Below are positions 1 to 64,000 of a stretch of 64,000 bases of DNA, in pieces; position 1 is the stretch's first letter, and each line of letters begins with the position of its first letter. This DNA comes from Actinopolyspora alba (GTDB lineage: Bacteria; Actinomycetota; Actinomycetes; Mycobacteriales; Pseudonocardiaceae). The notes under the pieces were generated by a model. The model was not told the DNA's origin. It saw nothing but the letters and a program-made list of their open reading frames with translations, and made no database searches. A program made the position numbers and the translations under genes. The stretch spans positions 1 to 64,000 of the forward strand of contig NZ_FOMZ01000015.1 of assembly GCF_900112765.1 (NCBI RefSeq). Reading direction: 5' to 3'.

Positions 1-21
1 CGCCGACCCAACCCCCCAAGA

Positions 22-51
22 CCGGCCCCACCCCCACCAGGGTGGGGCCGG
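22..51 (+). terminator. strong stem-loop at the window edge
   Basis: A perfect 12-bp inverted repeat (CCGGCCCCACCC and its complement) closes a 6-base loop. It lies upstream of the first gene and probably terminates a gene to the left of the window. No clear T-run follows, so the terminator role is inferred from stem strength alone. The rest of the first 227 bases shows no gene that I can support. Confidence 0.5.
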
Positions 52-215
52 ACTACTCTCTGCCCCCGGCCAAACGCCCACCAGCACCCACCACCCGCGC
101 CGCTGATGTCACGAGAACCCCAGGGGCCGATCGCCCGAGGGCAGGCAGCACCCACCCCGGGTTGCTCCCCCACACGGCTCGTCCCCACTGTTCCGGGCCC
201 CGGAATTCTTCGTTC

Positions 216-221
216 TATCCT
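216..221 (+). promoter_or_regulatory. -10 element of a leaderless ilvD transcript
   Basis: TATCCT is followed by exactly six bases and then the GTG start at 228. This TANNNT-N6-start spacing places the transcription start on the start codon, as in leaderless actinobacterial mRNAs. No Shine-Dalgarno sequence precedes the GTG. The same layout recurs at several genes in this window. Confidence 0.55.
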
Positions 222-227
222 CGTACC

Positions 228-1967
228 GTGAGTGAAAACAGCAGTTCGACGGAATCAGGGGCCGACCACGGCGCAGGCCCCGGACAGTCTTCCCGGGCGA
301 TGCCTCCCAAACCGCGCAGCCACGAGGTTACCGACGGTATGGAGCGCGCGGCCGCTCGCGGCATGTTGCGCGCTGTCGGTATGCAGGACGGCGACTTCGC
401 CAAACCGCAGATCGGTGTGGCCTCATCCTGGAACGAGATAACCCCCTGCAATCTGTCGCTGCAGCGACTGGCGGGGAGTGCCAAGGACGGAGTGCACGCG
501 GCCAACGGCTACCCGCTGGAATTCGGGACCATCTCCGTTTCCGACGGCATCTCGATGGGACACGAGGGGATGCATTACTCGTTGGTGTCCCGCGAGATGA
601 TCGCTGACTCGGTGGAGACCGTCATGCAGGCCGAACGACTCGACGGTTCGCTGCTGCTGGCGGGCTGCGACAAGAGCCTGCCCGGAATGCTCATGGCCGC
701 TGCTCGACTGGATCTTGCGTCGGTGTTCATCTACGCGGGATCCATCCTGCCCGGAAAGGTGGACGGGCGCGAGGTCACGATCATCGACGCCTTCGAAGCG
801 GTGGGTGCCTGCTCGCGGGGACTCATCCCACGCTCGGAAGTCGACCGCATCGAACGCGCGATCTGCCCCGGCGAAGGGGCGTGCGGTGGGATGTACACCG
901 CGAACACGATGGCTTGCGCCGCGGAGGCGTTGGGGATGTCGTTGCCGGGTTCGGCGAGCCCACCATCGGTGGACCGTCGTCGTGACGCCGGCGCCAGGGC
1001 CGCCGGTGAAGCCGTGGTGGGGATGCTGGAGAAAGGCATCACCGCCCGTGACGTGTTGACCAAGGAAGCCTTCGAGAACGCGATCGCGGTGGTCATGGCG
1101 TTCGGCGGTTCCACCAACGCGGTACTGCACCTGCTGGCCATAGCGAACGAGGCGGGTGTCGAGCTGACCCTCGAGGACTTCAACCGGGTGGGGGACCGCA
1201 CCCCCCATCTGGCCGACGTGAAGCCGTTCGGTGAATACGTGATGACCGCGGTGGATCGTATCGGCGGTGTTCCCGTCGTGATGAAGGCACTGCTGGACGC
1301 GGGGCTCATCCACGGCGACTGTCTGACCGTGACCGGTCGCACCGTGGCAGAGAACCTCGCCGAGCTCGCACCCCCGGAGCTGGACGGCTCGGTGATTCAT
1401 CGGCTCTCCGACCCGATACATCCCACCGGTGGACTGACGGTGCTGCGGGGATCGCTGGCTCCGGAAGGCGCCGTCGTGAAGAGCGCGGGATTCGACACCG
1501 CACGCTTCGAGGGCACGGCCAGGGTGTTCGATGGGGAGCAAGCCGCGATGGACGCCGTGGAGAACAACACCCTGAGTGCCGGGGACGTGGTGGTCATCCG
1601 TTACGAGGGGCCCCGGGGTGGGCCGGGCATGCGCGAGATGCTCGCCGTCACCGGTGCGATCAAGGGCGCGGGGCTGGGCAAGGACGTGCTGCTGCTCACC
1701 GACGGCCGGTTCTCCGGAGGGACGACCGGACTGTGCATCGGCCACGTCGCACCGGAGGCCACCGATGGTGGTCCGATCGCCCTGGTCGCCGATGGCGACC
1801 CGATCCGACTGGATCTGGCTGACCGGAAACTGGATCTGCTGGTTTCGGACGAGGAGCTGTCGCGTCGTAAACAGCGGTGGCAGCCGCCGGAGCCGAAGTA
1901 CCGCGGTGGTGTGCTGGGCAAGTACGCCAAGCTGGTCGGGTCCGCTGCCAATGGTGCGGTCTGCTGA
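228..1967 (+). CDS. ilvD: dihydroxy-acid dehydratase, mycobacterial type
   Basis: Dehydrates 2,3-dihydroxyisovalerate and 2,3-dihydroxy-3-methylvalerate to the 2-keto acids that precede valine, leucine and isoleucine. The 579-residue product is close in sequence to M. tuberculosis IlvD (motifs [33 protein letters not shown]). Candidate Fe-S cysteines lie in AGCDKSLPG (about residue 147) and CPGEGACGG (about 213-219). I chose the GTG at 228 because a leaderless -10 sits six bases upstream; an in-frame ATG at 300 is the alternative, and longer upstream versions are non-conserved. A second, divergent ilvD lies at 33660-35504, so the organism has two IlvD types. Confidence 0.93.
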
Positions 1968-2060
1968 CCTGATCGCTCGTGTCGCGGTCTCGACCGACGT
2001 TGTCGGGGCCGGACCTCGCAGGGGCGTTCGATCGAGTTGACGCCCAGCCGGTCCGATCAG

Positions 2061-2104
2061 CCCGCCGGGGAACGTGCCGGATCTCCGGCGTGCTCCCCGG
2101 CGGG
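2061..2104. terminator. bidirectional terminator between ilvD and the anti-sigma gene
   Basis: CCCGCCGGGGA and its near-complement form a long stem with an inner GCCGG/CCGGC arm and a four-base loop. A few bases are mismatched in the middle. It sits between two convergent genes, which fits a shared terminator. Confidence 0.55.
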
Positions 2105-2124
2105 CCGTCGGTGTCCCGCGTGGG

Positions 2125-2874
2125 TCAGGTCGGCATGCTCATCTCGAGCAGCGGATCGGTCGAGGGCTGTTCGCTGCCGCCCGCCGGTTCTACGGTTATG
2201 CCGATGGCACGGGTGTTCGGCGGGATCTCGGCCGTCATCGCCGACATGTTGCCGCTGGGCTCCTGCCGCAGCAGTCCGGCCGACTCCGCGCCGTAATCGC
2301 CGAGGAACCACAGTTGGTAAACCCGTTCCGGCGGTGCGGGCTCCATACCGGAGCCCAGGAACATCACTTTGTCCATGCGTTCGGACATCACCGTGACGGC
2401 TTCCATGCCACCCGTGCTGGTGGTGGCGACCTTGGCGTCCGGGGCTCGTACGAGTCGCTCCACCGCCGCGTCACGATCCGCCCGCGCCTGCTGCAACTCC
2501 TGCTGGGTGTTCCACGCCAGCGCACCGAAACCGGCGGCCAGCACGACACCGACGATCGCCGCCGCCGTCGCCAGTCGCGTGCCCCACGAGGCCCGACGGT
2601 TCACCCCCCGGCCGCCACGGCGTCGCGCTCGTTCCGCCGTGGCGGGGGACTCCTGCCGGGTGTGCGAGACTTCCGACAGCACCCGCTGCTTGAACTCCTC
2701 CGGAGGCTCGACCGCGGTGGTTCTACCCAGGTAAGCGGCCGTTTCACGGAACTGGCGCACCTCCTCGGCACAGTCCGAGCACGAGGCCATGTGCCGCTCG
2801 AAGGCCACCCGCTCGGTCTCCGACAGCGCGTCCAGCACGTAGGCCCCGGTCAACGTGGCCATGTCGGTGTTCAT
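2125..2874 (-). CDS. rskA: anti-sigma-K factor, RskA-like
   Basis: Membrane anti-sigma factor expected to hold the ECF sigma factor encoded just upstream. Of 249 residues, the N-terminal part has the zinc-type motif HxxxCxxC (H28, C32, C35). One transmembrane helix covers about residues 101-121, and the C-terminal half is the extracytoplasmic RskA domain. The ATG overlaps the sigma stop by four bases (ATGA), so the pair is translationally coupled. The M. tuberculosis sigK-rskA pair has the same order and neighbours. In that family, regulated proteolysis releases the sigma factor; this is family knowledge and is not shown here. Confidence 0.9.
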   Translation of the reverse strand: MNTDMATLTGAYVLDALSETERVAFERHMASCSDCAEEVRQFRETAAYLGRTTAVEPPEEFKQRVLSEVSHTRQESPATAERARRRGGRGVNRRASWGTRLATAAAIVGVVLAAGFGALAWNTQQELQQARADRDAAVERLVRAPDAKVATTSTGGMEAVTVMSERMDKVMFLGSGMEPAPPERVYQLWFLGDYGAESAGLLRQEPSGNMSAMTAEIPPNTRAIGITVEPAGGSEQPSTDPLLEMSMPT

Positions 2875-3491
2875 TTGCCCACCCCCAGGCAGTCCCTGAG
2901 TCGGATAAGCCCGTCCCGCAGCCGCGTTTTCAGCGTGGACGCCGGTGTGCTCAGCAACCCGGCCGCTTCCCGGTAGGTGTAGCCACGGTAGTAGGTCAGC
3001 ATCACCGACTCACGTTGAATCTCGGTCAGTGTGGACAGACACTTGCGTACCTGCTGCTGCTCCCAGCGGGAGGCCACGGTCTCCGACACCTCGTCGAACG
3101 GGCGCCCCTGCTCCCGCGAGCCGGCACGGCTCTCGCGGTCGGTGGCGGCCTGCGCCGAGCGAACGCGGTCCACCGCGCGGCGGTGTGCCAACGTCAGTAC
3201 CCAGGTGAGCACGCTGCCCTTGCCCGCGCTGTAGTGCGTGGCGCTGCGCCAGACCTCCACCAGGACTTCCTGCGCCACCTCCTCGGACTGGGCGGTGTCG
3301 CGCACGATGCGCTGCACCAGGCCGAACACCGAGCCGGCGATCAGCTCGTAGAGCCGCTCGAATGCCTGTTCGTCCCCCTTCGCCACCTCGGCGAGCAACG
3401 CCTCGGTGTCCGGGCCGTGCTCCGAGGCGTCCTCGAGCTCCTCGGAATCGCGCAACCACCGTTTCGATCGGTGACTCGCGGGGTTCTCCAT
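2871..3491 (-). CDS. sigK: ECF RNA polymerase sigma factor, SigK-like
   Basis: A 206-residue extracytoplasmic-function sigma factor. Region 2 spans roughly residues 35-105 (VRDTAQSEEVAQEVLVEVWR) and region 4 roughly 140-200 (ESVMLTYYRGYTYREAAGLL). A good ribosome-binding site (AAGGAG, 8 bases) precedes the ATG. It is followed directly by its anti-sigma gene and preceded 21 bases earlier by a cyclopropane-synthase gene. The flanking genes match those around M. tuberculosis sigK, so the sigma factor probably controls this lipid/redox operon. I could not identify a sigma-K promoter by eye. Confidence 0.9.
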   Translation of the reverse strand: MENPASHRSKRWLRDSEELEDASEHGPDTEALLAEVAKGDEQAFERLYELIAGSVFGLVQRIVRDTAQSEEVAQEVLVEVWRSATHYSAGKGSVLTWVLTLAHRRAVDRVRSAQAATDRESRAGSREQGRPFDEVSETVASRWEQQQVRKCLSTLTEIQRESVMLTYYRGYTYREAAGLLSTPASTLKTRLRDGLIRLRDCLGVGK

Positions 3492-3512
3492 CGCGCCGCT
3501 CCTTTCTGCGCG

Positions 3513-4778
3513 TTACCCGCTGTGCCGGGCACCGTCGGTGGTGGGTTTGGCGAAGGTGAGCTGCCACACGTCCAGATATCGTGCGCGGAATCCCGCTTCA
3601 CTGTATGCCAGGTAGAACTCCCACATGCGCCGGAACCGCTCGTTGAATCCGAGCCAGGCGATGTGCTCGCGCCGCCGCGTGAACTCCGCGCGCCATTGCC
3701 GCAGGGTTTCGGCGTAGCTTTGCCCGAAAGCGTGTCGTTCCACCGGGTGAATACCGGTGTGCTCGGACACGATGCGCTCGATGGCCGGGATCGAGGGCAG
3801 CTGCCCGCCCGGGAAGATGTACTTGTGGATCCAGGTGTAGGAGTCCCGGGTCGCCAACATCCGTTCGTGCGGCATCGTGATCGCCTGGACAACCGCCCGG
3901 CCACCGGGCGCCAGCAGCCGGTCGAGCGTCGTGAAGAACCTGTCCCAGTACTCAGCGCCGACGGCTTCGATCATCTCCAGGCTGATCACCGCGTCGAACT
4001 CGCCGTACGCCTGCCGGTAGTCGCGCAGCTCGACGTCGACGCGATCGGTCAACCCCGCCCGCTCGACGCGCTCCACGGCGAGCGCACGCTGCTGCTCCGA
4101 CAGGGTCAGCGTGGTGACTCGCGCGCCGCGCCGCGCCGCTCGGATCGCCAGCGATCCCCAGCCGCTGCCGATCTCCAGCAGCCTGGTGCCTTCCACCACA
4201 CCGGCCGCGTCGAGTGCTCGGTCGAGTTTGCACCGCTGTGCGGTCGCCAGGTCCGTTACTCCCGGCCGGAACAGTCCCGCCGAGTAGGTCATGGTCTCGT
4301 CCAGGAAGGCGGCGAAAACCTCGTTGGACAGGTCGTAGTGCCGTTGAACGTTGCGTGTCGCTCCGGCGGTGGTGTTGCGTTCCGCCGTGGGCCTGGAAGC
4401 GTCCACCCAGCGGCGCAGGGACTGCAGCGGGCGCGGCACGAGTGTGGAAAGTCGCCGTGCGAACGGGGTCAGCAGCGCGGCCGGATCTGGGCTGTCCCAG
4501 TCGCCGGTCATGTAGGCCTCGCCGAAACCGATCTTGGCGTCCACCCCGAGCCGGTGGAAGAACGCCTCGGGACGGATCACTCGCATCAGGGGAGCGTCCG
4601 GTCCGCCCGCGCCGAGGCGCTCGCCGCCCGCGAGCACAACCCGCACCGGCAGCTCACGTACGGCGTGGCGGAACAGCCGCTCGGCCAGCCCGGCCCGTAC
4701 CGGGGAACGCGGCGCTTCGTCCACCGCGTCCCACACCGACACGCTCGCCGGTGCGGGTAACGACATGGCAGTGGTCAT
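3513..4778 (-). CDS. cyclopropane-fatty-acid synthase family methyltransferase
   Basis: SAM-dependent methyltransferase of the Cfa family (421 residues), expected to modify double bonds of membrane acyl chains. The SAM-binding loop is LLEIGSGWGSL, and the family motifs HYDLSNEVFAAFLD and YSAGLF are present. The start is the ATG at 4778, which overlaps the DUF1365 stop by four bases (ATGA); longer readings run into that gene. It corresponds in position to M. tuberculosis ufaA1 (Rv0447c). A second member of the family lies divergently at 7690-9105. Substrate and product cannot be read from sequence. Confidence 0.9.
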   Translation of the reverse strand: MTTAMSLPAPASVSVWDAVDEAPRSPVRAGLAERLFRHAVRELPVRVVLAGGERLGAGGPDAPLMRVIRPEAFFHRLGVDAKIGFGEAYMTGDWDSPDPAALLTPFARRLSTLVPRPLQSLRRWVDASRPTAERNTTAGATRNVQRHYDLSNEVFAAFLDETMTYSAGLFRPGVTDLATAQRCKLDRALDAAGVVEGTRLLEIGSGWGSLAIRAARRGARVTTLTLSEQQRALAVERVERAGLTDRVDVELRDYRQAYGEFDAVISLEMIEAVGAEYWDRFFTTLDRLLAPGGRAVVQAITMPHERMLATRDSYTWIHKYIFPGGQLPSIPAIERIVSEHTGIHPVERHAFGQSYAETLRQWRAEFTRRREHIAWLGFNERFRRMWEFYLAYSEAGFRARYLDVWQLTFAKPTTDGARHSG

Positions 4779-5524
4779 CTGACACCTTCCTGGTGAACAT
4801 GGGGAGTACGGGGGTTCGGTGAGCGTCCGCGCAGCCACAGCGAGATCCCGTGCGCGCGAATCATCGCCGCCACACGCTGCGGCACCAGCGGGTTGCCGAG
4901 CAGCAGCCGCGTGAGCCGTCGTGGTTCCGCCGGAACGCGCCGACCGTGCATCTCCGCCGTCAACAGCGGTTTTCCGGCCTCGTCGCGCAGCCGGACGCTC
5001 ACGTCCACCCGTTCACCCGGATAACCCAACCGCATCTCGTAGTTTCCCCGCTGTGGCAGGAAGGGCGAGACGTAGAACCGCTTGGTGACCGTGGCGTGCC
5101 CGTGTGGATCCGGCCGCAGCAGATAGCAGTGTCGCTCTCCGTAGGTGTTGTGGACCTCGGCCACCACGCATGCCAGCTCCCCGTCCGGACGGTGACACCA
5201 GTAGAACGTGACGGGGTTGAACACGTAGCCCAGCACCCGTGCGTGGGCCAGCATGAGTACTCGGCCGCCTTCGAGGTCCACGCCGTTGCGGGACAGCCAG
5301 TTGTCCAGGTTGGCCCGGATGGAGCGGTGGGGAGACCCGAGGTGATCACGTGCCTCGAACCGTGCGAACGGCCGTAGCGGCAGCGGCAGCCGTGGCAGGT
5401 CGTCCAGATCGACCAGCCAGGTGTAGAGCCGGTGCCGGAACCCGTCACCCGGTTCGGTGTGCCTGGTGTGGCCGAGCGTCACGTCGTACAGGGCGGTTGT
5501 CGTCGAATCGCTCATCCGGCTCAC
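4775..5524 (-). CDS. DUF1365 family protein
   Basis: About 249 residues of the DUF1365 family (Rv0448c position). Recognisable parts are RHRLYTWLVDLDDLP, VFNPVTFYWCH and the C-terminal half. In many bacteria the family sits between an FAD amine-oxidase-like gene and a Cfa-type methyltransferase, exactly as here. Its biochemical role is not established. I place the start at GTG 5524, which overlaps the upstream stop (GTGA); ATG 5515 is also possible. Confidence 0.85.
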   Translation of the reverse strand: MSRMSDSTTTALYDVTLGHTRHTEPGDGFRHRLYTWLVDLDDLPRLPLPLRPFARFEARDHLGSPHRSIRANLDNWLSRNGVDLEGGRVLMLAHARVLGYVFNPVTFYWCHRPDGELACVVAEVHNTYGERHCYLLRPDPHGHATVTKRFYVSPFLPQRGNYEMRLGYPGERVDVSVRLRDEAGKPLLTAEMHGRRVPAEPRRLTRLLLGNPLVPQRVAAMIRAHGISLWLRGRSPNPRTPHVHQEGVR

Positions 5525-6801
5525 CAGCCCGCCCCCAGTGCGGCGGCGGCACGCACCCCCGAGGCGCAACCGTCCTCGTGGAAGCCCCAACCCTGGTACG
5601 CCCCCGCGAACCGCACGCGGTCGTCGCCGATCTCGTCCAACCGCCGCTGCGCGGCCACCGCCTCGGGTGTGTAGATCGGATGCCGGTAGGTCATGCGCGC
5701 CAGCACGCTGGCCGGACGAACCCGTTCACCGGAGTTCAGCGTGACCAGGTAGTCGTCCGGCTCGGCCAGTCGCATCAGGCGGTTCATGTGGTAGCTGATC
5801 CGCACCCCGGTCCCGGCCCGGTCGCAGGAGGGCATCGTGTAGTTCCAGCTGGCCACGGCCGCCGGGCTGCGCGGTAGCACCGTGGCATCGGTGTGCAGCA
5901 GGGTCTCGTTCTCGCTGTAGCCGAAGGCCCCCAGCAGTTCCTTCTCCAGCGGTTCCGGATCGGCCAGCATCTCCAGGGCCGTGTCGGCGGGGCTGGCCAG
6001 CACGGCGTGCCGTGCTCGGTACCGCTCTCCCGCCGCGTCCCATAGCGTCACCCCTTCGGCGGAGCGTCGGACCGTCCGTATCGGGGTTGCGGAGCGCACC
6101 GCGTGCAGCCGTTCGGCGATGCGTGCCACGTACTCCCGGGATCCCCCGGGGACGAACCGCCAGCTCGGTGATCCGCGCACGCTCAGCATTCCGTGGTTGC
6201 GCAGGAAGCGGAACAGGTAACGCGCCGGGTACTGGCCGCTGCTGATCCCGTCGGCCGACCAGACCGCGGAGACCAGCGGTAGTGCGAAGTGGTTGACGAA
6301 GTACTCCGAGAAGTTCCCCTGCCGCAGGAAGGTTTCCAGCGTGGGCAGCGACTCGTCCGTCACCGGTGTATCCAGCAACGAGTTGGCTCGCCGGTGGAAC
6401 CGGATCACCTGCCTGAGCAGGTTCAGGTAGGCCGGGTTGCCCAGGTTGTGGGGCTGGGCGAACAGCCCGCGCAGTCGTTTCGCCCCGGCGTACTCCAGCC
6501 CGCATCCTTCGCAGCGCACGCTCATCGACATCTCGGTCGGCCGTGTCGTCACGCCCAGCTCCTCGAACAGCCCGCACAACTGCGGATAGGTGCTCCGGTT
6601 GTGCACGATGAAGCCGCTGTCCACGGCTATCCTTCGCCCGTCGCCGGTGGGCACGTCGTGCGTGTGCGCGTTACCGCCCAGTCGGTCCGCCGCTTCGAAC
6701 AGCGTCACCTCGTAGTGCCGTTGCAGCAGGTACGCCGCCGTCAGTCCGGAAACCCCGGAACCGATGACGGCCACTCGCGGTCGGCCGGATCCGTTCTCCA
6801 T
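5521..6801 (-). CDS. FAD-dependent amine-oxidase-like protein
   Basis: A 426-residue NAD(P)/FAD-binding oxidoreductase. The dinucleotide-binding motif VAVIGSGVSGLTAAYLL lies at the N-terminus, and the C-terminal FAGAYQGWGFHEDGCASG motif is typical of the group. It corresponds to M. tuberculosis Rv0449c. The ATG at 6801 shares one base with the upstream stop (TGATG) and has a GGAGGG ribosome-binding site. With DUF1365 and the Cfa-type enzyme it forms a tightly overlapping unit that probably acts on lipid acyl chains; substrate unknown. Confidence 0.88.
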   Translation of the reverse strand: MENGSGRPRVAVIGSGVSGLTAAYLLQRHYEVTLFEAADRLGGNAHTHDVPTGDGRRIAVDSGFIVHNRSTYPQLCGLFEELGVTTRPTEMSMSVRCEGCGLEYAGAKRLRGLFAQPHNLGNPAYLNLLRQVIRFHRRANSLLDTPVTDESLPTLETFLRQGNFSEYFVNHFALPLVSAVWSADGISSGQYPARYLFRFLRNHGMLSVRGSPSWRFVPGGSREYVARIAERLHAVRSATPIRTVRRSAEGVTLWDAAGERYRARHAVLASPADTALEMLADPEPLEKELLGAFGYSENETLLHTDATVLPRSPAAVASWNYTMPSCDRAGTGVRISYHMNRLMRLAEPDDYLVTLNSGERVRPASVLARMTYRHPIYTPEAVAAQRRLDEIGDDRVRFAGAYQGWGFHEDGCASGVRAAAALGAGW

Positions 6802-7514
6802 CACTGCCCTCCGGCGTGTCCTTCGAGGTGGGACGGTGTCCTGCCCGCGGCGCGGCCCGGCCCGACCTCGGCCACGAATTCGCGGGCCAGGCGGGTCCAT
6901 TCCCGGTGTCGACGCAGCATCGCGTGCCCGCTGCCCGGAACCAGCCGGTACCGCGCGGTGTGTCCGGCGCGATTCGCCCGCCGTGCGTACTCGGCGGAAG
7001 CGGGTGCCGAAGTGATGCCGTCATGATCGCCGTGCGCGAGCAGTGTCCGGGTGCCCGCGAGCTGTTCCACCGGATCCGACGGTTCGATCCACGGCGCCAA
7101 CGCGCAGACGTCACCCACGCCGTCCTCGCCCGCGAGCAGCAGGGCCGCGCGGCCTCCCATCGAGTGCCCCAACAACACGATCCGGGCCCGCGGCGAGCGT
7201 CGCCGGATCTCTCGCAGCGCCCAGCGCGCGTCGACCACCGGATCCCGATCCGGCTCGTTCCACCCGCGCAGTCGGTTCCGCAGCAACCACACCGCCGGTG
7301 CTCCGCCGTGCTGCCGGGCCACTCGCAGCGCGAGCCACCACATGCGCAGATAGGCCAGCCGCCAGGGGCGCATCGGCTCCTCGCTGCGAGAGCGGCCGCC
7401 GTGCAGCACCAGTACCGCCACGTCAGCCTCGGCGGATCGCCGGATGCTGTGCAGTACGGCTCCGCGGTTCTCCCCATCCCGGATCACCCGGTCGGCTGCC
7501 TCGTGATCTCGCAT
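6801..7514 (-). CDS. alpha/beta hydrolase
   Basis: A serine hydrolase-like protein of about 237 residues. The nucleophile elbow is GHSMGG, a candidate acid is in AHGDHDG, and the histidine is in PGSGHAML. It has no counterpart in the M. tuberculosis sigK locus but is the first gene of this operon, coupled to the FAD gene by TGATG. The start is uncertain: ATG 7514 or GTG 7568 are both in frame and neither has a clear ribosome-binding site. Substrate unknown; a lipid ester would fit the context. Confidence 0.78.
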   Translation of the reverse strand: MRDHEAADRVIRDGENRGAVLHSIRRSAEADVAVLVLHGGRSRSEEPMRPWRLAYLRMWWLALRVARQHGGAPAVWLLRNRLRGWNEPDRDPVVDARWALREIRRRSPRARIVLLGHSMGGRAALLLAGEDGVGDVCALAPWIEPSDPVEQLAGTRTLLAHGDHDGITSAPASAEYARRANRAGHTARYRLVPGSGHAMLRRHREWTRLAREFVAEVGPGRAAGRTPSHLEGHAGGQ

Positions 7515-7578
7515 ACCCGTTGTTCGGAACCGTCGGGCATCGGGGTTGGTCGGTGTGGCGGCCCGCACAGTCAGGATG

Positions 7579-7619
7579 TTCGGGCAATCGCTTTCGCCCC
7601 CGGCTGCGAATCGCCCGAA
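7579..7619. repeat. inverted repeat between divergent lipid operons
   Basis: TTCGGGC (7579-7585) and GCCCGAA (7613-7619) are perfect complements, and the inner flanks (aatcgc / gcgaatc) continue the symmetry with one gap. The repeat lies between the hydrolase operon (leftward) and the methyltransferase operon (rightward). That position suits an operator serving both promoters, but no regulator is assigned. Confidence 0.4.
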
Positions 7620-7689
7620 ACCGCCGCACGACGTGCCGGATTCGTACGCGCGTGCGGCACTTGATCACGACGATCGTGTGGGAGGTCGG

Positions 7690-9105
7690 GTGTTACGAGT
7701 TCGCAGGGGTTCTCCCGCGTCGTTCCGGAGCGCTGTCCGCGGCTCGGAGCGGCGCGCTCGTGCCACGCCGCTCGTCCTGTCGGGAGGGATCCGGAAACGG
7801 CGGCGTACGGCTGGCGGGGCGAGCGGCGTGGCGGACGGTATCGCCGACCTGGTGGAGCGGGTGCTCGGCGTCGAGCCCCCGCTGGGGATCAGCGCCTGGG
7901 ACGGCAGCAGTCACGGACCGCCCGGAAACCCGCGCGTGCTGCTCCGCAGTCGGCGCGCGTTGCGCCACCTGCTCTACCGCCCCGGGGAGCTGGGACTGGC
8001 CCGAGCGTTCGTCACCGGCGATCTGGACGTGCGTGGGGATCTCACCGAGGCACTGCGGCGGTGCCGGGCACTCGCGCGACGCGAGGGTGTGACCGTCCCA
8101 CGGTTCGGCCCCGGGCACTTGTGGGGGCTGGTCCGAGACTTCGCCGTGCTGGGAGCTCTCGGCCCCCGTCCCGACCCTCCCGGCAGTGAGGCACGGCCCA
8201 CCGGCAGGCTGCACAGCAGACGACGCGATTCCCAGGTCATCGCCCATCACTACGACCTGGGCAACGAGTTCTACGGGCTGTTGCTCGATCCCAGGATGGC
8301 CTATTCCTGCGGCTACTGGCCCGACGACGGCACCGAGCGCACGTTGGCGGCCGCACAGGAGGCCAAGCTCGACCTGATCTGCCGCAAACTCGGTCTGGAC
8401 AGCGGCACCCGCCTGCTCGACGTCGGTTGTGGTTGGGGTTCGCTGCTGCTCTACGCGGCCCAGCACTACGGTGTCTCCGCCACCGGTGTGACCCTCTCGA
8501 CGCAGCAGGCCGACCACGTTCGACGGCGCGCGCACGAACTCGGGCTGGCGGAGCTGGTCGAGGTCCGGCGTTGCGACTACCGCGAGCTGGCGGTGCCCGA
8601 CTCCGGCGAGTACGACGCGGTGGCCTCGGTGGAGATGGGCGAACACGTGGGTTCGGCCAACTATCCGGATTTCGTCGCCACCCTGCACCGCATGCTCCGG
8701 CCCGGCGGCAGGCTGCTGCTGCAGCAGATGTCGCGCGGTGATTCGGCACCCGGCGGTGGTGCCTTCATCGAGTCCTACATCGCGCCCGACATGAACATGG
8801 TTCCGATCGGTGCGACGCTGTGGAAACTGGAACGTGCCGGTTTCGAGGTTCGCGATGTCCAGGCGATGCGCGAGCACTACGTTTACACGGTTCGGGCCTG
8901 GTTGCGGACCCTGCTCGACCGGTGGGACGAGGTGATCGCGCTGGCGGGTACGGAACAGGCCAGGGTGTGGTGGCTGTACCTGGCAGGCGGCGGGCTGGCC
9001 TTCGAGGAGAACCGGATGGGAGTGCACCAGATTCTCGGGGTGCGTCCCCACGAGGACGGTTCGATCGACGACGGCACCCTCGCGTTGCCCGAGGTCCGGC
9101 GTTGA
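7690..9105 (+). CDS. second cyclopropane-fatty-acid synthase family methyltransferase
   Basis: A 471-residue SAM-dependent methyltransferase of the Cfa family. Motifs are HYDLGNEFYGLLLD, YSCGYW and the SAM loop LLDVGCGWGSLL. The GTG at 7690 has a perfect GGAGGT ribosome-binding site; a shorter start at GTG 7828 would remove an Arg-rich, poorly conserved stretch and is possible. It is divergent from the sigK-containing operon that holds the first paralogue. It overlaps the following DUF1295 gene. The two enzymes probably act on different double bonds or lipids, which sequence cannot settle. Confidence 0.87.
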   Translation: MLRVRRGSPASFRSAVRGSERRARATPLVLSGGIRKRRRTAGGASGVADGIADLVERVLGVEPPLGISAWDGSSHGPPGNPRVLLRSRRALRHLLYRPGELGLARAFVTGDLDVRGDLTEALRRCRALARREGVTVPRFGPGHLWGLVRDFAVLGALGPRPDPPGSEARPTGRLHSRRRDSQVIAHHYDLGNEFYGLLLDPRMAYSCGYWPDDGTERTLAAAQEAKLDLICRKLGLDSGTRLLDVGCGWGSLLLYAAQHYGVSATGVTLSTQQADHVRRRAHELGLAELVEVRRCDYRELAVPDSGEYDAVASVEMGEHVGSANYPDFVATLHRMLRPGGRLLLQQMSRGDSAPGGGAFIESYIAPDMNMVPIGATLWKLERAGFEVRDVQAMREHYVYTVRAWLRTLLDRWDEVIALAGTEQARVWWLYLAGGGLAFEENRMGVHQILGVRPHEDGSIDDGTLALPEVRR

Positions 9106-9923
9106 CCCCGGGTGCCGTGGCCGGTGTGCTCGCGATCGGGCTGGGCGTGGCGTGGGCCACGGTCACCGTCACGTTCCTGATGGCGCGGGTGCGGAATCGC
9201 TACGACACCATCGACACCGCCTGGGGCGCCGGGTTCGCGCTGATCGCGGTGTGCGCACTGGCACTGGTCCGGCCGGTGTCCGGGGACTCGGAGCAGCCCG
9301 GGGTGGCGGGGTGGCTCGCCACGGTGCTCACCGTCGTGTGGGGGGTGCGGTTGGCGCTGCACCTGCACCTGCGCAACCGGACCAAGCCGGAGGATCCGCG
9401 CTACCGGGAGATGCTCGCCAAGGCGCGCCGGTTCCCGGCCGGGCGGATGTACTTCCGGGTGTATCTCACCCAGGCCCTGGTGATGTGGTTCGTCGCCCTT
9501 CCGGTACAGCTCGCCCAGTTCGGCGGTTCCGCCCGATATCCCTTGTCAGCGGCGGTGCTCTGGGCTGGGGTGTTCGTCTGGCTGGTGGGGTTCGCGTTCG
9601 AGACCGTCGGCGACGAGCAGTTGCGCAGGTTCCGGAACCGGCCGGAGAACTCGGGGGCGGTGCTTCGCACGGGGCTGTGGCGCTACACGCGCCACCCGAA
9701 CTACTTCGGTGATGCCTGCGTGTGGTGGGGGCTGTACCTGATCGCCTGCCACCACCAGGTCGGCGTTCTCACGTTGCTGTCCCCCGTGCTGATGACCTGG
9801 TTGTTGGCCCGGGGCAGCGGCAAACCGTTGCTGGAGCGCGACATCGTCGAACGTCGGCCGGACTACGCGGACTACGTCCGGCGAACCAGCGGGTTCGTGC
9901 CCTGGCCACCGAAGCGGGATTGA
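9102..9923 (+). CDS. DUF1295 membrane protein, steroid-reductase-like fold
   Basis: A polytopic membrane protein of about 273 residues in the DUF1295 family (position of M. tuberculosis Rv0446c). Several hydrophobic helices are followed by the conserved C-terminal segment LWRYTRHPNYFGD and SGKPLLERD, which resembles isoprenylcysteine methyltransferase and 5-alpha-reductase proteins. The likely start is TTG 9102, overlapping the methyltransferase stop (TTGA); GTG 9117 is an alternative. The link to the Cfa-type gene suggests a reduction or transfer step on a modified lipid. Confidence 0.82.
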   Translation: MTPGAVAGVLAIGLGVAWATVTVTFLMARVRNRYDTIDTAWGAGFALIAVCALALVRPVSGDSEQPGVAGWLATVLTVVWGVRLALHLHLRNRTKPEDPRYREMLAKARRFPAGRMYFRVYLTQALVMWFVALPVQLAQFGGSARYPLSAAVLWAGVFVWLVGFAFETVGDEQLRRFRNRPENSGAVLRTGLWRYTRHPNYFGDACVWWGLYLIACHHQVGVLTLLSPVLMTWLLARGSGKPLLERDIVERRPDYADYVRRTSGFVPWPPKRD

Positions 9924-9979
9924 CGCCCACGCCGTGGTGGTCGGTTCCCCGTTCGCTCCCGGCCGGAATCGGTTTCGGC

Positions 9980-10813
9980 TCACGTTTCGTGGCGCCGATC
10001 CTCCTCGCGGGGATCGGCCTCCCGCTCCCGATCGGTTCGTTTCGCGCGCTCCACCAGCCTGGAACGCAGCGGAGCCAGTCGCGATGACAGGGTATGGACG
10101 CTGACGAGCCCGATCGTGAAAGTCGCTCCCAGAATCCAGCCCGCCACGACGTCGGAGGGGGAGTGCACACCCAGCACCAGCCGCGAGAACCCGGTGATCA
10201 GCACCAGCAGTACGCCCAGTCCCACGACACCCACGCGTGACCAGCGTCCGCGCAGCACTCCCAGCAGCAGAATCGCCAGCATCAGGTAGACCGCCGCGGA
10301 ATGGGCGGAGTGCCCGGAGGGAAAGGCGAAGCTGTCCTCGGTGAGCGCGTTGGGGGCCGGGACCGGTCTGGGGCGCGCGATGGTGAGTTTGAGCAGGAAA
10401 ACCGTCAACGCCGTTCCACCGGAGGTCAGCACCAGCAGCATCGGGCGCCCCCAACTCCGGGTGGTGGTTCCCAACCAGACGGCGCCGATGACCGCCGCGG
10501 AGAACACCACCACTCCCTCGCCCAGGTGAGTGATGACGTTGAACGCCGCGACCACGGTGGGAGTGCGCAGTTCGGCGACCATCTCCAGCAGTCGACGATC
10601 CAATCCGAGGATCGCGCCGTGCTCGTAGACCTGTTCCGCGAGCTCGCCGAACACGTTGATCCCGGCCACCACGAGTAACAGTCCCAGCACCGGGGTGAAC
10701 CAGGGATACCAACTCGCGAGGTCACGCCAGCTCGCGTGCGACTCGGTGAGACGTTCCTCGTGGTCGTGCCCGTCACCGGAGCGCGGGCTCTCGCCGGTGG
10801 GGGCCATTGTCAT
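9980..10813 (-). CDS. PAP2-family membrane phosphatase
   Basis: A 277-residue integral membrane phosphatase of the PAP2 superfamily (undecaprenyl-diphosphate or phosphatidate phosphatase type). All three signature blocks are visible: KLTIARPRP, PSGHS and SRLVLGVHSPSDV, which supply the catalytic Arg and His residues. About six transmembrane helices are expected. The C-terminal tail is charged (RAKRTDREREADPREEDRR). The ATG at 10813 has GGGAG upstream. It is the last gene before the integrated element, and the tail-to-tail gap with DUF1295 is short. Confidence 0.9.
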   Translation of the reverse strand: MTMAPTGESPRSGDGHDHEERLTESHASWRDLASWYPWFTPVLGLLLVVAGINVFGELAEQVYEHGAILGLDRRLLEMVAELRTPTVVAAFNVITHLGEGVVVFSAAVIGAVWLGTTTRSWGRPMLLVLTSGGTALTVFLLKLTIARPRPVPAPNALTEDSFAFPSGHSAHSAAVYLMLAILLLGVLRGRWSRVGVVGLGVLLVLITGFSRLVLGVHSPSDVVAGWILGATFTIGLVSVHTLSSRLAPLRSRLVERAKRTDREREADPREEDRRHET

Positions 10814-11080
10814 GGATCACACTCCCGGCCTCGGTCGCCGTGATTGCTCGGTCCCCGTGCATTCTACGTGCGCTCGGACTTTCGAGTCCCGGATGTCGGG
10901 CGATAGGCATTCCGTTGGGGTGACGTGCGGCACGGAATCCGAGGAATTCGTGGTTGTCGCCGAGCCGGGAGCTGTCTCCCACCGGAGGGGCAGGAATCGT
11001 TCGGCGGCGGAAGTGCTCGACAATCCGTCCCGCGTGCGATCCGCTTCGTTCTGGTTGGGTTCCGGTCGGGAATGCCTTGG
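10814..11080. other. gene-free chromosomal flank of the element
   Basis: Between the PAP2 start and the stem-loop at 11081 I see no supported gene. The region should hold the PAP2 promoter. Readings through it have poor start sites and no family motifs. Confidence 0.5.
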
Positions 11081-11112
11081 AAAAGAAAAAGTCCCGAGCC
11101 GAATGACTCGGG
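11081..11112 (-). terminator. probable original terminator of tRNA-Lys, displaced by the element
   Basis: On the minus strand a CCCGAG/CTCGGG stem with an 8-base loop is followed by a T-rich run (the complement of aaaagaaaaa at 11081-11090). It directly follows the left att copy in the direction of tRNA-Lys transcription. Without the element it would lie immediately 3' of tRNA-Lys. No gene on the minus strand to its right otherwise needs it. Confidence 0.65.
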
Positions 11113-11118
11113 GCTTCG

Positions 11119-11153
11119 GTGCGCCAACAGGGACTCGAACCCCGAACCCACTG
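11119..11153. repeat. att site, left copy
   Basis: Thirty-five bases identical to 20656-20690. The segment corresponds to the 3' acceptor strand, T arm, variable region and part of the anticodon stem of tRNA-Lys, but the 5' half of the tRNA is absent here. Identity stops exactly at both ends. This is the distal att site created by integration. Confidence 0.93.
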
Positions 11154-11259
11154 TTTGATCGGAGCGGGGGCGTGACCTGCACGGAGGTCGATCCCGCCTA
11201 TTTTGAGCTGCGAAAACAGTAGCGCTCGATCTCATCGTTTCGCGGGTGTTCTCGGCGCA

Positions 11260-11280
11260 ATGTGTACCGAATGTGTACCG
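11260..11280 (+). repeat. paired arm-type integrase-binding sites, left end
   Basis: ATGTGTACCG occurs twice (11260 and 11271), in direct orientation with an 11-base period. The same pair, with one variant copy, is at the right end (20580 and 20591) with the same period and orientation. Paired short repeats inside both att ends are typical of arm sites bound by the N-terminal domain of tyrosine integrases. Confidence 0.7.
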
Positions 11281-11343
11281 CACAACCGGTGCCGCTTTCC
11301 GACGTCTCGTTGCCTGATCGTCTGATCGGTAGTGTGGTTGGTG

Positions 11344-11406
11344 CCTCTTCGCCGAGGTTGCCCCCGCGGGACGCCGTGGGGGCGGTGAAGAGGTTCGGCG
11401 AAGAGG
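11344..11406 (+). promoter_or_regulatory. 5'-UTR hairpin enclosing the ribosome-binding site of the XRE-TPR gene
   Basis: CCTCTTCGCCG (11344-11354) and CGGCGAAGAGG (11396-11406) are perfect complements enclosing 41 bases, with an inner GCCCCC/GGGGGC stem. The right arm contains part of the purine-rich ribosome-binding region that precedes GTG 11418. An alternative partner, GAAGAGG at 11387-11393, could pair with the same left arm, so two competing folds are possible. Confidence 0.5.
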
Positions 11407-11417
11407 GGTGAGTCCTC

Positions 11418-12653
11418 GTGACGTACGAAGGTGTTCCGGCTGGGAACTCGGCCGAGATCGGCGAGCGGGTGCGAATGGTGCGCCGTCGCCGGGGGCTCGG
11501 GTTGGACACGGCGGCCGGTCTGGCGGGAATCTCGAAAAGCTACCTGAGTTTGCTGGAAAACGGGCGGAGGCGTGTCGATTCGCGGGGTCTGCTCGATCGG
11601 CTCGCGAATGCGCTCGGCTGTTCGGTGGTCGATCTCACCGGCGAACCGTACGTGCCCGCTCACGAGCACACCGCGGGTGGAATGCGGGCGGTGCCGGAAG
11701 TGCAGTTTGCCTTGGCGGATTGCTCGTTGGACGACGCTCCGGACATGCCGGTGCGGTCGTTGGACGAGCTGGCCGAGCCGGTCCACCAAGCGCACCGGGA
11801 CTATCTGGACCACGCTCGTTACGATCTCGCCGGGGCCGGGCTCGGTAGTCTGCTTACCGAGCTGCACGTTCACGCGGTCACTGGGGGCGCCGAGCAGTAT
11901 CGGGCGCTGTCGCTGTTGGTCAAGGCGTGCATCGTGGCCTTCGGCGTGACGAAGAATCTCGGGCACCCGGACTTGGCGCTGCAAGCCGCTCAACGTGGCT
12001 ACGATGCGGCGCGCCTGGCCGATGATCCCGCGTTGATCGCTTTCGCCGGACAGCGCCGAGCTCAGGCATTCCAACGGGTAGGAGCCTTCCGCCGCGCCGG
12101 AACTGTGCTGTCCGAGACGGTGGATTACGCGGAGCGCTACGCCGATCCCACGGCAGCCGACACCAGCGCGGCCGAGGGTGCCGGGCTGTTGCACCTGACC
12201 TCGGCCCTGAACGCGGCACGGGCCGGGCAACGCGACGTAGCTCGCTCGCACCTGGCGACCGCGGTCGAATACGGCCAGCACACCGGCGAGCGCAACGCGA
12301 TGGGACAGCACTTCGGCCCGGCCAACCTCGGCGTGTGGACGATCTCGGTGGGAGTCGAACTCGGCGACGGTGCGGCGGTCTACGACCAGGCGTTTCCCAC
12401 GATCGACCAACGCGCACTGGCCAGCGCCGATCGAGTGGCCATGCTGCACGTGGACTCGGCCCGCGCCTTGTCCCAGGAAGGCGGCAAGCGGGACGCCGAA
12501 GCCGTGCGACTGGTTGACAGCGCCGACCGCACCGCACCGGCCCGCATTCGACAAGACCCGGTGACCCGTGAACTCGTGTCCACGTTGTCTGGTCGGGCCC
12601 GTCGCCGCACTTGGGAACTGGACAGCCTCCGGAACCGCTTCGGTATTCGTTGA
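11418..12653 (+). CDS. XRE-type helix-turn-helix regulator with TPR-like C-terminus
   Basis: A 411-residue protein with an N-terminal Cro/C1-type helix-turn-helix (about residues 13-70, LDTAAGLAGISKSYLSLLENGRR). The long alpha-helical remainder resembles the tetratricopeptide sensor regions of streptomycete regulators. Helix-rich parts include AALSLLVKACIVAFG-like and LASADRVAMLHVDSARAL segments. It starts the only rightward transcription unit in the left arm of the element, followed by three small coupled genes. The GTG start has GAGGGG upstream, partly inside a hairpin. It is a different protein from the repressor near the integrase, so it more likely controls cargo genes. Its ligand is unknown. 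Confidence 0.85.
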   Translation: MTYEGVPAGNSAEIGERVRMVRRRRGLGLDTAAGLAGISKSYLSLLENGRRRVDSRGLLDRLANALGCSVVDLTGEPYVPAHEHTAGGMRAVPEVQFALADCSLDDAPDMPVRSLDELAEPVHQAHRDYLDHARYDLAGAGLGSLLTELHVHAVTGGAEQYRALSLLVKACIVAFGVTKNLGHPDLALQAAQRGYDAARLADDPALIAFAGQRRAQAFQRVGAFRRAGTVLSETVDYAERYADPTAADTSAAEGAGLLHLTSALNAARAGQRDVARSHLATAVEYGQHTGERNAMGQHFGPANLGVWTISVGVELGDGAAVYDQAFPTIDQRALASADRVAMLHVDSARALSQEGGKRDAEAVRLVDSADRTAPARIRQDPVTRELVSTLSGRARRRTWELDSLRNRFGIR

Positions 12654-12682
12654 CACGCGGTCAACCCACAATCCGTTAACCA

Positions 12683-12722
12683 CGCATAGCGTCGCTTCGA
12701 TTACTGGAGGTGACGCTATGCG
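12683..12722 (+). promoter_or_regulatory. perfect hairpin trapping the start codon of the 68-residue gene
   Basis: CGCATAGCGTC (12683-12693) and GACGCTATGCG (12712-12722) are an exact 11-bp inverted repeat. The 18-base loop holds the GGAGG ribosome-binding site and the right arm contains the ATG start codon. In RNA this would bury the start codon. In DNA the same symmetry could be an operator, perhaps for the upstream regulator. Confidence 0.6.
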
Positions 12723-12924
12723 AGAGCCCGTGTTGGTGCGGTGTAACACTGTCGAGCACGACGGCACCGAATCACTACAGCTGTCGATCGAGCGCGACCG
12801 GCTGACGATCATCACGCCCACTGTCTACAACCGCACCCGGTGGAGTGCCGAGCAGGCGCGCACCCTGCGGGACACGCTGACCAGGTTGCTGTGCCAGTTG
12901 CCGGGCGGGGGTGGTTCCCGGTGA
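12718..12924 (+). CDS. small protein of unknown function, 68 residues
   Basis: No family is recognised. The protein is soluble, with a beta-rich first half (LSIERDRLTIITPTVY) and a helical second half (WSAEQARTLRDTLTRLL), ending in a glycine-rich tail. ATG 12718 has GGAGG seven bases upstream, but both lie within a perfect hairpin, so expression is probably conditional. It follows the XRE-TPR regulator by 64 bases and overlaps the next gene by four bases (GTGA). The arrangement suggests the regulator and this trio act together. Confidence 0.7.
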   Translation: MREPVLVRCNTVEHDGTESLQLSIERDRLTIITPTVYNRTRWSAEQARTLRDTLTRLLCQLPGGGGSR

Positions 12925-13148
12925 GTCAGCCGCATACGCAGTTGGCGACGTTGCTGCGGCGTTGTCAGTGGATGTTGGACGAGGCCGCCTATAAGCTCGG
13001 CGGTAAGCGGCTTCCGGCGGCCGATCGGCAGGGGCTGGCCGAGGCGTTGGACGAGCTCTCGGCCGCGCTGCGCGAGTACCGCGACGCTCCCACCGACACG
13101 GATGCGGACGAGGACGGGCCGCCCACGATCGTGGACCCGGAGTCGTGA
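12921..13148 (+). CDS. small helical protein of unknown function, 75 residues
   Basis: The GTG start overlaps the previous stop (GTGA). The product is mostly helical (LATLLRRCQWMLDEAAYKL, LAEALDELSAALREYRD) with a very acidic C-terminus (DTDADEDG). No membrane segment or catalytic motif is seen. The repeating Leu/Ala spacing would suit a dimerising helical hairpin. It is translationally coupled on both sides, so it is probably made in fixed ratio with its neighbours. Function unknown. Confidence 0.65.
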   Translation: MSQPHTQLATLLRRCQWMLDEAAYKLGGKRLPAADRQGLAEALDELSAALREYRDAPTDTDADEDGPPTIVDPES

Positions 13149-13372
13149 CCGTGCGGAGGGGCCGGCCCTATCTTGGCCGGCATGGTTTCCGCCCCTGCCG
13201 GCTGCCGGGACACGTGCCCGTGTTGTCCGGTGATCTCGCGGTGACGGGGCCGCAGTCGACGCCCCGGCCGGGCGGTGATCGGCACGCCACCGGCAGCGGG
13301 CCGGTCGTGTCCGGTTGGTCGCGTGACTCGGGCACCCTGGCCCGCGTGTTGGAGGGGCTGCGGCGGCTGTGA
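13145..13372 (+). CDS. small basic protein of unknown function, 75 residues
   Basis: The GTG start overlaps the previous stop (GTGA) and the gene ends the left-arm unit. The product is rich in Arg, Gly and Pro, with a helical end (TLARVLEGLRRL). No family, membrane segment or metal site is recognised. Support comes mainly from the coupled start and operon position, so this is the least certain of the three small genes. Confidence 0.45.
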   Translation: MTVRRGRPYLGRHGFRPCRLPGHVPVLSGDLAVTGPQSTPRPGGDRHATGSGPVVSGWSRDSGTLARVLEGLRRL

Positions 13373-13455
13373 CAGTGGCTCTCACGGATCGCTGAGTGGG
13401 CCATAGAGCGAGAATTGCGCCCCGGTTGGTGTGATGGGCCGGGGCGTTCCCTGAT

Positions 13456-13674
13456 TCATGCCGGGGGTGGTGGGGGCACGCGATGGCGGCGGCGTTCGTG
13501 CATCTCGAATCGCAGTCGGGTCACGAAGTCGCCCAAGCCGCGGTGCTGCTCGGCGTAGGTGGCCCGCTGTTGTTTCCACGCGGCGAACGCCTCGGCCAGT
13601 TCGCCTGTCCATTCGGTCGGGTCGAACCGCTCTAGGTGTTCCGGGGGCGGCTCGTGGTGGTTACGTGTTCGCAT
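13456..13674 (-). CDS. small charged protein next to the terminase gene, 72 residues
   Basis: The ATG lies inside the end of the small-terminase gene (14-base overlap). The product is strongly charged and helical (LAEAFAAWKQQRATYAEQHRGLGDFVTRLRFEMHERRR-type region) with a proline-run tail. No family is recognised. Its position as the last gene of the leftward packaging/capsid block suggests a packaging or assembly role, which is inference only. Confidence 0.6.
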   Translation of the reverse strand: MRTRNHHEPPPEHLERFDPTEWTGELAEAFAAWKQQRATYAEQHRGLGDFVTRLRFEMHERRRHRVPPPPPA

Positions 13675-13945
13675 CGTCGGTCACCTGCAAGTGCGCGAGC
13701 AGTCGGGCCAGTGTGTCGCGGTGTTTGCGGAGCTCGTCGAACAGTCGGTTGACCACCGGCTGTTGGGTGGAGCCGGTCACGATCGTGGACGCGTCCGAGA
13801 GTGCGTCGCGGAGCCGGTCCAGCTCGTCGGCGGTGGAACAGGCTTCGGCCAGGATCGTTTGTTCGGCGGTGGACAGTTCGTAGTCGCGGGTGATCGTGGT
13901 CCACAGTGTGTGGCCCGATCCCGCGAGGTGGTCGGGTGGACGCAC
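13661..13945 (-). CDS. phage terminase small subunit, P27-like
   Basis: A 94-residue protein with the usual P27-family layout: a leading HTLWTTITRDYELSTAEQTIL region, a central LDRLRDALSD helix and the closing QPVVNRLFDELRKHRDTLARLL segment. Small terminases recognise phage DNA for packaging. The GTG at 13945 has GGAGGG five bases upstream and is preferred over in-frame starts further upstream that lack one. No large terminase gene is found near it. If functional, it would redirect another phage's packaging motor to this element's DNA. Confidence 0.75.
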   Translation of the reverse strand: MRPPDHLAGSGHTLWTTITRDYELSTAEQTILAEACSTADELDRLRDALSDASTIVTGSTQQPVVNRLFDELRKHRDTLARLLAHLQVTDDANT

Positions 13946-14240
13946 GGTGTCCCTCCAAAAAACAGGGTTGAGCGGCCCGGACGGGGAAACGGCGACGGGT
14001 CGAAGTGGGGTCACCGTGTCCCTGGTCAACGCGCCGAGGGTGCCCCCGCACCCCTGCCGGGGGCCTGCCCAGGGCGATCGGCGGGTCGAGCGCGGAGCTC
14101 ACACGCGTTGCTGGTGTGGTCAACGCGTGCGAGCTGCGCTTGTCTGGTGCAGGTACAGCAGCGGTACCTAGGCTGTCCTTGCCGTGCTGGACACGAGACC
14201 CAACCTGCGAGCTCAGCACGGTTTCACACCAGGTCACTAG
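13946..14240. other. gene-free stretch between terminase and capsid genes
   Basis: I see no supported gene here. Upstream in-frame extensions of the terminase reading exist but lack a ribosome-binding site. The stretch could hold a promoter for the terminase gene or a packaging signal near the small-terminase gene; neither can be read directly. Confidence 0.4.
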
Positions 14241-14257
14241 GGCAGGGCGTACCTGCC
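14241..14257 (-). terminator. stem-loop just after the capsid gene
   Basis: GGCAGG and CCTGCC form a short stem with a five-base loop seven bases beyond the capsid stop. No T-run follows, so it may be a 3' processing or weak terminator structure that separates capsid from terminase expression. Confidence 0.35.
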
Positions 14258-14263
14258 TATGTC

Positions 14264-15709
14264 TTAGACGTTGAGCAGTCGCAGCGCGTTCGGCACGACC
14301 ACGGCCGAGCCGGTGCGGAAGGCCATCCACATGCCGCGCTGGCCGGTGGGCCGCCCGTTGGTGCCCATGAGGTGCGGCACGAGCTCAACAGTGGTGCCGA
14401 TCCGATCGGCAATGACCATGCCGGACCCGAAATCACCGTAGGCGAGCACGTGGTTGGCCGTGGCCGAGTCGATCGAGCCGTCCATGTGCGAAACCTCGTT
14501 GAGCTGCTTACGCAGCAACGCTCCGGAGCCCAGCTCGGGGAACTGCTTGGCCCCGTTACCGGTTTCCATCTGGGCCATGCTGTTGATGATGCCCAGCGCG
14601 GCGGCCCACTGCGCCCGCGGCTGGAACCGAGGGGGCACCGCGTTTTGCAGCGCGTACACGTCGGCCGCGGCGAACGTGTCGTCGGTGGCCGCGGTGACTT
14701 CCGAGCTGGACCCGGCCAGCGCGGTCACGAATCCGGTGGGCTGGCCGGAGCCGGAACCGAGAGTGTAGGCCTCGGCCTGCAACTGGTCGGCCGCGTCGAC
14801 CAATAGTCGCTGTAGCTCGCTCGTGGCGTCGGTGGCATCCATGCCCCACTCGAAGCTAAACGGCACGAACGCCGATCCTTTGTGCACCGGAACCGTCACC
14901 TGTCCCAGGCTCGGCGACGCGTCGGCGGACTCGGCACCCTCGGCCAACCACTCAGCGGTGACCCCCTCGGAGGTGACGCCGTTCCACGAGTCGGTGGTGG
15001 TCTGCACGACACGGGCCATCCGCCGCAGCGGGTTGGTAGACCCGTCCGAAGACAACTGTATGGCGGGGTCCAGCGTCAGCGGCACCATGTACCCACCCGC
15101 GGAGTCGGTCAGGCTCATGGCCCGCTGCACACTGCGCACCGACCGGTAGGCGTCCAGCTCCGGTGCGGTGAACTCGCGGTGCCCGTGCTCGGGATCGGCC
15201 AGCAGCTTGCCGAAGGCGGTGCGGTAGTGCTCATTGCCGGTGGCTTCGGCCCACCGGGCGGCAAGCGAGCGTTCGGTGTCGGCTCCGGTGGTGACCAGCC
15301 CCTCGACTTTCTCCGCGGCATGGTCGGCCAACTGCCCTGACCGGTGCAGCCCGTCAATCAGCGACCGCGCCCCATCGGTGGCCGGATCACCGGTGCGGCC
15401 ACGCCGGACGGTCCCGATCGGGTCGCCCTCGGCGGTGCGCACCATCTGACCGGTGGTCGGGTCGTAGTCAGGGGCGCCCGACGCCCCGTTGACGAACTTC
15501 GTGTGCGGGTCGCTGAGCGCGGACTGTAGCCGCTGTTCGGCCTCGGCCCGGCGCACGGCCCGCAACTCTTCGTCCAAGTTCTCGATGTCCTCGACACCCT
15601 GATTGAAACGGGTCTCTTGGGTGCGGGTGAGCTTGGACAGTTTCGACAGTCCCTCTAGTTCGGACTGTTTGGTTTCCATCTCGGAGATGATCTGCTGCGC
15701 CTCGCGCAT
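14264..15709 (-). CDS. HK97-family phage major capsid protein
   Basis: A 481-residue capsid protein. The first ~60 residues form a charged coiled coil (ISEMETKQSELEGLSKLSK, VEDIENLDEELRAVRRAEA), like the scaffolding delta domain of HK97-type capsids. The C-terminal two thirds is the capsid fold (SAGGYMVPLTLDPAI, GVTSEGVTAEWLAEGAE, FVPFSFEWGMD, MWMAFRTGSAVVVPNA). ATG 15709 has GGAGGG eight bases upstream and is preferred over ATG 15730. No separate prohead protease, which normally removes the delta domain, is seen. The gene is intact, which argues that the element makes or modifies capsids. Confidence 0.9.
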   Translation of the reverse strand: MREAQQIISEMETKQSELEGLSKLSKLTRTQETRFNQGVEDIENLDEELRAVRRAEAEQRLQSALSDPHTKFVNGASGAPDYDPTTGQMVRTAEGDPIGTVRRGRTGDPATDGARSLIDGLHRSGQLADHAAEKVEGLVTTGADTERSLAARWAEATGNEHYRTAFGKLLADPEHGHREFTAPELDAYRSVRSVQRAMSLTDSAGGYMVPLTLDPAIQLSSDGSTNPLRRMARVVQTTTDSWNGVTSEGVTAEWLAEGAESADASPSLGQVTVPVHKGSAFVPFSFEWGMDATDATSELQRLLVDAADQLQAEAYTLGSGSGQPTGFVTALAGSSSEVTAATDDTFAAADVYALQNAVPPRFQPRAQWAAALGIINSMAQMETGNGAKQFPELGSGALLRKQLNEVSHMDGSIDSATANHVLAYGDFGSGMVIADRIGTTVELVPHLMGTNGRPTGQRGMWMAFRTGSAVVVPNALRLLNV

Positions 15710-15901
15710 GGTAACGGCCCTCCGGGGCATGACGTGCGTATATGTACATCCGCCGTTGACTCACACGGGGCGCCGTCACGGGGCGTCCGGCATGCCGAAG
15801 GGCTGCCCTGACCGTGGGTTGTGCGGAGGTCCCCTGCCAACGGGCCGAGGGGGCCGGAGGGCGTGCGGGTGGTCGCACCGGCGCGCACGCTGCCCCCTAG
15901 T

Positions 15902-16105
15902 TTAGTCGATCGTGTGCAGCAACAGTCCACCCGCAACTGCGAGCACATACCCTTCGGCGGGCACGTACGCCGCGGCCCACGGGCACGTGCCCGCGTGCTC
16001 GACTCCCACCACCAGGATCGGCCCCTCGGCCCCGGTGCTGCGTTGACTCGTGATCGAAGCGGGACAGTCCGGGCAGGCCAGCGCTTGCAGTTCACTCGTG
16101 GTCAT
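15902..16105 (-). CDS. small protein with a CPDC motif, 67 residues
   Basis: The ATG lies within the end of the previous 52-residue gene (14-base overlap). The protein has two Cys near the start (ACPDCPASI) and one in GTCPWAAAYV, with a hydrophobic C-terminal half (YVLAVAGGLLLHTI). A metal-binding or membrane-associated role is possible. No family is recognised. It sits between the replication gene and the capsid gene. Confidence 0.6.
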   Translation of the reverse strand: MTTSELQALACPDCPASITSQRSTGAEGPILVVGVEHAGTCPWAAAYVPAEGYVLAVAGGLLLHTID

Positions 16106-16250
16106 CACTGCCCCCGAAGCGGTCGGTGCACGTACGCAGCGTGGCGTGAAACTCCCGCAATTCCTCATTGATCGTTCGCAGCAGCGCGAGCACGTCGGCT
16201 TCGGTGATCTCACGGTCAGGTGCCACCGGAGCGGGACTCGGATTCGTCAT
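16092..16250 (-). CDS. small helical protein, 52 residues
   Basis: ATG 16250 has GGAGG ten bases upstream. The sequence is mainly one amphipathic helix (ITEADVLALLRTINEELREFHATLRTC) with an acidic end. It overlaps the next gene by 14 bases. It lies just beyond the iteron-like region, so it may start a second leftward transcript leading to the capsid gene. Function unknown. Confidence 0.6.
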   Translation of the reverse strand: MTNPSPAPVAPDREITEADVLALLRTINEELREFHATLRTCTDRFGGSDDHE

Positions 16251-16346
16251 GGTCGGTGTTCCTCCATTCGTCTCGGTTGCGGGGCTGCGCCCTTCGGCGG
16301 GATAGCCCCGGAGGGTGCGAGCTAGGACGCTTCGGGGTAGCCGTCC

Positions 16347-16455
16347 AAGGTGCCAAGGCGCCAAGGTGCCACCCGCGAGGCGTCGTGTGGCGTCTTGACG
16401 TCTTCCCTGGGTACGGCTTCGAGGGGGTGGCATCTTGAGCCAAGGTGTCACCTTG
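16347..16455. repeat. iteron-like repeats beside the helicase gene, candidate replication origin
   Basis: Three tandem 8-base units (CAAGGTGC, CAAGGCGC, CAAGGTGC) occupy 16347-16370. The same heptamer returns as a perfect palindrome, CAAGGTGTCACCTTG, at 16441-16455, ten bases beyond the helicase stop. The region between genes also has repeated GGCGTC motifs. Iterons next to a rep gene are typical of theta origins of plasmids and phage satellites. A transcription terminator reading is weaker because no T-run follows. Confidence 0.5.
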
Positions 16456-16464
16456 CATCTGTCG

Positions 16465-17601
16465 TCAGCGCTCGTCGGTGGGCGAGTAGGTCCATAGCCA
16501 TCCCTTGTCGCCCTTGCGGGTAGTGACGCCTGCCTTGGATCGGGCGCGTTGAATAGTCCGTTTCGCGAAGCCGTCACGCTCCGCGGCTTTGAACAAGTCA
16601 CCGGCGACGGCTTCCCCTCCGCTCTCGGCGAGGTGTGCACGCAGCCATGCGACCGCGTCGTTACGCTCTGCCCGATCCTCCGTAGATGCGGACTCTTGGT
16701 TGAGTAGCTCGCCCACGTCCTGGTCGGTGTCGCCGAGGGGGACGAACCGGCCCACGTCGGTGGGTCCGTCGGCGGTGTCCACGGTGGCCGAGTCGATCCG
16801 GTAGCGGATGCTGGGCAGTCCGGCCGGTGCGATGTTGGTCTTCACCAGCGACAGCACGCACGACCCGTCCTCGGCCTCCCGATCCGCGGCGAACCCGATC
16901 GCCGAACGCACCACCTGGCCGAACTCGGCAGAACCGGCGATCATGTGCAACGGGTTCGGATCGCTGGCCTTACGGAAGTGGGCCACACCGATCACAGCGA
17001 TATTCAGCTCTTGAGCGAGCTGCGCCAGCGGTTCCAAGTACCGGCGCACCGTGCCTTGCTCGGTGAGCTTGGCGCTGCCGAAGGTGGACAACAGCGCGTC
17101 CAACACCACCAACCGCGCCCCGGTGGCTGCGATCTCGTCGCGGAGCGCGTCGAGGTCAACCGCGAGACTGACCGTCGACTCGGCGGTCACACCGTCGCCG
17201 GTGTCCGTCTCGGCGTACAGCCGGTGCACCCGAGTGAGATCGGCTTCGGCCGCGGCGAACCGCGGGGCCAGAGTGTAGGCCCATGAGTCCTCGCTTCCGA
17301 GGTAGAGCACGGGCGAGGGGTGGCCGTACAGCTCACCGGGCAGCGTGCCTTGCGAGACCTGGGAGGCCAGCCACACCGCGGCCTGGGACTTGCCGATACC
17401 GGCATGGCCGACCCACAGGGTCACTTCGCCGAGGGGCAACCGGTCCTGCCACAGGAATTGACGCCGTTTCGGCTCGATCTGGGACACCGGCTGCGACCGC
17501 ACCCGACGCGCCGGGGAGTCGGTTTCTACCCGCCCGGTTTCCGGGTCCACCTGGTCGGCGTCGATCGAGTCCGGCGCGTTACCGGCATACGGCAGGCTCA
17601 C
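16465..17601 (-). CDS. RepA-like AAA ATPase / replicative helicase
   Basis: A 378-residue RecA-fold ATPase. Walker A is GHAGIGKS, Walker B is LVVLDALLS, and a following AVIGVAHFRKA block fits RSF1010 RepA-type hexameric helicases (AAA_25 group). The C-terminal ~80 residues (AVAWLRAHLAESGGEAVAGDLFKAAERDGFAKRTIQRA-type region) look like a small winged-helix domain. GTG 17601 overlaps the upstream stop (GTGA) and has GGGAGGTGG upstream, which decides the start. It is probably the replication initiator/helicase of the element. Confidence 0.85.
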   Translation of the reverse strand: MSLPYAGNAPDSIDADQVDPETGRVETDSPARRVRSQPVSQIEPKRRQFLWQDRLPLGEVTLWVGHAGIGKSQAAVWLASQVSQGTLPGELYGHPSPVLYLGSEDSWAYTLAPRFAAAEADLTRVHRLYAETDTGDGVTAESTVSLAVDLDALRDEIAATGARLVVLDALLSTFGSAKLTEQGTVRRYLEPLAQLAQELNIAVIGVAHFRKASDPNPLHMIAGSAEFGQVVRSAIGFAADREAEDGSCVLSLVKTNIAPAGLPSIRYRIDSATVDTADGPTDVGRFVPLGDTDQDVGELLNQESASTEDRAERNDAVAWLRAHLAESGGEAVAGDLFKAAERDGFAKRTIQRARSKAGVTTRKGDKGWLWTYSPTDER

Positions 17602-17876
17602 GCTGCCACCTCCCCCGAGTGGCCGGTCTCGGCCCACCGGCGCATCCGCTCCGGCGACTCTCGGAGCCCGGCCAGCGGCCCCGGCTCGGCCCGCCGTCGC
17701 TCCAACTCGGCGAACGTGGGGGCCGCCGCCACCCGGTGCCAGTCCTCGGCCGCCGCGATCGACTCCGCCGATTCCGCGGCCCACGCGGCTGCCTGCCACT
17801 GGCGCAACGTGCGGCCGAGCTCGGCATCACGGGCCAGCGCCAGCAACAGCCCCACCGGAACGGCGATCTCAGGCAT
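17598..17876 (-). CDS. small Ala-rich helical protein, 92 residues
   Basis: ATG 17876 has GGGAGGT seven bases upstream and overlaps the previous stop by eight bases. The protein is alpha-helical and rich in Ala, Glu and Trp (AAAWAAESAESIAAAEDWHRV). It is coupled by GTGA to the helicase gene, so it may be a helicase loader or replication accessory, but this rests only on position. No family is recognised. Confidence 0.65.
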   Translation of the reverse strand: MPEIAVPVGLLLALARDAELGRTLRQWQAAAWAAESAESIAAAEDWHRVAAAPTFAELERRRAEPGPLAGLRESPERMRRWAETGHSGEVAA

Positions 17877-18105
17877 CGGAGGCACCTCCCGTGAGATCCA
17901 CCGTGGTCACCCGCACCCGGTAGGCACGCCAGGGGCAGCACCGAGCGGCCTTGACCACGGGCGCCCCTGCCCACCGGTGGACGCTGTGCAGGTGGGTGTA
18001 GCCGCAGAACGGGCACCGAGCCGCCAAGCTCCACCGGGACCGGCCCGGAGCCGGAGCGAACGCCACGGCCCGAGCGGTCATCGTCTCGACTTCGGTCGTA
18101 CTCAC
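17869..18105 (-). CDS. small zinc-type protein, 78 residues
   Basis: The GTG start overlaps the previous stop (GTGA). A CPFCGYTHLHSVH segment followed by RCCPWRAY gives four Cys and several His in zinc-finger-like spacing. Proteins of this kind are common in actinobacterial phage early regions and may bind DNA. It belongs to the leftward early operon starting with the excisionase. Function unknown. Confidence 0.68.
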   Translation of the reverse strand: MSTTEVETMTARAVAFAPAPGRSRWSLAARCPFCGYTHLHSVHRWAGAPVVKAARCCPWRAYRVRVTTVDLTGGASDA

Positions 18106-18449
18106 CGGCCCACCTCCGAGGGTGCGCCCGCGGCATCGGCCGAGGTGGCAGCCTGCGCGGCAAGCTCGCGAAGCTGGCCCGGAGTAAGCCCGGACAACAC
18201 GCGATCACCCACGTACACACTGCCGGTGCACCGGCAATCCGCGGTGCCATACACCGCCGAACCGACAACCACACCGTCCACGGCCCGCTCGCCGTACTCC
18301 ATCAACTCGGCTTGCTCGATACCGCCGCTGTCGGGGACACTCGACTCTGGCGAGGTCATAGCTAGGTGGCCTTCCTGCTCGTAGGCGGTGCCGTTTCCTT
18401 GGCCGGGGCGGCACCGCTTTCTTCTGTCTCGGGACCGGCTGAGGGCCAT
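18102..18449 (-). CDS. small protein of unknown function in the early operon
   Basis: Up to 115 residues. The ATG at 18449 shares a base with the excisionase stop (TGATG). GTG 18452 and an internal ATG at 18359 (with AGGAAGG upstream) are also possible; the first 30 residues are Arg-rich and may not be translated. The core has CRCTGSVYVGDRVLSGLTPGQLRELA, with two close cysteines. No family recognised. Confidence 0.6.
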   Translation of the reverse strand: MALSRSRDRRKRCRPGQGNGTAYEQEGHLAMTSPESSVPDSGGIEQAELMEYGERAVDGVVVGSAVYGTADCRCTGSVYVGDRVLSGLTPGQLRELAAQAATSADAAGAPSEVGR

Positions 18450-18637
18450 CACGCTGCCCCCTCGGTGTGCTGATCAAGCCACTTCTCAACATCTGACCAG
18501 CGGTAACGGGCGTGTCTGCCCACGCGGATATATCGGGGTCCGGTGCCGCGGTACGCCCACGCGGCGAGCGTTCCTACCGGCACGCCGACGTGGTCGGCGA
18601 CTTCCTGTCTGGTGGCCAACGGCTGATCGTCTCGCAT
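18449..18637 (-). CDS. xis: excisionase-like helix-turn-helix protein
   Basis: A 62-residue MerR-like winged helix-turn-helix protein (LATRQEVADHVGVPVGTLAAW, YIRVGRHARYRWSDVEKWLDQ), the usual form of actinophage excisionases. It should bend DNA at the att ends and bias the integrase towards excision. ATG 18637 has AGGG five bases upstream; an extended reading upstream has no ribosome-binding site. It is the first gene of the leftward early operon and is divergent from the repressor-integrase pair, across a repeated TTCATATCCA motif. Confidence 0.85.
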   Translation of the reverse strand: MRDDQPLATRQEVADHVGVPVGTLAAWAYRGTGPRYIRVGRHARYRWSDVEKWLDQHTEGAA

Positions 18638-18650
18638 GTTTTCCCTATTC

Positions 18651-18737
18651 TGGATATGAATAAAACCAATGTGGGGATGGCTGGGATTAGCTTGCACCGG
18701 TTGTTGTGTATTGTCAAACGAGCTGATTTCATATCCA
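18651..18737. promoter_or_regulatory. divergent control region of xis and repressor with paired operators
   Basis: TGGATATGAA (18651-18660) and TTCATATCCA (18728-18737) are perfect complements. Each lies at the same distance before a start codon: read outward, both have TTCATATCCA, five variable bases, then GGGAAA near the ATG. The same 21-base design therefore fronts both divergent genes. This is a good candidate for a double operator bound by the repressor encoded at 18740, acting as the lysogeny switch. Confidence 0.6.
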
Positions 18738-18739
18738 AC

Positions 18740-19390
18740 ATGGGGAAAGAACTACAGCGCGGGCCGACGAGTGACCGCGTGCGACGGAACATCGAAGCGC
18801 TCCGATCGGCACAGGGGCTCAGCCTTGCCGAGCTGTCGCGACGGCTCGAAGCTGTCGGTCGGCCGATTCTCGGCACGGGTATTCACAAGATCGAGCAAGG
18901 CGTACGCCGCGTCGACGTCGACGATCTGGTCGCACTCGCACTTGCGTTGAACGTCACACCAAACCGACTACTGCTGCCCGTGGACGGATCACGAGTTGAA
19001 CTGACCTCGGAAGTCGAAGTTGAACAGCGGCCCGCCTGGAACTGGGCAGACGGAATCCACGCACTCGAAGAAGCGATACAGCGCATACACGGCGAAGCGA
19101 TACAGCGCACACACGGCGAAGCGCTGACGGCCGCGTACGGCGACTTCAAGTCGCACTCCCGGCCAACGGGCGAGGTCGCCCGCGATCAGCACACGGCGAC
19201 CAGAGCGGCGCGTGACGTGCTGGACCGGATTCATCTGATCCTCGGTAATGAAACTCGGATGGCCCTAGAAGACGCGATCCGACAGGCCGTCGAATACGGC
19301 AACTCAAGCGGAAACGCGGCTATGCTCCGCCGCGCCCTGAACCGCCTGAACGCCGAAGTAGAAGACCTGATCGGCGACGAGGGCGACTGA
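18740..19390 (+). CDS. XRE-family repressor of the element
   Basis: A 216-residue protein with an N-terminal Cro/C1-type helix-turn-helix (about residues 13-75, LSLAELSRRLEAVG ... IHKIEQGVRRVDVDDLVALA). A long helical C-terminal region follows and is probably for oligomerisation. The ATG at 18740 lies directly after one copy of the paired operator, and the gene shares a base with the integrase start (TGATG), so repressor and integrase are co-expressed. A 24-base tandem duplication in the middle adds a near-repeat of eight residues. Base composition here is a little less GC-rich than in flanking housekeeping genes. Confidence 0.82.
   Translation: MGKELQRGPTSDRVRRNIEALRSAQGLSLAELSRRLEAVGRPILGTGIHKIEQGVRRVDVDDLVALALALNVTPNRLLLPVDGSRVELTSEVEVEQRPAWNWADGIHALEEAIQRIHGEAIQRTHGEALTAAYGDFKSHSRPTGEVARDQHTATRAARDVLDRIHLILGNETRMALEDAIRQAVEYGNSSGNAAMLRRALNRLNAEVEDLIGDEGD
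19070..19117 (+). repeat. 24-bp tandem duplication inside the repressor gene
   Basis: Two copies (19070-19093 and 19094-19117) differ by one base and are followed by the start of a third. They encode EAIQR(I/T)HG twice, in frame, in the linker between the DNA-binding domain and the C-terminal helices. Copy-number change here would lengthen the linker by eight residues. Confidence 0.8.
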
Positions 19391-20580
19391 TGGCGCGGGT
19401 ATGGATCGAGGACCGATCGAGTCACAGCGACTACAAGCAAGCGCTCGCGCAGGCGAAGACGTCCCGCAAGGCTGCACCGGGACGATGGCGGGTGCGGTGG
19501 TACGACCAGTTCGGCAAGCAGAAGACTCAGACGTTCCGGCGCAAGCCCGACGCCGAGGAACGCCAAGCGGCATTGACGCAACAGCTCGCGGACGGTTCGT
19601 ACCGCGACCCCTCGGCTGCCCGAGTGCGTCTTTCGGAAGTGGCCGACGAGTGGTTCGCGGCACAGCACCACTTGGAGCGGTCCAGCGTCGGACGCTACCG
19701 CGAGCACCTTGAGCTGTACGTGAAACCACGTTGGGGGAGCGTCCGGGTCAACCAGCTACGGCGAGACGACATCGAGCAGTGGATCGGCGAACTCGGCCGG
19801 GACGGGGGCGGGGCGCGTGGCGACGCGCTCAGCCCTTCGGCCGTGCGCGGGATTCACCGCGTGCTGCACATGGTGTTGGCCCGCGCTGTTGAGACGGGCC
19901 GGATCGCGGTCAATCCGGCCAAGGGTGTCTCGTTGCCGCGGGTGGCGAGCTCGGAGCACGTCTACCTTGATTACGAACAGCTGGACCGTCTGGCCGAGGC
20001 CGCCGGAACATACCGGCTGTTGATCTACCTGCTCGGTTTCACCGGCCTGCGTTGGGGCGAAGCCTCGGCGGTGCGAGCGGGCCGGGTGGACGTGGACGCA
20101 CGTCGGGTGCACGTGGTCGAAGCTTTCGCCAAGGATTCGGCGGAGACGTACCTCACCGACCCGAAGACCCACGAGCGGCGCACCGTTCCACTTCCCGCGT
20201 TCCTGGCCGACGAGCTGCGCCCGGTGGTTTCCGGGCAGCGCTCCGAGACGTTCGTTTTCACCAGCCGCCGAGGGCAGCCGTTGCGGTACGCGAACTTTCG
20301 CTCGCGGGTGTTCGCCCCCGCGGTTCGGGAAGCCAAGCTCGATCACCTGGACGGGCTGAGTCTGCACAGCTTGCGGCACACTGCGGCGTCGCTGGCGATC
20401 GCTGCCGGGGCGGACGTGAAGGTGGTCCAACAGATGCTCGGCCACAAGACCGCCACCATGACGCTGGACACCTACGGACACCTGTTCCCGGATCGGCTGG
20501 ACGAAGTAGCGGATCGGATGGACGCGGCCCGTTCACGAGCACTGGCACCGGCCGATGAAACGGGGGACGATTCCGTGTGA
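19390..20580 (+). CDS. int: tyrosine-family integrase
   Basis: A 396-residue site-specific recombinase. It has an N-terminal arm-binding region, a SAM-like core-binding domain (LSEVADEWFAAQHHLERSSVGRY) and a catalytic domain. Catalytic residues visible are Arg in TGLRWGE, Lys in DPKTHERR, the HSLRHTAAS block, and the final His and Tyr in GHKTATMTLDTYGHLF. The start is coupled to the repressor (TGATG). The gene ends 75 bases from the tRNA-Lys att site, the usual orientation for tRNA-targeting integrases. It should act on the 35-bp att repeats with the paired arm sites. Confidence 0.95.
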   Translation: MARVWIEDRSSHSDYKQALAQAKTSRKAAPGRWRVRWYDQFGKQKTQTFRRKPDAEERQAALTQQLADGSYRDPSAARVRLSEVADEWFAAQHHLERSSVGRYREHLELYVKPRWGSVRVNQLRRDDIEQWIGELGRDGGGARGDALSPSAVRGIHRVLHMVLARAVETGRIAVNPAKGVSLPRVASSEHVYLDYEQLDRLAEAAGTYRLLIYLLGFTGLRWGEASAVRAGRVDVDARRVHVVEAFAKDSAETYLTDPKTHERRTVPLPAFLADELRPVVSGQRSETFVFTSRRGQPLRYANFRSRVFAPAVREAKLDHLDGLSLHSLRHTAASLAIAAGADVKVVQQMLGHKTATMTLDTYGHLFPDRLDEVADRMDAARSRALAPADETGDDSV

Positions 20581-20600
20581 TGTGTACAAAATGTGTACCG
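20580..20600 (+). repeat. paired arm-type integrase-binding sites, right end
   Basis: ATGTGTACA (20580) and ATGTGTACCG (20591) repeat with an 11-base period, in the same orientation and period as the pair at the left end. The first overlaps the last base of the integrase stop codon. The variant first copy contains the palindrome TGTACA. Confidence 0.68.
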
Positions 20601-20601
20601 C

Positions 20602-20641
20602 AAAAAATTCGGACGGCTTCGGATTTCTCCAAAACCGTCCG
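20602..20641 (-). terminator. element-borne terminator now serving tRNA-Lys
   Basis: CGGACGG (20610-20616) and CCGTCCG (20635-20641) form a perfect 7-bp stem with an 18-base loop. On the minus strand it is followed by a T-run (complement of 20602-20607). It lies 15 bases beyond the tRNA-Lys 3' end and also faces the integrase, so it can stop tRNA transcription from entering the element. Confidence 0.65.
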
Positions 20642-20655
20642 TTACCTGGGAAAAT

Positions 20656-20690
20656 GTGCGCCAACAGGGACTCGAACCCCGAACCCACTG
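20656..20690. repeat. att site, right copy within tRNA-Lys
   Basis: Identical over 35 bases to 11119-11153. It covers the 3' half of tRNA-Lys up to the anticodon stem, so integration left a complete tRNA gene at this end. The crossover point within the 35 bases cannot be fixed from one genome. Confidence 0.93.
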
Positions 20691-20729
20691 ATTAAGAGTC
20701 AGTTGCTCTGCCGCTTGAGCTATTGGCGC
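20657..20729 (-). tRNA. tRNA-Lys (anticodon CTT)
   Basis: A 73-base tRNA with perfect GCGCCAA/TTGGCGC acceptor stem, D arm GCTC/GAGC, anticodon stem ACTGA/TCAGT with loop CTCTTAA (anticodon CTT), a TTCGAGT T-loop and discriminator A. CCA is not encoded. The 3' half is supplied by the element's att site. A candidate -10 (TAAAGT, minus strand, 20789-20794) lies about 60 bases upstream. Confidence 0.95.
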
Positions 20730-21224
20730 GTTGCCGTGTGAAATTTTCCGCCTCGCTCGAATTCCCTCTCGCGTTGGCGACAACACAAACTTTAGCACGG
20801 TTGCCGGGGGTGTGAGTCGAGGGGGGTCGATCGCGTGTCGCGGGCGGTGTGAACTGCGGCTTCGTCGGTTCTTCGTCGGGCCGGGGTGCGGCTCGGCGGG
20901 ATCGTCCGTTCGTCGACGGCGGTGCGGCTCGTCGGGGCGGGTTCGTGGCGGTGCGGCGCTTCTCGCTCTCCGCTTCGTCGTTCGGGGGATCTTCTCGGTC
21001 TCCCGATCTTCGGGGCGTGCTCCGCTCGATGTTCGCCCGAGGTTACGGAAGTACTACGGCTGAGACGCGATGACAACCCTTTCGGGTGAGAAGGCGTCAT
21101 CCTGGACAGCAGTTGTGCGGACTCACGTTTCGCCGTCCGGTACGGGGCGGCGCTGGGTGAGCCTCGAACTCACGGGGGACACGACTGTGGGGAATGGCGA
21201 ATCGAGCGGAACGGAACGCCACGG
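20730..21224. other. gene-free region between tRNA-Lys and the L,D-transpeptidase gene
   Basis: No supported gene. It contains the likely tRNA-Lys promoter on the minus strand (TAAAGT at 20789-20794) and presumably a rightward promoter for the transpeptidase gene. I compared it with the c-di-AMP riboswitch consensus that precedes some actinobacterial cell-wall genes and saw no convincing match. Confidence 0.5.
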
Positions 21225-22442
21225 ATGGAACTGTTGAGTCGCTCTTCCTGGGGATCCATGGTTTCCCCACGGCAAAGACTTCGGACGACCCTGCTCTGCT
21301 TGGTCGCGTTACTGGTCGCGGGCTGCGGCACGGGAGCAGGCGGCGAGGGCCGCACCCCGACCTCGGGTTCGGAGCCGAGCAGCACCGGCCCGCCCGCGAT
21401 CGAGTTCACCCCGAAGTCGGGAGCCTCGTCCGCCTCCCCGGTGGGGGATATAGGGGCCCGGGCGAAGAATGCCACGTTCACCGAGGTCGTGATGACCAAC
21501 GCAGCCGGTGAGAAGGTCGAGAGCTCGCTCGAGGACAACGGTCGCGGTTGGTCGGTCCAGGAGCCGCTCGGCTACGGCAAGACCTATGAGGTGGTGGCGA
21601 AGGCCACCGGTGCTAACGGTGAGAAACTGACCGAACGCTCCCGGTTCACCACGCTGACCCCCGAGAATCTCACCTACGTGTCCATGAACCCGCTCGACGG
21701 GCAGACTGTGGGGGTCGGTCAGCCCCTGGCGTTCTACTTCAGCGAGGACGCGCCCGCTCCCGTGAAGGAACGCGCCGAGAAGGCCCTCGACATCAGTACC
21801 GACCCGAAGGTCGACGGCGAGTTCTACTGGTTCGACGACCGCGAGGTGCACTGGCGTCCCAAGGAGTACTGGGAACCGGGCACCGAGATCACCGTCGACG
21901 TCAACGTCTACGGCAAGAACCTCGGCAACGGTGTCTACGGCGAGTCCGACCGCCACGCCACCGTGAAGATCGGTGATGAGGTGATCCTGCGTGCCGACGC
22001 GGCCTCCCACCGGATGAAGGTCACGGTCAACGGCGAGCTCAAACGCACGATTCCGGTATCGCTGGGGCGTCCCTCCTACCCCTCGCACAACGGCACGCAC
22101 GTGGTGATGCGCAAGCACGACACCTACATGATGGATTCGACCACCTACGGCCTGGGGCTGGACGAGGGCGGCTACCGCACCGAGGTCGAGTGGGCCGTAC
22201 GGATCTCCAACGGCGGTGAGTTCCTGCACGCCGCCCCCTGGTCGGTCGGGGACCAGGGCGAGCGCAATGTCAGCCACGGCTGCATCAACATGAGCACCGC
22301 AGACGCGAAGTGGGTCTACGACCTGCTCAAGAAGGGCGATGTCGTCGAGGTGACCAACTCCAAGGGCGGGGAACTGGCCTCCTGGGACGGTTTCGGCGAC
22401 TGGCAGGTTCCGTGGAGCGAGTGGACCAGTGGCAACAGCTGA
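21225..22442 (+). CDS. L,D-transpeptidase lipoprotein
   Basis: A 405-residue exported cell-wall enzyme that makes 3-3 peptide cross-links. The signal peptide ends in the lipobox LVAG-C near residue 34, so the protein is lipid-anchored. Two Ig-like domains (about residues 55-260) precede the YkuD catalytic domain, with its signature HGCINMS (catalytic Cys preceded by SHG). The layout is that of M. tuberculosis LdtMt2. The start may be ATG 21225 or ATG 21258; the second has GGGGA just upstream and gives a normal signal peptide. It precedes two genes of poorly known function and ligA. Confidence 0.93.
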   Translation: MELLSRSSWGSMVSPRQRLRTTLLCLVALLVAGCGTGAGGEGRTPTSGSEPSSTGPPAIEFTPKSGASSASPVGDIGARAKNATFTEVVMTNAAGEKVESSLEDNGRGWSVQEPLGYGKTYEVVAKATGANGEKLTERSRFTTLTPENLTYVSMNPLDGQTVGVGQPLAFYFSEDAPAPVKERAEKALDISTDPKVDGEFYWFDDREVHWRPKEYWEPGTEITVDVNVYGKNLGNGVYGESDRHATVKIGDEVILRADAASHRMKVTVNGELKRTIPVSLGRPSYPSHNGTHVVMRKHDTYMMDSTTYGLGLDEGGYRTEVEWAVRISNGGEFLHAAPWSVGDQGERNVSHGCINMSTADAKWVYDLLKKGDVVEVTNSKGGELASWDGFGDWQVPWSEWTSGNS

Positions 22443-22534
22443 CCTGGGTCACGCGTTCGGTTCCACCCCCCCGTACGGGGCCGATTCGTGCGAAAGCCCG
22501 CGCGCAACCGCCCGATGGTGATAGGAAGTCAGCT

Positions 22535-23185
22535 GTGGGTAGCGGGAACGCGGAAGTCGATCGGCACGGTTGGATCCACGACAGCGCCGTACGGGACGCG
22601 GCGTGCCTGACCCTGGTTCGGGGAACCGATGTGTTCCGGGTGGCACGAGCCTTCGGCGCCGATCCGGCCCGGGGCAGGCACTGGAACTTCGAGGAGTTCT
22701 GCGAGGAGTCCTTCGCCTGTGCGGACAAGCAGTCACTGATCGGTCTCCGCCGCGTGGGCGAGTGGACACTCGTCGCCGAGGAGAGTCGTTTCGAGGGTGT
22801 CCGGCACGCCGTGCTCGCCGAGGCCAGTTCCGGCGGCGAACTGGTCTCGGTGTACTGGGACGTCGGTGGTTCCGGTGGATTCGCCCACGCCGTGGGCGGC
22901 GAGGTGCGCACCTTCTTCGAACCCGTGCTGCCCGAGTACCGTTCCGGAACCCGCCCGGACGATCTGGAGTCGTTACGCGCCGGACTACCCTGGCACGAGG
23001 CGGAGCGGGTGCCGCTCATGCTGGCGCTGTCGGCGCGTGTCACGGGATGCGTGCCCGATCCGGAGTGGTTCGTCGGACAGTTCCTGACCTGCCCGGTGGT
23101 GGGGACGGGCGGGGACGTGGTTCTCGGTCCCGCCTCCAACCAGATCGGTTCGCTGTTCCACGGTTCGGCGGGATGGAGAGCGTGA
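22535..23185 (+). CDS. DUF6461-like protein
   Basis: A soluble 216-residue protein resembling the DUF6461 family common in Streptomyces and relatives. Seen features are an N-terminal DSAVRDAACLTLVRGTDVFRVARAFG region and a mid-protein VYWDVGGSGGFAHA region. The role of the family is not known. GTG 22535 has AGGAAG seven bases upstream. The end overlaps the next gene (GTGATG), so the two are co-translated. Neither has a counterpart next to ligA in M. tuberculosis. Confidence 0.75.
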   Translation: MGSGNAEVDRHGWIHDSAVRDAACLTLVRGTDVFRVARAFGADPARGRHWNFEEFCEESFACADKQSLIGLRRVGEWTLVAEESRFEGVRHAVLAEASSGGELVSVYWDVGGSGGFAHAVGGEVRTFFEPVLPEYRSGTRPDDLESLRAGLPWHEAERVPLMLALSARVTGCVPDPEWFVGQFLTCPVVGTGGDVVLGPASNQIGSLFHGSAGWRA

Positions 23186-23892
23186 TGGGGTTGTTGCGTC
23201 GGCTGTTCGGGCTCGAGCGGCGGGCCGCGGAAGCGACGTCGCGGGTGGGGGACGAGTCCGCCGAGGCCGCCCGCCGCGCGGAGCTGTTCTGGCGCCGCTG
23301 GGAGGAACTACTGCCGCGGGTGGGCTCCGCGCTGGGTGACGGTGTGCCGCAACGCGTGGACCACCAGCTCGCGGAGGCGGTCGGGCTGCTGCATCCGAGA
23401 CTGAACTTCTCGATCGAGCGCGGCCGTGAGGCCATCTACGCCTTGGTGATCACCGGGCAGGCGGATCCCGAACTGCGGGTCTACACCGATGCCTGGAAGG
23501 CGGCCGCGCCCGCCGCCGATTCACTCTGGGAGTACCACGACGCGGTGCCTCCGGTCCCTGATCCGAGGGAAGTCACCGTCAACCTCCGCGGCAAGCGCTA
23601 CCAGCTGGACGAGGTGCGTGTCGCGGCGCAGTTCGACAACACCAGGAACCTGATCGACGTCGCGGTCTACCACCCCGACTTCTCCGAGCTGGCCGATGAG
23701 GAGCGGGAGGCGTTGACCTTCCTGCCGTTGCACGCCGCGTTGGGGGAGAAGTTGGCGGCCGATCGCATCGGCAGGGTCGAGACGGCCGACCTGCTTCCCG
23801 CCAACGCGGTCGATCTGGTCGCGTTCCGTGAGCGGGTTCGTGCCTTCGACACCGGGGAGACCGATTCCGCCGAACCGGACACCGAGCAGTAG
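23185..23892 (+). CDS. conserved actinobacterial protein of unknown function, 235 residues
   Basis: The product begins with a short basic-hydrophobic stretch (MGLLRRLFGLERRA) and continues as a mixed alpha/beta soluble protein (LNFSIERGREAIYALVITGQADPEL). No catalytic motif or family is recognised. The ATG at 23185 shares a base with the upstream stop and has GGAGA five bases away. It is coupled to the DUF6461-like gene, which is the main hint to function. Confidence 0.72.
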   Translation: MGLLRRLFGLERRAAEATSRVGDESAEAARRAELFWRRWEELLPRVGSALGDGVPQRVDHQLAEAVGLLHPRLNFSIERGREAIYALVITGQADPELRVYTDAWKAAAPAADSLWEYHDAVPPVPDPREVTVNLRGKRYQLDEVRVAAQFDNTRNLIDVAVYHPDFSELADEEREALTFLPLHAALGEKLAADRIGRVETADLLPANAVDLVAFRERVRAFDTGETDSAEPDTEQ

Positions 23893-23937
23893 GCGGACGC
23901 GGCACCGGTCGAACGCGCCGTCGTCGGCGGTGCTGGT

Positions 23938-26199
<2,262 letters not shown>

Positions 26200-26254
26200 C
26201 GAGTGATGCGGTCTCCGCCGCTCGACCGTCGTGATCGCCACTAGTATCGACCGC

Positions 26255-26755
26255 ATGGAGAGCGTGACCATCAGACGGGCGCTGCCCGCCGAGTTCGACA
26301 CCGTCGGTGAGCTGACGGCGCGTGCCTACCTGGAGGGCGGGCACATCCCCGCCGAGAACACGCACTACCTCACGTCGCTCCGCGACGCCGCCGACCGCGC
26401 CGCCAAGGCGGAACTGCTCGTGGCGGTGCACGGCGACAAGGTGTGCGGCACGGTCACAGTGGCCCGCCACGGCAGCGAGTACACCGAGCTCGCGCGGCCC
26501 GGCGAACTGGAGTTCCGGATGTTGGCCGTGGCACCGGAAGCGGCGGGCAGCGGTGTGGGTGCCGCTCTGGTCGACCGGGTGATCGAGCTGGCGGCCGCGG
26601 AGTCCTGGGAGCGGGTCGTGTTGTACAGCGACCGGTCCATGACGGTCGCGCACCGGTTGTACGAGCGGAAGGGGTTCCACCGCCTTCCCGAGCACGACTG
26701 GGAGCCGTTCCCGGCCGTCAGGTTGCTCGCCTACGTCCTTGATCCGGCCCGGTGA
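26255..26755 (+). CDS. GNAT-family N-acetyltransferase
   Basis: A 166-residue acetyltransferase. The acetyl-CoA-binding region is LAVAPEAAGSGVGAALVDRVI and the C-terminal part (AHRLYERKGFHRLPEHDW) is typical. Substrate unknown. ATG 26255 follows TAGTAT (26242-26247) by seven bases, a leaderless arrangement; an in-frame start at 26231 would overlap that promoter. It lies just after ligA and converges on the ACT-domain gene. Confidence 0.87.
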   Translation: MESVTIRRALPAEFDTVGELTARAYLEGGHIPAENTHYLTSLRDAADRAAKAELLVAVHGDKVCGTVTVARHGSEYTELARPGELEFRMLAVAPEAAGSGVGAALVDRVIELAAAESWERVVLYSDRSMTVAHRLYERKGFHRLPEHDWEPFPAVRLLAYVLDPAR

Positions 26756-26812
26756 GGCCTCCGGGCTCCCGCGTCCCCGGCCGTGCGTGATACCCGGGTC
26801 ACCGGTGCATCC

Positions 26813-26854
26813 GCACGACCGTTCGTGGCCTCCTTCCGGGCGGTGCGGTCGTGC
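26813..26854. terminator. bidirectional terminator between GNAT and ACT genes
   Basis: GCACGACCG (26813-26821) and CGGTCGTGC (26846-26854) are perfect complements with a 24-base loop. It ends one base before the stop codon of the leftward ACT gene and lies between convergent genes. Confidence 0.5.
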
Positions 26855-27508
26855 TCAGCCGTCCAGCACCACCGAGACGATGCCCGCCAGGTGCGCCAGC
26901 CGGGCGACCTCGGAGGTGCGAAACATCGGCCCGCCCGGCCTGCCCGCCAGCAGCACCAGGTCGGGTTTGCCTATCGGCGTGGCGGCCAGCTCGGTACCCA
27001 GTTCCCGCCAGGTGCCCGGTACCCAGGACTCGTCCCCGTCCAGCACGGTGGCCCTGGGTAACGGCATCCACGGTAACCGCAGGTACTCGTCCTCCGGTGC
27101 CGAGGTGCTGGCCGCCAGGTGCTCCGCCCCGCCCGCGCGGTTACCGAAGATCATCGCCCATCCCGAGCGAATGATCCGGGGTACGCCCTCGGCGAACAGC
27201 TGGAGTCCCCGCGCCGGTTCCGCGGCGATCTCCTCGACCAGCTCCAGCTCGCGGTGGGTGTCCAGTATGCCCGCATAGGGCCGCACCGCGTCCACGCGAA
27301 CGCCTTCCACCGACTCCGCGGCCGTGATCAGCACGTCCGGCAGCCTTCCGGAGGGAAGCTCCACGATGAGGTCGTCGATGGCGGCCTCGCTGCTCCGCTC
27401 GACGACATCCACGCTGAGGATGTCGGCCTCGATCTCGCCCAGCGCGCTCGCCACCGACCCGAGTGCGCCGGGACGGTCCGGAACCTGGACCCGGATGAGG
27501 AAGGACAC
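26855..27508 (-). CDS. ACT-domain protein
   Basis: A 217-residue protein with an N-terminal ACT domain (FLIRVQVPDRPGALGSVASALGEIEADILSVDVVE), a fold that binds amino acids. The C-terminal ~130 residues are a less familiar domain (RLPWMPLPRATVLDGDESWVPGTWRELGTELAATPIG). It occupies the position of M. tuberculosis Rv3013, divergent from gatC. A sensing role linked to Asn/Gln supply is conceivable from position; no direct evidence. Confidence 0.82.
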   Translation of the reverse strand: MSFLIRVQVPDRPGALGSVASALGEIEADILSVDVVERSSEAAIDDLIVELPSGRLPDVLITAAESVEGVRVDAVRPYAGILDTHRELELVEEIAAEPARGLQLFAEGVPRIIRSGWAMIFGNRAGGAEHLAASTSAPEDEYLRLPWMPLPRATVLDGDESWVPGTWRELGTELAATPIGKPDLVLLAGRPGGPMFRTSEVARLAHLAGIVSVVLDG

Positions 27509-27927
27509 CGGTTCTCACGCCTCCAGCATCGTGCGCGGCACCTCGCCGTCCGCGCCGGACCGGTTCGCACGAGCGGCTCGGGGCCCTCGTGTGGAGCGGA
27601 CCGGCCAAATTGTGGCAGACACGACGCTCCCCCGGGACGACACCGCTGGATGCACACCGGCCCGAAACGATCCCGATGCCCGGGTGTGACCACCCGTTGG
27701 TGGTGGTGGTCGCTGCCCATAGACTCGTTGTCACCTTTCGAAGCCTGTTCGGCGACCCGAGCGAATCGGTTCAGTGATCAGCGGGAGCGGGACGGTCGGC
27801 ACCGTTCCCGCGCCCCTGATCGGTCCGTGCCGCGCGGGTGGCGTGCAGGCATTCGACTCGAACACGCGTGGTAGCCGGAAACGACCGGATACCCGAACGA
27901 ACCGGACACGATCAGGGGGCCCGCGCA
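27509..27927. other. divergent intergenic region, ACT gene / gatC
   Basis: No supported gene over 419 bases. It should hold the promoters of the ACT gene (leftward) and the gatCAB operon (rightward). I see no convincing structured leader such as a T-box. Confidence 0.5.
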
Positions 27928-28227
27928 TTGTCCACGATTTCCCGTGACGAGGTGGCTCACCTCGCCGGCCTCGCCCGGCTGGCCGTATCCGAGGATGAGC
28001 TCGACACGTTCGCAGGCCAGTTGGACGTGATCCTCGATTCGGTAGCCAGGGTCGGCGAAGTGGCCGCCGACGAAATACCGCCCACGTCCCACGCGGTACC
28101 GGTCACCAACGTTTTCCGAACGGACGAGGTGCGCGACGGGCTCTCCCGCGGGGAAGCACTCGCCGGGGCGCCCGCCACCGAGGAAAACAGGTTCCGAGTA
28201 CCCAGGATTCTCAACGAGGAGGCGTGA
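27928..28227 (+). CDS. gatC: aspartyl/glutamyl-tRNA amidotransferase subunit C
   Basis: A 99-residue scaffold subunit of the GatCAB complex, which converts Glu-tRNA-Gln or Asp-tRNA-Asn to the amidated form. The family start [22 protein letters not shown] and end NRFRVPRIL are clear. The start is TTG 27928 with GGGGG upstream; extensions upstream have no family similarity. It is coupled to gatA. Confidence 0.93.
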
Positions 28228-29774
28228 TGTCCTCGACCACATCAGTCCCGGACGGGCCTGGTTCGACCGAACTCACCGGTCTCGCCGCCTCCGAACTGGC
28301 CGCCAAGATCGCCGCGGGCGAGGTGTCCGCCGTCGAGGTCACCCGCGCGCACCTGGACCGTATCGAGGCGATCGAACCGGCGGTGCACGCCTTTCTGCAC
28401 GTCGACCGCGAAGCGGCGCTGGACGCCGCCCGGCGGGCCGACGAGCAGCGTGCCAACGGCACCCCGGCCTCTCCGCTGGCCGGTGTGCCGCTGGCGCTGA
28501 AGGACGTGCTCACCACCACCGACATGCCGACCACCTGCGGCTCCAGGATGCTGGAGGGCTGGACACCGCCGTACGACTCGACCGTGGCGGCCAGGCTCCG
28601 CGACGCGGGTGTGGTCGTCCTCGGCAAGACCAACATGGACGAGTTCGCCATGGGGTCGTCGACCGAGAACTCCGCGTTCGGCCCGACCCGCAACCCGTGG
28701 GACACCGACCGGATCCCCGGTGGTTCCGGGGGAGGCTCCTCGGCCGCGCTGGCGGCGTTCGAGGCGCCGCTGGCGATCGGCACCGACACGGGGGGCTCCA
28801 TCCGGCAGCCCGCCGCGGTCACCGGGACCGTGGGCGTCAAGCCCACCTACGGCGGGGTGTCCCGCTACGGCCTGGTCGCGTTCTCCTCCTCGCTGGACCA
28901 GGCGGGACCGTGCGGGCGTACGGTGCTGGACGCCGCGATGCTGCACGAGGTCATCGCCGGGCACGATCCGATGGACTCCACCTCGGTGAACGCGCCGGTT
29001 CCGAAGGTGACCGCGGCCGCACGGGAAGGAGCGGACGGAGATCTGCGCGGGGTGCGCGTGGGAGTCGTCCGCGAGTTCGGCGGCGAGGGCTACCAGCAGG
29101 GTGTGCGGGACTCGTTCCGCACCGCCGTGGACACGCTCACCTCGCTCGGTGCCGAGGTCGTCGAGGTCTCCTGCCCGCACTTCGAGTACGCCCTCGGGGC
29201 CTACTACCTGATCGCGCCCAGCGAGTGCTCCTCGAACCTCGCGCGGTTCGACGCGATGCGCTACGGGCTGCGGGTCGGCGACGACGGCACCCGCAGCACC
29301 GAGGAGGTCATGTCGCTGACTCGGGAGCAGGGCTTCGGTCCCGAGGTCAAGCGTCGTATCATGCTCGGCACCTACGCGCTCTCGTCCGGCTACTACGACG
29401 CCTACTACGGCCAGGCGCAGAAGGTTCGCACCCTGATCACCAGGGATTTCGAGGCGGCTTTCGGGCAGGTGGACGTGTTGGTCTCACCCACGACCCCCAC
29501 CACCGCCTTCCGCATCGGGGAACGTGTCGACGACCCGATGGCCATGTACCGCGCGGACCTGTGCACCATTCCGAGCAATCTCGCCGGCAACGCCGCCATG
29601 AGCGTGCCGTCGGGGCTCTCCGCCGAGGACGGTATGCCCGTCGGTCTGCAGATCATGGCGCCCGCCATGGCCGATGACCGGCTCTACCGCGTGGGTGCCG
29701 CCTACGAGGCGGCACGCGACGCGGCTTCGGAAGTTTCCCTGCTCGACCGTGTTCCACGGTTGGAGGTCGCCTGA
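28227..29774 (+). CDS. gatA: aspartyl/glutamyl-tRNA amidotransferase subunit A
   Basis: The 515-residue amidase subunit that releases ammonia from glutamine. The catalytic Lys lies in VPLALKDV; the amidase signature [32 protein letters not shown] contains the cis-Ser and nucleophilic Ser. ATG 28227 shares a base with the gatC stop and has GAGGAGG upstream. A 64-residue gene lies between it and gatB, where M. tuberculosis has pfkA. Confidence 0.96.
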
Positions 29775-29968
29775 TGAATCCCAAGTTGCGAGCCCTGCTC
29801 GCCGTCGGCGCGGAGCTGTCCCGCGGCATCGGTCTGCGTGGCAAGATCCGCCAGGCGCGCGAGGACAACGATCGACTGGTGATGGCGGACGCGATCGTCA
29901 CCGTTCTCGGGTTGATCACCGGAGTGGCGTTGGCCGTTCGCGAGGTACGTAAGGCGGAACGGGAATGA
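29774..29968 (+). CDS. small membrane protein between gatA and gatB, 64 residues
   Basis: It shares one base with the gatA stop (TGATG) and four with gatB (ATGA), so all three are translated in series. The N-terminus is basic ([17 protein letters not shown]). One hydrophobic helix follows ([20 protein letters not shown]) and the end is charged. It may tether or be co-regulated with the amidotransferase. No family name is known to me. Confidence 0.75.
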
Positions 29969-31473
29969 CAGCTGTCGCCGAGATCATGGACTACGACGAG
30001 GTTCTGCGACGTTTCGACCCGGTGCTCGGGCTCGAGGTGCACGTCGAGCTCTCCACGGCCACCAAGATGTTCTGCGGTTGCGCCAACGAGTTCGGCGCCG
30101 AGCCGAACACGCGGGTCTGCCCGGTGTGCCTGGGCATGCCGGGCGCGCTGCCGGTCGTCAACGGCTCGGCCGTGGAATCGGCCATCAGGATCGGTCTGGC
30201 CCTGGACTGCCAGGTGGCGGAGTGGTGCAGGTTCGCGCGGAAGAACTACTTCTATCCGGACATGCCCAAGAACTTCCAGACCTCGCAGTACGACGAGCCG
30301 ATCGTGTTCGACGGTGGTCTCGACGTCGTGCTCGACGACGGTGAGACCTTCCGCGTGGGCATCGAACGGGCCCACATGGAGGAGGACACCGGCAAGTCGT
30401 CGCACGTCGGCGGTGCCTCCGGCAGGATCCACGGTGCCGAGCACTCGCTGCTGGACTACAACCGTGCGGGTGTGCCGCTCATCGAGATCGTCACCAAGCC
30501 GATCACCGGTGCCGGGGAACGTGCTCCCGAGATCGCTCGTGCCTACGTGACCGCGCTGCGGGATCTGCTGCGTTCGATGGGCGTTTCGGACGTTCGAATG
30601 GATCAGGGCTCGTTGCGTTGCGACGCCAACGTCTCGTTGACCCCGAAGGGGGAGAGCGGGTTCGGCACCCGCACCGAGACGAAGAACGTCAACTCGTTCC
30701 GCAGCATCGAGCGGGCGGTGCGTTTCGAGATGCGCAGGCAGGCGTCCCTGCTGGAGAACGGTTCCGAGATCGTTCAGGAGACCAGGCACTTCGACGAGTC
30801 CACCGGTGAGACCTCATCGGGGAGGCGCAAGGAGGAGGCCGAGGACTACCGCTACTTCCCCGAACCCGATCTCGTTCCGATCGCCCCCTCGCGGGAGTGG
30901 GTGGAGCAGCTGCGCGGCACGCTTCCCGAGATGCCCTGGGAACGGCGCAGGCGGGTCCAGGAGCAGTGGGGCCTGTCTGACGAGGAGCTGCGCGATCTGG
31001 TCAACGCCTCGGCGCTGGACCTCGTCGCGGCCACCGTGGACGCCGGTGCCTCGCCCTCGGAGGCGCGCTCGTGGTGGGTCGCCTACCTGAGCCAGCGCGC
31101 CAACGAGCGCGGCGTGGAGCTCGCGGAGCTCTCGGTCACACCAGCCCAGGTGGCCCGGGTGATCGAGCTGGTCGGTGAGGGCAAGCTCACGCACAAACTG
31201 GCCCGTCAGGTGATCGACGGGGTGCTCGAGGACCGGGGCGAGCCGGACGAGGTGATCGCCGCCGACGGCATCGAGGTCGTCTCCGACGACTCCTCGTTGC
31301 AGGCCGCGGTGGACGAGGCCTTGGCGGCCCAGCCCGACGCGGCGGAGAAGATCCGCGGCGGCAAGGTGCAGGCCGCGGGCGCGATCGTGGGGGCCGTCAT
31401 GAAGGCCACCCAGGGACAGGCGGACGCCAAGCGGGTCCGCGAACTGGTGCTGGCCGCCTGCGGCCAGCAGTGA
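29965..31473 (+). CDS. gatB: aspartyl/glutamyl-tRNA amidotransferase subunit B
   Basis: A 502-residue tRNA-binding and kinase subunit of GatCAB. The family blocks LGLEVHVEL, the zinc-type cysteines ([23 protein letters not shown]), [18 protein letters not shown] and the C-terminal YqeY-like domain ([21 protein letters not shown]) are present. It overlaps the small membrane-protein gene by ATGA and ends at a strong terminator. Gln or Asn tRNA charging in this organism probably depends on this complex; a tRNA-Gln gene and a single gltX lie further along. Confidence 0.96.
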
Positions 31474-31503
31474 GGACCGGGCCGGTGTGACGCGCACACC
31501 GGC

Positions 31504-31550
31504 GTGACCGTCTCCCCGAGCCACGTGCGGTGGCGCGGGGAGACGGTCAC
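31504..31550. terminator. bidirectional terminator after gatB
   Basis: GTGACCGTCTCCCCG (31504-31518) and CGGGGAGACGGTCAC (31536-31550) form a perfect 15-bp stem with a 17-base loop. The right arm includes the stop codon of the convergent lipoprotein gene. Confidence 0.75.
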
Positions 31551-32740
31551 TCCTTGCCCGCTGTCCCCCCGTTGGGCGGTTCGATGCGGATCACCCTGTC
31601 GTCGCTGGAGACGGGATCACCGCCCGCCTTGTTCGCGGTGCCGAGCCACAGCAGCCCGTTCGGTCCGCTGCTGGCCGCGCGCAGCCGACCGTAGGTGTCC
31701 TCCAGTGCTCGTTCCGGTTCGCCGGTGAACGTTCCCTCCGGCCCGGGACGCATGGTGTAGACGGCCGAGGCGTCGGTCAGTGCCACCACGATCAGCCCAC
31801 CGCCGGCGGCGCAGCCCGCCACGCCGGGGCTCGTCCGCCAGGACCACTTGGGGCCGCTCAGTTCCTCGTCGGGTGAGCCGCGCAGCAGCACGTCCCGCTC
31901 GGCACGCCGATCCGTCACCCAGAAAGTGGAACTGTTCGGTGGGCTGCACACGCCGCCGGGCGAACTCAGCCCTTCCGCGATCACCGGTGAACCCGGATCG
32001 GGGTTGTCCTGGGCGGGATCGCCGAAAGTGTCGATCCGCAGCACCTTGCCGGTCAGCACGGAGCGTTCGTCCGTCTTGTCCGGGGACCCCGCGTTGCCCG
32101 TGGCGACGAGCAGCGCGTCCGAGCCGCTCGTCGTGATGGCGCCCGCGTTGCCGCTGGGGCCGCGCGGAATACCGGTCAGGATGGGTTCCGGAGGATCATC
32201 CGGCGCGATGCGGATCACCCGGTTGTCGGTGGGGGTGGTGACATAGGCGTAGGCGAGGCCGTCCTCGGCATAGCTCGGCGAGAGAGTCAGGCCGGTGAGT
32301 CCGCCATCGCCGGTGGCGTCGACGTCGACACTGGCCAGCTGCCGAGGGTCGGAGTCCCGTTCGACCAGCATGATCCTGCCCGTCTTGCGCTCACCGACGA
32401 GAGCACCCCGGCCACCGGGCAGTACGGCCACGTCTCCCACCGCCCCGAGACAGGTAGCCACGACGGCGGGGTCGGGGTCGTCGCAGCCGTCCGGCTCGGC
32501 CTGTTCGGAGGGCGAGCTCTCGGTGTCCTCCGCTCCGGGAGGTTGTTGAGGTCCTTCGGCGCGCGGTTGTGGACCGGCCTGCGGCCGCAACGAGGGCTGT
32601 TCCCGCCACTGCTTCGGGTGCTGGTCGGGGAACTCCGCACAACCACCGGTCAGGACGGCTGCGACCAACGCCGTCCCGACCGCCGCGTATCGGCGCGGCG
32701 CACGGAAGCGCTGGTGTCGGTCGCCGGTTCGGACTGCCAC
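31547..32740 (-). CDS. LppZ-like lipoprotein with sorbosone-dehydrogenase-type beta-propeller
   Basis: A 397-residue exported lipoprotein. The signal peptide ends in the lipobox LTGG-C. A Pro/Gln/Glu-rich linker (about residues 35-85) leads to a six-bladed propeller of the glucose/sorbosone dehydrogenase type (GDVAVLPGGRGALVGERKTGRIMLVE). Position matches M. tuberculosis lppZ (Rv3006). The start is GTG 32740, about eight bases from a TATGGT -10, so the transcript is nearly leaderless; extension to 32836 would overlap that promoter. Whether it binds a quinone cofactor is not known. Confidence 0.85.
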   Translation of the reverse strand: MAVRTGDRHQRFRAPRRYAAVGTALVAAVLTGGCAEFPDQHPKQWREQPSLRPQAGPQPRAEGPQQPPGAEDTESSPSEQAEPDGCDDPDPAVVATCLGAVGDVAVLPGGRGALVGERKTGRIMLVERDSDPRQLASVDVDATGDGGLTGLTLSPSYAEDGLAYAYVTTPTDNRVIRIAPDDPPEPILTGIPRGPSGNAGAITTSGSDALLVATGNAGSPDKTDERSVLTGKVLRIDTFGDPAQDNPDPGSPVIAEGLSSPGGVCSPPNSSTFWVTDRRAERDVLLRGSPDEELSGPKWSWRTSPGVAGCAAGGGLIVVALTDASAVYTMRPGPEGTFTGEPERALEDTYGRLRAASSGPNGLLWLGTANKAGGDPVSSDDRVIRIEPPNGGTAGKE

Positions 32741-32864
32741 GGTCGCAGACCATATCGCGTCACCGGTTAACCCGGAGTGAGTGCCGCGAGCACTCCCTGC
32801 GCTCCCGCCGTCGATTTTTCCGAAAAGCTCGCACATTTCGTGGAGAATGTCCTAGCCTTTCGCC

Positions 32865-33617
32865 GTGCGAATCCACGATGACCGCCCCGATTCCGCGGGC
32901 GGGTATCCCGATGATCAGTATCACCGTGATGTCCGGGAACCGCAGGGTGGCTGGACCGTTCCGGAGCGGGAACAGGTCTCGACACGCACGTACGGCAGTT
33001 CCACCGGTACCGGATCCGTCGAACTCGACTACTACGACGACGATGCCTACACCGACGTGGGAGACCCCGCCTCGCAGCGCGACCTCGACCTCTACGACGA
33101 GTTCGCCGACTCGGTGAACCGGCGTCGCTGGAACGGCGGTGCGGACTTCGCGCTGCTGGTGTTGCGATTGGCGCTGGGGGTCGTGTTCATCAGCCGCGGC
33201 GCGCGGAAACTCTTCGGCGTGCTCGGTGGGCGGGGTCCGGAGGGAACCGCGGACATGCTGGCCGGCATGGGCTTCCGAGAACCGCAACTGCTCGCCACCG
33301 TCACGGGTGGGGTGGAGTTCGGCGCGGGGATCCTGCTGCTGCTCGGGCTGTTCACACCGCTGGCCGCGGCGGGGTTGCTCGGTGTGATGCTCAACGTGGT
33401 GGTCGTCCAGCGTTCCAGCGGGTTCTTCCTGGAAAACGGCGGTGTCGAGTATCCGGCGTTGCTCGGTGTCGTGGCCCTGGCGCTGCTGTTCGCGGGGCCT
33501 GGACGAGTGGCGGCGGACAACGGACGCTTCTGGTTCCGACGTCCGGTCGCCAGTGGTTTCGTGGGACTGCTGCTGGCGGTGGCGGCCGCCGCGGTGGTGT
33601 TCTTCGTGTTCCGGTGA
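32865..33617 (+). CDS. DoxX-family membrane protein with a long acidic N-terminus
   Basis: A 250-residue protein. The first ~95 residues are polar and rich in Asp and Tyr (ELDYYDDDAYTDVGD). Four hydrophobic helices of the DoxX fold follow (ALLVLRLALGVVFISRGARKLFG, GILLLLGLFTPLAAAGLLGVML). DoxX proteins in actinobacteria are linked to membrane redox and thiol stress complexes. GTG 32865 follows TAGCCT (32853-32858) by six bases, so the mRNA is leaderless. Position matches M. tuberculosis Rv3005c. Confidence 0.87.
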   Translation: MRIHDDRPDSAGGYPDDQYHRDVREPQGGWTVPEREQVSTRTYGSSTGTGSVELDYYDDDAYTDVGDPASQRDLDLYDEFADSVNRRRWNGGADFALLVLRLALGVVFISRGARKLFGVLGGRGPEGTADMLAGMGFREPQLLATVTGGVEFGAGILLLLGLFTPLAAAGLLGVMLNVVVVQRSSGFFLENGGVEYPALLGVVALALLFAGPGRVAADNGRFWFRRPVASGFVGLLLAVAAAAVVFFVFR

Positions 33618-33627
33618 ACCCTGGTCG

Positions 33628-33647
33628 GCGGGGCCGGAACCCCGCCG
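33628..33647. terminator. stem-loop between doxX and ilvD
   Basis: GGCGGGG and CCCCGCC form a 7-bp stem with a 6-base loop between convergent genes. No T-run, so the role is inferred. Confidence 0.45.
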
Positions 33648-33659
33648 CCCACGTCCGGT

Positions 33660-35504
33660 TCAGCCGCCGACGCTCCGAACGGCTCCGTAGGAGGCGGAGG
33701 TGGCCAGGCTCGCGTAGGCACGCAGCGCCGTACTGACCCGGCGCTGTCGGTCCACCGGTTGCCAGGGGTGTTCGGAGCTTTCCATCTTGGCCCGGCGCTC
33801 GGCCAGGGTGCGCTCGTCCACCAGCAGTTCGAGTTTCCGCTCGCCCACGTCGATGCGGATCTCGTCACCGTCCTGGACCAGCCCGATCGTGCCGCCGTTG
33901 CCCGCTTCCGGGGAGATGTGCCCGATGGACAGGCCCGAGGTCCCCCCGGAGAACCTCCCGTCCGTGATCAGTGCGCACTCGCGGTCCATCCGGGCGCCCT
34001 TGAGAAAAGCGGTCGGGTGCAGCATTTCCTGCATACCGGGGCCACCCGACGGGCCCTCGTAGCGGATCACCAGCACGTCGCCCGCTTCGATCTCCCTGTT
34101 CAGGATCGCCGAGACGGCCTGCTCCTGGCTCTCCAGAACCCGGGCTGTCCCCTGGAAGACCCAGAGTTCCTCGTCGACACCGGCCGTTTTGACCACCGCA
34201 CCGTCCTCGGCCAGATTGCCCCGCAGCACGGCCAGCCCGCCGTCGGCGGTATAGGCGTGCGCGACGTCGCGGATGCACCCCTCCACCGCGTCGGTGTCCA
34301 GCGCGGACCAGCGGTTGTCCGTGGAGAACGCCTCCGTGGTGCGGACTCCGCCGGGAGCGGCGTGGAAGAGCTCCGAGGCGTGCTCGGCGGGGCTCTCGCC
34401 GCGCACGTCCCACTCGGACAACCAGGACTGCAGGCTCGGGCTGTGCACCGAACGGACCTCCCGGTTGAACAGCCCGCCGCGGTCGAGCTCACCCAGGATC
34501 GCCGTGATGCCGCCCGCCCGGTGCACGTCCTCCATGTGGTAGTTGGAGTTCGGGCTGACCTTGGCCAGGCAGGGGACGTCGCGGCTGATCCGCTCGATGT
34601 CGGAGAGCGTGAAGTCGATCTCGCCCTCGCGTGCGGCGGCGAGGGTGTGCAGCACCGTGTTGGTCGAGCCGCCCATGGCCATGTCCAGTGCCAACGCGTT
34701 CTCGAACGCCCGCTCGTTCGCGATCGAACGCGGCAGCACGGATTCGTCGTCGTGCCGGTACCACCGCTCGGCGATCTCGACCACCGTGCGGCCCGCGCGC
34801 TCGAACAGGTCGCGCCTGAACCGGTGGGTGGCCAGCGTCGAACCGTTGCCGGGCAGCGCCAGCCCCAGCGCCTCGGTCAGGCAGTTCATCGAGTTGGCCG
34901 TGAACATGCCCGAGCAGGAACCGCAGGTGGGGCAGGCCGAGCGCTCCACCTCGCTCAGTCCTTCCTCGTCCACCCGCGAGTTCGCCGACGCGGCGATCGT
35001 GGTGATCAGGTCGGTCGGAGCGTGGGCGACACCGTCGACCACGACCGCCTTGCCCGCCTCCATCGGCCCGCCCGAGACGAAGACCGTGGGGATGTTCAGC
35101 CGCATGGCGGCGTTGAGCATCCCCGGGGTGATCTTGTCGCAGTTCGACAGGCAGACGAGCGCGTCCGCCTGGTGCCCGTTGACCATGTACTCCACCGAGT
35201 CCGCGATGATCTCGCGGGAAGGCAGTGAGTACAGCATTCCGCTGTGTCCCATGGCGATGCCGTCGTCGATCGCGATGGTGTGGAACTCCCGGGGGACACC
35301 GCCCGCCTCGCGAACCGCTCCGGCGATCACCTCGCCCAGGTCGCGGAGGTGGACGTGGCCCGGTACGAACTGGGTGAAGGAGTTGGCGATCGCCACGATC
35401 GGTTTGCCGAAGTCGTTGTCGGTCATTCCGGTGGCACGCCACAGCGAGCGGGCGCCTGCGGCGTTTCGACCGTGTGTCGTCGTTCGGGAACGCAACTCGG
35501 GCAT
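33660..35504 (-). CDS. ilvD: dihydroxy-acid dehydratase, E. coli type
   Basis: The second IlvD of the window (614 residues), with features of the enterobacterial enzyme: [11 protein letters not shown] (Cys 122) and CPTCGSCSG (Cys 191-197), where the family binds an Fe-S cluster. Its length and motifs differ throughout from the 579-residue copy at 228-1967, so the two are not recent duplicates. It stands alone on the minus strand between doxX and the PH-domain gene, next to ilvBNC. Each may serve a different condition such as oxygen or metal stress, or one may act on a related sugar acid. Confidence 0.92.
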
Positions 35505-35662
35505 GATGGAAAGCTCTCACTTCGTGGGAATACCGCCGCGCGGGCGGACGCGGTCACGCCTTGTGGGCGCCGGGAGTTCGCGGTGAGCACGACACTACTC
35601 CGGTGTCGCTCGTGCTCGTGAGTGCCCTGGTGGTGTCCACACAGTGAGAGAGCCGCACGGCG

Positions 35663-36313
35663 TCAATCCGCGTCGGCGTCCTTGGGGCGGCTCGGGTCCT
35701 GTATCCGGCCGCGGCTCATCACGGCCAACCGGGGGACGTCCCGGACCCGGATCGCGGGCAGCCGAACCTCGCGGTCCGAAGTGGTCACCGCGCGCACCCA
35801 GTGCCGTTCGTCGAGTCGCAGCGCCCTGATGTCGGACCAGTCCATCCGGGTCCTTCCGGTGAGGGTCCGCGCCGTGATGCCGGACTCGTCGACGACGGTG
35901 CGCGTCCGGACCAACCAGACGATCAGGCCCAGCGGTATCAGGTACAGCACGGACAGCGGGGGCAACGACGCCGCGATCGGGCTGATGCAGAACGCGACCA
36001 CGAGGATCACCAGCAGGCCCACCCGCGTGATCCGGAAAACCAGGCGGGAGGGCAGTTCGGGAGGCTCCGCCTGCTCGGAGTCGCCCTCCGGGGGGTGTTC
36101 CGGTTCCCGCTCGGTCGTGGCGTCCGGTGCCCCTGCCGTGGTCTCGCCGGTGTCCCCCGTCTCGGAGGTGGCCTCGTGTCCGGAGTCGGACTCGGTCCCG
36201 GACTCGTTCGCGGAGTCCGCTCGCTGCTCCTCCGTCCCGGTGGTTTCCGGCCGGGGCGGTTCCTCCCGTGCCTCCGGCTCGGAAGGTCGGTCGTTTTCCT
36301 GGGAGTCGTTCAC
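35663..36313 (-). CDS. PH-domain membrane protein, Cfp6-like
   Basis: A 216-residue protein. The first ~95 residues are highly acidic and low in complexity (Glu, Ser, Thr, Pro). Two adjacent transmembrane helices ([31 protein letters not shown]) are followed by a bacterial PH domain ([25 protein letters not shown]). It corresponds to M. tuberculosis cfp6 (Rv3004), which also stands divergent from ilvB. The function of the family is not established. Confidence 0.85.
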
Positions 36314-36458
36314 CGTTCGATGGTCTCAGCTGCGCAGTTCGCCTTTCCGGGGAGTGGGTGCTACCGGGGGAGTCCTTCCGTCCGTGCGCCGGGACTGCCC
36401 GCTTCGTGCGCCCTGTCACCCGTTGGTGTCCACCATGCGGGAACTTCTTCCCGTAGGT

Positions 36459-36488
36459 TTGACTTGGCTGTCGTGCCGGGTCTAATGT
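36459..36488 (+). promoter_or_regulatory. promoter of the ilvB leader
   Basis: TTGACT (36459-36464) and TAATGT (36483-36488) are separated by 18 bases, a good housekeeping-sigma promoter. The leader-peptide ATG lies seven bases after the -10, so the peptide is probably translated from the very 5' end of the transcript. Confidence 0.7.
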
Positions 36489-36495
36489 TCGAGCC

Positions 36496-36546
36496 ATGCA
36501 GCGCAGTAACGACATTCTCGTACTTCCCGGGCGCGTCGACGCCTGA
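36496..36546 (+). CDS. ilvB leader peptide with Ile-Leu-Val-Leu codons
   Basis: Encodes [16 protein letters not shown]. The run Ile-Leu-Val-Leu covers all three branched-chain amino acids, as expected for a multivalent attenuation leader. It starts at or next to the transcription start and ends inside the left arm of a hairpin followed by a terminator, so ribosome stalling can change folding of the leader RNA. It is too short to act as a protein. Confidence 0.8.
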
Positions 36547-36606
36547 GGAGTACGAAACGTCGACGCGCCAACCCTCGTTCGGCCCTGTGCCGGCGGGGGT
36601 TTTTTC
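36530..36606 (+). promoter_or_regulatory. transcription attenuator of ilvBNC
   Basis: A perfect 12-bp hairpin (GGCGCGTCGACG, 36530-36541, with 36558-36569) overlaps the end of the leader peptide. A second GC-rich hairpin at about 36572-36599 is followed by a run of T residues, making an intrinsic terminator. A ribosome paused at the Ile-Leu-Val-Leu codons would cover the first left arm and alter pairing. The alternative antiterminator pairing could not be resolved by eye. Confidence 0.75.
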
Positions 36607-36643
36607 GTGCCCGGCCCCATTCATCGACCACGAGGCAGAATCG

Positions 36644-38473
36644 ATGACCAGCGCCAACACCAGGCAGAATCCGGCCCCGGAGGCATCACCGGGGCAGCGT
36701 CCGAAACCAGCTCCGCCCAACGGGGCGCCGGTAAGAGCCACCGGTGCGCAGTCCCTCGTCCGCTCGCTGGAAGCGGTGGGTTGCGAAGTGGTGTTCGGTA
36801 TCCCGGGCGGTACGATCCTGCCCACTTACGATCCGCTGCTGGACTCGACGAAGGTTCGTCACGTACTGGTTCGGCACGAGCAGGCGGCCGGACACGCCGC
36901 TACCGGATACGCCCAGGCCACCGGCAAGACCGGGGTCTGCATGGCGACCTCCGGGCCCGGGGCGACCAACCTGGTCACCGCGCTGGCCGACGCGCACATG
37001 GACTCGGTGCCGCTGGTGGCGATCACCGGGCAGCAGTCCACCGGACAGATCGGTACCGACGCGTTCCAGGAAGCCGACATCTGCGGCATCACGCTGCCGG
37101 TCACCAAGCACAACTTCCTGGTCACCGATCCCGACGAGATCCCGCGGACCATCGCGGAGGCGTTCTACATCGCCTCCAGCGGCCGTCCCGGCCCCGTCGT
37201 GGTCGACGTCCCCAAGGACGTGCAACAACTCGCCACCTCCTTCGCCTGGCCCCCCGAACAGCGGCTGCCCGGTTACCGCCCGGTCGGTAAACCGCACGGC
37301 AAGCAGGTCAGGGAAGCGGCCCGGCTGATGGCCTCGGCGCAGCGGCCGGTGCTGTACGTGGGGGGCGGTGTGGTCAAGGCCGACGCCGCCGAGGAGTTGA
37401 CCAAGCTCGCCGAGCGCACCGGCATTCCGGTGGTGACCACACTGATGGCGCGCGGGGTCTTCCCGGACACGCACCCGTTGCACCTCGGCATGCCCGGCAT
37501 GCACGGCACCGTCTCGGCGGTCGCCGCGATGCAGCGTTCCGACCTGCTGCTCGCGCTGGGAACCCGGTTCGACGACAGGGTGACCGGTCGGCTGTCGGAT
37601 TTCGCTCCGGAGGCCAAGGTCGTGCACGCCGACATCGATCCGGCGGAGATCTCCAAGAACCGGGTCGCCGACGTGCCCATCGTCGGGGACTGCAAGGAGG
37701 TCATCTCCGAACTCATCGACGCCGTGGACACCGCCGAAGCGGAGCACGGCGCCCCGGACCTCGCGCAGTGGTGGAGCCAGCTCGGCGACTGGCGGGACCG
37801 CTTCCCGCTGGGCTACGACTGGCCGGAGGACGGCACGCTGTCGCCGGAGTACGTGATCGAACGCATCGGTGCTCTGGCGGGTCCCGAGGCCGTCTACACC
37901 GCGGGGGTGGGACAGCACCAGATGTGGGCCGCCCAGTTCATCGGCTACCAGCGGCCCCGCAGCTGGCTCAACTCCGGCGGTCTGGGAACGATGGGCTACG
38001 CGGTGCCCGCTGCCATGGGCGCGAAGGCCGGTAGCCCCGGTCGGCAGGTGTGGGCCATCGACGGCGACGGCTGTTTCCAGATGACCAACCAGGAACTGGC
38101 CACCTGCGCCATCGAACAGTTGCCGATCAAGGTCGCCGTCATCAACAACGGCAATCTCGGTATGGTTCGGCAGTGGCAGAACCTGTTCTACGCCGAGCGC
38201 TACTCACACAGTGACCTCGGCACCCACAACCACCGGATTCCCGATTTCGCGATGCTGGCCGAGGCGCTCGGCGGTGTGGGAATGCGGTGTGAGGCCGCCT
38301 CCGACGTGGACAGCGTCATCGAGCGGGCCATGGCCGTCGACGACCGACCCGTGGTCATCGACTTCGTTGTGGGCAAGGACGCCCAGGTCTGGCCGATGGT
38401 CGCGTCCGGCACCGGCAACGACGAGATCATGGCCGCTCGCGGAATCCGCCCACTGTTCGACGACGAGGGGTGA
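36644..38473 (+). CDS. ilvB: acetolactate synthase large subunit
   Basis: Condenses pyruvate with pyruvate or 2-ketobutyrate in valine/leucine and isoleucine synthesis. The 609-residue ThDP enzyme has the catalytic Glu region ([20 protein letters not shown]), the FAD-binding middle domain and the ThDP-Mg motif [14 protein letters not shown] ... [12 protein letters not shown]. The start is ATG 36644 after the attenuator; a GAGG lies nine bases upstream. The first ~35 residues are Pro-rich and not conserved. It is followed closely by ilvN and ilvC. Confidence 0.97.
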
Positions 38474-38481
38474 ACACACCG

Positions 38482-38988
38482 ATGAGTCGACACACACTCA
38501 GCGTGCTGGTGGAAAACGTCCCCGGTGTGCTCTCCCGAGTCTCCGGACTGTTCTCCCGGCGCAGCTTCAACATCGAATCCCTGGCCGTCGGCCCCACCGA
38601 GCACCCGGAGATCTCCCGGATGACCATCGTGGTCTCGGTGGAGGAGCAACCGCTGGAACAGGTCACCAAGCAGCTCAACAAGCTGATCAACGTCATCAAG
38701 ATCGTCGAGTTGGAGCCCGAGTCCTCGGTGCAGCGCGAACTGCTGCTGGTCAAGGTGCGGGCCGATGCCTCGGTGCGCAGTCAGGTCCTGGAGACCGTGC
38801 AGTTGTTCCGGGCCAAGGTCGTCGACGCCTCCCCGGAGGCGCTGACCATCGAGGCCACCGGGGACACCGACAAACTCGACGCCCTGCTGCGCATGCTCGA
38901 GCCCTACGGCGTCCGCGAGATGGTCCAGTCCGGCATGGTCGCCATCGGTAGGGGAGCGCGCTCCATCACGGCAACCGCGGTGCGTTGA
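38482..38988 (+). CDS. ilvN: acetolactate synthase small subunit
   Basis: The 168-residue regulatory subunit of acetolactate synthase. The N-terminal ACT domain (HTLSVLVENVPGVLSRVSGLFSRRSFNIESLAVG) binds the feedback inhibitor valine; the C-terminal domain is standard. ATG 38482 has GAGGGGT about ten bases upstream; GTG 38470, overlapping the ilvB stop, is the other option. Confidence 0.96.
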   Translation: MSRHTLSVLVENVPGVLSRVSGLFSRRSFNIESLAVGPTEHPEISRMTIVVSVEEQPLEQVTKQLNKLINVIKIVELEPESSVQRELLLVKVRADASVRSQVLETVQLFRAKVVDASPEALTIEATGDTDKLDALLRMLEPYGVREMVQSGMVAIGRGARSITATAVR

Positions 38989-40029
<1,041 letters not shown>

Positions 40030-40058
40030 CCACCCACCCGATGCCGGCCCCTCGCGGC

Positions 40059-40096
40059 CAGAGCCTGCGGGAGGTCCAGAGCCTGCGGGAGGTTCC
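40059..40096 (+). repeat. short tandem repeat after ilvC
   Basis: The 17-18-base unit CAGAGCCTGCGGGAGGT is present twice in tandem, 30 bases beyond the ilvC stop. It is outside any gene and before the terminator. No role is evident. Confidence 0.6.
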
Positions 40097-40165
40097 GCCG
40101 AGCGAGTAGCTCGACAAACCCGACCGGAGACCCCGCCGAGGGGCCGTTCGGGCGATTCGCCGCCT

Positions 40166-40210
40166 CGTGGGGCGGCCCCGAAGTGACTCGGGGCCGCCCC
40201 ACGGTTTTTT
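40166..40210 (+). terminator. intrinsic terminator of ilvBNC
   Basis: A perfect 16-bp stem (CGTGGGGCGGCCCCGA with its complement at 40188-40203) closes a six-base loop and is followed by six T residues. Confidence 0.92.
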
Positions 40211-40264
40211 CGGAGGGATCCCGGGCGTCACGGGGGACTCGCGCGGCGCGCTAATATCCACACC

Positions 40265-40510
40265 GTGAGTGAGGAAACGCAACCGGTCGACGACAAAGCC
40301 CACATCAGGGACGAGCTCGACTTCACCAACGCCGAGTGGATCACCAGTACCGACGACGATGACGAACCGGGCGTGGAGATCGCCTTCGTGGACGGTTACA
40401 TCGGCATGCGCAACGGAGCCGATCCGGAGGGGCCCGTGCTGGTGTTCACCCCGGAGGAGTGGGACGCCTTCGTGGCGGGCGCCAAGGACGGCGAGTTCGA
40501 CGAACCGTGA
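40265..40510 (+). CDS. DUF397 family protein
   Basis: An 81-residue acidic protein with the DUF397 ending (VLVFTPEEWDAFVAGAKDGEFD). These proteins usually sit beside an XRE-type regulator in Streptomyces and relatives, but no such gene is adjacent here. GTG 40265 follows TAATAT (40252-40257) by seven bases, so the mRNA is leaderless. It lies alone between ilvC and serA. Confidence 0.85.
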   Translation: MSEETQPVDDKAHIRDELDFTNAEWITSTDDDDEPGVEIAFVDGYIGMRNGADPEGPVLVFTPEEWDAFVAGAKDGEFDEP

Positions 40511-40744
40511 GCCGCCGGCTCGCTCCGCCGCGAGGCGGGTGAACTCCCGAACCGTCCACGGAGCCCGTGTGCGGCTGTTTCGGTCTTGTTTCCGCTACAC
40601 GGTCGTGTTGGGATGCCGTAGCGTTACGGTGATACGTCCAACACTTGTGTGAACGGATTCTCATATCAGCGTTAAACTGCTGCACCAGCCCGGCACAATG
40701 GCGTGCCTTGCTTCGACCCTGATCTCTGTTACTGGAGCGCGCCC

Positions 40745-42340
40745 GTGACCAACGCAAGCCGTCCTGTCGTCCTGATCGCCGAGAAGCTGGCCCCTTCGGT
40801 GCTGGAAGCATTCGGAGACGAGGTCGAGATCCGTCACGTCGACGGCACCGACCGCCCGGCACTGCTCGAAGCCGTTGCCGACGCCGACGCGCTGCTGGTC
40901 CGTTCGGCGACGAAAGTCGATGCCGAGGTCTACTCGGCCAGCACGCGGCTGAAGGTCGTCGCCCGTGCGGGGGTGGGACTGGACAACGTCGAGGTTCCCG
41001 CCGCCACCGAACGCGGCATCATGGTCGTCAACGCCCCCACCTCCAACATCGTCTCGGCCGCCGAGCACGCGATCGCGCTGCTGCTGGCGGTCTCCCGCAA
41101 CGTGGCCGTGGCCGATGCCAGCCTGCGTGCCGGTGAGTGGAAGCGCAGTGCGCTCAGCGGCGTGGAGATCAACGACAAGACCGTCGGTGTCATCGGTCTC
41201 GGCAAGATCGGCCAGCTCGTCGCGCAGCGGCTGGAGGCCTTCGGCGCCAAGCTGATCGCCTACGATCCCTACGTCTCGGCCGCGCGTGCCGCCCAGCTCG
41301 GCATCGAGCTGGTCAGCCTCGAGGAGCTGCTGCAGCGCGCCGACGCCATGTCGATCCACCTGCCGAAGACCGCCGAGACGCTCGGCCTCATCGGTGCGGA
41401 GGAACTCAAGAAGACCAAGCAGGGCGCGATCATCGTCAACGCCTCGCGCGGTGGGCTCATCGACGAGGACGCGCTCGCCGAGTCCCTGCGCAGCGGACAC
41501 CTCGGTGGTGCGGGTATCGACGTCTACAGCACCGAGCCCACGACCTCCAGCCCGCTGTTCGAGCTGTCCAACGTGGTCGCGACCCCGCACCTGGGTGCTT
41601 CCACCGCCGAGGCCCAGGACCGTGCCGGTACTGACGTGGCCCATTCCACGCTGCAGGCGCTGCGTGGTGACTTCGTTCCCGACGCGGTCAACGTGCAGGG
41701 CGGTGCCGTCGGCGAGGAGGTCCGTCCCTACCTGCCGCTGACCCAGAAGCTGGGATCGTTGCTGGCCGCTGTGCTCGGCAGCACGCCGACCTCCGTCACG
41801 GTCGAGGCCAGGGGCGAGCTCGCCGACGAGGACGTCTCCGTGCTGCCGCTGGCCGCGCTGCGCGGTGTCTTCTCCGGTGCGGTGGAGAGTCAGGTCACCT
41901 TCGTCAACGCCCCGCAACTCGCCGAGGACCTCGGGGTGGACATCGACGTCAAGACCGCTCCGGAGAGCGCGAGCCACCGCAGCGTGGTCTCGGTGCGCGC
42001 CGTGCTGTCCGACGGCCGTACGGGCGTCGTCTCGGGTGCTCTGGACGGTCCGAACCAGGTGGAGAAGCTCGTCGAGGTCAACGGCAGGCACTTCGACCTG
42101 CGTGCCGAGGGCAGCGTCCTGCTGCTGGAGTACCCGGACCGCCCCGGTGTCATGGGCAAGGTCGGGACGCTGCTCGGCGAGGTCGGGACGAACATCGAGG
42201 CCGCGCAGATCAGCCAGACCTCGGACGGTTCGGACGCGATCATGCTGCTGCGCGTGGACCGTCCGGTCGACGCTGGTGTGCTCGAGCCGATCGGTGCCGC
42301 CGTCGGAGCCAAGACCGTGCGTACCGTCAGTTTCGAGTGA
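40745..42340 (+). CDS. serA: D-3-phosphoglycerate dehydrogenase
   Basis: First step of serine synthesis. The 531-residue, long-form enzyme has an NAD-binding domain (VGVIGLGKIGQLVAQRL), catalytic residues in the NASRGGLIDEDAL and HLGAST blocks, an intervening ASB domain and a C-terminal ACT domain (RPGVMGKVGTLLGEVGTNIEAAQISQ) for serine feedback. GTG 40745 has GGAG seven bases upstream. Position matches M. tuberculosis serA1. Confidence 0.96.
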   Translation: MTNASRPVVLIAEKLAPSVLEAFGDEVEIRHVDGTDRPALLEAVADADALLVRSATKVDAEVYSASTRLKVVARAGVGLDNVEVPAATERGIMVVNAPTSNIVSAAEHAIALLLAVSRNVAVADASLRAGEWKRSALSGVEINDKTVGVIGLGKIGQLVAQRLEAFGAKLIAYDPYVSAARAAQLGIELVSLEELLQRADAMSIHLPKTAETLGLIGAEELKKTKQGAIIVNASRGGLIDEDALAESLRSGHLGGAGIDVYSTEPTTSSPLFELSNVVATPHLGASTAEAQDRAGTDVAHSTLQALRGDFVPDAVNVQGGAVGEEVRPYLPLTQKLGSLLAAVLGSTPTSVTVEARGELADEDVSVLPLAALRGVFSGAVESQVTFVNAPQLAEDLGVDIDVKTAPESASHRSVVSVRAVLSDGRTGVVSGALDGPNQVEKLVEVNGRHFDLRAEGSVLLLEYPDRPGVMGKVGTLLGEVGTNIEAAQISQTSDGSDAIMLLRVDRPVDAGVLEPIGAAVGAKTVRTVSFE

Positions 42341-42432
42341 GCCGATTCAGCGGTCCCGCTCGGACCGCGTATCACCCGGGGCCCGTACCGGATCACCTCG
42401 TGTGACCGGTGGGTACTTCCGCCGGATCCTTC

Positions 42433-42461
42433 GGGGGTCGCCGCTGCACGCGGCGGCCCCC
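42433..42461 (+). terminator. terminator of serA
   Basis: A GGGGGTCGCCGC / GCGGCGGCCCCC stem with one bulge closes a five-base loop and is followed by a T-rich stretch. Confidence 0.75.
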
Positions 42462-42743
42462 GTTTCTCGTTCTCCGGGGTGCTGAAGCTGTCCGCGCGGA
42501 GCGCGGACAGCCGCCCGGAACGAGTTCTCGGCACGGTGTCCGAAGGGTGTACCCGCTGTTCAGCGGCACGTTTTCGACCTCCGAACACCCCCTGTGCGGG
42601 TGACATTCCCCCGATCGGGTGTCCCACTGTTCGGGAGGTGACGTCCAGTATTGGGGTCCGGCGTGCCTGAGCGACATCGAAGCACGGTAGCCTGCGGCAC
42701 AACGTTTCAGCCCCAAATTGGGGGTAGGACTCGGGAGGTGTGC
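42462..42743 (+). promoter_or_regulatory. leuB upstream region with palindromes
   Basis: No supported gene. CTGTCCGCGC/GCGCGGACAG forms a perfect hairpin at 42486-42508. Near leuB there is a TAGCCT -10 (42689-42694), and between it and the start codon lies the palindrome CCCCAAATTGGGG (42711-42723), followed by a GGGAGG ribosome-binding site. The palindrome in the presumed 5' leader is a candidate operator or RNA structure. Confidence 0.45.
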
Positions 42744-43787
42744 ATGCGGCTCGCTGTGATCCCAGGTGACGGGATCGGGCCGGAAGTGGTGGCCGAGGCG
42801 CTGAAGGTGCTCGGGGAAGTGGTCCCCGAAACCGAGATCACTCGCTACGATCTGGGCGCCGCTCGCTGGCACAACACCGGGGAGCTACTTCCGGAGTCCG
42901 TGTTGGGTGAGTTGCGCGAGCACGACGGGATTCTGCTCGGTGCGGTGGGTGATCCGTCGGTGCCGAGCGGGATTCTGGAACGCGGATTGCTGTTGCGGCT
43001 GCGTTTCGAACTCGACCACCACGTGAATCTGCGTCCGGCGCGGCTTTATCCGGGAGTGCAGAGTCCGATCGCCGATCCCGGTGAGGTCGACATGGTCGTC
43101 GTCCGGGAAGGCACCGAAGGCCCCTACGCGGGCAACGGGGGGCTGCTCCGCAAGGACACGCCACAGGAAGTGGCGACCGAGGTGAGTCTCAACACCGCCT
43201 TCGGCGTGGAGCGTGTGGTCCGCGACGCGTTCGCGAGGGCCGCCGCGCGTCCGCGCAAGCATCTGACCCTGGTGCACAAGACCAACGTGCTCAGCCACGC
43301 CGGATCACTGTGGTCCCGAGTGGTCGAGGAGCTGTCGTTGCAGTACTCGGACGTCACGGTGAACTACGAGCACGTCGACGCCACCACGATCCATCTGGTA
43401 CAGGATCCCGCCCGGTTCGACGTGATCGTCACCGACAACCTCTTCGGTGACATCATCACCGATCTGGCCGGTGCGGTGACCGGCGGTATCGGCAGGGCCG
43501 CCAGCGGGAACATCGACGCCACGCGGCGCAATCCGAGCATGTTCGAACCGGTGCACGGCAGTGCGCCCGACATCGCCGGTCAGGCCATCGCGGACCCCAC
43601 GGCGGCGGTGCTGTCCGTCGCGCTGCTGCTCGACCACGTCGGTTACGCCGAGGCGGCGAGGAGGGTGCAGGCCTCGGTCGCCTTCGATCTGGCCACGCGC
43701 GATCACTCCGCACCGGGGGCCACGCACGCCATCGGTGATCGGCTCGCCGCGCTGGTTTCGGCGCGGGAAGTCGTGCAGCAGGTGTGA
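42744..43787 (+). CDS. leuB: 3-isopropylmalate dehydrogenase
   Basis: A 347-residue NAD-dependent decarboxylating dehydrogenase. It acts in leucine synthesis and, with citramalate-derived substrate, in isoleucine synthesis. The start [15 protein letters not shown], the substrate loop [19 protein letters not shown] and the metal-binding [13 protein letters not shown] and [13 protein letters not shown] blocks are clear. ATG 42744 has GGGAGG five bases upstream. It precedes the cimA leader. Confidence 0.96.
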
Positions 43788-43897
43788 TTCCCCGCCGCGT
43801 CCGGCCGGATCGGCCGCGTCGCTGACGGGGCGTGGCACGGACACCCCGGTTGTCCGTATCGTGGGAAGAAAGGCCCACTGCTTGGAGCGTGTCCGCG

Positions 43898-43960
43898 ATG
43901 TGCGAGCATTGCGGCATGCTCCAGTACACGACGGGCATTATTGGCAAGCGCGCCGGGTGA
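43898..43960 (+). CDS. cimA leader peptide with tandem Ile codons
   Basis: Encodes MCEHCGMLQYTTGIIGKRAG; a shorter version starts at ATG 43916. Two consecutive ATT Ile codons precede the stop by six codons. GGAG lies ten bases before ATG 43898. The peptide ends in the left arm of a perfect hairpin followed by a terminator, so it reads as an isoleucine-sensing attenuation leader. Confidence 0.75.
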   Translation: MCEHCGMLQYTTGIIGKRAG

Positions 43961-44015
43961 CTCGACTCCGCGGACCCGGCGCGCAGACCTCTCGCATTCG
44001 CGGGGGGTCTTTTTT
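43948..44015 (+). promoter_or_regulatory. transcription attenuator of cimA
   Basis: GCGCGCCGGGT (43948-43958) pairs perfectly with 43974-43984. Immediately after, AGACCTCTCGC (43985-43995) pairs with GCGGGGGGTCT (44000-44010) through a four-base loop and runs into six T residues, a clear intrinsic terminator. The leader-peptide stop lies at the first arm, so a ribosome stalled on the Ile codons would free the second arm. The antiterminator pairing itself is not resolved. Confidence 0.8.
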
Positions 44016-44087
44016 GTGTCCACGACAGCCACAACGGGCCGTTCCAGCCCCGACCGGCCCGATCATCACCGCCCTTCTGGAGGGACA

Positions 44088-45773
44088 GTGACCCGTACCA
44101 GCCCGGCAGGGACCCCACAGGCGGACACGTTTCACGTCTACGACACGACGCTTCGCGACGGCGCGCAGCGCGAAGGCATCTCCTACTCGGTGGCCGACAA
44201 GCTCGCGGTCGCCCGCATCCTGGACAGTCTCGGCGTGGGCTTCATCGAAGGCGGTTGGCCCGGTGCGTTGCCGAAGGACACCGAGTTCTTTCGCCGGGCC
44301 ACCGCCGGCGAGCTCGACCTTCGGCACGCCGTGCTCACCGCGTTCGGCTCCACACGCCGCCCCGGTGTTCCCGTACAGCAGGACGACCAGGTGGCCGCGC
44401 TGCTCGAATCGGGCGCTCCCGCGGTCACGTTGGTCGCCAAGTCCGACAGCAGGCACATCGAACGCGCGTTGCGTACCGACGTGGCCGAGAACGGTGCCAT
44501 GATCGCCGACACGGTCCGGTACCTGACCGAGCACGACAGACGCGTGTTCCTGGACGCCGAGCACTTCTTCGACGGGTACGCCCACGATCCGGACACCGCC
44601 CTGCGGATGCTCGACGCGGCCGTGCACGCGGGGGCCGATCTGGTGTGCCTGTGCGACACCAACGGTGGACAGCTGCCGACAGCGCTGGCCGAAACGGTGG
44701 AGGAGATCGGCCGTCGTACCGGTTTCCGGTTGGGCATCCACTGCCAGGACGACACCGGCTGCGCCGTCGCCAACACGCTCGCCGCGGTGCAGGCGGGGGT
44801 TACGCACGTGCAGTGCACCGCCAACGGTTACGGAGAGCGGGCCGGCAACGCCGACCTGTTCCCCGTCATCGGCAATCTGGAGACGAAACTGGGACTGCCC
44901 GTGCTGCCCGAGGGCAACCTGTCCGAGCTCAGCCGGGTCTCGCACGCGCTCGCCGAGATCGCCAACATCGCGCCGGACACCCACCAGGCGTACGTGGGAG
45001 GCTCCACCTTCGCCCACAAGGCCGGGCTGCACGCCAGCGCGATCAAAGTGGACCCCGAACTGTACAACCACATCGACCCCGAGCGCGTCGGCAACGGAAT
45101 GCGCGTGCTCGTCACCGAGATGTCCGGGCGCGCCAGCCTGGAGCTCAAGGCAGCCGAACTGGGACTGGACCTGAGCGCGGCTCCGGACGCCATCACCGGC
45201 GCGGTGCGGCGGGTCAAGGAACTGGAAGCACGAGGGTGGTCCTTCGAAGGGGCCGACGCCTCGCTGGAGCTGCTGCTGCGTCGTGAGATGGAGCTGGCCG
45301 ACGGCACCGCGGCGGAAGCGGACGTCGACGCCTCGGAAGACGTGTCGTTCGGCGCTCCCTTCGAACTGGAGTCCTACCGGGTCTCGCTCGACCACCGTCC
45401 CGACGGCCAGGTGGTCTCGGAGGCGACGGTCAAGTTGCACGTGCTGCGGGAACGCGTCATCGCCACCGCCGAGGGAAACGGTCCCGTCAACGCGCTGGAC
45501 GCCGCGCTGCGCAAGGCACTGGTGCCTCGACTGCCGTGGTTGGACGAGGTCGAGCTGGTGGACTACAAGGTGCGGATTCTCACCGACGCCTCCGGCACCG
45601 ATGCCGTCACCAGGGTGCTCGTCGAGTCGCGGGACGAACACCGCGAGTGGAGCACCGTGGGCGTGCACGGCAACATCGTGGAAGCGAGCTGGTACGCGCT
45701 GTGCGACGCGTTCGCCCACAAGGCGATCCACCGGCGTGAGGCGGCGGAGGTCGGTACCCCCAACACGAGGTGA
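44088..45773 (+). CDS. cimA: (R)-citramalate synthase
   Basis: Condenses pyruvate and acetyl-CoA to citramalate, opening the threonine-independent isoleucine route. The 561-residue protein has an HMG-CoA-lyase-like TIM barrel (VYDTTLRDGAQREGIS, FIEGGWPGALPKDTEFF, the metal-binding FAHKAGLHASAI block) and a C-terminal regulatory domain of LeuA type. The GGWPGALPKD segment points to citramalate synthase instead of 2-isopropylmalate synthase, and the Ile-rich leader agrees. GTG 44088 has GGAGGG upstream. leuB directly upstream and leuCD nearby supply the later steps. Confidence 0.9.
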   Translation: MTRTSPAGTPQADTFHVYDTTLRDGAQREGISYSVADKLAVARILDSLGVGFIEGGWPGALPKDTEFFRRATAGELDLRHAVLTAFGSTRRPGVPVQQDDQVAALLESGAPAVTLVAKSDSRHIERALRTDVAENGAMIADTVRYLTEHDRRVFLDAEHFFDGYAHDPDTALRMLDAAVHAGADLVCLCDTNGGQLPTALAETVEEIGRRTGFRLGIHCQDDTGCAVANTLAAVQAGVTHVQCTANGYGERAGNADLFPVIGNLETKLGLPVLPEGNLSELSRVSHALAEIANIAPDTHQAYVGGSTFAHKAGLHASAIKVDPELYNHIDPERVGNGMRVLVTEMSGRASLELKAAELGLDLSAAPDAITGAVRRVKELEARGWSFEGADASLELLLRREMELADGTAAEADVDASEDVSFGAPFELESYRVSLDHRPDGQVVSEATVKLHVLRERVIATAEGNGPVNALDAALRKALVPRLPWLDEVELVDYKVRILTDASGTDAVTRVLVESRDEHREWSTVGVHGNIVEASWYALCDAFAHKAIHRREAAEVGTPNTR

Positions 45774-45841
45774 CCAGGAACTGGGGCGTAGTCCCCCCGC
45801 ACGTAAGCTGTTCGGCGGACAGTTGATGACGGAGGTTTCGT

Positions 45842-46624
45842 TTGCGCCTGGCACGTGTTGCTCAGCCCGAAGGGGTCTCGTTCGTGGCATTGGAGCCGGA
45901 CCCCAAATCCCCCGGTGAGAAGGTGCTCGCCGTCGAGATCGACCAGCATCCGTTCGGGGAGCCGACGTTCACCGGTCGTAAGTGGCCGATGGCCGATGTG
46001 CGGCTGTTGGCGCCCATCCTGCCGACCAAGGTGATCTGCGTGGGTAAGAACTACGCCGAGCACGCGCGGGAGATGGGTGGAGAGGTGCCGGAGAATCCGG
46101 TGCTGTTCATGAAGCCTTCGACATCCGTGATCGGCCCGAGCGCCCCGATCAAGATGCCGCCGAACTCCGAACGGGTCGACTACGAGGGCGAGCTGGCCGC
46201 GGTGATCGGCCAGCCCTGCAAGGACGTGCCCGAGGCCAGGGGAACCGACGTGGTGCTCGGATACACGATCGCCAACGACGTCACGGCCAGGGACCAGCAA
46301 CGGGCCGACGGGCAGTGGACCAGGGCGAAGGGCTACGACACCTTCTGCCCGCTGGGGCCGTGGATCGACACCACCGTTGACCCCTCCGACCTGGGGTTGC
46401 GCACCGAGCTCGACCGCGAGTTGTGCCAGGAGTCCCGCACCTCGCTGTTGACGCACGATGTGGCCGGGCTGATCTCGTTCGTCTCCCGGGTCATGACCCT
46501 GTTGCCCGGTGACGTGATCCTGACCGGAACGCCGTCCGGGGTGGGGCCGATGCGGGCCGGCCAGAAGGTCTCGGTTTCCATCGACGGCCTCGGCACACTC
46601 ACCAACCCGGTGCAGCAGGCCTGA
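45842..46624 (+). CDS. fumarylacetoacetate hydrolase family protein
   Basis: A 260-residue enzyme of the FAH superfamily, which cleaves or isomerises beta-dicarbonyl compounds and includes acylpyruvases and oxaloacetate decarboxylases. The family core is VICVGKNYAEHAREM, the metal-binding YEGELAAVIG and the C-terminal GDVILTGTPSGVGPM. The TTG start at 45842 has GGAGGT upstream. It corresponds to M. tuberculosis Rv2993c, next to gltX. Substrate unknown. Confidence 0.9.
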   Translation: MRLARVAQPEGVSFVALEPDPKSPGEKVLAVEIDQHPFGEPTFTGRKWPMADVRLLAPILPTKVICVGKNYAEHAREMGGEVPENPVLFMKPSTSVIGPSAPIKMPPNSERVDYEGELAAVIGQPCKDVPEARGTDVVLGYTIANDVTARDQQRADGQWTRAKGYDTFCPLGPWIDTTVDPSDLGLRTELDRELCQESRTSLLTHDVAGLISFVSRVMTLLPGDVILTGTPSGVGPMRAGQKVSVSIDGLGTLTNPVQQA

Positions 46625-46690
46625 CCCCCGCTGTCGAGCCGCGGCACGATCCGCGCGTTTCGGGCCGGTCGACGGCGCCACCGGCAGTGC

Positions 46691-46734
46691 GCTCGTTTCA
46701 CCCGTGAGCCGACCGAACCGCGGGTGAAACGAGC
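46691..46734. terminator. bidirectional terminator between FAH and monooxygenase genes
   Basis: GCTCGTTTCACCC (46691-46703) and GGGTGAAACGAGC (46722-46734) form a perfect 13-bp stem between convergent genes. Confidence 0.7.
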
Positions 46735-46745
46735 TTCTCCGGGAA

Positions 46746-47984
46746 TCAGCGGAGTGCCTCCTTCGGCGGGCGCTCCCGCCGGGCACCGTAGGCGAGGATG
46801 TACGGCGGAACGGCGCGCAGCCAGGGAAGCCTCGGCAGCAGCTTGAGCGCCCAGGGCAGTCTGGCGCGTCGACCGAAGTCGATCTCCCCTCGCAGCGCGG
46901 GCTCGACCACGTTGGCGTGGATGGTGCGTTGCAGTCCCTGGATGAGCGCGGTCGTGGGCTGGCGGGTGTGTTGGATCGCCGCGACGTGCCTGCGTCGCGG
47001 TCCGCCCCGCCGCAGCGGTTTCGCGAGGTGACGAGCGGCCGCCACCGCGTCCTGCACCGCCAGGTTGATACCGATCCCGCCGACCGGTGACATCGCGTGT
47101 GCCGCGTCCCCGATGCACAGCAGTCCCGGAACGTGCCAGCGGCGCAGCCGGTCCAGGGTGACGTGCAGCAGCTTCACCTCCTCCCAGCTCCGGACGAGTT
47201 CCCGTCCGTCGTCGAGCCAGCCGAGTCGTGCCCGCAGCGATTCGTTGAACTTCCCGATGTCGTTGGCGCGTTCGGCGGCGTCGGAGCCCTTGGCTATGAC
47301 CGAGGCGACCTGGAAGTAGTCCCCCCGGTCCAGCAGTACGGTGAACGCGCCGTTCCCGATGTTGCCCACCGCTCCGGCGGGGTCCTCCTCCCGCCGTGGA
47401 ATCCGGAACCACTGCACGTCCATCGGAGTCGGAAAGTCCCGGATCCGGAGCTGGTCGGCCAGTTCACGCCGGACCAGGGAGTCCCTGCCGTCACAGGCCA
47501 CCGTGATGCTGGCCCGGAGCCGGCCGTGCTCCCCGTCGGCGGTGCGGTAGTCGACCCCCGTCACCCGGCCGTGTTCCCGCACCAGTCCGGTCACCTCGGT
47601 GTTCATGCGCAGCTCGAAGTTCGGCTCCTTCGCCGCTTCCGCCGCCAGCAGATTGAGCAGGTCCCACTGCGGGACCATGGCGATGTAGTTGTACTTGATC
47701 GGTAGCCGACCGAAATCACCCAGCGTGTAGAACTCGCCGTCCGGCCCGATCGGCAACATCACCGTGCTGACCCTTCGCTGCGGCAGTTCGGCGAACCGCT
47801 CGGCGAGGCCGAGCTCGTCCAGCAACGCCAACGTCGTGGGGTGCACCGTGTCACCGCGGAAGTCCCGCAGGAAGTCCGCGTGCTTTTCCAGCACCGTCAC
47901 GTGTACTCCGGAGCGGGCGAGCAACAGCCCCAGCACCATCCCCGCGGGGCCTCCACCGACGACGCAGCAGGTGGTCCGCTTCAT
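46746..47984 (-). CDS. FAD-dependent aromatic-ring hydroxylase family protein
   Basis: A 412-residue flavoprotein monooxygenase of the p-hydroxybenzoate hydroxylase group. The Rossmann motif CCVVGGGPAGMVLGLLLARSG, the middle CDGRDSLVRR and the FAD-ribityl motif LLCIGDAAHAMSPVGGIGINLAVQDA are present. ATG 47984 has GGGAGGG five bases upstream. It has no counterpart in the mycobacterial gene order here and stands alone between FAH and gltX, so it may be a later insertion. Substrate unknown. Confidence 0.87.
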   Translation of the reverse strand: MKRTTCCVVGGGPAGMVLGLLLARSGVHVTVLEKHADFLRDFRGDTVHPTTLALLDELGLAERFAELPQRRVSTVMLPIGPDGEFYTLGDFGRLPIKYNYIAMVPQWDLLNLLAAEAAKEPNFELRMNTEVTGLVREHGRVTGVDYRTADGEHGRLRASITVACDGRDSLVRRELADQLRIRDFPTPMDVQWFRIPRREEDPAGAVGNIGNGAFTVLLDRGDYFQVASVIAKGSDAAERANDIGKFNESLRARLGWLDDGRELVRSWEEVKLLHVTLDRLRRWHVPGLLCIGDAAHAMSPVGGIGINLAVQDAVAAARHLAKPLRRGGPRRRHVAAIQHTRQPTTALIQGLQRTIHANVVEPALRGEIDFGRRARLPWALKLLPRLPWLRAVPPYILAYGARRERPPKEALR

Positions 47985-48216
47985 CGCGATCCCTCCCAAG
48001 TAGGAACTCTTCGGCTCGGCCGCCCTGTCGCTCGCGTGGGTGGCCACTCGGCGCGAGCCGCGCCGAACGGTTTCCCGCTCCGGAACTCGGAACGGGCACC
48101 TCGCGAACCGAGGAGCAATGCCGCAGAAGAATTCAACAAGCGTTGAATAATGCCAGCATGCGCCTGGGGGACGCGCCGGTCAAGAGGGGCGGCGCGCGGG
48201 ATAAGCTGAGTCAGTC

Positions 48217-49728
48217 ATGAGCACGTCAGATGTCACCACCGCCGAGTCCGACCGTCCGGTACGAGCCAGGTTCTGCCCCTCACCCACCGGCACGCCACAC
48301 GTCGGACTGATCCGCACCGCGCTGTTCAACTGGGCGTTCGCCCGGCACAACAACGGATCGTTGCTGTTCCGCATCGAGGACACCGACGCGAGCAGGGACA
48401 GCGAGGAGTCCTACCAGGCACTGCTGGAGGCTCTTCGCTGGTTGCGCCTCGACTGGGACGAAGGGCCGGACGTGGGAGGTGAGTACGGTCCCTACCGGCA
48501 GAGCCAACGGCGTGAGATCTACGCGGACGTGGCCGCCAGACTGCTGGAGGCCGGTGAACTCTACGAGTCCTTCTCCACGCCGCAGGAAGTCGAACAGCGC
48601 CACCGAGATGCCGGCCGGGACCCCAAACTGGGGTACGACAACGCCGACCGCGAGCTGACCGAGCAGCGCAAGTCGGAGCTGCGCGCCGAGGGGCGCAGTC
48701 CGGTCCTGCGGTTGCGGATGCCGGACCGTGACATCGGATTCACCGACCTGATCCGCGGCGAAGTCACCTTCCCGGCGGGCAGCGTGCCCGACCCCGTCCT
48801 GGTGCGTGGCAACGGGGACGCGCTGTACCCGCTGACGAATCCCGTCGACGACGCCCTCATGGGGATCACTCACGTGCTGCGCGGTGAGGACCTGCTGTCC
48901 TCCACGCCGCGCCAGATCGCGCTCTACGAGGCGCTGCGGCGAATCGGCACGACGGACTTCACGCCCGAGTTCGGACACCTGCCGTTCGTGATGGGGGAGG
49001 GAAACAAGAAGCTCTCCAAACGGGACCCGCAGTCCGATGTCTTCCACCACCGCGAGCGTGGCTTCCTCCCCGAGGGGCTGCTCAACTATCTGGCGCTGCT
49101 CGGCTGGTCCATCTCCGACGACCGCGACGTGTTCGACCTCGACGAGATGGTCAGTGCGTTCGACATTCGCCGGGTCAGTGCCAATCCGGCGCGGTTCGAC
49201 CAGAAGAAGGCCGACGCCATCAACGCCGCACACCTGCGTGCGTTGGAGCTCGACGATTTCGTCGACAGGGTAGTGCCGTACCTGGTCGCCGGTGATGTAC
49301 TGCCCGCCGATCCGAGCGAGCGGCAGCTGGAGACGGTGCGAGCGGCCGCTCCGCTGGTGCAGGAGCGATTGACCGTGCTGTCGGACGCGGTCGGGATGAT
49401 GGGCTTCCTGTTCGCGGGTGAGGCCTTCGAACCCGAACCAGCGGCCGCGACCAAGGCGCTGGGCAGTGACGCGCGGCCGGTGCTTTCGGCCGCCCTCGAA
49501 GTTCTCGAACCGTTGCCCGAGTGGCGCGCCGCCGACATCGAGAACGCCCTGAAACAGGCGATCGTCGAGGGACTGGGCATCAAGCCCCGCAAGGCGTTCA
49601 CACCGGTCCGTGTGGCCATCACGGGGCGTACGGTCTCACCGCCGTTGTTCGAGTCGATGGAACTGCTCGACAGGCAGCCCTGCCTCGATCGGTTGCGCAC
49701 GGCGCTGCGGAACGCACCCGAGGAGTGA
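48217..49728 (+). CDS. gltX: glutamyl-tRNA synthetase
   Basis: A 503-residue class I synthetase. The HIGH-equivalent is [10 protein letters not shown] and the KMSKS-equivalent is [15 protein letters not shown] at 48202-48207 lies close to the ATG, so the leader is at most a few bases long. In organisms with GatCAB and no GlnRS this enzyme also makes Glu-tRNA-Gln. It precedes a strong terminator, and tRNA-Gln and two tRNA-Glu genes follow within 3 kb. Confidence 0.96.
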
Positions 49729-49732
49729 GCAC

Positions 49733-49783
49733 CACGGCCGTGCCGGTCGCCGCGACGGGAGTCGGGCGACCGGCACGGCCGTG
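49733..49783 (+). terminator. terminator of gltX
   Basis: CACGGCCGTGCCGGTCGCC (49733-49751) is exactly complementary to 49765-49783, giving a 19-bp stem with a 13-base loop four bases after the gltX stop. Confidence 0.8.
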
Positions 49784-49886
49784 TGTTCATGTGCTGTTGC
49801 ACGCGGCGAGCTAAACCGTGTCAGTGATGTAAGTATCACCATGTTGGACGAGTCGGCCACTCCGGGTGGAGTCCTAGCCTCACGGA

Positions 49887-50678
49887 GTGAAATCCGCACT
49901 TGAAGTATCCGACTCGGAACGGCCTCGCGGCATCAGAGCGGTCTGCCTGGATATCGACGACACGCTGCTGGACAGTCGGGGATCGGCTCGACGGGCTTTC
50001 GCCTCATTGACCGGCAACGATGCGGCATGGCCGGTGTGGCGGCGGATAACCGACGAGTACAACGCGCGCATGATGGCGGGTGAGATCGATTTCGAGACGA
50101 TGTGTCGCAGCCGCACCCGTGACTTCTTCGCCGCCTTCGGTGAGCGGCTCAGCGAGGACGAGGTACTGGCCAGGGAGCACCGGCGAATGGTGGCGCTGCG
50201 CGATTCCTGGGAACTCTTCGAGGACGCCACCGGCTGCCTGGAGTGGTTGCGCGCCAGTGGATTGCGCGTCGCGGCCATAACCAACGCCCCCGGCGGCTAT
50301 CAGCGACACAAGCTCGCCGTCACCGGGTTGGCCGCGACCTTCGACGCGACGGTGATATCGGGCGAGTGCGGTGTGGCCAAGCCGTCCTCCGGAATCTTCG
50401 CGGCCGCCTGCGACGCGCTGGGGCTCTCGCCCGCGGAAGTGGCCCATGTCGGCAACAACCTGGAGATCGACGCCAACGGGGCCGCTTGCGCGGGCATGCA
50501 CGGCATCTGGCTGGACCGGGACAGCGGCGGTTCGACGAGTGCTGGGGTTCCCGCCGACGGGGTGTCGGTGATCACGAGTCTGTACGAGTTGCCCGAAGTT
50601 CTGGTGTGTGATCTTCCCTTCGGCGGCGCGGACGACGAACTGCCCGCCTGCCAAGCGAGCATGGCCGGTTCGGCCTGA
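49887..50678 (+). CDS. HAD-family hydrolase
   Basis: A 263-residue phosphatase-like protein. HAD motif I is DIDDTLLDS, motif II is in ITNAPGG, motif III Lys is in GVAKPSSGIF and motif IV is HVGNNLEID. Substrate unknown. GTG 49887 follows TAGCCT (49875-49880) by six bases, a leaderless start. Confidence 0.9.
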   Translation: MKSALEVSDSERPRGIRAVCLDIDDTLLDSRGSARRAFASLTGNDAAWPVWRRITDEYNARMMAGEIDFETMCRSRTRDFFAAFGERLSEDEVLAREHRRMVALRDSWELFEDATGCLEWLRASGLRVAAITNAPGGYQRHKLAVTGLAATFDATVISGECGVAKPSSGIFAAACDALGLSPAEVAHVGNNLEIDANGAACAGMHGIWLDRDSGGSTSAGVPADGVSVITSLYELPEVLVCDLPFGGADDELPACQASMAGSA

Positions 50679-51046
50679 TCGATGCTGTCCGTTCGGGGAA
50701 CGGAACCGTTCGGAGCGGGCTCGTTCGCTTCGACAGGCCGTTCCCCGGCTGGAATCCCGTGGTGCTTCGCCGCGGGTCGTCCTCCTCGCGTGGGGCTCCA
50801 GCGGGAACTCCCACGAACGTGGTGGGGGAGTTTCCGTCGACTGTTCGGTCCCCGCCGGGGCGGGATCGGGGCAACGGCCCGATGTCTTCGGCGGAAGGCC
50901 CGCTCACCTGCTGAATCGCCTCGAACAGGGGGGTGGTGCGAAGCCGTTCACGGGCATGGTCTAGTATATTCACCAACGCGATGAACAGAGGTCATCGAAG
51001 CGGAAAAGCGAAAACCGCCGAATGATACGATGTTCATCGGTGCCGG
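50679..51046. other. gene-free region before the tRNA cluster
   Basis: No supported gene. A TAGTAT at 50962-50967 is a plausible -10 for the tRNA cluster, but I could not find a matching -35. Confidence 0.45.
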
Positions 51047-51118
51047 TGGGGTATGGTGTAATCGGCAGCACGACTGATTCTGGTTCAGTTAGTCTAGGTT
51101 CGAATCCTGGTACCCCAG
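51047..51118 (+). tRNA. tRNA-Gln (anticodon CTG)
   Basis: Acceptor stem TGGGGTA/TACCCCA, anticodon stem ACTGA/TCAGT with loop TTCTGGT (anticodon CTG), T-loop TTCGAAT. It fits the 72-base tRNA-Gln fold. CCA is not encoded. Confidence 0.93.
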
Positions 51119-51146
51119 CTGAAGAAGCGTTCGATGCTTCTCGTGC

Positions 51147-51219
51147 GGTCCCGTCGTCTAGTGGCCTAGGACGCCGCCCTCTCAAGGCGGTAACGTGGGT
51201 TCGAATCCCATCGGGACTA
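51147..51219 (+). tRNA. tRNA-Glu (anticodon CTC), first copy
   Basis: Acceptor GGTCCCG/CGGGACT, D arm, anticodon stem CCGCC/GGCGG with loop CTCTCAA (anticodon CTC), T-loop TTCGAAT, discriminator A. 73 bases. Confidence 0.93.
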
Positions 51220-51382
51220 CGATAACCGGAGAGTTCCCGCTTTCCGGTGGTGCCCGGTTGTGGCTGACGCTGGTTTCGACAGCGTTGTGCGCCCCTCGGA
51301 GGCCGTGTTTGGTGTCTCGTCGGGTTATCAATCGGCACGTTCGTGGGTTATGGTCCGCTCGAAAGCGTTCGATAGCTTACGC

Positions 51383-51455
51383 GGTCCCGTCGTCTAGTGG
51401 TCTAGGACGCCGCCCTCTCAAGGCGGTAACGTGGGTTCGAATCCCATCGGGACTA
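51383..51455 (+). tRNA. tRNA-Glu (anticodon CTC), second copy
   Basis: Identical to the first tRNA-Glu except for one D-loop base (T for C). The upstream flanks are also similar (a shared AAGCGTTCGAT with a GCTT nearby), which points to a tandem duplication. Confidence 0.93.
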
Positions 51456-51470
51456 CACGAGAGTTACGAA

Positions 51471-51495
51471 GCCGGTGTGCTCGCACACCGGCTTT
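51471..51495 (+). terminator. terminator of the tRNA cluster
   Basis: GCCGGTGTG and CACACCGGC form a 9-bp stem with a four-base loop, followed by a T-rich run, 16 bases after the last tRNA-Glu. Confidence 0.85.
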
Positions 51496-51629
51496 ATTCG
51501 TGTTCACGCGGTTCTGTCAGCTCCGATGAGCGCCGAATCGTCTCGCCTTCGGTGCGGAAGGGCGCCGGGCGGTACGGCTTCCCCGACTCAGCGGGACCGC
51601 ACCGCCGTCGCCCACGTATTCGCCCGGTG

Positions 51630-52331
51630 TCAGAGCCTGTTCTGCAGCCCGTCGGCAGCCGCGAGCAGATCGGCGGCCCAACGACTTCCGGGGCGGCGTC
51701 CCATCCGATCGATCGGTCCGGATACCGAGATGGCGGCCACCACGGTGCCCGCCGAGTCCCGCACCGGGGCCGAGACGCTGGCGACTCCGGATTCCCGCTC
51801 GGCGACGCTCTGCGCCCATCCCCGGCGGCGAACCTCCATGAGAGTGCGTTCCCCGAAGACGGCCTCCGCCAGCACGGCTCGCTGGGTGGCGGGATCGGAC
51901 CACGCGGCCAACACCTTGGCGCCGGATCCGGCCGTCATCGGCAGCGCGGTGTTGACCGGGACCGTGTCACGCAGTCCGCTCGGCGGTTCCGCCGTGGCCA
52001 CGCAGGTACGTTGCATCCCGTCGCGGCGGTAGAGCTGCACGCTCTCGCCGGTGATGTCGCGAAGTTTGGGCAGCACCGCGGCCGCCGCCTCCAGCAGGGG
52101 ATCCACCGCGCCACCCGCCAGCTCTCCCAGCGCCGGACCGGAACGCCAGCGTCCGTCCGAGCCGCGTCGCAGCATCCGGTGCGTTTCCAAACCGACCGCG
52201 AGTCTGTGTGCCGTTGCCCTGGGCAATCCCGTACGCTCGCACAGCTCCGCCAACCCGCACGGATCCTCGGCGGCGGCCTGTAGCACGGCCACCGCTTTGT
52301 CCAGAACTCCGATACCGCTATGCTCTCCCAC
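51630..52331 (-). CDS. IclR-family regulator, NdgR/LtbR-like
   Basis: A 233-residue regulator with an N-terminal winged helix-turn-helix ([36 protein letters not shown]) and an IclR effector domain. Divergent orientation to leuCD is that of NdgR (Streptomyces) and LtbR (Corynebacterium), which control leuCD and other amino acid genes. GTG 52331 follows TAGTAT by six bases on the minus strand, a leaderless start. It probably represses leuCD through the palindrome in the shared intergenic region. Confidence 0.9.
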
Positions 52332-52342
52332 GGGGCGATACT

Positions 52343-52353
52343 AACGTCTCGTT
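52343..52353. promoter_or_regulatory. candidate operator between the IclR gene and leuC
   Basis: AACGTCTCGTT is an 11-base palindrome (AACG-N3-CGTT) just upstream of the IclR -10 and 66 bases before leuC. Nearby CGTGGGA (from 52368) and TCCCACG (about 52393) add a second inverted pair. Position supports control of both divergent genes; no binding data. Confidence 0.45.
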
Positions 52354-52418
52354 ATCTGGGAAGTCCACAACGTGGGAGCCGTACCACTCGGATCCCACGG
52401 CTTCGATGGGGAGGAGCG

Positions 52419-53819
52419 ATGGGTAGCACGCTCGCCGAGAAGGTTTGGAACGAGCATCTGGTACGTCGCGGTGAGGGCGATGAACCGGATCTGCTCTACA
52501 TCGACCTCCATCTCGTGCATGAGGTGACCAGCCCGCAGGCTTTCGAGGGTCTGCGGCTGGCCGACCGTGCCGTACGCCGTCCGGATCTGACGCTGGCGAC
52601 GGAGGACCACAACGTGCCCACCGAGGGCGTGGAGTTGCCGATCGCCGATCCGGTGTCGCGCACGCAGGTCGAGACACTGCGCAAGAACTGCGCCGACTTC
52701 GGGGTGCGGCTCCATCCGATGGGCGACGCCGAGCAGGGGATCGTCCACGTGGTCGGACCGCAGTTGGGGCTGACCCAGCCCGGAACCACCGTGGTGTGCG
52801 GCGACAGCCACACCTCTACTCACGGCGCCTTCGGCGCGCTCGCGTTCGGCATCGGTACTTCCGAGGTCGAGCACGTACTGGCCACGCAGACACTGCCGCT
52901 GCGCCCCTTCCGCACCATGGCCGTCAACATCGAGGGGACGCTGCGTCCGGGAGTCACGAGCAAGGACGTCATCCTCGCCGTGATCTCCAAGATCGGAACC
53001 GGTGGTGGTCAGGGCTACGTGCTGGAGTACCGCGGCTCGGCCGTGGAGTCCATGACGATGGAAGCACGCATGACCATGTGCAACATGTCCATCGAAGCCG
53101 GTGCGAGGGCCGGCATGATCGCCCCCGACGAGACCACCTTCGAGTACCTCAAGGGACGTTCGCACGCGCCCTCCGGAGCGGACTGGGACGCCGCCGTGGA
53201 GCACTGGAAATCGTTGCGCACGGACTCCGACGCGGTCTACGACGCCGAGGTGACGATCGACGCGGACTCGCTCACGCCGTTCGTGACGTGGGGAACCAAT
53301 CCAGGGCAGGGGCTGCCGCTCGGGGAGCGGGTTCCCGATCCGGAGTCGATCGCCGACGAGGAGAGCAGGGCCGCCACCGAGAAGGCGCTGGAGTACATGG
53401 GGCTGCGCGCCGGTACTCCGCTCCGCGACGTCGCGGTGGACACCGTGTTCCTCGGCTCCTGCACCAACGGGCGGATCGAGGATCTGCGCAGCGCCGCGGG
53501 GATACTACGCGATCGCAGGGTCGCCGACGACGTGCGGATGTTGGTCGTTCCCGGGTCCATGCGAGTCCGCGAGCAGGCCGAGGAGGAAGGGCTGCACGAG
53601 GTGTTCGAGGCGGCGGGTGCCGAATGGCGCCAGGCGGGGTGCTCGATGTGCCTGGGAATGAACCCCGATCAGCTCACCCCTGGGGAGCGCTCGGCCTCGA
53701 CCTCCAACCGCAACTTCGAAGGCAGGCAGGGCAAGGGCGGGCGCACCCATCTCGTCTCGCCCGTCGTCGCGGCGGCGACGGCGGTGCGCGGCACGCTCTC
53801 CTCCCCGGAGGACCTGTAA
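52419..53819 (+). CDS. leuC: 3-isopropylmalate dehydratase large subunit
   Basis: A 466-residue aconitase-family subunit. It isomerises isopropylmalate, and citramalate in the CimA route. Cluster cysteines are in GSCTNGR and [11 protein letters not shown]; the substrate region [32 protein letters not shown] is clear. ATG 52419 has GGAGGA upstream. leuD follows after about 100 bases. Confidence 0.97.
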
Positions 53820-53919
53820 CCGAGCCGCGTCGCGACACCGGTGCGCTCGGCCCGGCGCGTTCGCGGGAGTCCGGACCAGGCGGGCAGCCACCCAACCAAC
53901 CCGAGATACGGAGTACCTC

Positions 53920-54522
53920 ATGGAGCCGTTCACCACGCACACCGGCATCGGAGTGCCACTTCGGCGGTCCAACGTAGACACCGACCAGATCATCCCCGCC
54001 GTCTACCTCAAGCGTGTGGCGCGAACAGGTTTCGAGGACGCCCTGTTCGCGGCCTGGCGTGCCGACGAGGACTTCATCCTCAACGTCGAACCGTTCAATC
54101 GGGGGAGCGTGCTGGTGGCCGGCCCCGATTTCGGGACCGGTTCCTCCAGGGAGCACGCCGTCTGGGCGCTGAAGGACTACGGTTTCCGGGTCGTCATATC
54201 CTCCCGGTTCGCCGACATCTTCCGAGGCAACGCGGGGAAGCAGGGACTTCTCGCCGCGCGGTGCGAGCAGTCCGATGTGGAGCTGCTCTGGAAGTTGCTC
54301 GAGTCCGAGCCCGGAACCGAGGTCACGGTGGATCTCGAGGCCCGCACCGTCAGCGCCAAGGAACTCACCATCGGTTTCGAGGTCGACGAGTACACGCGCT
54401 GGCGACTGCTGGAGGGCTTCGACGACATCGGCCTGACGATGCGTTCAGAGGACAGCATCGACGCTTTCGAACGAACCAGGCCGGGCTTTCTGCCGACCAC
54501 GCAGCCCGCTCCCACCGTTTGA
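53920..54522 (+). CDS. leuD: 3-isopropylmalate dehydratase small subunit
   Basis: The 200-residue swivelling subunit that completes the LeuCD enzyme. Substrate-recognition motifs are [13 protein letters not shown] and [17 protein letters not shown]. It follows leuC in the same unit and ends before a 12-bp terminator stem. Confidence 0.96.
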
Positions 54523-54586
54523 GGTTGTCCGTTCGAGTTCCGTCGTAACTCGGCCGTTCGGCTCCGGGCGACGGGCGGACTCGTCA

Positions 54587-54620
54587 GTGGCCTCGCGGTT
54601 CGGACGCACCGCGAGGCCAC
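54587..54620 (+). terminator. terminator of leuCD
   Basis: GTGGCCTCGCGG (54587-54598) and CCGCGAGGCCAC (54609-54620) form a perfect 12-bp stem with a ten-base loop. Confidence 0.75.
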
Positions 54621-54967
54621 GAGGCACATCCGGGAATCGGTGCTCGATGCGCCCCGGGTCCGCGGGGCGCCGATCCGACGCATTCCCCCGCATCGTGCCC
54701 CTCCTGGGACTCACCGCTACGTGGTCCGGACGCACGCTCGATGTCGGTTCACCGCGACCGGTAGCGGGTTGTGGGTTTCCGTCCGTCGGCTCCCCACGGA
54801 AAACCGGGCTACAAAGCCTGCCGGGACGACATCGGTTTTTCTCCGGCTGCCAATGGCGCGCCACCACGCGAAAAGCGGGCGTGGCGAATGGCATCCACTC
54901 CCGCGGAGATTTACCGTGGCCCCTGAGTCGGCCCGGACGGGCCGTAGTTGTCCTGGGAGGGACTGAC
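54621..54967. other. upstream region of the HU gene
   Basis: No supported gene over about 350 bases. It should hold the HU promoter. A GGGAGGG ribosome-binding site precedes GTG 54968. Confidence 0.5.
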
Positions 54968-56056
54968 GTGAACAAGGCGCAACTAATCGAGGCATTGGCC
55001 GAACGCCTCGGTGACAAACAAACCGCGAGTCAGGCAGTGGACAACGTCGTGGATCTCATCGTCCGCAACGTCAACAAAGGCGAGAAGGTGAATATCACCG
55101 GTTTCGGCGTTTTCGAGAAACGAGCTCGTGCCGCCCGCACCGCCCGCAATCCGCGTACCGGTGAGGCGGTGAAGGTCCGCAAGACCAACGTGCCCGCTTT
55201 CCGGGCCGGTACACAGTTCAAGGAAGTAGTGGGCGGCCAACGAAAACTTCCCCGTGCGGCGGCGGCCAAGACCGGTACGGCGAGTCGTACCACCGCCACG
55301 AGCACTTCCGGTGCCACCCGTACCGGAACTACGACCCGTGCCGGTAGGACGGGATCCCGCACCGCCGCTGCCACCACGAGTGGGACGAGCAGCCGTACCT
55401 CCACGGCGAAGACGGGTACTGCCAAGGCCGGCACCGCCAAGACCGGAACGGCCACGAAGACCGGAACGGCGAGCAAGACCGGAGCCGCCGCCAAGACGGG
55501 AACGGCGACGAAGGCGAGCACCGCCAAGTCGGGGACCACGAAGTCGGCTGGTACCGCCAGGACGACGAGCTCCAAGTCCACCACCGCTCGTTCGACGGCG
55601 ACCAAGAGTGGTGCCACGGGTGGAACCCGCGCGAAGACGGCGACGAGTCGGACGAGCGCTGCCACCGCCACCAGGGCGAGTACCGCGAAGGCCAGCACCG
55701 CGAAGACGGGAACGGCGGCCAAGAGTGGAACGGCGGCCAAGTCGGGCGCCGCCAAGACCGGCACCGCCAAGAGCGGGACGGCGGCGAAGGCGAGCACCAC
55801 CAAGGCGAGCACCACCAAGGCGGGCACCACCAAGGCGGGCACGGCCAAGGCGGGCACGGCCAAGGCGGGCACTACGAAATCTTCGACCGGGACCGGCTCG
55901 GCGAAGTCCACCGGTACCGCCAAGTCGGGGACCACGAAGTCGGCTGGTACCGCCAGGACGACGAGCTCCAAGTCCGGCACCGGCAGGACTCAACAGGCCA
56001 AGACCTCCACGACGTCGACCAAGAAGTCCACTTCCGGACGTAACAGCAGGAAGTGA
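54968..56056 (+). CDS. hupB: HU-family DNA-binding protein with a long Thr/Lys/Ala/Gly repeat tail
   Basis: A 362-residue nucleoid protein. Residues 1-90 are a normal HU domain ([59 protein letters not shown]). The remaining ~270 residues are low-complexity repeats of the type K-(A/S/T)-G-T-A, about three times longer than the HU domain. M. tuberculosis HupB has a shorter, Lys/Ala/Pro-rich tail. The many Thr and Lys residues could bind DNA and be modified. GTG 54968 has GGGAGGG upstream. The tail is encoded by imperfect 15-base units, including a 60-base exact duplication. Confidence 0.93.
55520..55975 (+). repeat. exact 60-bp direct repeat in the HU tail
   Basis: 55520-55579 and 55916-55975 are identical over 60 bases and encode the same 19-20 residues ([19 protein letters not shown]). 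Exact identity at silent sites points to a recent duplication or gene conversion within the tail. Confidence 0.8.
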
Positions 56057-56074
56057 CGCCGCCGACCGTACCTT

Positions 56075-57112
56075 TCACGCGTTTTCCGGCGTCGGGGCGG
56101 AGAAGTAGTCGGCGGCTGCCAACAGCGGTGCCGGACGCGACCCGTCACCGGAATCCCCGTCACCGGAATGCGTCGTGGTGAGGAAGGAGAGAACCCAGAC
56201 ACTGGCCTTGCGGCTGTTGATCTCACCGAGTGACAGCCCGTCCGAGCGAGCCAGTGAGCCCACCAGATCCGGAATGACACCGCCCTGGCTGCACACCACC
56301 GCGGTCCCCGGCTCGGCGGCGATGCGCAGCAGTCGTCGCCTCCCGGCTTCCGGATCGGCTCGATATGCCTCCTCGGAAAGCGCGGGCTCGGATTCGATGT
56401 TCGTCCGTAGACTCTCGGCGACGGAATCCACCGTCTGCTCGCAGCGCAGTCTCGGCGCGGAGTGGACGCGTTCGGGGCCGAACAGCGACAGCAGGTTGTG
56501 CAGCTGATTCCGTTGCCGCCATCCTGCTTCGCTGAGCGGTCGCAGGTTGTCGTCACCGTGGAATTCCGTGCGCTTGCCCGCCTCGGCGTGCCGTACCAGC
56601 AGTACGGTGCTCATCGTGGTGGGCAGGCTCAGGAACGAGTCCACCACGTCGTGGTCGTCCGCGTAGGTCAACCACTCGTGAGCCCGTGCGGCGGGAACCC
56701 AGCGCAGTTCGTCGACCTCCTCGTTGGCGACGAATTCCCCGGGAAGCGCACGCGCGGCGAAGTAGTCCACGGACTTGGAGGCACGGCCGTCCCGTCCGTG
56801 GGGAACCTCGTAACGGATCCTGCGCAGGTGACGGGACAGTACGCAGTTCAGCCCCGTTTCCTCGGTGATCTCCCGCGCGGCTGCTTGCGGGATCGTCTCA
56901 CCGGGGTCGAGCTTGCCCTTGGGAAGCGACCAGTCCCCGTAGCGCGGGCGGTGCACCACGGCGATCTCCATGTCCTCGGTCGAACCCGGACGCCACAGCA
57001 CGGCTCCGGCAGCCATTATCGTGGGCCGTTGAACTGCGGGATCGCCGTGAATCGGCGCGGATTTCGACGTCGCGGGTGGATCGATCTCGGAAGCGGGTTC
57101 GGTGTCGGACAT
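56075..57112 (-). CDS. mutT1: two-domain MutT1: Nudix hydrolase plus histidine phosphatase
   Basis: A 345-residue fusion. The Nudix box is GKLDPGETIPQAAAREITEETGL (about residues 64-90); the C-terminal half is a phosphoglycerate-mutase-like domain with catalytic LLVRHAEAGKR. Mycobacterial MutT1 has this same fusion and cleaves 8-oxo-dGTP and dinucleoside polyphosphates. It follows ppk by six bases in one leftward operon, suggesting a link to nucleotide and polyphosphate metabolism. Confidence 0.94.
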   Translation of the reverse strand: MSDTEPASEIDPPATSKSAPIHGDPAVQRPTIMAAGAVLWRPGSTEDMEIAVVHRPRYGDWSLPKGKLDPGETIPQAAAREITEETGLNCVLSRHLRRIRYEVPHGRDGRASKSVDYFAARALPGEFVANEEVDELRWVPAARAHEWLTYADDHDVVDSFLSLPTTMSTVLLVRHAEAGKRTEFHGDDNLRPLSEAGWRQRNQLHNLLSLFGPERVHSAPRLRCEQTVDSVAESLRTNIESEPALSEEAYRADPEAGRRRLLRIAAEPGTAVVCSQGGVIPDLVGSLARSDGLSLGEINSRKASVWVLSFLTTTHSGDGDSGDGSRPAPLLAAADYFSAPTPENA

Positions 57113-57118
57113 CTCGGC

Positions 57119-59401
57119 TCATACCTTAGCGCCGTGCAGGCGCAGCATCTCCGTCTGGTGGTCCCGCACCTGTTGGTCCTGCCGCGGTGATGCTTCCCAA
57201 TCACCCTTCGAGTTGAGCACCCAGCAACGCGTCTGCGGGTGAAGTGCCGAATCCAGCAGCGAGTCCAGTTCCGAGGTCAGCCTGGGATCGGTCACCTGCA
57301 CCTGTGCCTCGATCCGCCGATCCAGATTCCGGTGCATCATGTCGGCACTCCCGATCCAGTGCTCGTCCGCGCCCTGGAAATGGAACACCCTGGAATGCTC
57401 CAGGAACCTGCCGAGAATCGAGCGGACCTCGATGTTTTCGCTCAGTCCGTCGACTCCCGCCTGCAAGGCACAAATACCGCGCACCACGATCCGAACGGGA
57501 ACTCCGGCGAGCGATGCCCGGTAGAGGGCGTCGATGATCTGTTCGTCGACCAGCGAATTGACCTTCATCCGGATGCCTGCCGGTTTTCCCGTTCGCGCCA
57601 GTGCTATTTCACCCTCGATTCGTTCGACTATCCCGCTTCGGATGCCCTGGGGTGAGACCAGAATCCTGCGATAAGTGTCGTGCCGCGCGTATCCGGTGAG
57701 CACGTTGAACAGATCGGTCAGATCCGCGCCGATGTCGTCGTCGGCGGTGAGCAGCCCCAGGTCCTCATATGTGCGAGCGGTTTTCGGGTTGTAGTTGCCG
57801 GTTCCCAGGTGGCAGTAACGCCGCAGCGTCGCCCCCTCCTGACGCACCACGAGTGCCGTTTTGCAGTGGGTTTTCAACCCCACCAGGCCGTAGACCACGT
57901 GCACCCCGGAGCGTTCCAGGGCACGTGCCCACTGGATGTTGGCCTGCTCGTCGAACCGCGCCTTGAGCTCGACCAGCGCCACCACCTGCTTGCCCGCCTC
58001 GGCCGCGTCGATCAGCGAGTTGACGATCGGCGAGTCACCCGAGGTCCGGTACAACGTCTGTTTGATCGCGAGCACCCGCGGGTCCACGGCCGCTTGCTCT
58101 ATGAAGCGCTGCACCGATGTGGAGAACGCGTGGTAGGGATGGTGTAACAGCACGTCGCCCTCGCGTAACGTCGCGAAGATGCTCTTGGACGTGTTGCCCT
58201 CCGCGAAGGCCGGATGAGTGGCGGGTACGACCGGCGACCCCTTCAGGTCCGGGCGTTGTAGTTTGCCCAGCTGGAACATGCAGGACAGATCCAGCAGGCC
58301 ACGCACCTCCACGACGTCGTGCGGGTCCACGTCGAGCTCGCGCAACAGCAGGTCGAGCATTGTCCGGCTCATCGTGTCGGCTATTTCCAGCCGTACGGGC
58401 GGGCCGAACCGCCTGCGGGCCAGCTCACGCTCCATGGCCTGCAGCAGGTCCTCGTCGCGGTCCTCCTCGACCTCCAGGTCCGCGTTGCGGGTCACGCGGA
58501 AGATGTGGTGCTCGGTGACCTCCATGCCGGGGAAGAGTTTGTCCAGATGTGCGGCTATGAGCTCCTCGAGCGGGATGAACGTGCTCTGCAGCTGGTCTCG
58601 CTCGTCCTCCACCCGGATCAGCCGCGCCACGTTGTCGGGCACCTTGACCCTGGCGAACCGTTTGATCCCGGCCTCGGTGTCGGTGACCATCACCGCGAGG
58701 TTCAGCGACAGCCCGGAGATGTAGGGGAACGGGTGCGCCGGATCGACGGCGAGCGGGGTCAGGACCGGAAAGACGTGGTCCTCGAAGTAGCGCGTCAGGT
58801 TCTCCCGGTCCTGTTTCTCGAGTCGCGCCCAGCTCAGGATGCGGATGCCGTTGGCCTCCAGCTCCGGCAGCAGCTCGTCGAGGAAGACGCGGTCGAGCCG
58901 TTCCACCAGGTCCTGGTTCCGTGCCGAGATGCGGGTCAGCTGTTCGTGCGGAGAGAGGCCGTCGGCGCTGCGTACCGAGAGCCCCGTTTCCTCGCGCCGT
59001 TTCAGCCCCGCCACGCGCACCATGTAGAACTCGTCCAGGTTCGAGGCGAAGATGCCCAGGAACTTCACCCGTTCCAGCGGCGGTTGGGACCGGTCCTCGG
59101 CCACGGCCAGTACCCGGGCGTTGAAATCCAACCAGGACAGCTCGCGGTTGAGGTACCGATTCTCCGGCAGGTCCGTGCTGGCCACGGCCCTGGTGACGGC
59201 GGGAGGAGCAGCCGGTACGCGCGCGCCGTCCGATTCGCCGCCACGCGTGGCCGTTTCGTCCGGCGCCGTTTCGGCCTCGGGCGTGATGGCTTCGGGCGCG
59301 TTCCGAGTCACCTTCTCGGGAGCCGTCTCGTGGCTGTTCCCTCGTATCGATTCGGAAAGCCGATCGTCGCCGTCCGTACTCACACCACTATTGTCACGCA
59401 T
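57119..59401 (-). CDS. ppk: polyphosphate kinase
   Basis: Makes and degrades inorganic polyphosphate. The 760-residue protein has the N domain ([19 protein letters not shown]), head domain and two C-terminal PLD-like domains. The autophosphorylated His is in [12 protein letters not shown], and a second conserved His lies in the final domain ([21 protein letters not shown]). The first ~75 residues are acidic and not conserved. The start may be ATG 59401 or GTG 59383. Confidence 0.95.
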
Positions 59402-59498
59402 GAGGTGGGGGATACGCTCATCCGATCGGATGGTGACGGAGGTTACACGAGTCGTTCGGGGGTGCGGACTCACCCGAACGGCAGTGGTTTCGGTGGTG

Positions 59499-60170
59499 CT
59501 AAACCGCCCCCGGGCAGCCGATTTCGGAACGGTTTGGTCTCGATTCGTTTCCTCGCAGCAGCTTCCGAGTGTGGGAGCCGAGCCCCAGCTCCTCCGCCGC
59601 ACGCAGGTCGGTTTCGGTGTCCACGTCGCAGCGCAGCGAGGCCCACGAGCCGAGGAGTGCCTTCGCGCCGCTCGCGCGGTGAGCCGTTGCCGAGTCCGTG
59701 CCGAAGCCGGGGCGCAGCGCTTTACCGACGGACGCCAGCAACAGCGTGGTCCCGGTGCCCTGGCGGTCCGCGCAGTAGGAGCGTTCCGAGTCCGCCTCCG
59801 CGATCGCACCGTCCAGCTCGGTGCCGCGCAACGCGGGGAGGTCGGCCTGCAGCGCGCCGATCCGGACCTTCGTGCCCCGCTCGCCGAGGAGGTGATCACC
59901 GTGTCGCAGTGCCGCGTTGAGTCCGGCCCGCGGTGAATCGGGCAGCACCTCGACCCCGAGTTCCCGGAACCGGTGCGTCAGCCCCGGGTCCGAGGTGACC
60001 ACGAGCACTTCTCGTACTCGTTCCGCCGTTGCCGCCGCCAGGACGGTGTCCATCGCGAGTGCGGTCACGAGCTCGGCGTGCTCATCGGGAAGGGTTCGCT
60101 CGGTACGCAACCGGGTCTTGGCCAGGTGCAGTGGTTTGATCGGTACGAGCAGTTGGACTCCCACGGTCAC
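59499..60170 (-). CDS. cofC: phosphoenolpyruvate guanylyltransferase (F420 biosynthesis)
   Basis: A 223-residue CofC/FbiD-type nucleotidyltransferase that activates phosphoenolpyruvate (or 2-phospholactate) for the side chain of coenzyme F420. The motif [13 protein letters not shown], the [14 protein letters not shown] region and the C-terminal [15 protein letters not shown] block are typical. GTG 60170 follows CAGAAT by six bases on the minus strand, a probable leaderless start. Position matches M. tuberculosis fbiD (Rv2983), beside gpsA. Confidence 0.92.
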
Positions 60171-60273
60171 CCCGCCATTCTGCGCCTCGCGGGGGAGAGG
60201 TCCAGCGACCGGTCAATCGGCGGTGCCCACCCCAACGGGTATGTTGGCAGCCGCTCAAACGGAAGGAGTTGGC

Positions 60274-61053
60274 GTGGCCGAGCCGAGGAGTTTGCGACGT
60301 TCCCGCGGCGCCACCAAAGAGCGTGGAAACGGTGTGGTCGGCAGAATCTGGTTGGCGATCGCCATCGTCGTGTTCTATCCGCTCAAGGCTTTGCTGGCGC
60401 GGACCAGGCTGATCGGGTTGGAGCACGTCCCCGCACAGGGTGGCGCGCTGTTGGTGCTCAACCACATCTCACACCTCGATCCGATCTACGACGCGGTGTC
60501 GGTGCACCGGGCGGGCAGGCTTCCCCGCTTCCTGGCCAAGCACACGCTCTGGAACTACCCGGTGCTGCGCGGTGTGCTGCGTGGCGTCGAGCAGATCCCG
60601 GTGTACCGCGGCAGCGTGAACGCCCAGCAGAGCCTTCGGGACGCGCACCGGGCTCTGGAACAGGGCAAGGTGGTGCTGATCTACCCCGACGGCACCATCA
60701 CCAAGGATCCCGAGGGCTGGCCCATGACCCCGAAGGTGGGAGTGGCCAGGCTCGCCCTGGAGCACGACGTCCCGGTGATTCCGGTGGCGAGATGGGGCAC
60801 CAGGGAAATCCTCGACGGATATCACAAGCGTTTTCGCCCCTTCCCGCGCAAGCGGGTCACGATGCGATTCGGCGCCCCCGCGGACCTGTCCGAGTACCGC
60901 GAGCGGGAAGCCGACACCAGGGTGTTGCGTGAGGTCACCGAGCTGCTCATGCGTCGGGTGCGCGATCAGCTGGCCGAGATCAGGGAGGAGCCCGCACCGT
61001 CCTCGTTCTACTCCGGTTCGAGGCGTGCGGAGCGGAACGACGACCATGTCTGA
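60274..61053 (+). CDS. 1-acyl-glycerol-3-phosphate acyltransferase family protein
   Basis: A 259-residue membrane-associated acyltransferase. The catalytic [11 protein letters not shown] (H-x4-D) lies near residue 65, with IPVYRGS and YPDGTITKD as the substrate-binding motifs. One N-terminal hydrophobic helix ([18 protein letters not shown]) should attach it to the membrane. GTG 60274 has GGAAGGAG upstream. It overlaps gpsA by eight bases; glycerol-3-phosphate made by GpsA is the start of the same phospholipid route. Confidence 0.9.
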
Positions 61054-62083
61054 GACCACCGCTTCCGGGGCGGAGGGTGGTGCGTTGCGGCGTGTGGCAG
61101 TGCTGGGCGCCGGTTCCTGGGGAACCGCGTTCGCCAAAGTGCTCGCCGACGCGGGCACCGAGGTGCGGTTGTGGGCCCGCAGGAGCCACATGGCCGAGGC
61201 GATCGAGCGGGACCGCGTCAACGCCGAGTACCTTCCGCGCACCCCGCTTCCCGGCGGGCTGCGTGCCACCGACGACGCCGCGGTGGCGCTGCACGGTGCC
61301 GACGCGGTGGTGCTCGCGGTGCCGAGTCAGACCCTGCGGGAGAACCTGACCGGGTGGCAACCACTCCTCCCGGATGGGGCCACGCTGGTCAGTCTGGCCA
61401 AAGGGGTCGAGTTGAGCACTCTGAAGCGTATGAGCCAGGTGATAGCCGAGGTGGCCGATGTGCCCGCCGCTCGGGTGGCCGTCGTTTCCGGCCCCAACCT
61501 CGCCAAGGAGATCGCCGACGAGCAGCCCACCGCCACAGTGGTCGCCTGTCCGGACCACGAGCGCGCCGTCGCGCTGCAGCGCGCCTGTTCGACGGGGTAC
61601 TTCCGGCCCTACACCAACACCGATATCGTCGGGGTGGAGGTGGCCGGTGCCTGCAAGAACGTGATCGCGCTCGCCTGCGGGGTGGCCTCCGGCCTGGGGT
61701 ACGGCTCCAACACCATGTCCACTCTCATCACCAGGGGCATCGCCGAGACGACCCGGTTGGGAACAGCGCTGGGCGCCGAGCCCATGACCTTCGCCGGGCT
61801 GGCCGGAATGGGCGATCTGGTGGCCACCTGCGTGTCGCCGCTGTCCCGCAACCGCACGTTCGGGGAGCGGCTGGGGCACGGTGATTCCGTCGCCGAGGCG
61901 CAGCGTGCCGCGCACGGGCAGGTCGCGGAGGGTGTCAAGTCCTGCCGGTCGCTGTGCGAACTCGCGGCCGCCAACGGCGTGGAGATGCCGATAGCCGAAG
62001 TGGTCCACCGGGTCTGCCACGAAGGGTTGGACCCGGTGCCCGCCGCGGCCGAGCTGCTGGGACGGGACCGTAAACCGGAATAG
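61046..62083 (+). CDS. gpsA: NAD(P)-dependent glycerol-3-phosphate dehydrogenase
   Basis: Reduces dihydroxyacetone phosphate to glycerol-3-phosphate for phospholipids. The 345-residue protein has the Rossmann motif [19 protein letters not shown], the catalytic [10 protein letters not shown] region and [23 protein letters not shown]. It is coupled to the acyltransferase gene. Confidence 0.96.
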
Positions 62084-62091
62084 CGATCGAG

Positions 62092-63219
62092 ATGTCGCAC
62101 AGGAAGGAGAACCCGTTGTACGGGGACGGGACGCGCTGCGTACACGGTGGAGAGACCGAACCGGCCGCCGGGGAGTCGTTCATGCCCGGTCCGGTGTTCG
62201 CGGCCCCGTACCACCTGGGTGGCTCCGATCGCCTCGGTGACACCGATTTCTACGGTCGGGGCGGGAATCCCACCTGGCGGGCGCTGGAAACCGCCGTCGG
62301 GGATCTCGACGGCGGAACGTGCCTGCTGCTGCCCTCCGGGATGGCGGCCATCGGCACTCTGCTGCGGGCCGTGCTGCACGCCGGTGACGTGCTGGTGCTG
62401 CCCACCGACGGCTACTACGCCACCAGGGAGTTCGTGCGGACCGAACTCGCCGAGCTGCACCTGCGGGTCAGGGAGGTTCCGACGGCGGGCCCCTTCCCGG
62501 ACGACGTTTTCGACGGCGCCCGTCTGGTGTTGCTGGAGACTCCCTCCAATCCCGGTCTCGACGTCTGCGACATCGCGGCGCTGGCCGAGCGTGCCCACGC
62601 TGCGGGCGCGCTGCTGGCCGTGGACAACACGACCGCCACGCCGTTGGGCCAGCGACCGCTGGAACTCGGCGCCGACGTGGTGGTCGCCAGTGACACGAAG
62701 GCCCTGTGCGGGCACAGCGACCTGTTGCTCGGCCACGTCAGTGTGCGCGACGAGGAGCTCGCGCGACTCCTCGGCCGGGTACGCACCCTCTCCGGTGCGA
62801 TCCCGGCGCCGTTCGAGACCTGGCTGGCGCATCGCAGCATGGCGACGCTCGACCTGCGTCTCGCCCGGCAGGCCGAGAACGCGGCGGCGCTCGCCGAGGC
62901 GTTGTCCGGTCACGCGGACGTCACGGGAGTTCGCTGGCCCGGCATGCCGAGCGACCCCGCGCACGAAGTGGCGAGTCGACAGATGCGCCGTTGGGGCGGT
63001 GTGCTGCGCTTCGAACTGCGGGACGCCGAGGCGGTGGAACGGTTCGTCAACCGTAGTCACCTCGTTTCCGGAGCGACCAGTTTCGGTGGGGTGCACAGCA
63101 CCGTGGACCGGCGTGCCCAGTGGGGCGATCCCGTTCCGGACGGTTTCGTGCGGTTCTCGGCCGGTTGTGAGGACCCCGCCGATCTCGTGGCCGACGTCCT
63201 CGCCGCACTGCGGCGGTAG
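62092..63219 (+). CDS. Cys/Met metabolism PLP-dependent enzyme, cystathionine gamma-lyase-like
   Basis: A 375-residue fold-type I PLP enzyme. The cofactor Lys is in SDTKALCGHSD, and the flanking LLPSGMAAIGTLLRA, LLETPSNPGLDVCDI and VSGATSFGGVHSTV blocks place it in the trans-sulfuration group. The product (cystathionine cleavage, methionine gamma-lyase or a synthase) cannot be decided. It follows gpsA by eight bases and precedes a cysteine dioxygenase gene, suggesting cysteine metabolism. Confidence 0.88.
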   Translation: MSHRKENPLYGDGTRCVHGGETEPAAGESFMPGPVFAAPYHLGGSDRLGDTDFYGRGGNPTWRALETAVGDLDGGTCLLLPSGMAAIGTLLRAVLHAGDVLVLPTDGYYATREFVRTELAELHLRVREVPTAGPFPDDVFDGARLVLLETPSNPGLDVCDIAALAERAHAAGALLAVDNTTATPLGQRPLELGADVVVASDTKALCGHSDLLLGHVSVRDEELARLLGRVRTLSGAIPAPFETWLAHRSMATLDLRLARQAENAAALAEALSGHADVTGVRWPGMPSDPAHEVASRQMRRWGGVLRFELRDAEAVERFVNRSHLVSGATSFGGVHSTVDRRAQWGDPVPDGFVRFSAGCEDPADLVADVLAALRR

Positions 63220-63594
63220 TGGCGCCCTGCTCCGGCTGGCGTGGTGCCCCGGTTCGCGCGGATCAGCGACTGTCGGAACACTCGGTTCGCGCGGCGAGAG
63301 CTCTCGCCGTGACGTGAGTCGGTGTCGCACGACAGTGTGAGATCTTGCGAGTCTCGGGGGATTTCCTTGCCGTAGCGTCTCGTTCCTGGTTCACTGGTCG
63401 TCGTGTTTTGGCGCGCTACGAAGGCGAACCCGACGGCGGTCCGGCGTCCGGCCGGTCAGTACCGCCATGTCGAGCTGCGCCTGGTAGCGAGCGCGCTGTG
63501 TCCTTCGCGGTGAATTTCCCCGTGATCACGGATCGTTGATCCGCCGATCCCGCTTTCCGCTCTTCTCCCGTACTATCGCGAAGGACCCTCCGCT
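63220..63594. other. gene-free region with a perfect 16-bp palindrome
   Basis: No supported gene. GGCGAGAGCTCTCGCC (63293-63308) is a perfect palindrome 73 bases after the PLP-enzyme stop. It could fold as a short terminator (6-bp stem, AGCT loop) or serve as an operator. TACTAT at 63571-63576 is a plausible -10 for the next gene. Confidence 0.5.
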
Positions 63595-64000
63595 GTGTTC
63601 GCCGTTCCACCGAATACCGTTCTCCACGCGCCCGAACGCACTCGATCGCATCCGGCGCTGATAGCCCGCGATATCGCGACCAATCGTCGCGGTTGGGCAC
63701 ACCTGGTGCGCTACGACCGGGAACAACGTTGGTCCGCACTGCTGCGGCGCACCGACGACCACGAGGTCTGGATCCTGAGCTGGTTGCCCGGCCAGCACAC
63801 CGAGCTGCACGATCACGGAGGTGCCGACGGTGCCTTCACCGTGGTCTCCGGTGTGCTGACCGAACGCGCCGTGCGCTCCGACTCCGGACACCACCAGGCC
63901 GAGGCGCTGCACACGCTCGTCGCGGGCCAGTCCCGGGTCTTCGGTCCCAACTACGCCCATCAGGTGCACAACGAGGGGCCGGACCCCGCGATCAGCATTC
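63595..64000 (+). CDS. cysteine dioxygenase, 3' end beyond the window
   Basis: Oxidises cysteine to cysteine sulfinate with Fe(II) and O2. The first 135 residues are present. The cupin signature is LPGQHTELHDHGGADGAFTVVSG, where the His pair and Glu-position residues bind iron. A later conserved segment is VFGPNYAHQVHN, supplying the third His. GTG 63595 has AAGGA nine bases upstream and TACTAT as a -10. It probably works with the adjacent Cys/Met PLP enzyme in sulfur amino acid breakdown. Confidence 0.88.
   Translation, partial: MFAVPPNTVLHAPERTRSHPALIARDIATNRRGWAHLVRYDREQRWSALLRRTDDHEVWILSWLPGQHTELHDHGGADGAFTVVSGVLTERAVRSDSGHHQAEALHTLVAGQSRVFGPNYAHQVHNEGPDPAISI

What the first reader, a model, noticed from the sequence alone, without database searches (positions are those of the whole stretch)
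11119..20690. Compact tRNA-Lys element encoding a capsid and small terminase but no other structural genes
The 9.5-kb element has integrase, xis, repressor, helicase, an intact HK97-type capsid gene with its N-terminal coiled-coil domain, and a P27-type small terminase. No large terminase, portal, protease, tail or lysis gene can be found. This is the content expected of a phage satellite that builds or redirects capsids, like the phiRv1/phiRv2 mini-prophages and capsid-forming islands. The open, overlapping genes argue against simple decay of a prophage.
Basis: partly seen in the sequence, partly recalled or inferred. Interest (0 to 1): 0.82.

Follow-up and report, generated by a model that had tools for sequence, protein, structure and literature searches.

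The report
Capsid-carrying phage satellite at tRNA-Lys
A 9.6-kb mobile DNA element in an actinobacterium carries its own virus-shell gene but none of the other parts of a virus, and its shell gene groups with those of similar small elements rather than of whole phages, so it looks like a long-lived parasite of phages rather than the wreck of one.

Summary
A 9,575-bp element (11119-20693) sits in tRNA-Lys(CTT) between 38-bp att repeats. It has an integrase, xis, repressor, AAA helicase, an intact HK97-type major capsid protein (MCP) with an N-terminal coiled coil, and a P27-type small terminase; Pfam and PHROGs find no portal, large terminase, protease, tail or lysis gene. Close relatives have the empty site. 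A second species carries the same element (92% DNA, 97% MCP) in tRNA-Arg(ACG) with perfect 35-bp att repeats. mcp dN/dS is 0.11, most element genes are less diverged than the chromosome, and the repressor's DNA-binding end is swapped. So it is a mobile, selected unit, not decay. The MCP falls in a 40-row clade from 14 named actinobacterial families: my profiles find no portal or TerL near any of the 40, and 0 of 56 phage/prophage rows fall inside. Fourteen bounded members measure 9.43 +/- 0.41 kb. Best reading: a satellite that builds its own small shell and borrows portal, TerL, protease and tail from a helper. It enlarges a published kind (phiRv1/2-like 'candidate PICIs' of Mycobacterium) and is not a cf-PICI by definition. 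Packaging is inferred, not shown.

The parts
11119..11156 (.). attL, partial copy of the tRNA-Lys 3' end
   Evidence: 38-bp direct repeat, 97%; empty site in G050
11260..11285 (.). candidate integrase arm-type repeat, left
   Evidence: 88% match to 20580-20605; a like pair (87%) at both ends of the G047 copy. Function inferred
11418..12653 (+). XRE regulator with a long, TPR-like C-terminus
   Evidence: PF13560 2.3e-13; phrog_5823 1.4e-56; weak NCBIfam match to an NsdA-type TPR regulator; dN/dS 0.046
12718..12924 (+). small ORF, 68 aa, unknown
   Evidence: gene call; 79% aa in G047; no Pfam, NCBIfam or PADLOC hit, PHROGs only 0.059 to an unknown family
12921..13148 (+). small ORF, 75 aa, unknown
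   Evidence: 91% aa in G047; no Pfam, NCBIfam or PADLOC hit, PHROGs only 0.053 to an unknown family
13456..13674 (-). gA, 72 aa, overlaps terS; unknown
   Evidence: 93% aa over 59 codons in G047; no Pfam or PHROGs hit
13661..14029 (-). small terminase (TerS), P27 type; TTG start as given, a later start is possible
   Evidence: phrog_1496 3e-19; PF05119 0.0056, below cut-off; dN/dS 0.145 on 5 silent and 2 coding changes
14096..14135 (.). conserved palindrome/hairpin in the mcp-terS gap; candidate pac/cos or operator
   Evidence: fold z -3.4 here, -3.0 in the G047 copy; gap alignment; place. Function inferred
14264..15730 (-). HK97-type major capsid protein with N-terminal coiled coil
   Evidence: PF05065 2.6e-36; TIGR01554 1.5e-42; dN/dS 0.11; model mean pLDDT 82.4
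15902..16105 (-). gB, 67 aa, unknown
   Evidence: 66 of 67 residues the same in G047, 6 silent changes over the 66 aligned codons; no Pfam or PHROGs hit
16092..16250 (-). small ORF, 52 aa, unknown
   Evidence: gene call, weak score; no Pfam or PHROGs hit
16465..17601 (-). AAA_25 helicase
   Evidence: PF13481 8e-26; phrog_10729 3e-42; dN/dS 0.076
17598..17876 (-). gC, 92 aa, unknown
   Evidence: 92% aa in G047; no Pfam or PHROGs hit
17869..18105 (-). gD, 78 aa, with Cys pairs, unknown
   Evidence: 87% aa in G047; no Pfam or PHROGs hit
18102..18359 (-). gE, 85 aa, unknown
   Evidence: 91% aa in G047, dN/dS 0.67; no Pfam or PHROGs hit
18449..18697 (-). excisionase-like HTH_17 protein (open frame; likely ATG inside)
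   Evidence: PF12728 1.2e-8; phrog_66 2.3e-9
18656..19390 (+). XRE repressor; N-terminal DNA-binding part differs from the G047 copy, C-terminal part nearly the same
   Evidence: PF01381 3.4e-5; comparison of the two copies
19390..20580 (+). tyrosine integrase
   Evidence: PF00589 8.7e-24; 93% aa in G047
20580..20605 (.). candidate integrase arm-type repeat, right
   Evidence: Function inferred
20656..20693 (.). attR, inside tRNA-Lys
20656..20729 (-). tRNA-Lys(CTT), the attachment gene
   Evidence: ARAGORN

Best explanation
This is an integrated phage satellite of the kind called candidate PICI in mycobacteria. The repressor holds it silent in tRNA-Lys. When a helper phage infects or is induced, it is derepressed; integrase and xis excise it and the helicase supports replication. 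It makes its own major capsid protein, which assembles a small shell suited to about 9-10 kb, and its TerS steers its own DNA to that shell. It must borrow portal, large terminase, head protease, connectors, tail and lysis from the helper. Shown: element boundaries, gene content, empty sites, purifying selection, presence of the same unit in two species at two tRNA genes, grouping with portal-less elements in the MCP tree, uniform size. Inferred: induction by a helper, own small shell, TerS redirection, borrowed parts.
For: att repeats and tRNA; empty sites; same element at tRNA-Arg(ACG) in G047 with perfect 35-bp repeats 9,552 bp apart; dN/dS mcp 0.11, terS 0.145, hel 0.076, int 0.138; 11 of 13 measured element genes have dS 0.05-0.30, xis and the 68-aa ORF about 0.5, against 0.47-0.61 for 5 chromosomal genes near the empty site in G047, pointing to transfer between species; repressor head swap. 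MCP clade of 40 rows: 36 with an integrase in the locus and no portal/TerL, 4 in short or contig-edge loci, 0 of 56 phage/prophage rows inside; 99/95 support in a 62-row careful tree of 32 of those rows with 28 phage rows and the two portal-less outsiders L024 and L102; 0 of 40 with portal or TerL within 9 kb by my profiles, 24 of 40 counted as having at least 7 kb on both sides. Pfam on 75 ORFs of 8 bounded members: 8 capsid, 7 integrase, 3 prohead protease, 1 TerS, no portal, TerL or tail family in the full list of 20. 14 bounded elements 9,425 +/- 407 bp. Nearest solved folds include phage Mycofy1, a gene transfer agent and cf-PICI EcCI2.
Against: No induction, packaging or particle data. 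Only 8 of 40 members show a TerS that my profile can see and 15 of 40 a protease (some loci are cut short), so the module is not constant. The MCP keeps a long N-terminal domain that in HK97-type heads is normally cut by a protease (recalled), which this element lacks. Three portal-less elements (L024, L102, L055) have MCPs outside the clade. The resident prophages of G000 and G047 have capsids that my profile does not match, so portal fit is unproven. PF05119 alone does not reach its cut-off for TerS. The library searches can miss real TerLs: phrog_2 and PF03354 both missed the prophage TerL of G000 that my own profile found at 3.5e-58.
Confidence: 0.75

Rival explanations
1. The satellite does not make its own shell. 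Its MCP co-assembles with or poisons the helper's capsid, giving small mixed heads or interference, while TerS redirects packaging, as SaPI remodelling proteins do.
For: 25 of 40 clade loci show no protease (some are cut short) and none a portal, so most could not complete a head alone; satellite MCPs stay 43-46% identical to the best known phage MCPs over the matched part.
Against: A separate MCP lineage that keeps a full-length MCP, and a uniform element size, fit a shell of its own at least as well.
Confidence: 0.17
2. A decaying prophage remnant that happens to keep capsid and TerS.
For: The structural set is incomplete; decayed relatives exist (G046 helicase remnant; L091 broken MCP).
Against: Same content in two species at two tRNA sites, dN/dS 0.11, portal-less clade, uniform size.
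Confidence: 0.04
3. A host-adopted particle (gene-transfer-agent-like) or a self-sufficient tailless virus.
For: Gene-transfer-agent capsids are among the nearest solved folds.
Against: Integrase, xis, att repeats, patchy presence and signs of recent transfer mark a mobile element; no TerL or portal gene.
Confidence: 0.04

Closest known systems
Mycobacterium candidate PICIs, including phiRv1 and phiRv2 (PMC10654092; PMC3986857)
   Same: Integrase plus MCP, in some a helicase, terminase or other head gene; tRNA sites for the tyrosine-integrase examples; phiRv1 9.3 kb and phiRv2 10.8 kb; mobilisation not yet shown.
   Different: This one is in Pseudonocardiaceae, has TerS and MCP but no protease, and its MCP clade reaches 14 named families; phiRv MCPs were not placed in my trees.
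Capsid-forming PICIs (cf-PICI; as defined in PMC10690885 passages; EcCI2 structure 9gyi)
   Same: Satellite-encoded HK97-fold MCP; EcCI2 is among the nearest solved folds.
   Different: cf-PICIs encode the whole head and packaging set; here portal, TerL, protease and connectors are missing.
Mycolicibacterium JSForest1/2 and Maddie1, 11-kb phage records
   Same: TerS relative (37% identity), integrase and an MCP, no annotated large terminase, portal or protease (JSForest2 seen only as a search row): small capsid-bearing genomes deposited as phages.
   Different: Different MCP (273 aa, not found by my MCP profile), serine integrase, annotated adaptor, stopper and tape measure protein.
Streptomyces satellites MulchRoom and MiniFlayer (PMC10690885)
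   Same: Actinobacterial satellites with their own MCP.
   Different: They also encode TerL, portal and scaffold.
Gordonia phage Eyre group and Mycofy1 (9lw6)
   Same: Nearest phage MCPs found, 43-45% identity over the matched part.
   Different: Full phages; the MCPs of Eyre, ThankyouJordi and Xula fall outside the satellite clade. Mycofy1 itself was not in the trees.

Membership tests
Candidate PICI / phiRv-like capsid element | Integrase and MCP in one integrated element that is not a full prophage | tested here: met
Candidate PICI / phiRv-like capsid element | Small size, about 9-11 kb, tRNA site with a tyrosine integrase | tested here: met
   9,575 bp at tRNA-Lys; sizes for comparison from PMC3986857 passages
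Candidate PICI / phiRv-like capsid element | MCP related by descent to phiRv1/phiRv2 MCP | not tested
   phiRv sequences were not fetched; 13 of the 40 clade rows are from Mycobacteriaceae
Phage satellite in general | Induced and packaged by a helper phage | not testable with these tools
   needs culture
cf-PICI | Encodes MCP, protease, portal, connectors, TerL and TerS | tested here: not met
   only MCP and TerS found
Classical PICI / SaPI | TerS or cos-based redirection with capsid remodelling and no capsid gene of its own | tested here: not met
   TerS present, but an MCP is encoded
Prophage remnant | Relatives are full prophages; loss of constraint | tested here: not met
MulchRoom/MiniFlayer satellites | TerL and portal encoded | tested here: not met

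The most novel reading that the evidence does not exclude
One old, satellite-only capsid lineage serves a phylum-wide guild of 9-10-kb actinobacterial satellites. They supply the shell protein (and at times protease and TerS) and take portal, motor and tail from helpers: a third strategy between SaPIs, which remodel a stolen shell, and cf-PICIs, which make the whole head. The uniform 9.4-kb size predicts a shell near T=3.
Probability: 0.5. Interest if true: 0.78.

Novelty: new member of a known kind. Interest (0 to 1): 0.62.

Why it matters
Elements with an integrase and a lone capsid gene are easily taken for prophage remnants. Here the capsid tree separates them from phages, so they can be told apart by sequence, and two near-copies in sister species show one moving, changing its tRNA site and probably its immunity. 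It makes a clear question testable: can a satellite that encodes only the shell protein make a helper's portal and motor fill a shell that is not the helper's? My paper searches (listings of at most 25 papers each) showed no paper on such a phylum-wide satellite capsid clade; subscription papers are mostly not in that library.

Tried and rejected
Pattern scans with the single MCP gave no relative in genome contigs and one weak one in viral contigs; the alignment query worked. I first noted that G000 and G047 carry no PF04860 portal and was inclined to conclude that they hold no helper. PF05133 then found one SPP1-type portal in each, inside full-size prophages, and that reading was dropped. 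Those two prophages gave no DNA match to each other at E 1e-10 and 27-43% protein identity in six genes. My gene caller found almost no genes in the G047 prophage (GC 50-51%), so I listed plain ORFs there. TerL by phrog_2 was uninformative: 17 of 17 genomes and 11 of 14 controls rang. Early coordinates for gB and the repressor were out of frame and were corrected. Defence genes: PADLOC gave only HTH-type or control-protein matches, to the two regulators. A plasmid search for the MCP gave 57 records, none at 60% identity or more. The hairpin before terS was compared in two copies only.

Rows dropped and limits. Tree: second copies of the same locus (L020, L021, L025, L032, L047, L049, L050), broken MCPs (L091, L111, L116), 57 of 80 viral-contig loci, and any row under 150 bits were left out (recounts 101 rows: 56, 39 and 6). 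In that tree L057 counts as integrase-bearing only because of a recombinase more than 8 kb from its MCP, and its MCP lies beside an assembly gap. Three portal-less rows fall outside the clade: L024 and L102 in the phage sister group, L055 on a long branch. PF04860 was run on 32 and PF05133 and PF03354 on 34 whole genomes; L048, L060, L071, L080, L083 and L117 were judged by my profiles only. Searches used 75 of the 79 ORFs called in 8 of the bounded elements; the caller is strict and missed genes in L059 and L066; one search showed 25 of 48 PHROGs families, so I rest on Pfam there. Att repeats bound 14 of the 40: in 3 (L061, L068, L079) ARAGORN shows no tRNA in the locus, for L068 I took a 17-bp repeat (9,126 bp) rather than a 23-bp one (8,934 bp), and for L079 the repeats are the contig ends. 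Weaker 15-16-bp repeats (L058, L064, L067, L087) were not counted. The att search spanned about 10 kb on each side of the MCP, but only 900 bp beyond the integrase and 6 kb beyond the MCP, so long elements could be missed there.
Full report
WHAT IS THERE. Window 11119-20693 is a 9,575-bp element in the 3' end of tRNA-Lys(CTT). The att copies are 38 bp, 97% alike. A second pair of repeats, 11260-11285 and 20580-20605, lies just inside each end and recurs in the sister copy; I read these as integrase arm sites (inference). Genes run in three blocks: integrase and XRE repressor on plus at the right end; xis, small ORFs, AAA_25 helicase, gB, MCP, TerS and gA on minus; an XRE-TPR regulator and two small ORFs on plus at the left end. 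NCBIfam names the MCP 'phage major capsid protein' at 1.5e-42. The scanned ORFs hit no portal, TerL, protease, tail or lysis family in Pfam or PHROGs.

EMPTY SITE. A query made of the two joined flanks matched 10 of 10 genomes of the genus at least in part. G047, G049, G050 and G052 match it from base 6 to the end as one piece, which is the unoccupied tRNA-Lys site. In G050 the flanks are 97% and 95% identical and meet over one 38-bp copy.

A SECOND COPY ELSEWHERE. Of 390 genomes of the family, 17 encode an MCP relative at E<=1e-10, the window's own included. In G047, another species of the genus, relatives of all 13 queried element genes lie around that MCP (two of those queries were out of frame and were checked again). 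The DNA is 92% and 90% identical in two blocks. It sits between perfect 35-bp repeats in tRNA-Arg(ACG), while G047's tRNA-Lys is empty. dN/dS (Nei-Gojobori, my script): mcp 0.11, terS 0.145, helicase 0.076, integrase 0.138, XRE-TPR 0.046; gE 0.67 and gA 0.59 are not clearly constrained. gB has 6 silent changes and differs only in its last residue. Five chromosomal genes near the empty site have dS 0.47-0.61; 11 of 13 element genes have 0.05-0.30, xis and one small ORF about 0.5. This points to transfer after the species split. The repressor's N-terminal DNA-binding part differs between copies and the rest is nearly the same: a likely change of immunity (inference).

THE CAPSID LINEAGE. With PF04860, 11 of the 17 family genomes have a portal beside the MCP and 6 do not: G000, G047, G334, G301, G279, G280. 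A phylum sample gave 10 of 396 genomes, the window's own included. A genome-contig scan with a seven-MCP alignment gave 61 loci, a viral-contig scan 80 kept of 198. Home-made profiles for TerL, portal, protease, TerS, helicases and integrases were run on six-frame ORFs. In the 101-row tree, 36 rows with an integrase and no portal or TerL, and 4 rows from short or contig-edge loci, form one group (SH-aLRT 89 for all 40, 95 for 38, 99 for 35). 0 of 56 phage or prophage rows fall inside. The 40 come from 14 named actinobacterial families and unnamed or MAG sources. A careful 62-row tree of 32 of them, 28 phage rows (three added) and L024 and L102 gives the satellite side 99/95. L024 and L102 lie among phages and L055 on a long branch, so portal-less capsid elements probably arose more than once. 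Of the 40, 35 have an integrase within 9 kb, 15 a protease, 13 a helicase of one of two types, 8 a TerS, 0 a portal or TerL; 24 are counted as having at least 7 kb on both sides (the window is counted among these although only the element itself was scanned there). Of the 80 viral contigs, one (L117, same MCP as the Skermania locus L073) has an integrase and lacks TerL and portal; most others hold TerL or portal beside the MCP.

WHOLE GENOMES. PF04860 over 32 of the host genomes: none in 27, elsewhere in 5. PF05133: in 9 of 34, G000 and G047 among them. TerL_ATPase: in 5 of 34, but this search missed a TerL in G000 that my own profile finds, so it undercounts. Where checked, the hits lie on other contigs than the MCP.

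SIZE. Fourteen tyrosine-integrase members could be bounded by direct repeats: 8,655-10,077 bp, mean 9,425, SD 407. Eleven are at tRNA genes that ARAGORN sees: Lys, Arg, Val, Met, Trp, Leu and Pro. Scaling capsid volume from T=7 with about 40 kb (recalled) gives about 11 kb for T=3, so a T=3-like shell is my prediction, not a result.

STRUCTURE. AlphaFold2 gives mean pLDDT 82.4, pTM 0.68: a coiled-coil N-terminus, a poorly predicted linker about 77-113, then helices and an HK97-type mature part. A profile search of the PDB hits 9lw6 at 3.5e-127, a gene transfer agent capsid at 2.7e-20 and 9gyi at 2.7e-15. Foldseek names them: phage Mycofy1, 44% identity; gene transfer agent, about 23%; cf-PICI EcCI2, 19%. 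The mature part has the same length in satellites and sister phages (277-288 and 278-286). A motif RNPWD in the linker, present in 11-13 of 13 phage rows, is a gap in 34-35 of 38 satellite rows; the window has other letters there. Its role is unknown.

KNOWN KIND. PMC10654092 (section 9 and passages read) reports mycobacterial regions with integrase and MCP as candidate PICIs and calls phiRv1/phiRv2 PICI-like; mobilisation is not yet shown there. PMC3986857 (passages read) gives phiRv1 9.3 kb and phiRv2 10.8 kb and lists 10-12-kb relatives, some with portal and terminase, some with only protease and capsid. PMC10690885 (passages read) defines cf-PICIs by a full head set and describes Streptomyces capsid satellites. 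PMC10023795 (passages read) supposes that many small actinobacterial prophage elements (under 15 kb) are satellites. Phage records of 11 kb from Mycolicibacterium with a related TerS and an MCP indicate that such small capsid genomes are recovered as phages; one paper search on them found nothing.

HELPER. G000 holds a full-size prophage near C31:62-95 kb with TerL and SPP1-type portal, and by gene order a scaffold and another capsid (roles other than TerL and portal are my reading). G047 holds a different one of 50-51% GC. Either could be a helper or neither.

VERDICT.

Noticed in passing
L079:1-9560 (Mycobacterium ostraviense contig NZ_NKRE01000193.1): A 9,560-bp contig holds one clade element and ends in 27-bp direct repeats that look like a tRNA 3' end: possibly an excised circle or an assembly break at att.
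   Followed up: partly
L213:4633-12032 (G046): tRNA-Lys(TTT) site with an att-like fragment and a helicase piece 77-79% identical to this element's: apparently a decayed sister element.
   Followed up: partly
L214 (G051), L215 (G053), L216 (G048): Other integrated genes lie beside the same tRNA-Lys(TTT) gene in three more species.
   Followed up: no
L223 and L224 (G000:C31:62001-98000): Full-size prophage in the window's own genome, with TerL, SPP1-type portal and a different capsid.
   Followed up: partly
L225 and L226 (G047:C1:2168001-2200000): Prophage-like stretch of 50-51% GC in an otherwise GC-rich genome, likely a recent arrival.
   Followed up: partly
L024 (G279), about 3305-18029: A 14.7-kb portal-less element at tRNA-Leu with MCP, protease and HNH; its MCP falls among phages, a separate origin of the same lifestyle.
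   Followed up: partly
L060 and L071: Clade elements in MAG contigs labelled Deltaproteobacteria and Chloroflexi; the L060 MCP is close to the Mycolicibacterium one (L056), so misbinning is likely.
   Followed up: no
window:14096-14135 and the L019 gap before terS: Near-perfect palindrome before terS, with one imperfect pair in each copy; candidate packaging or operator site.
   Followed up: partly
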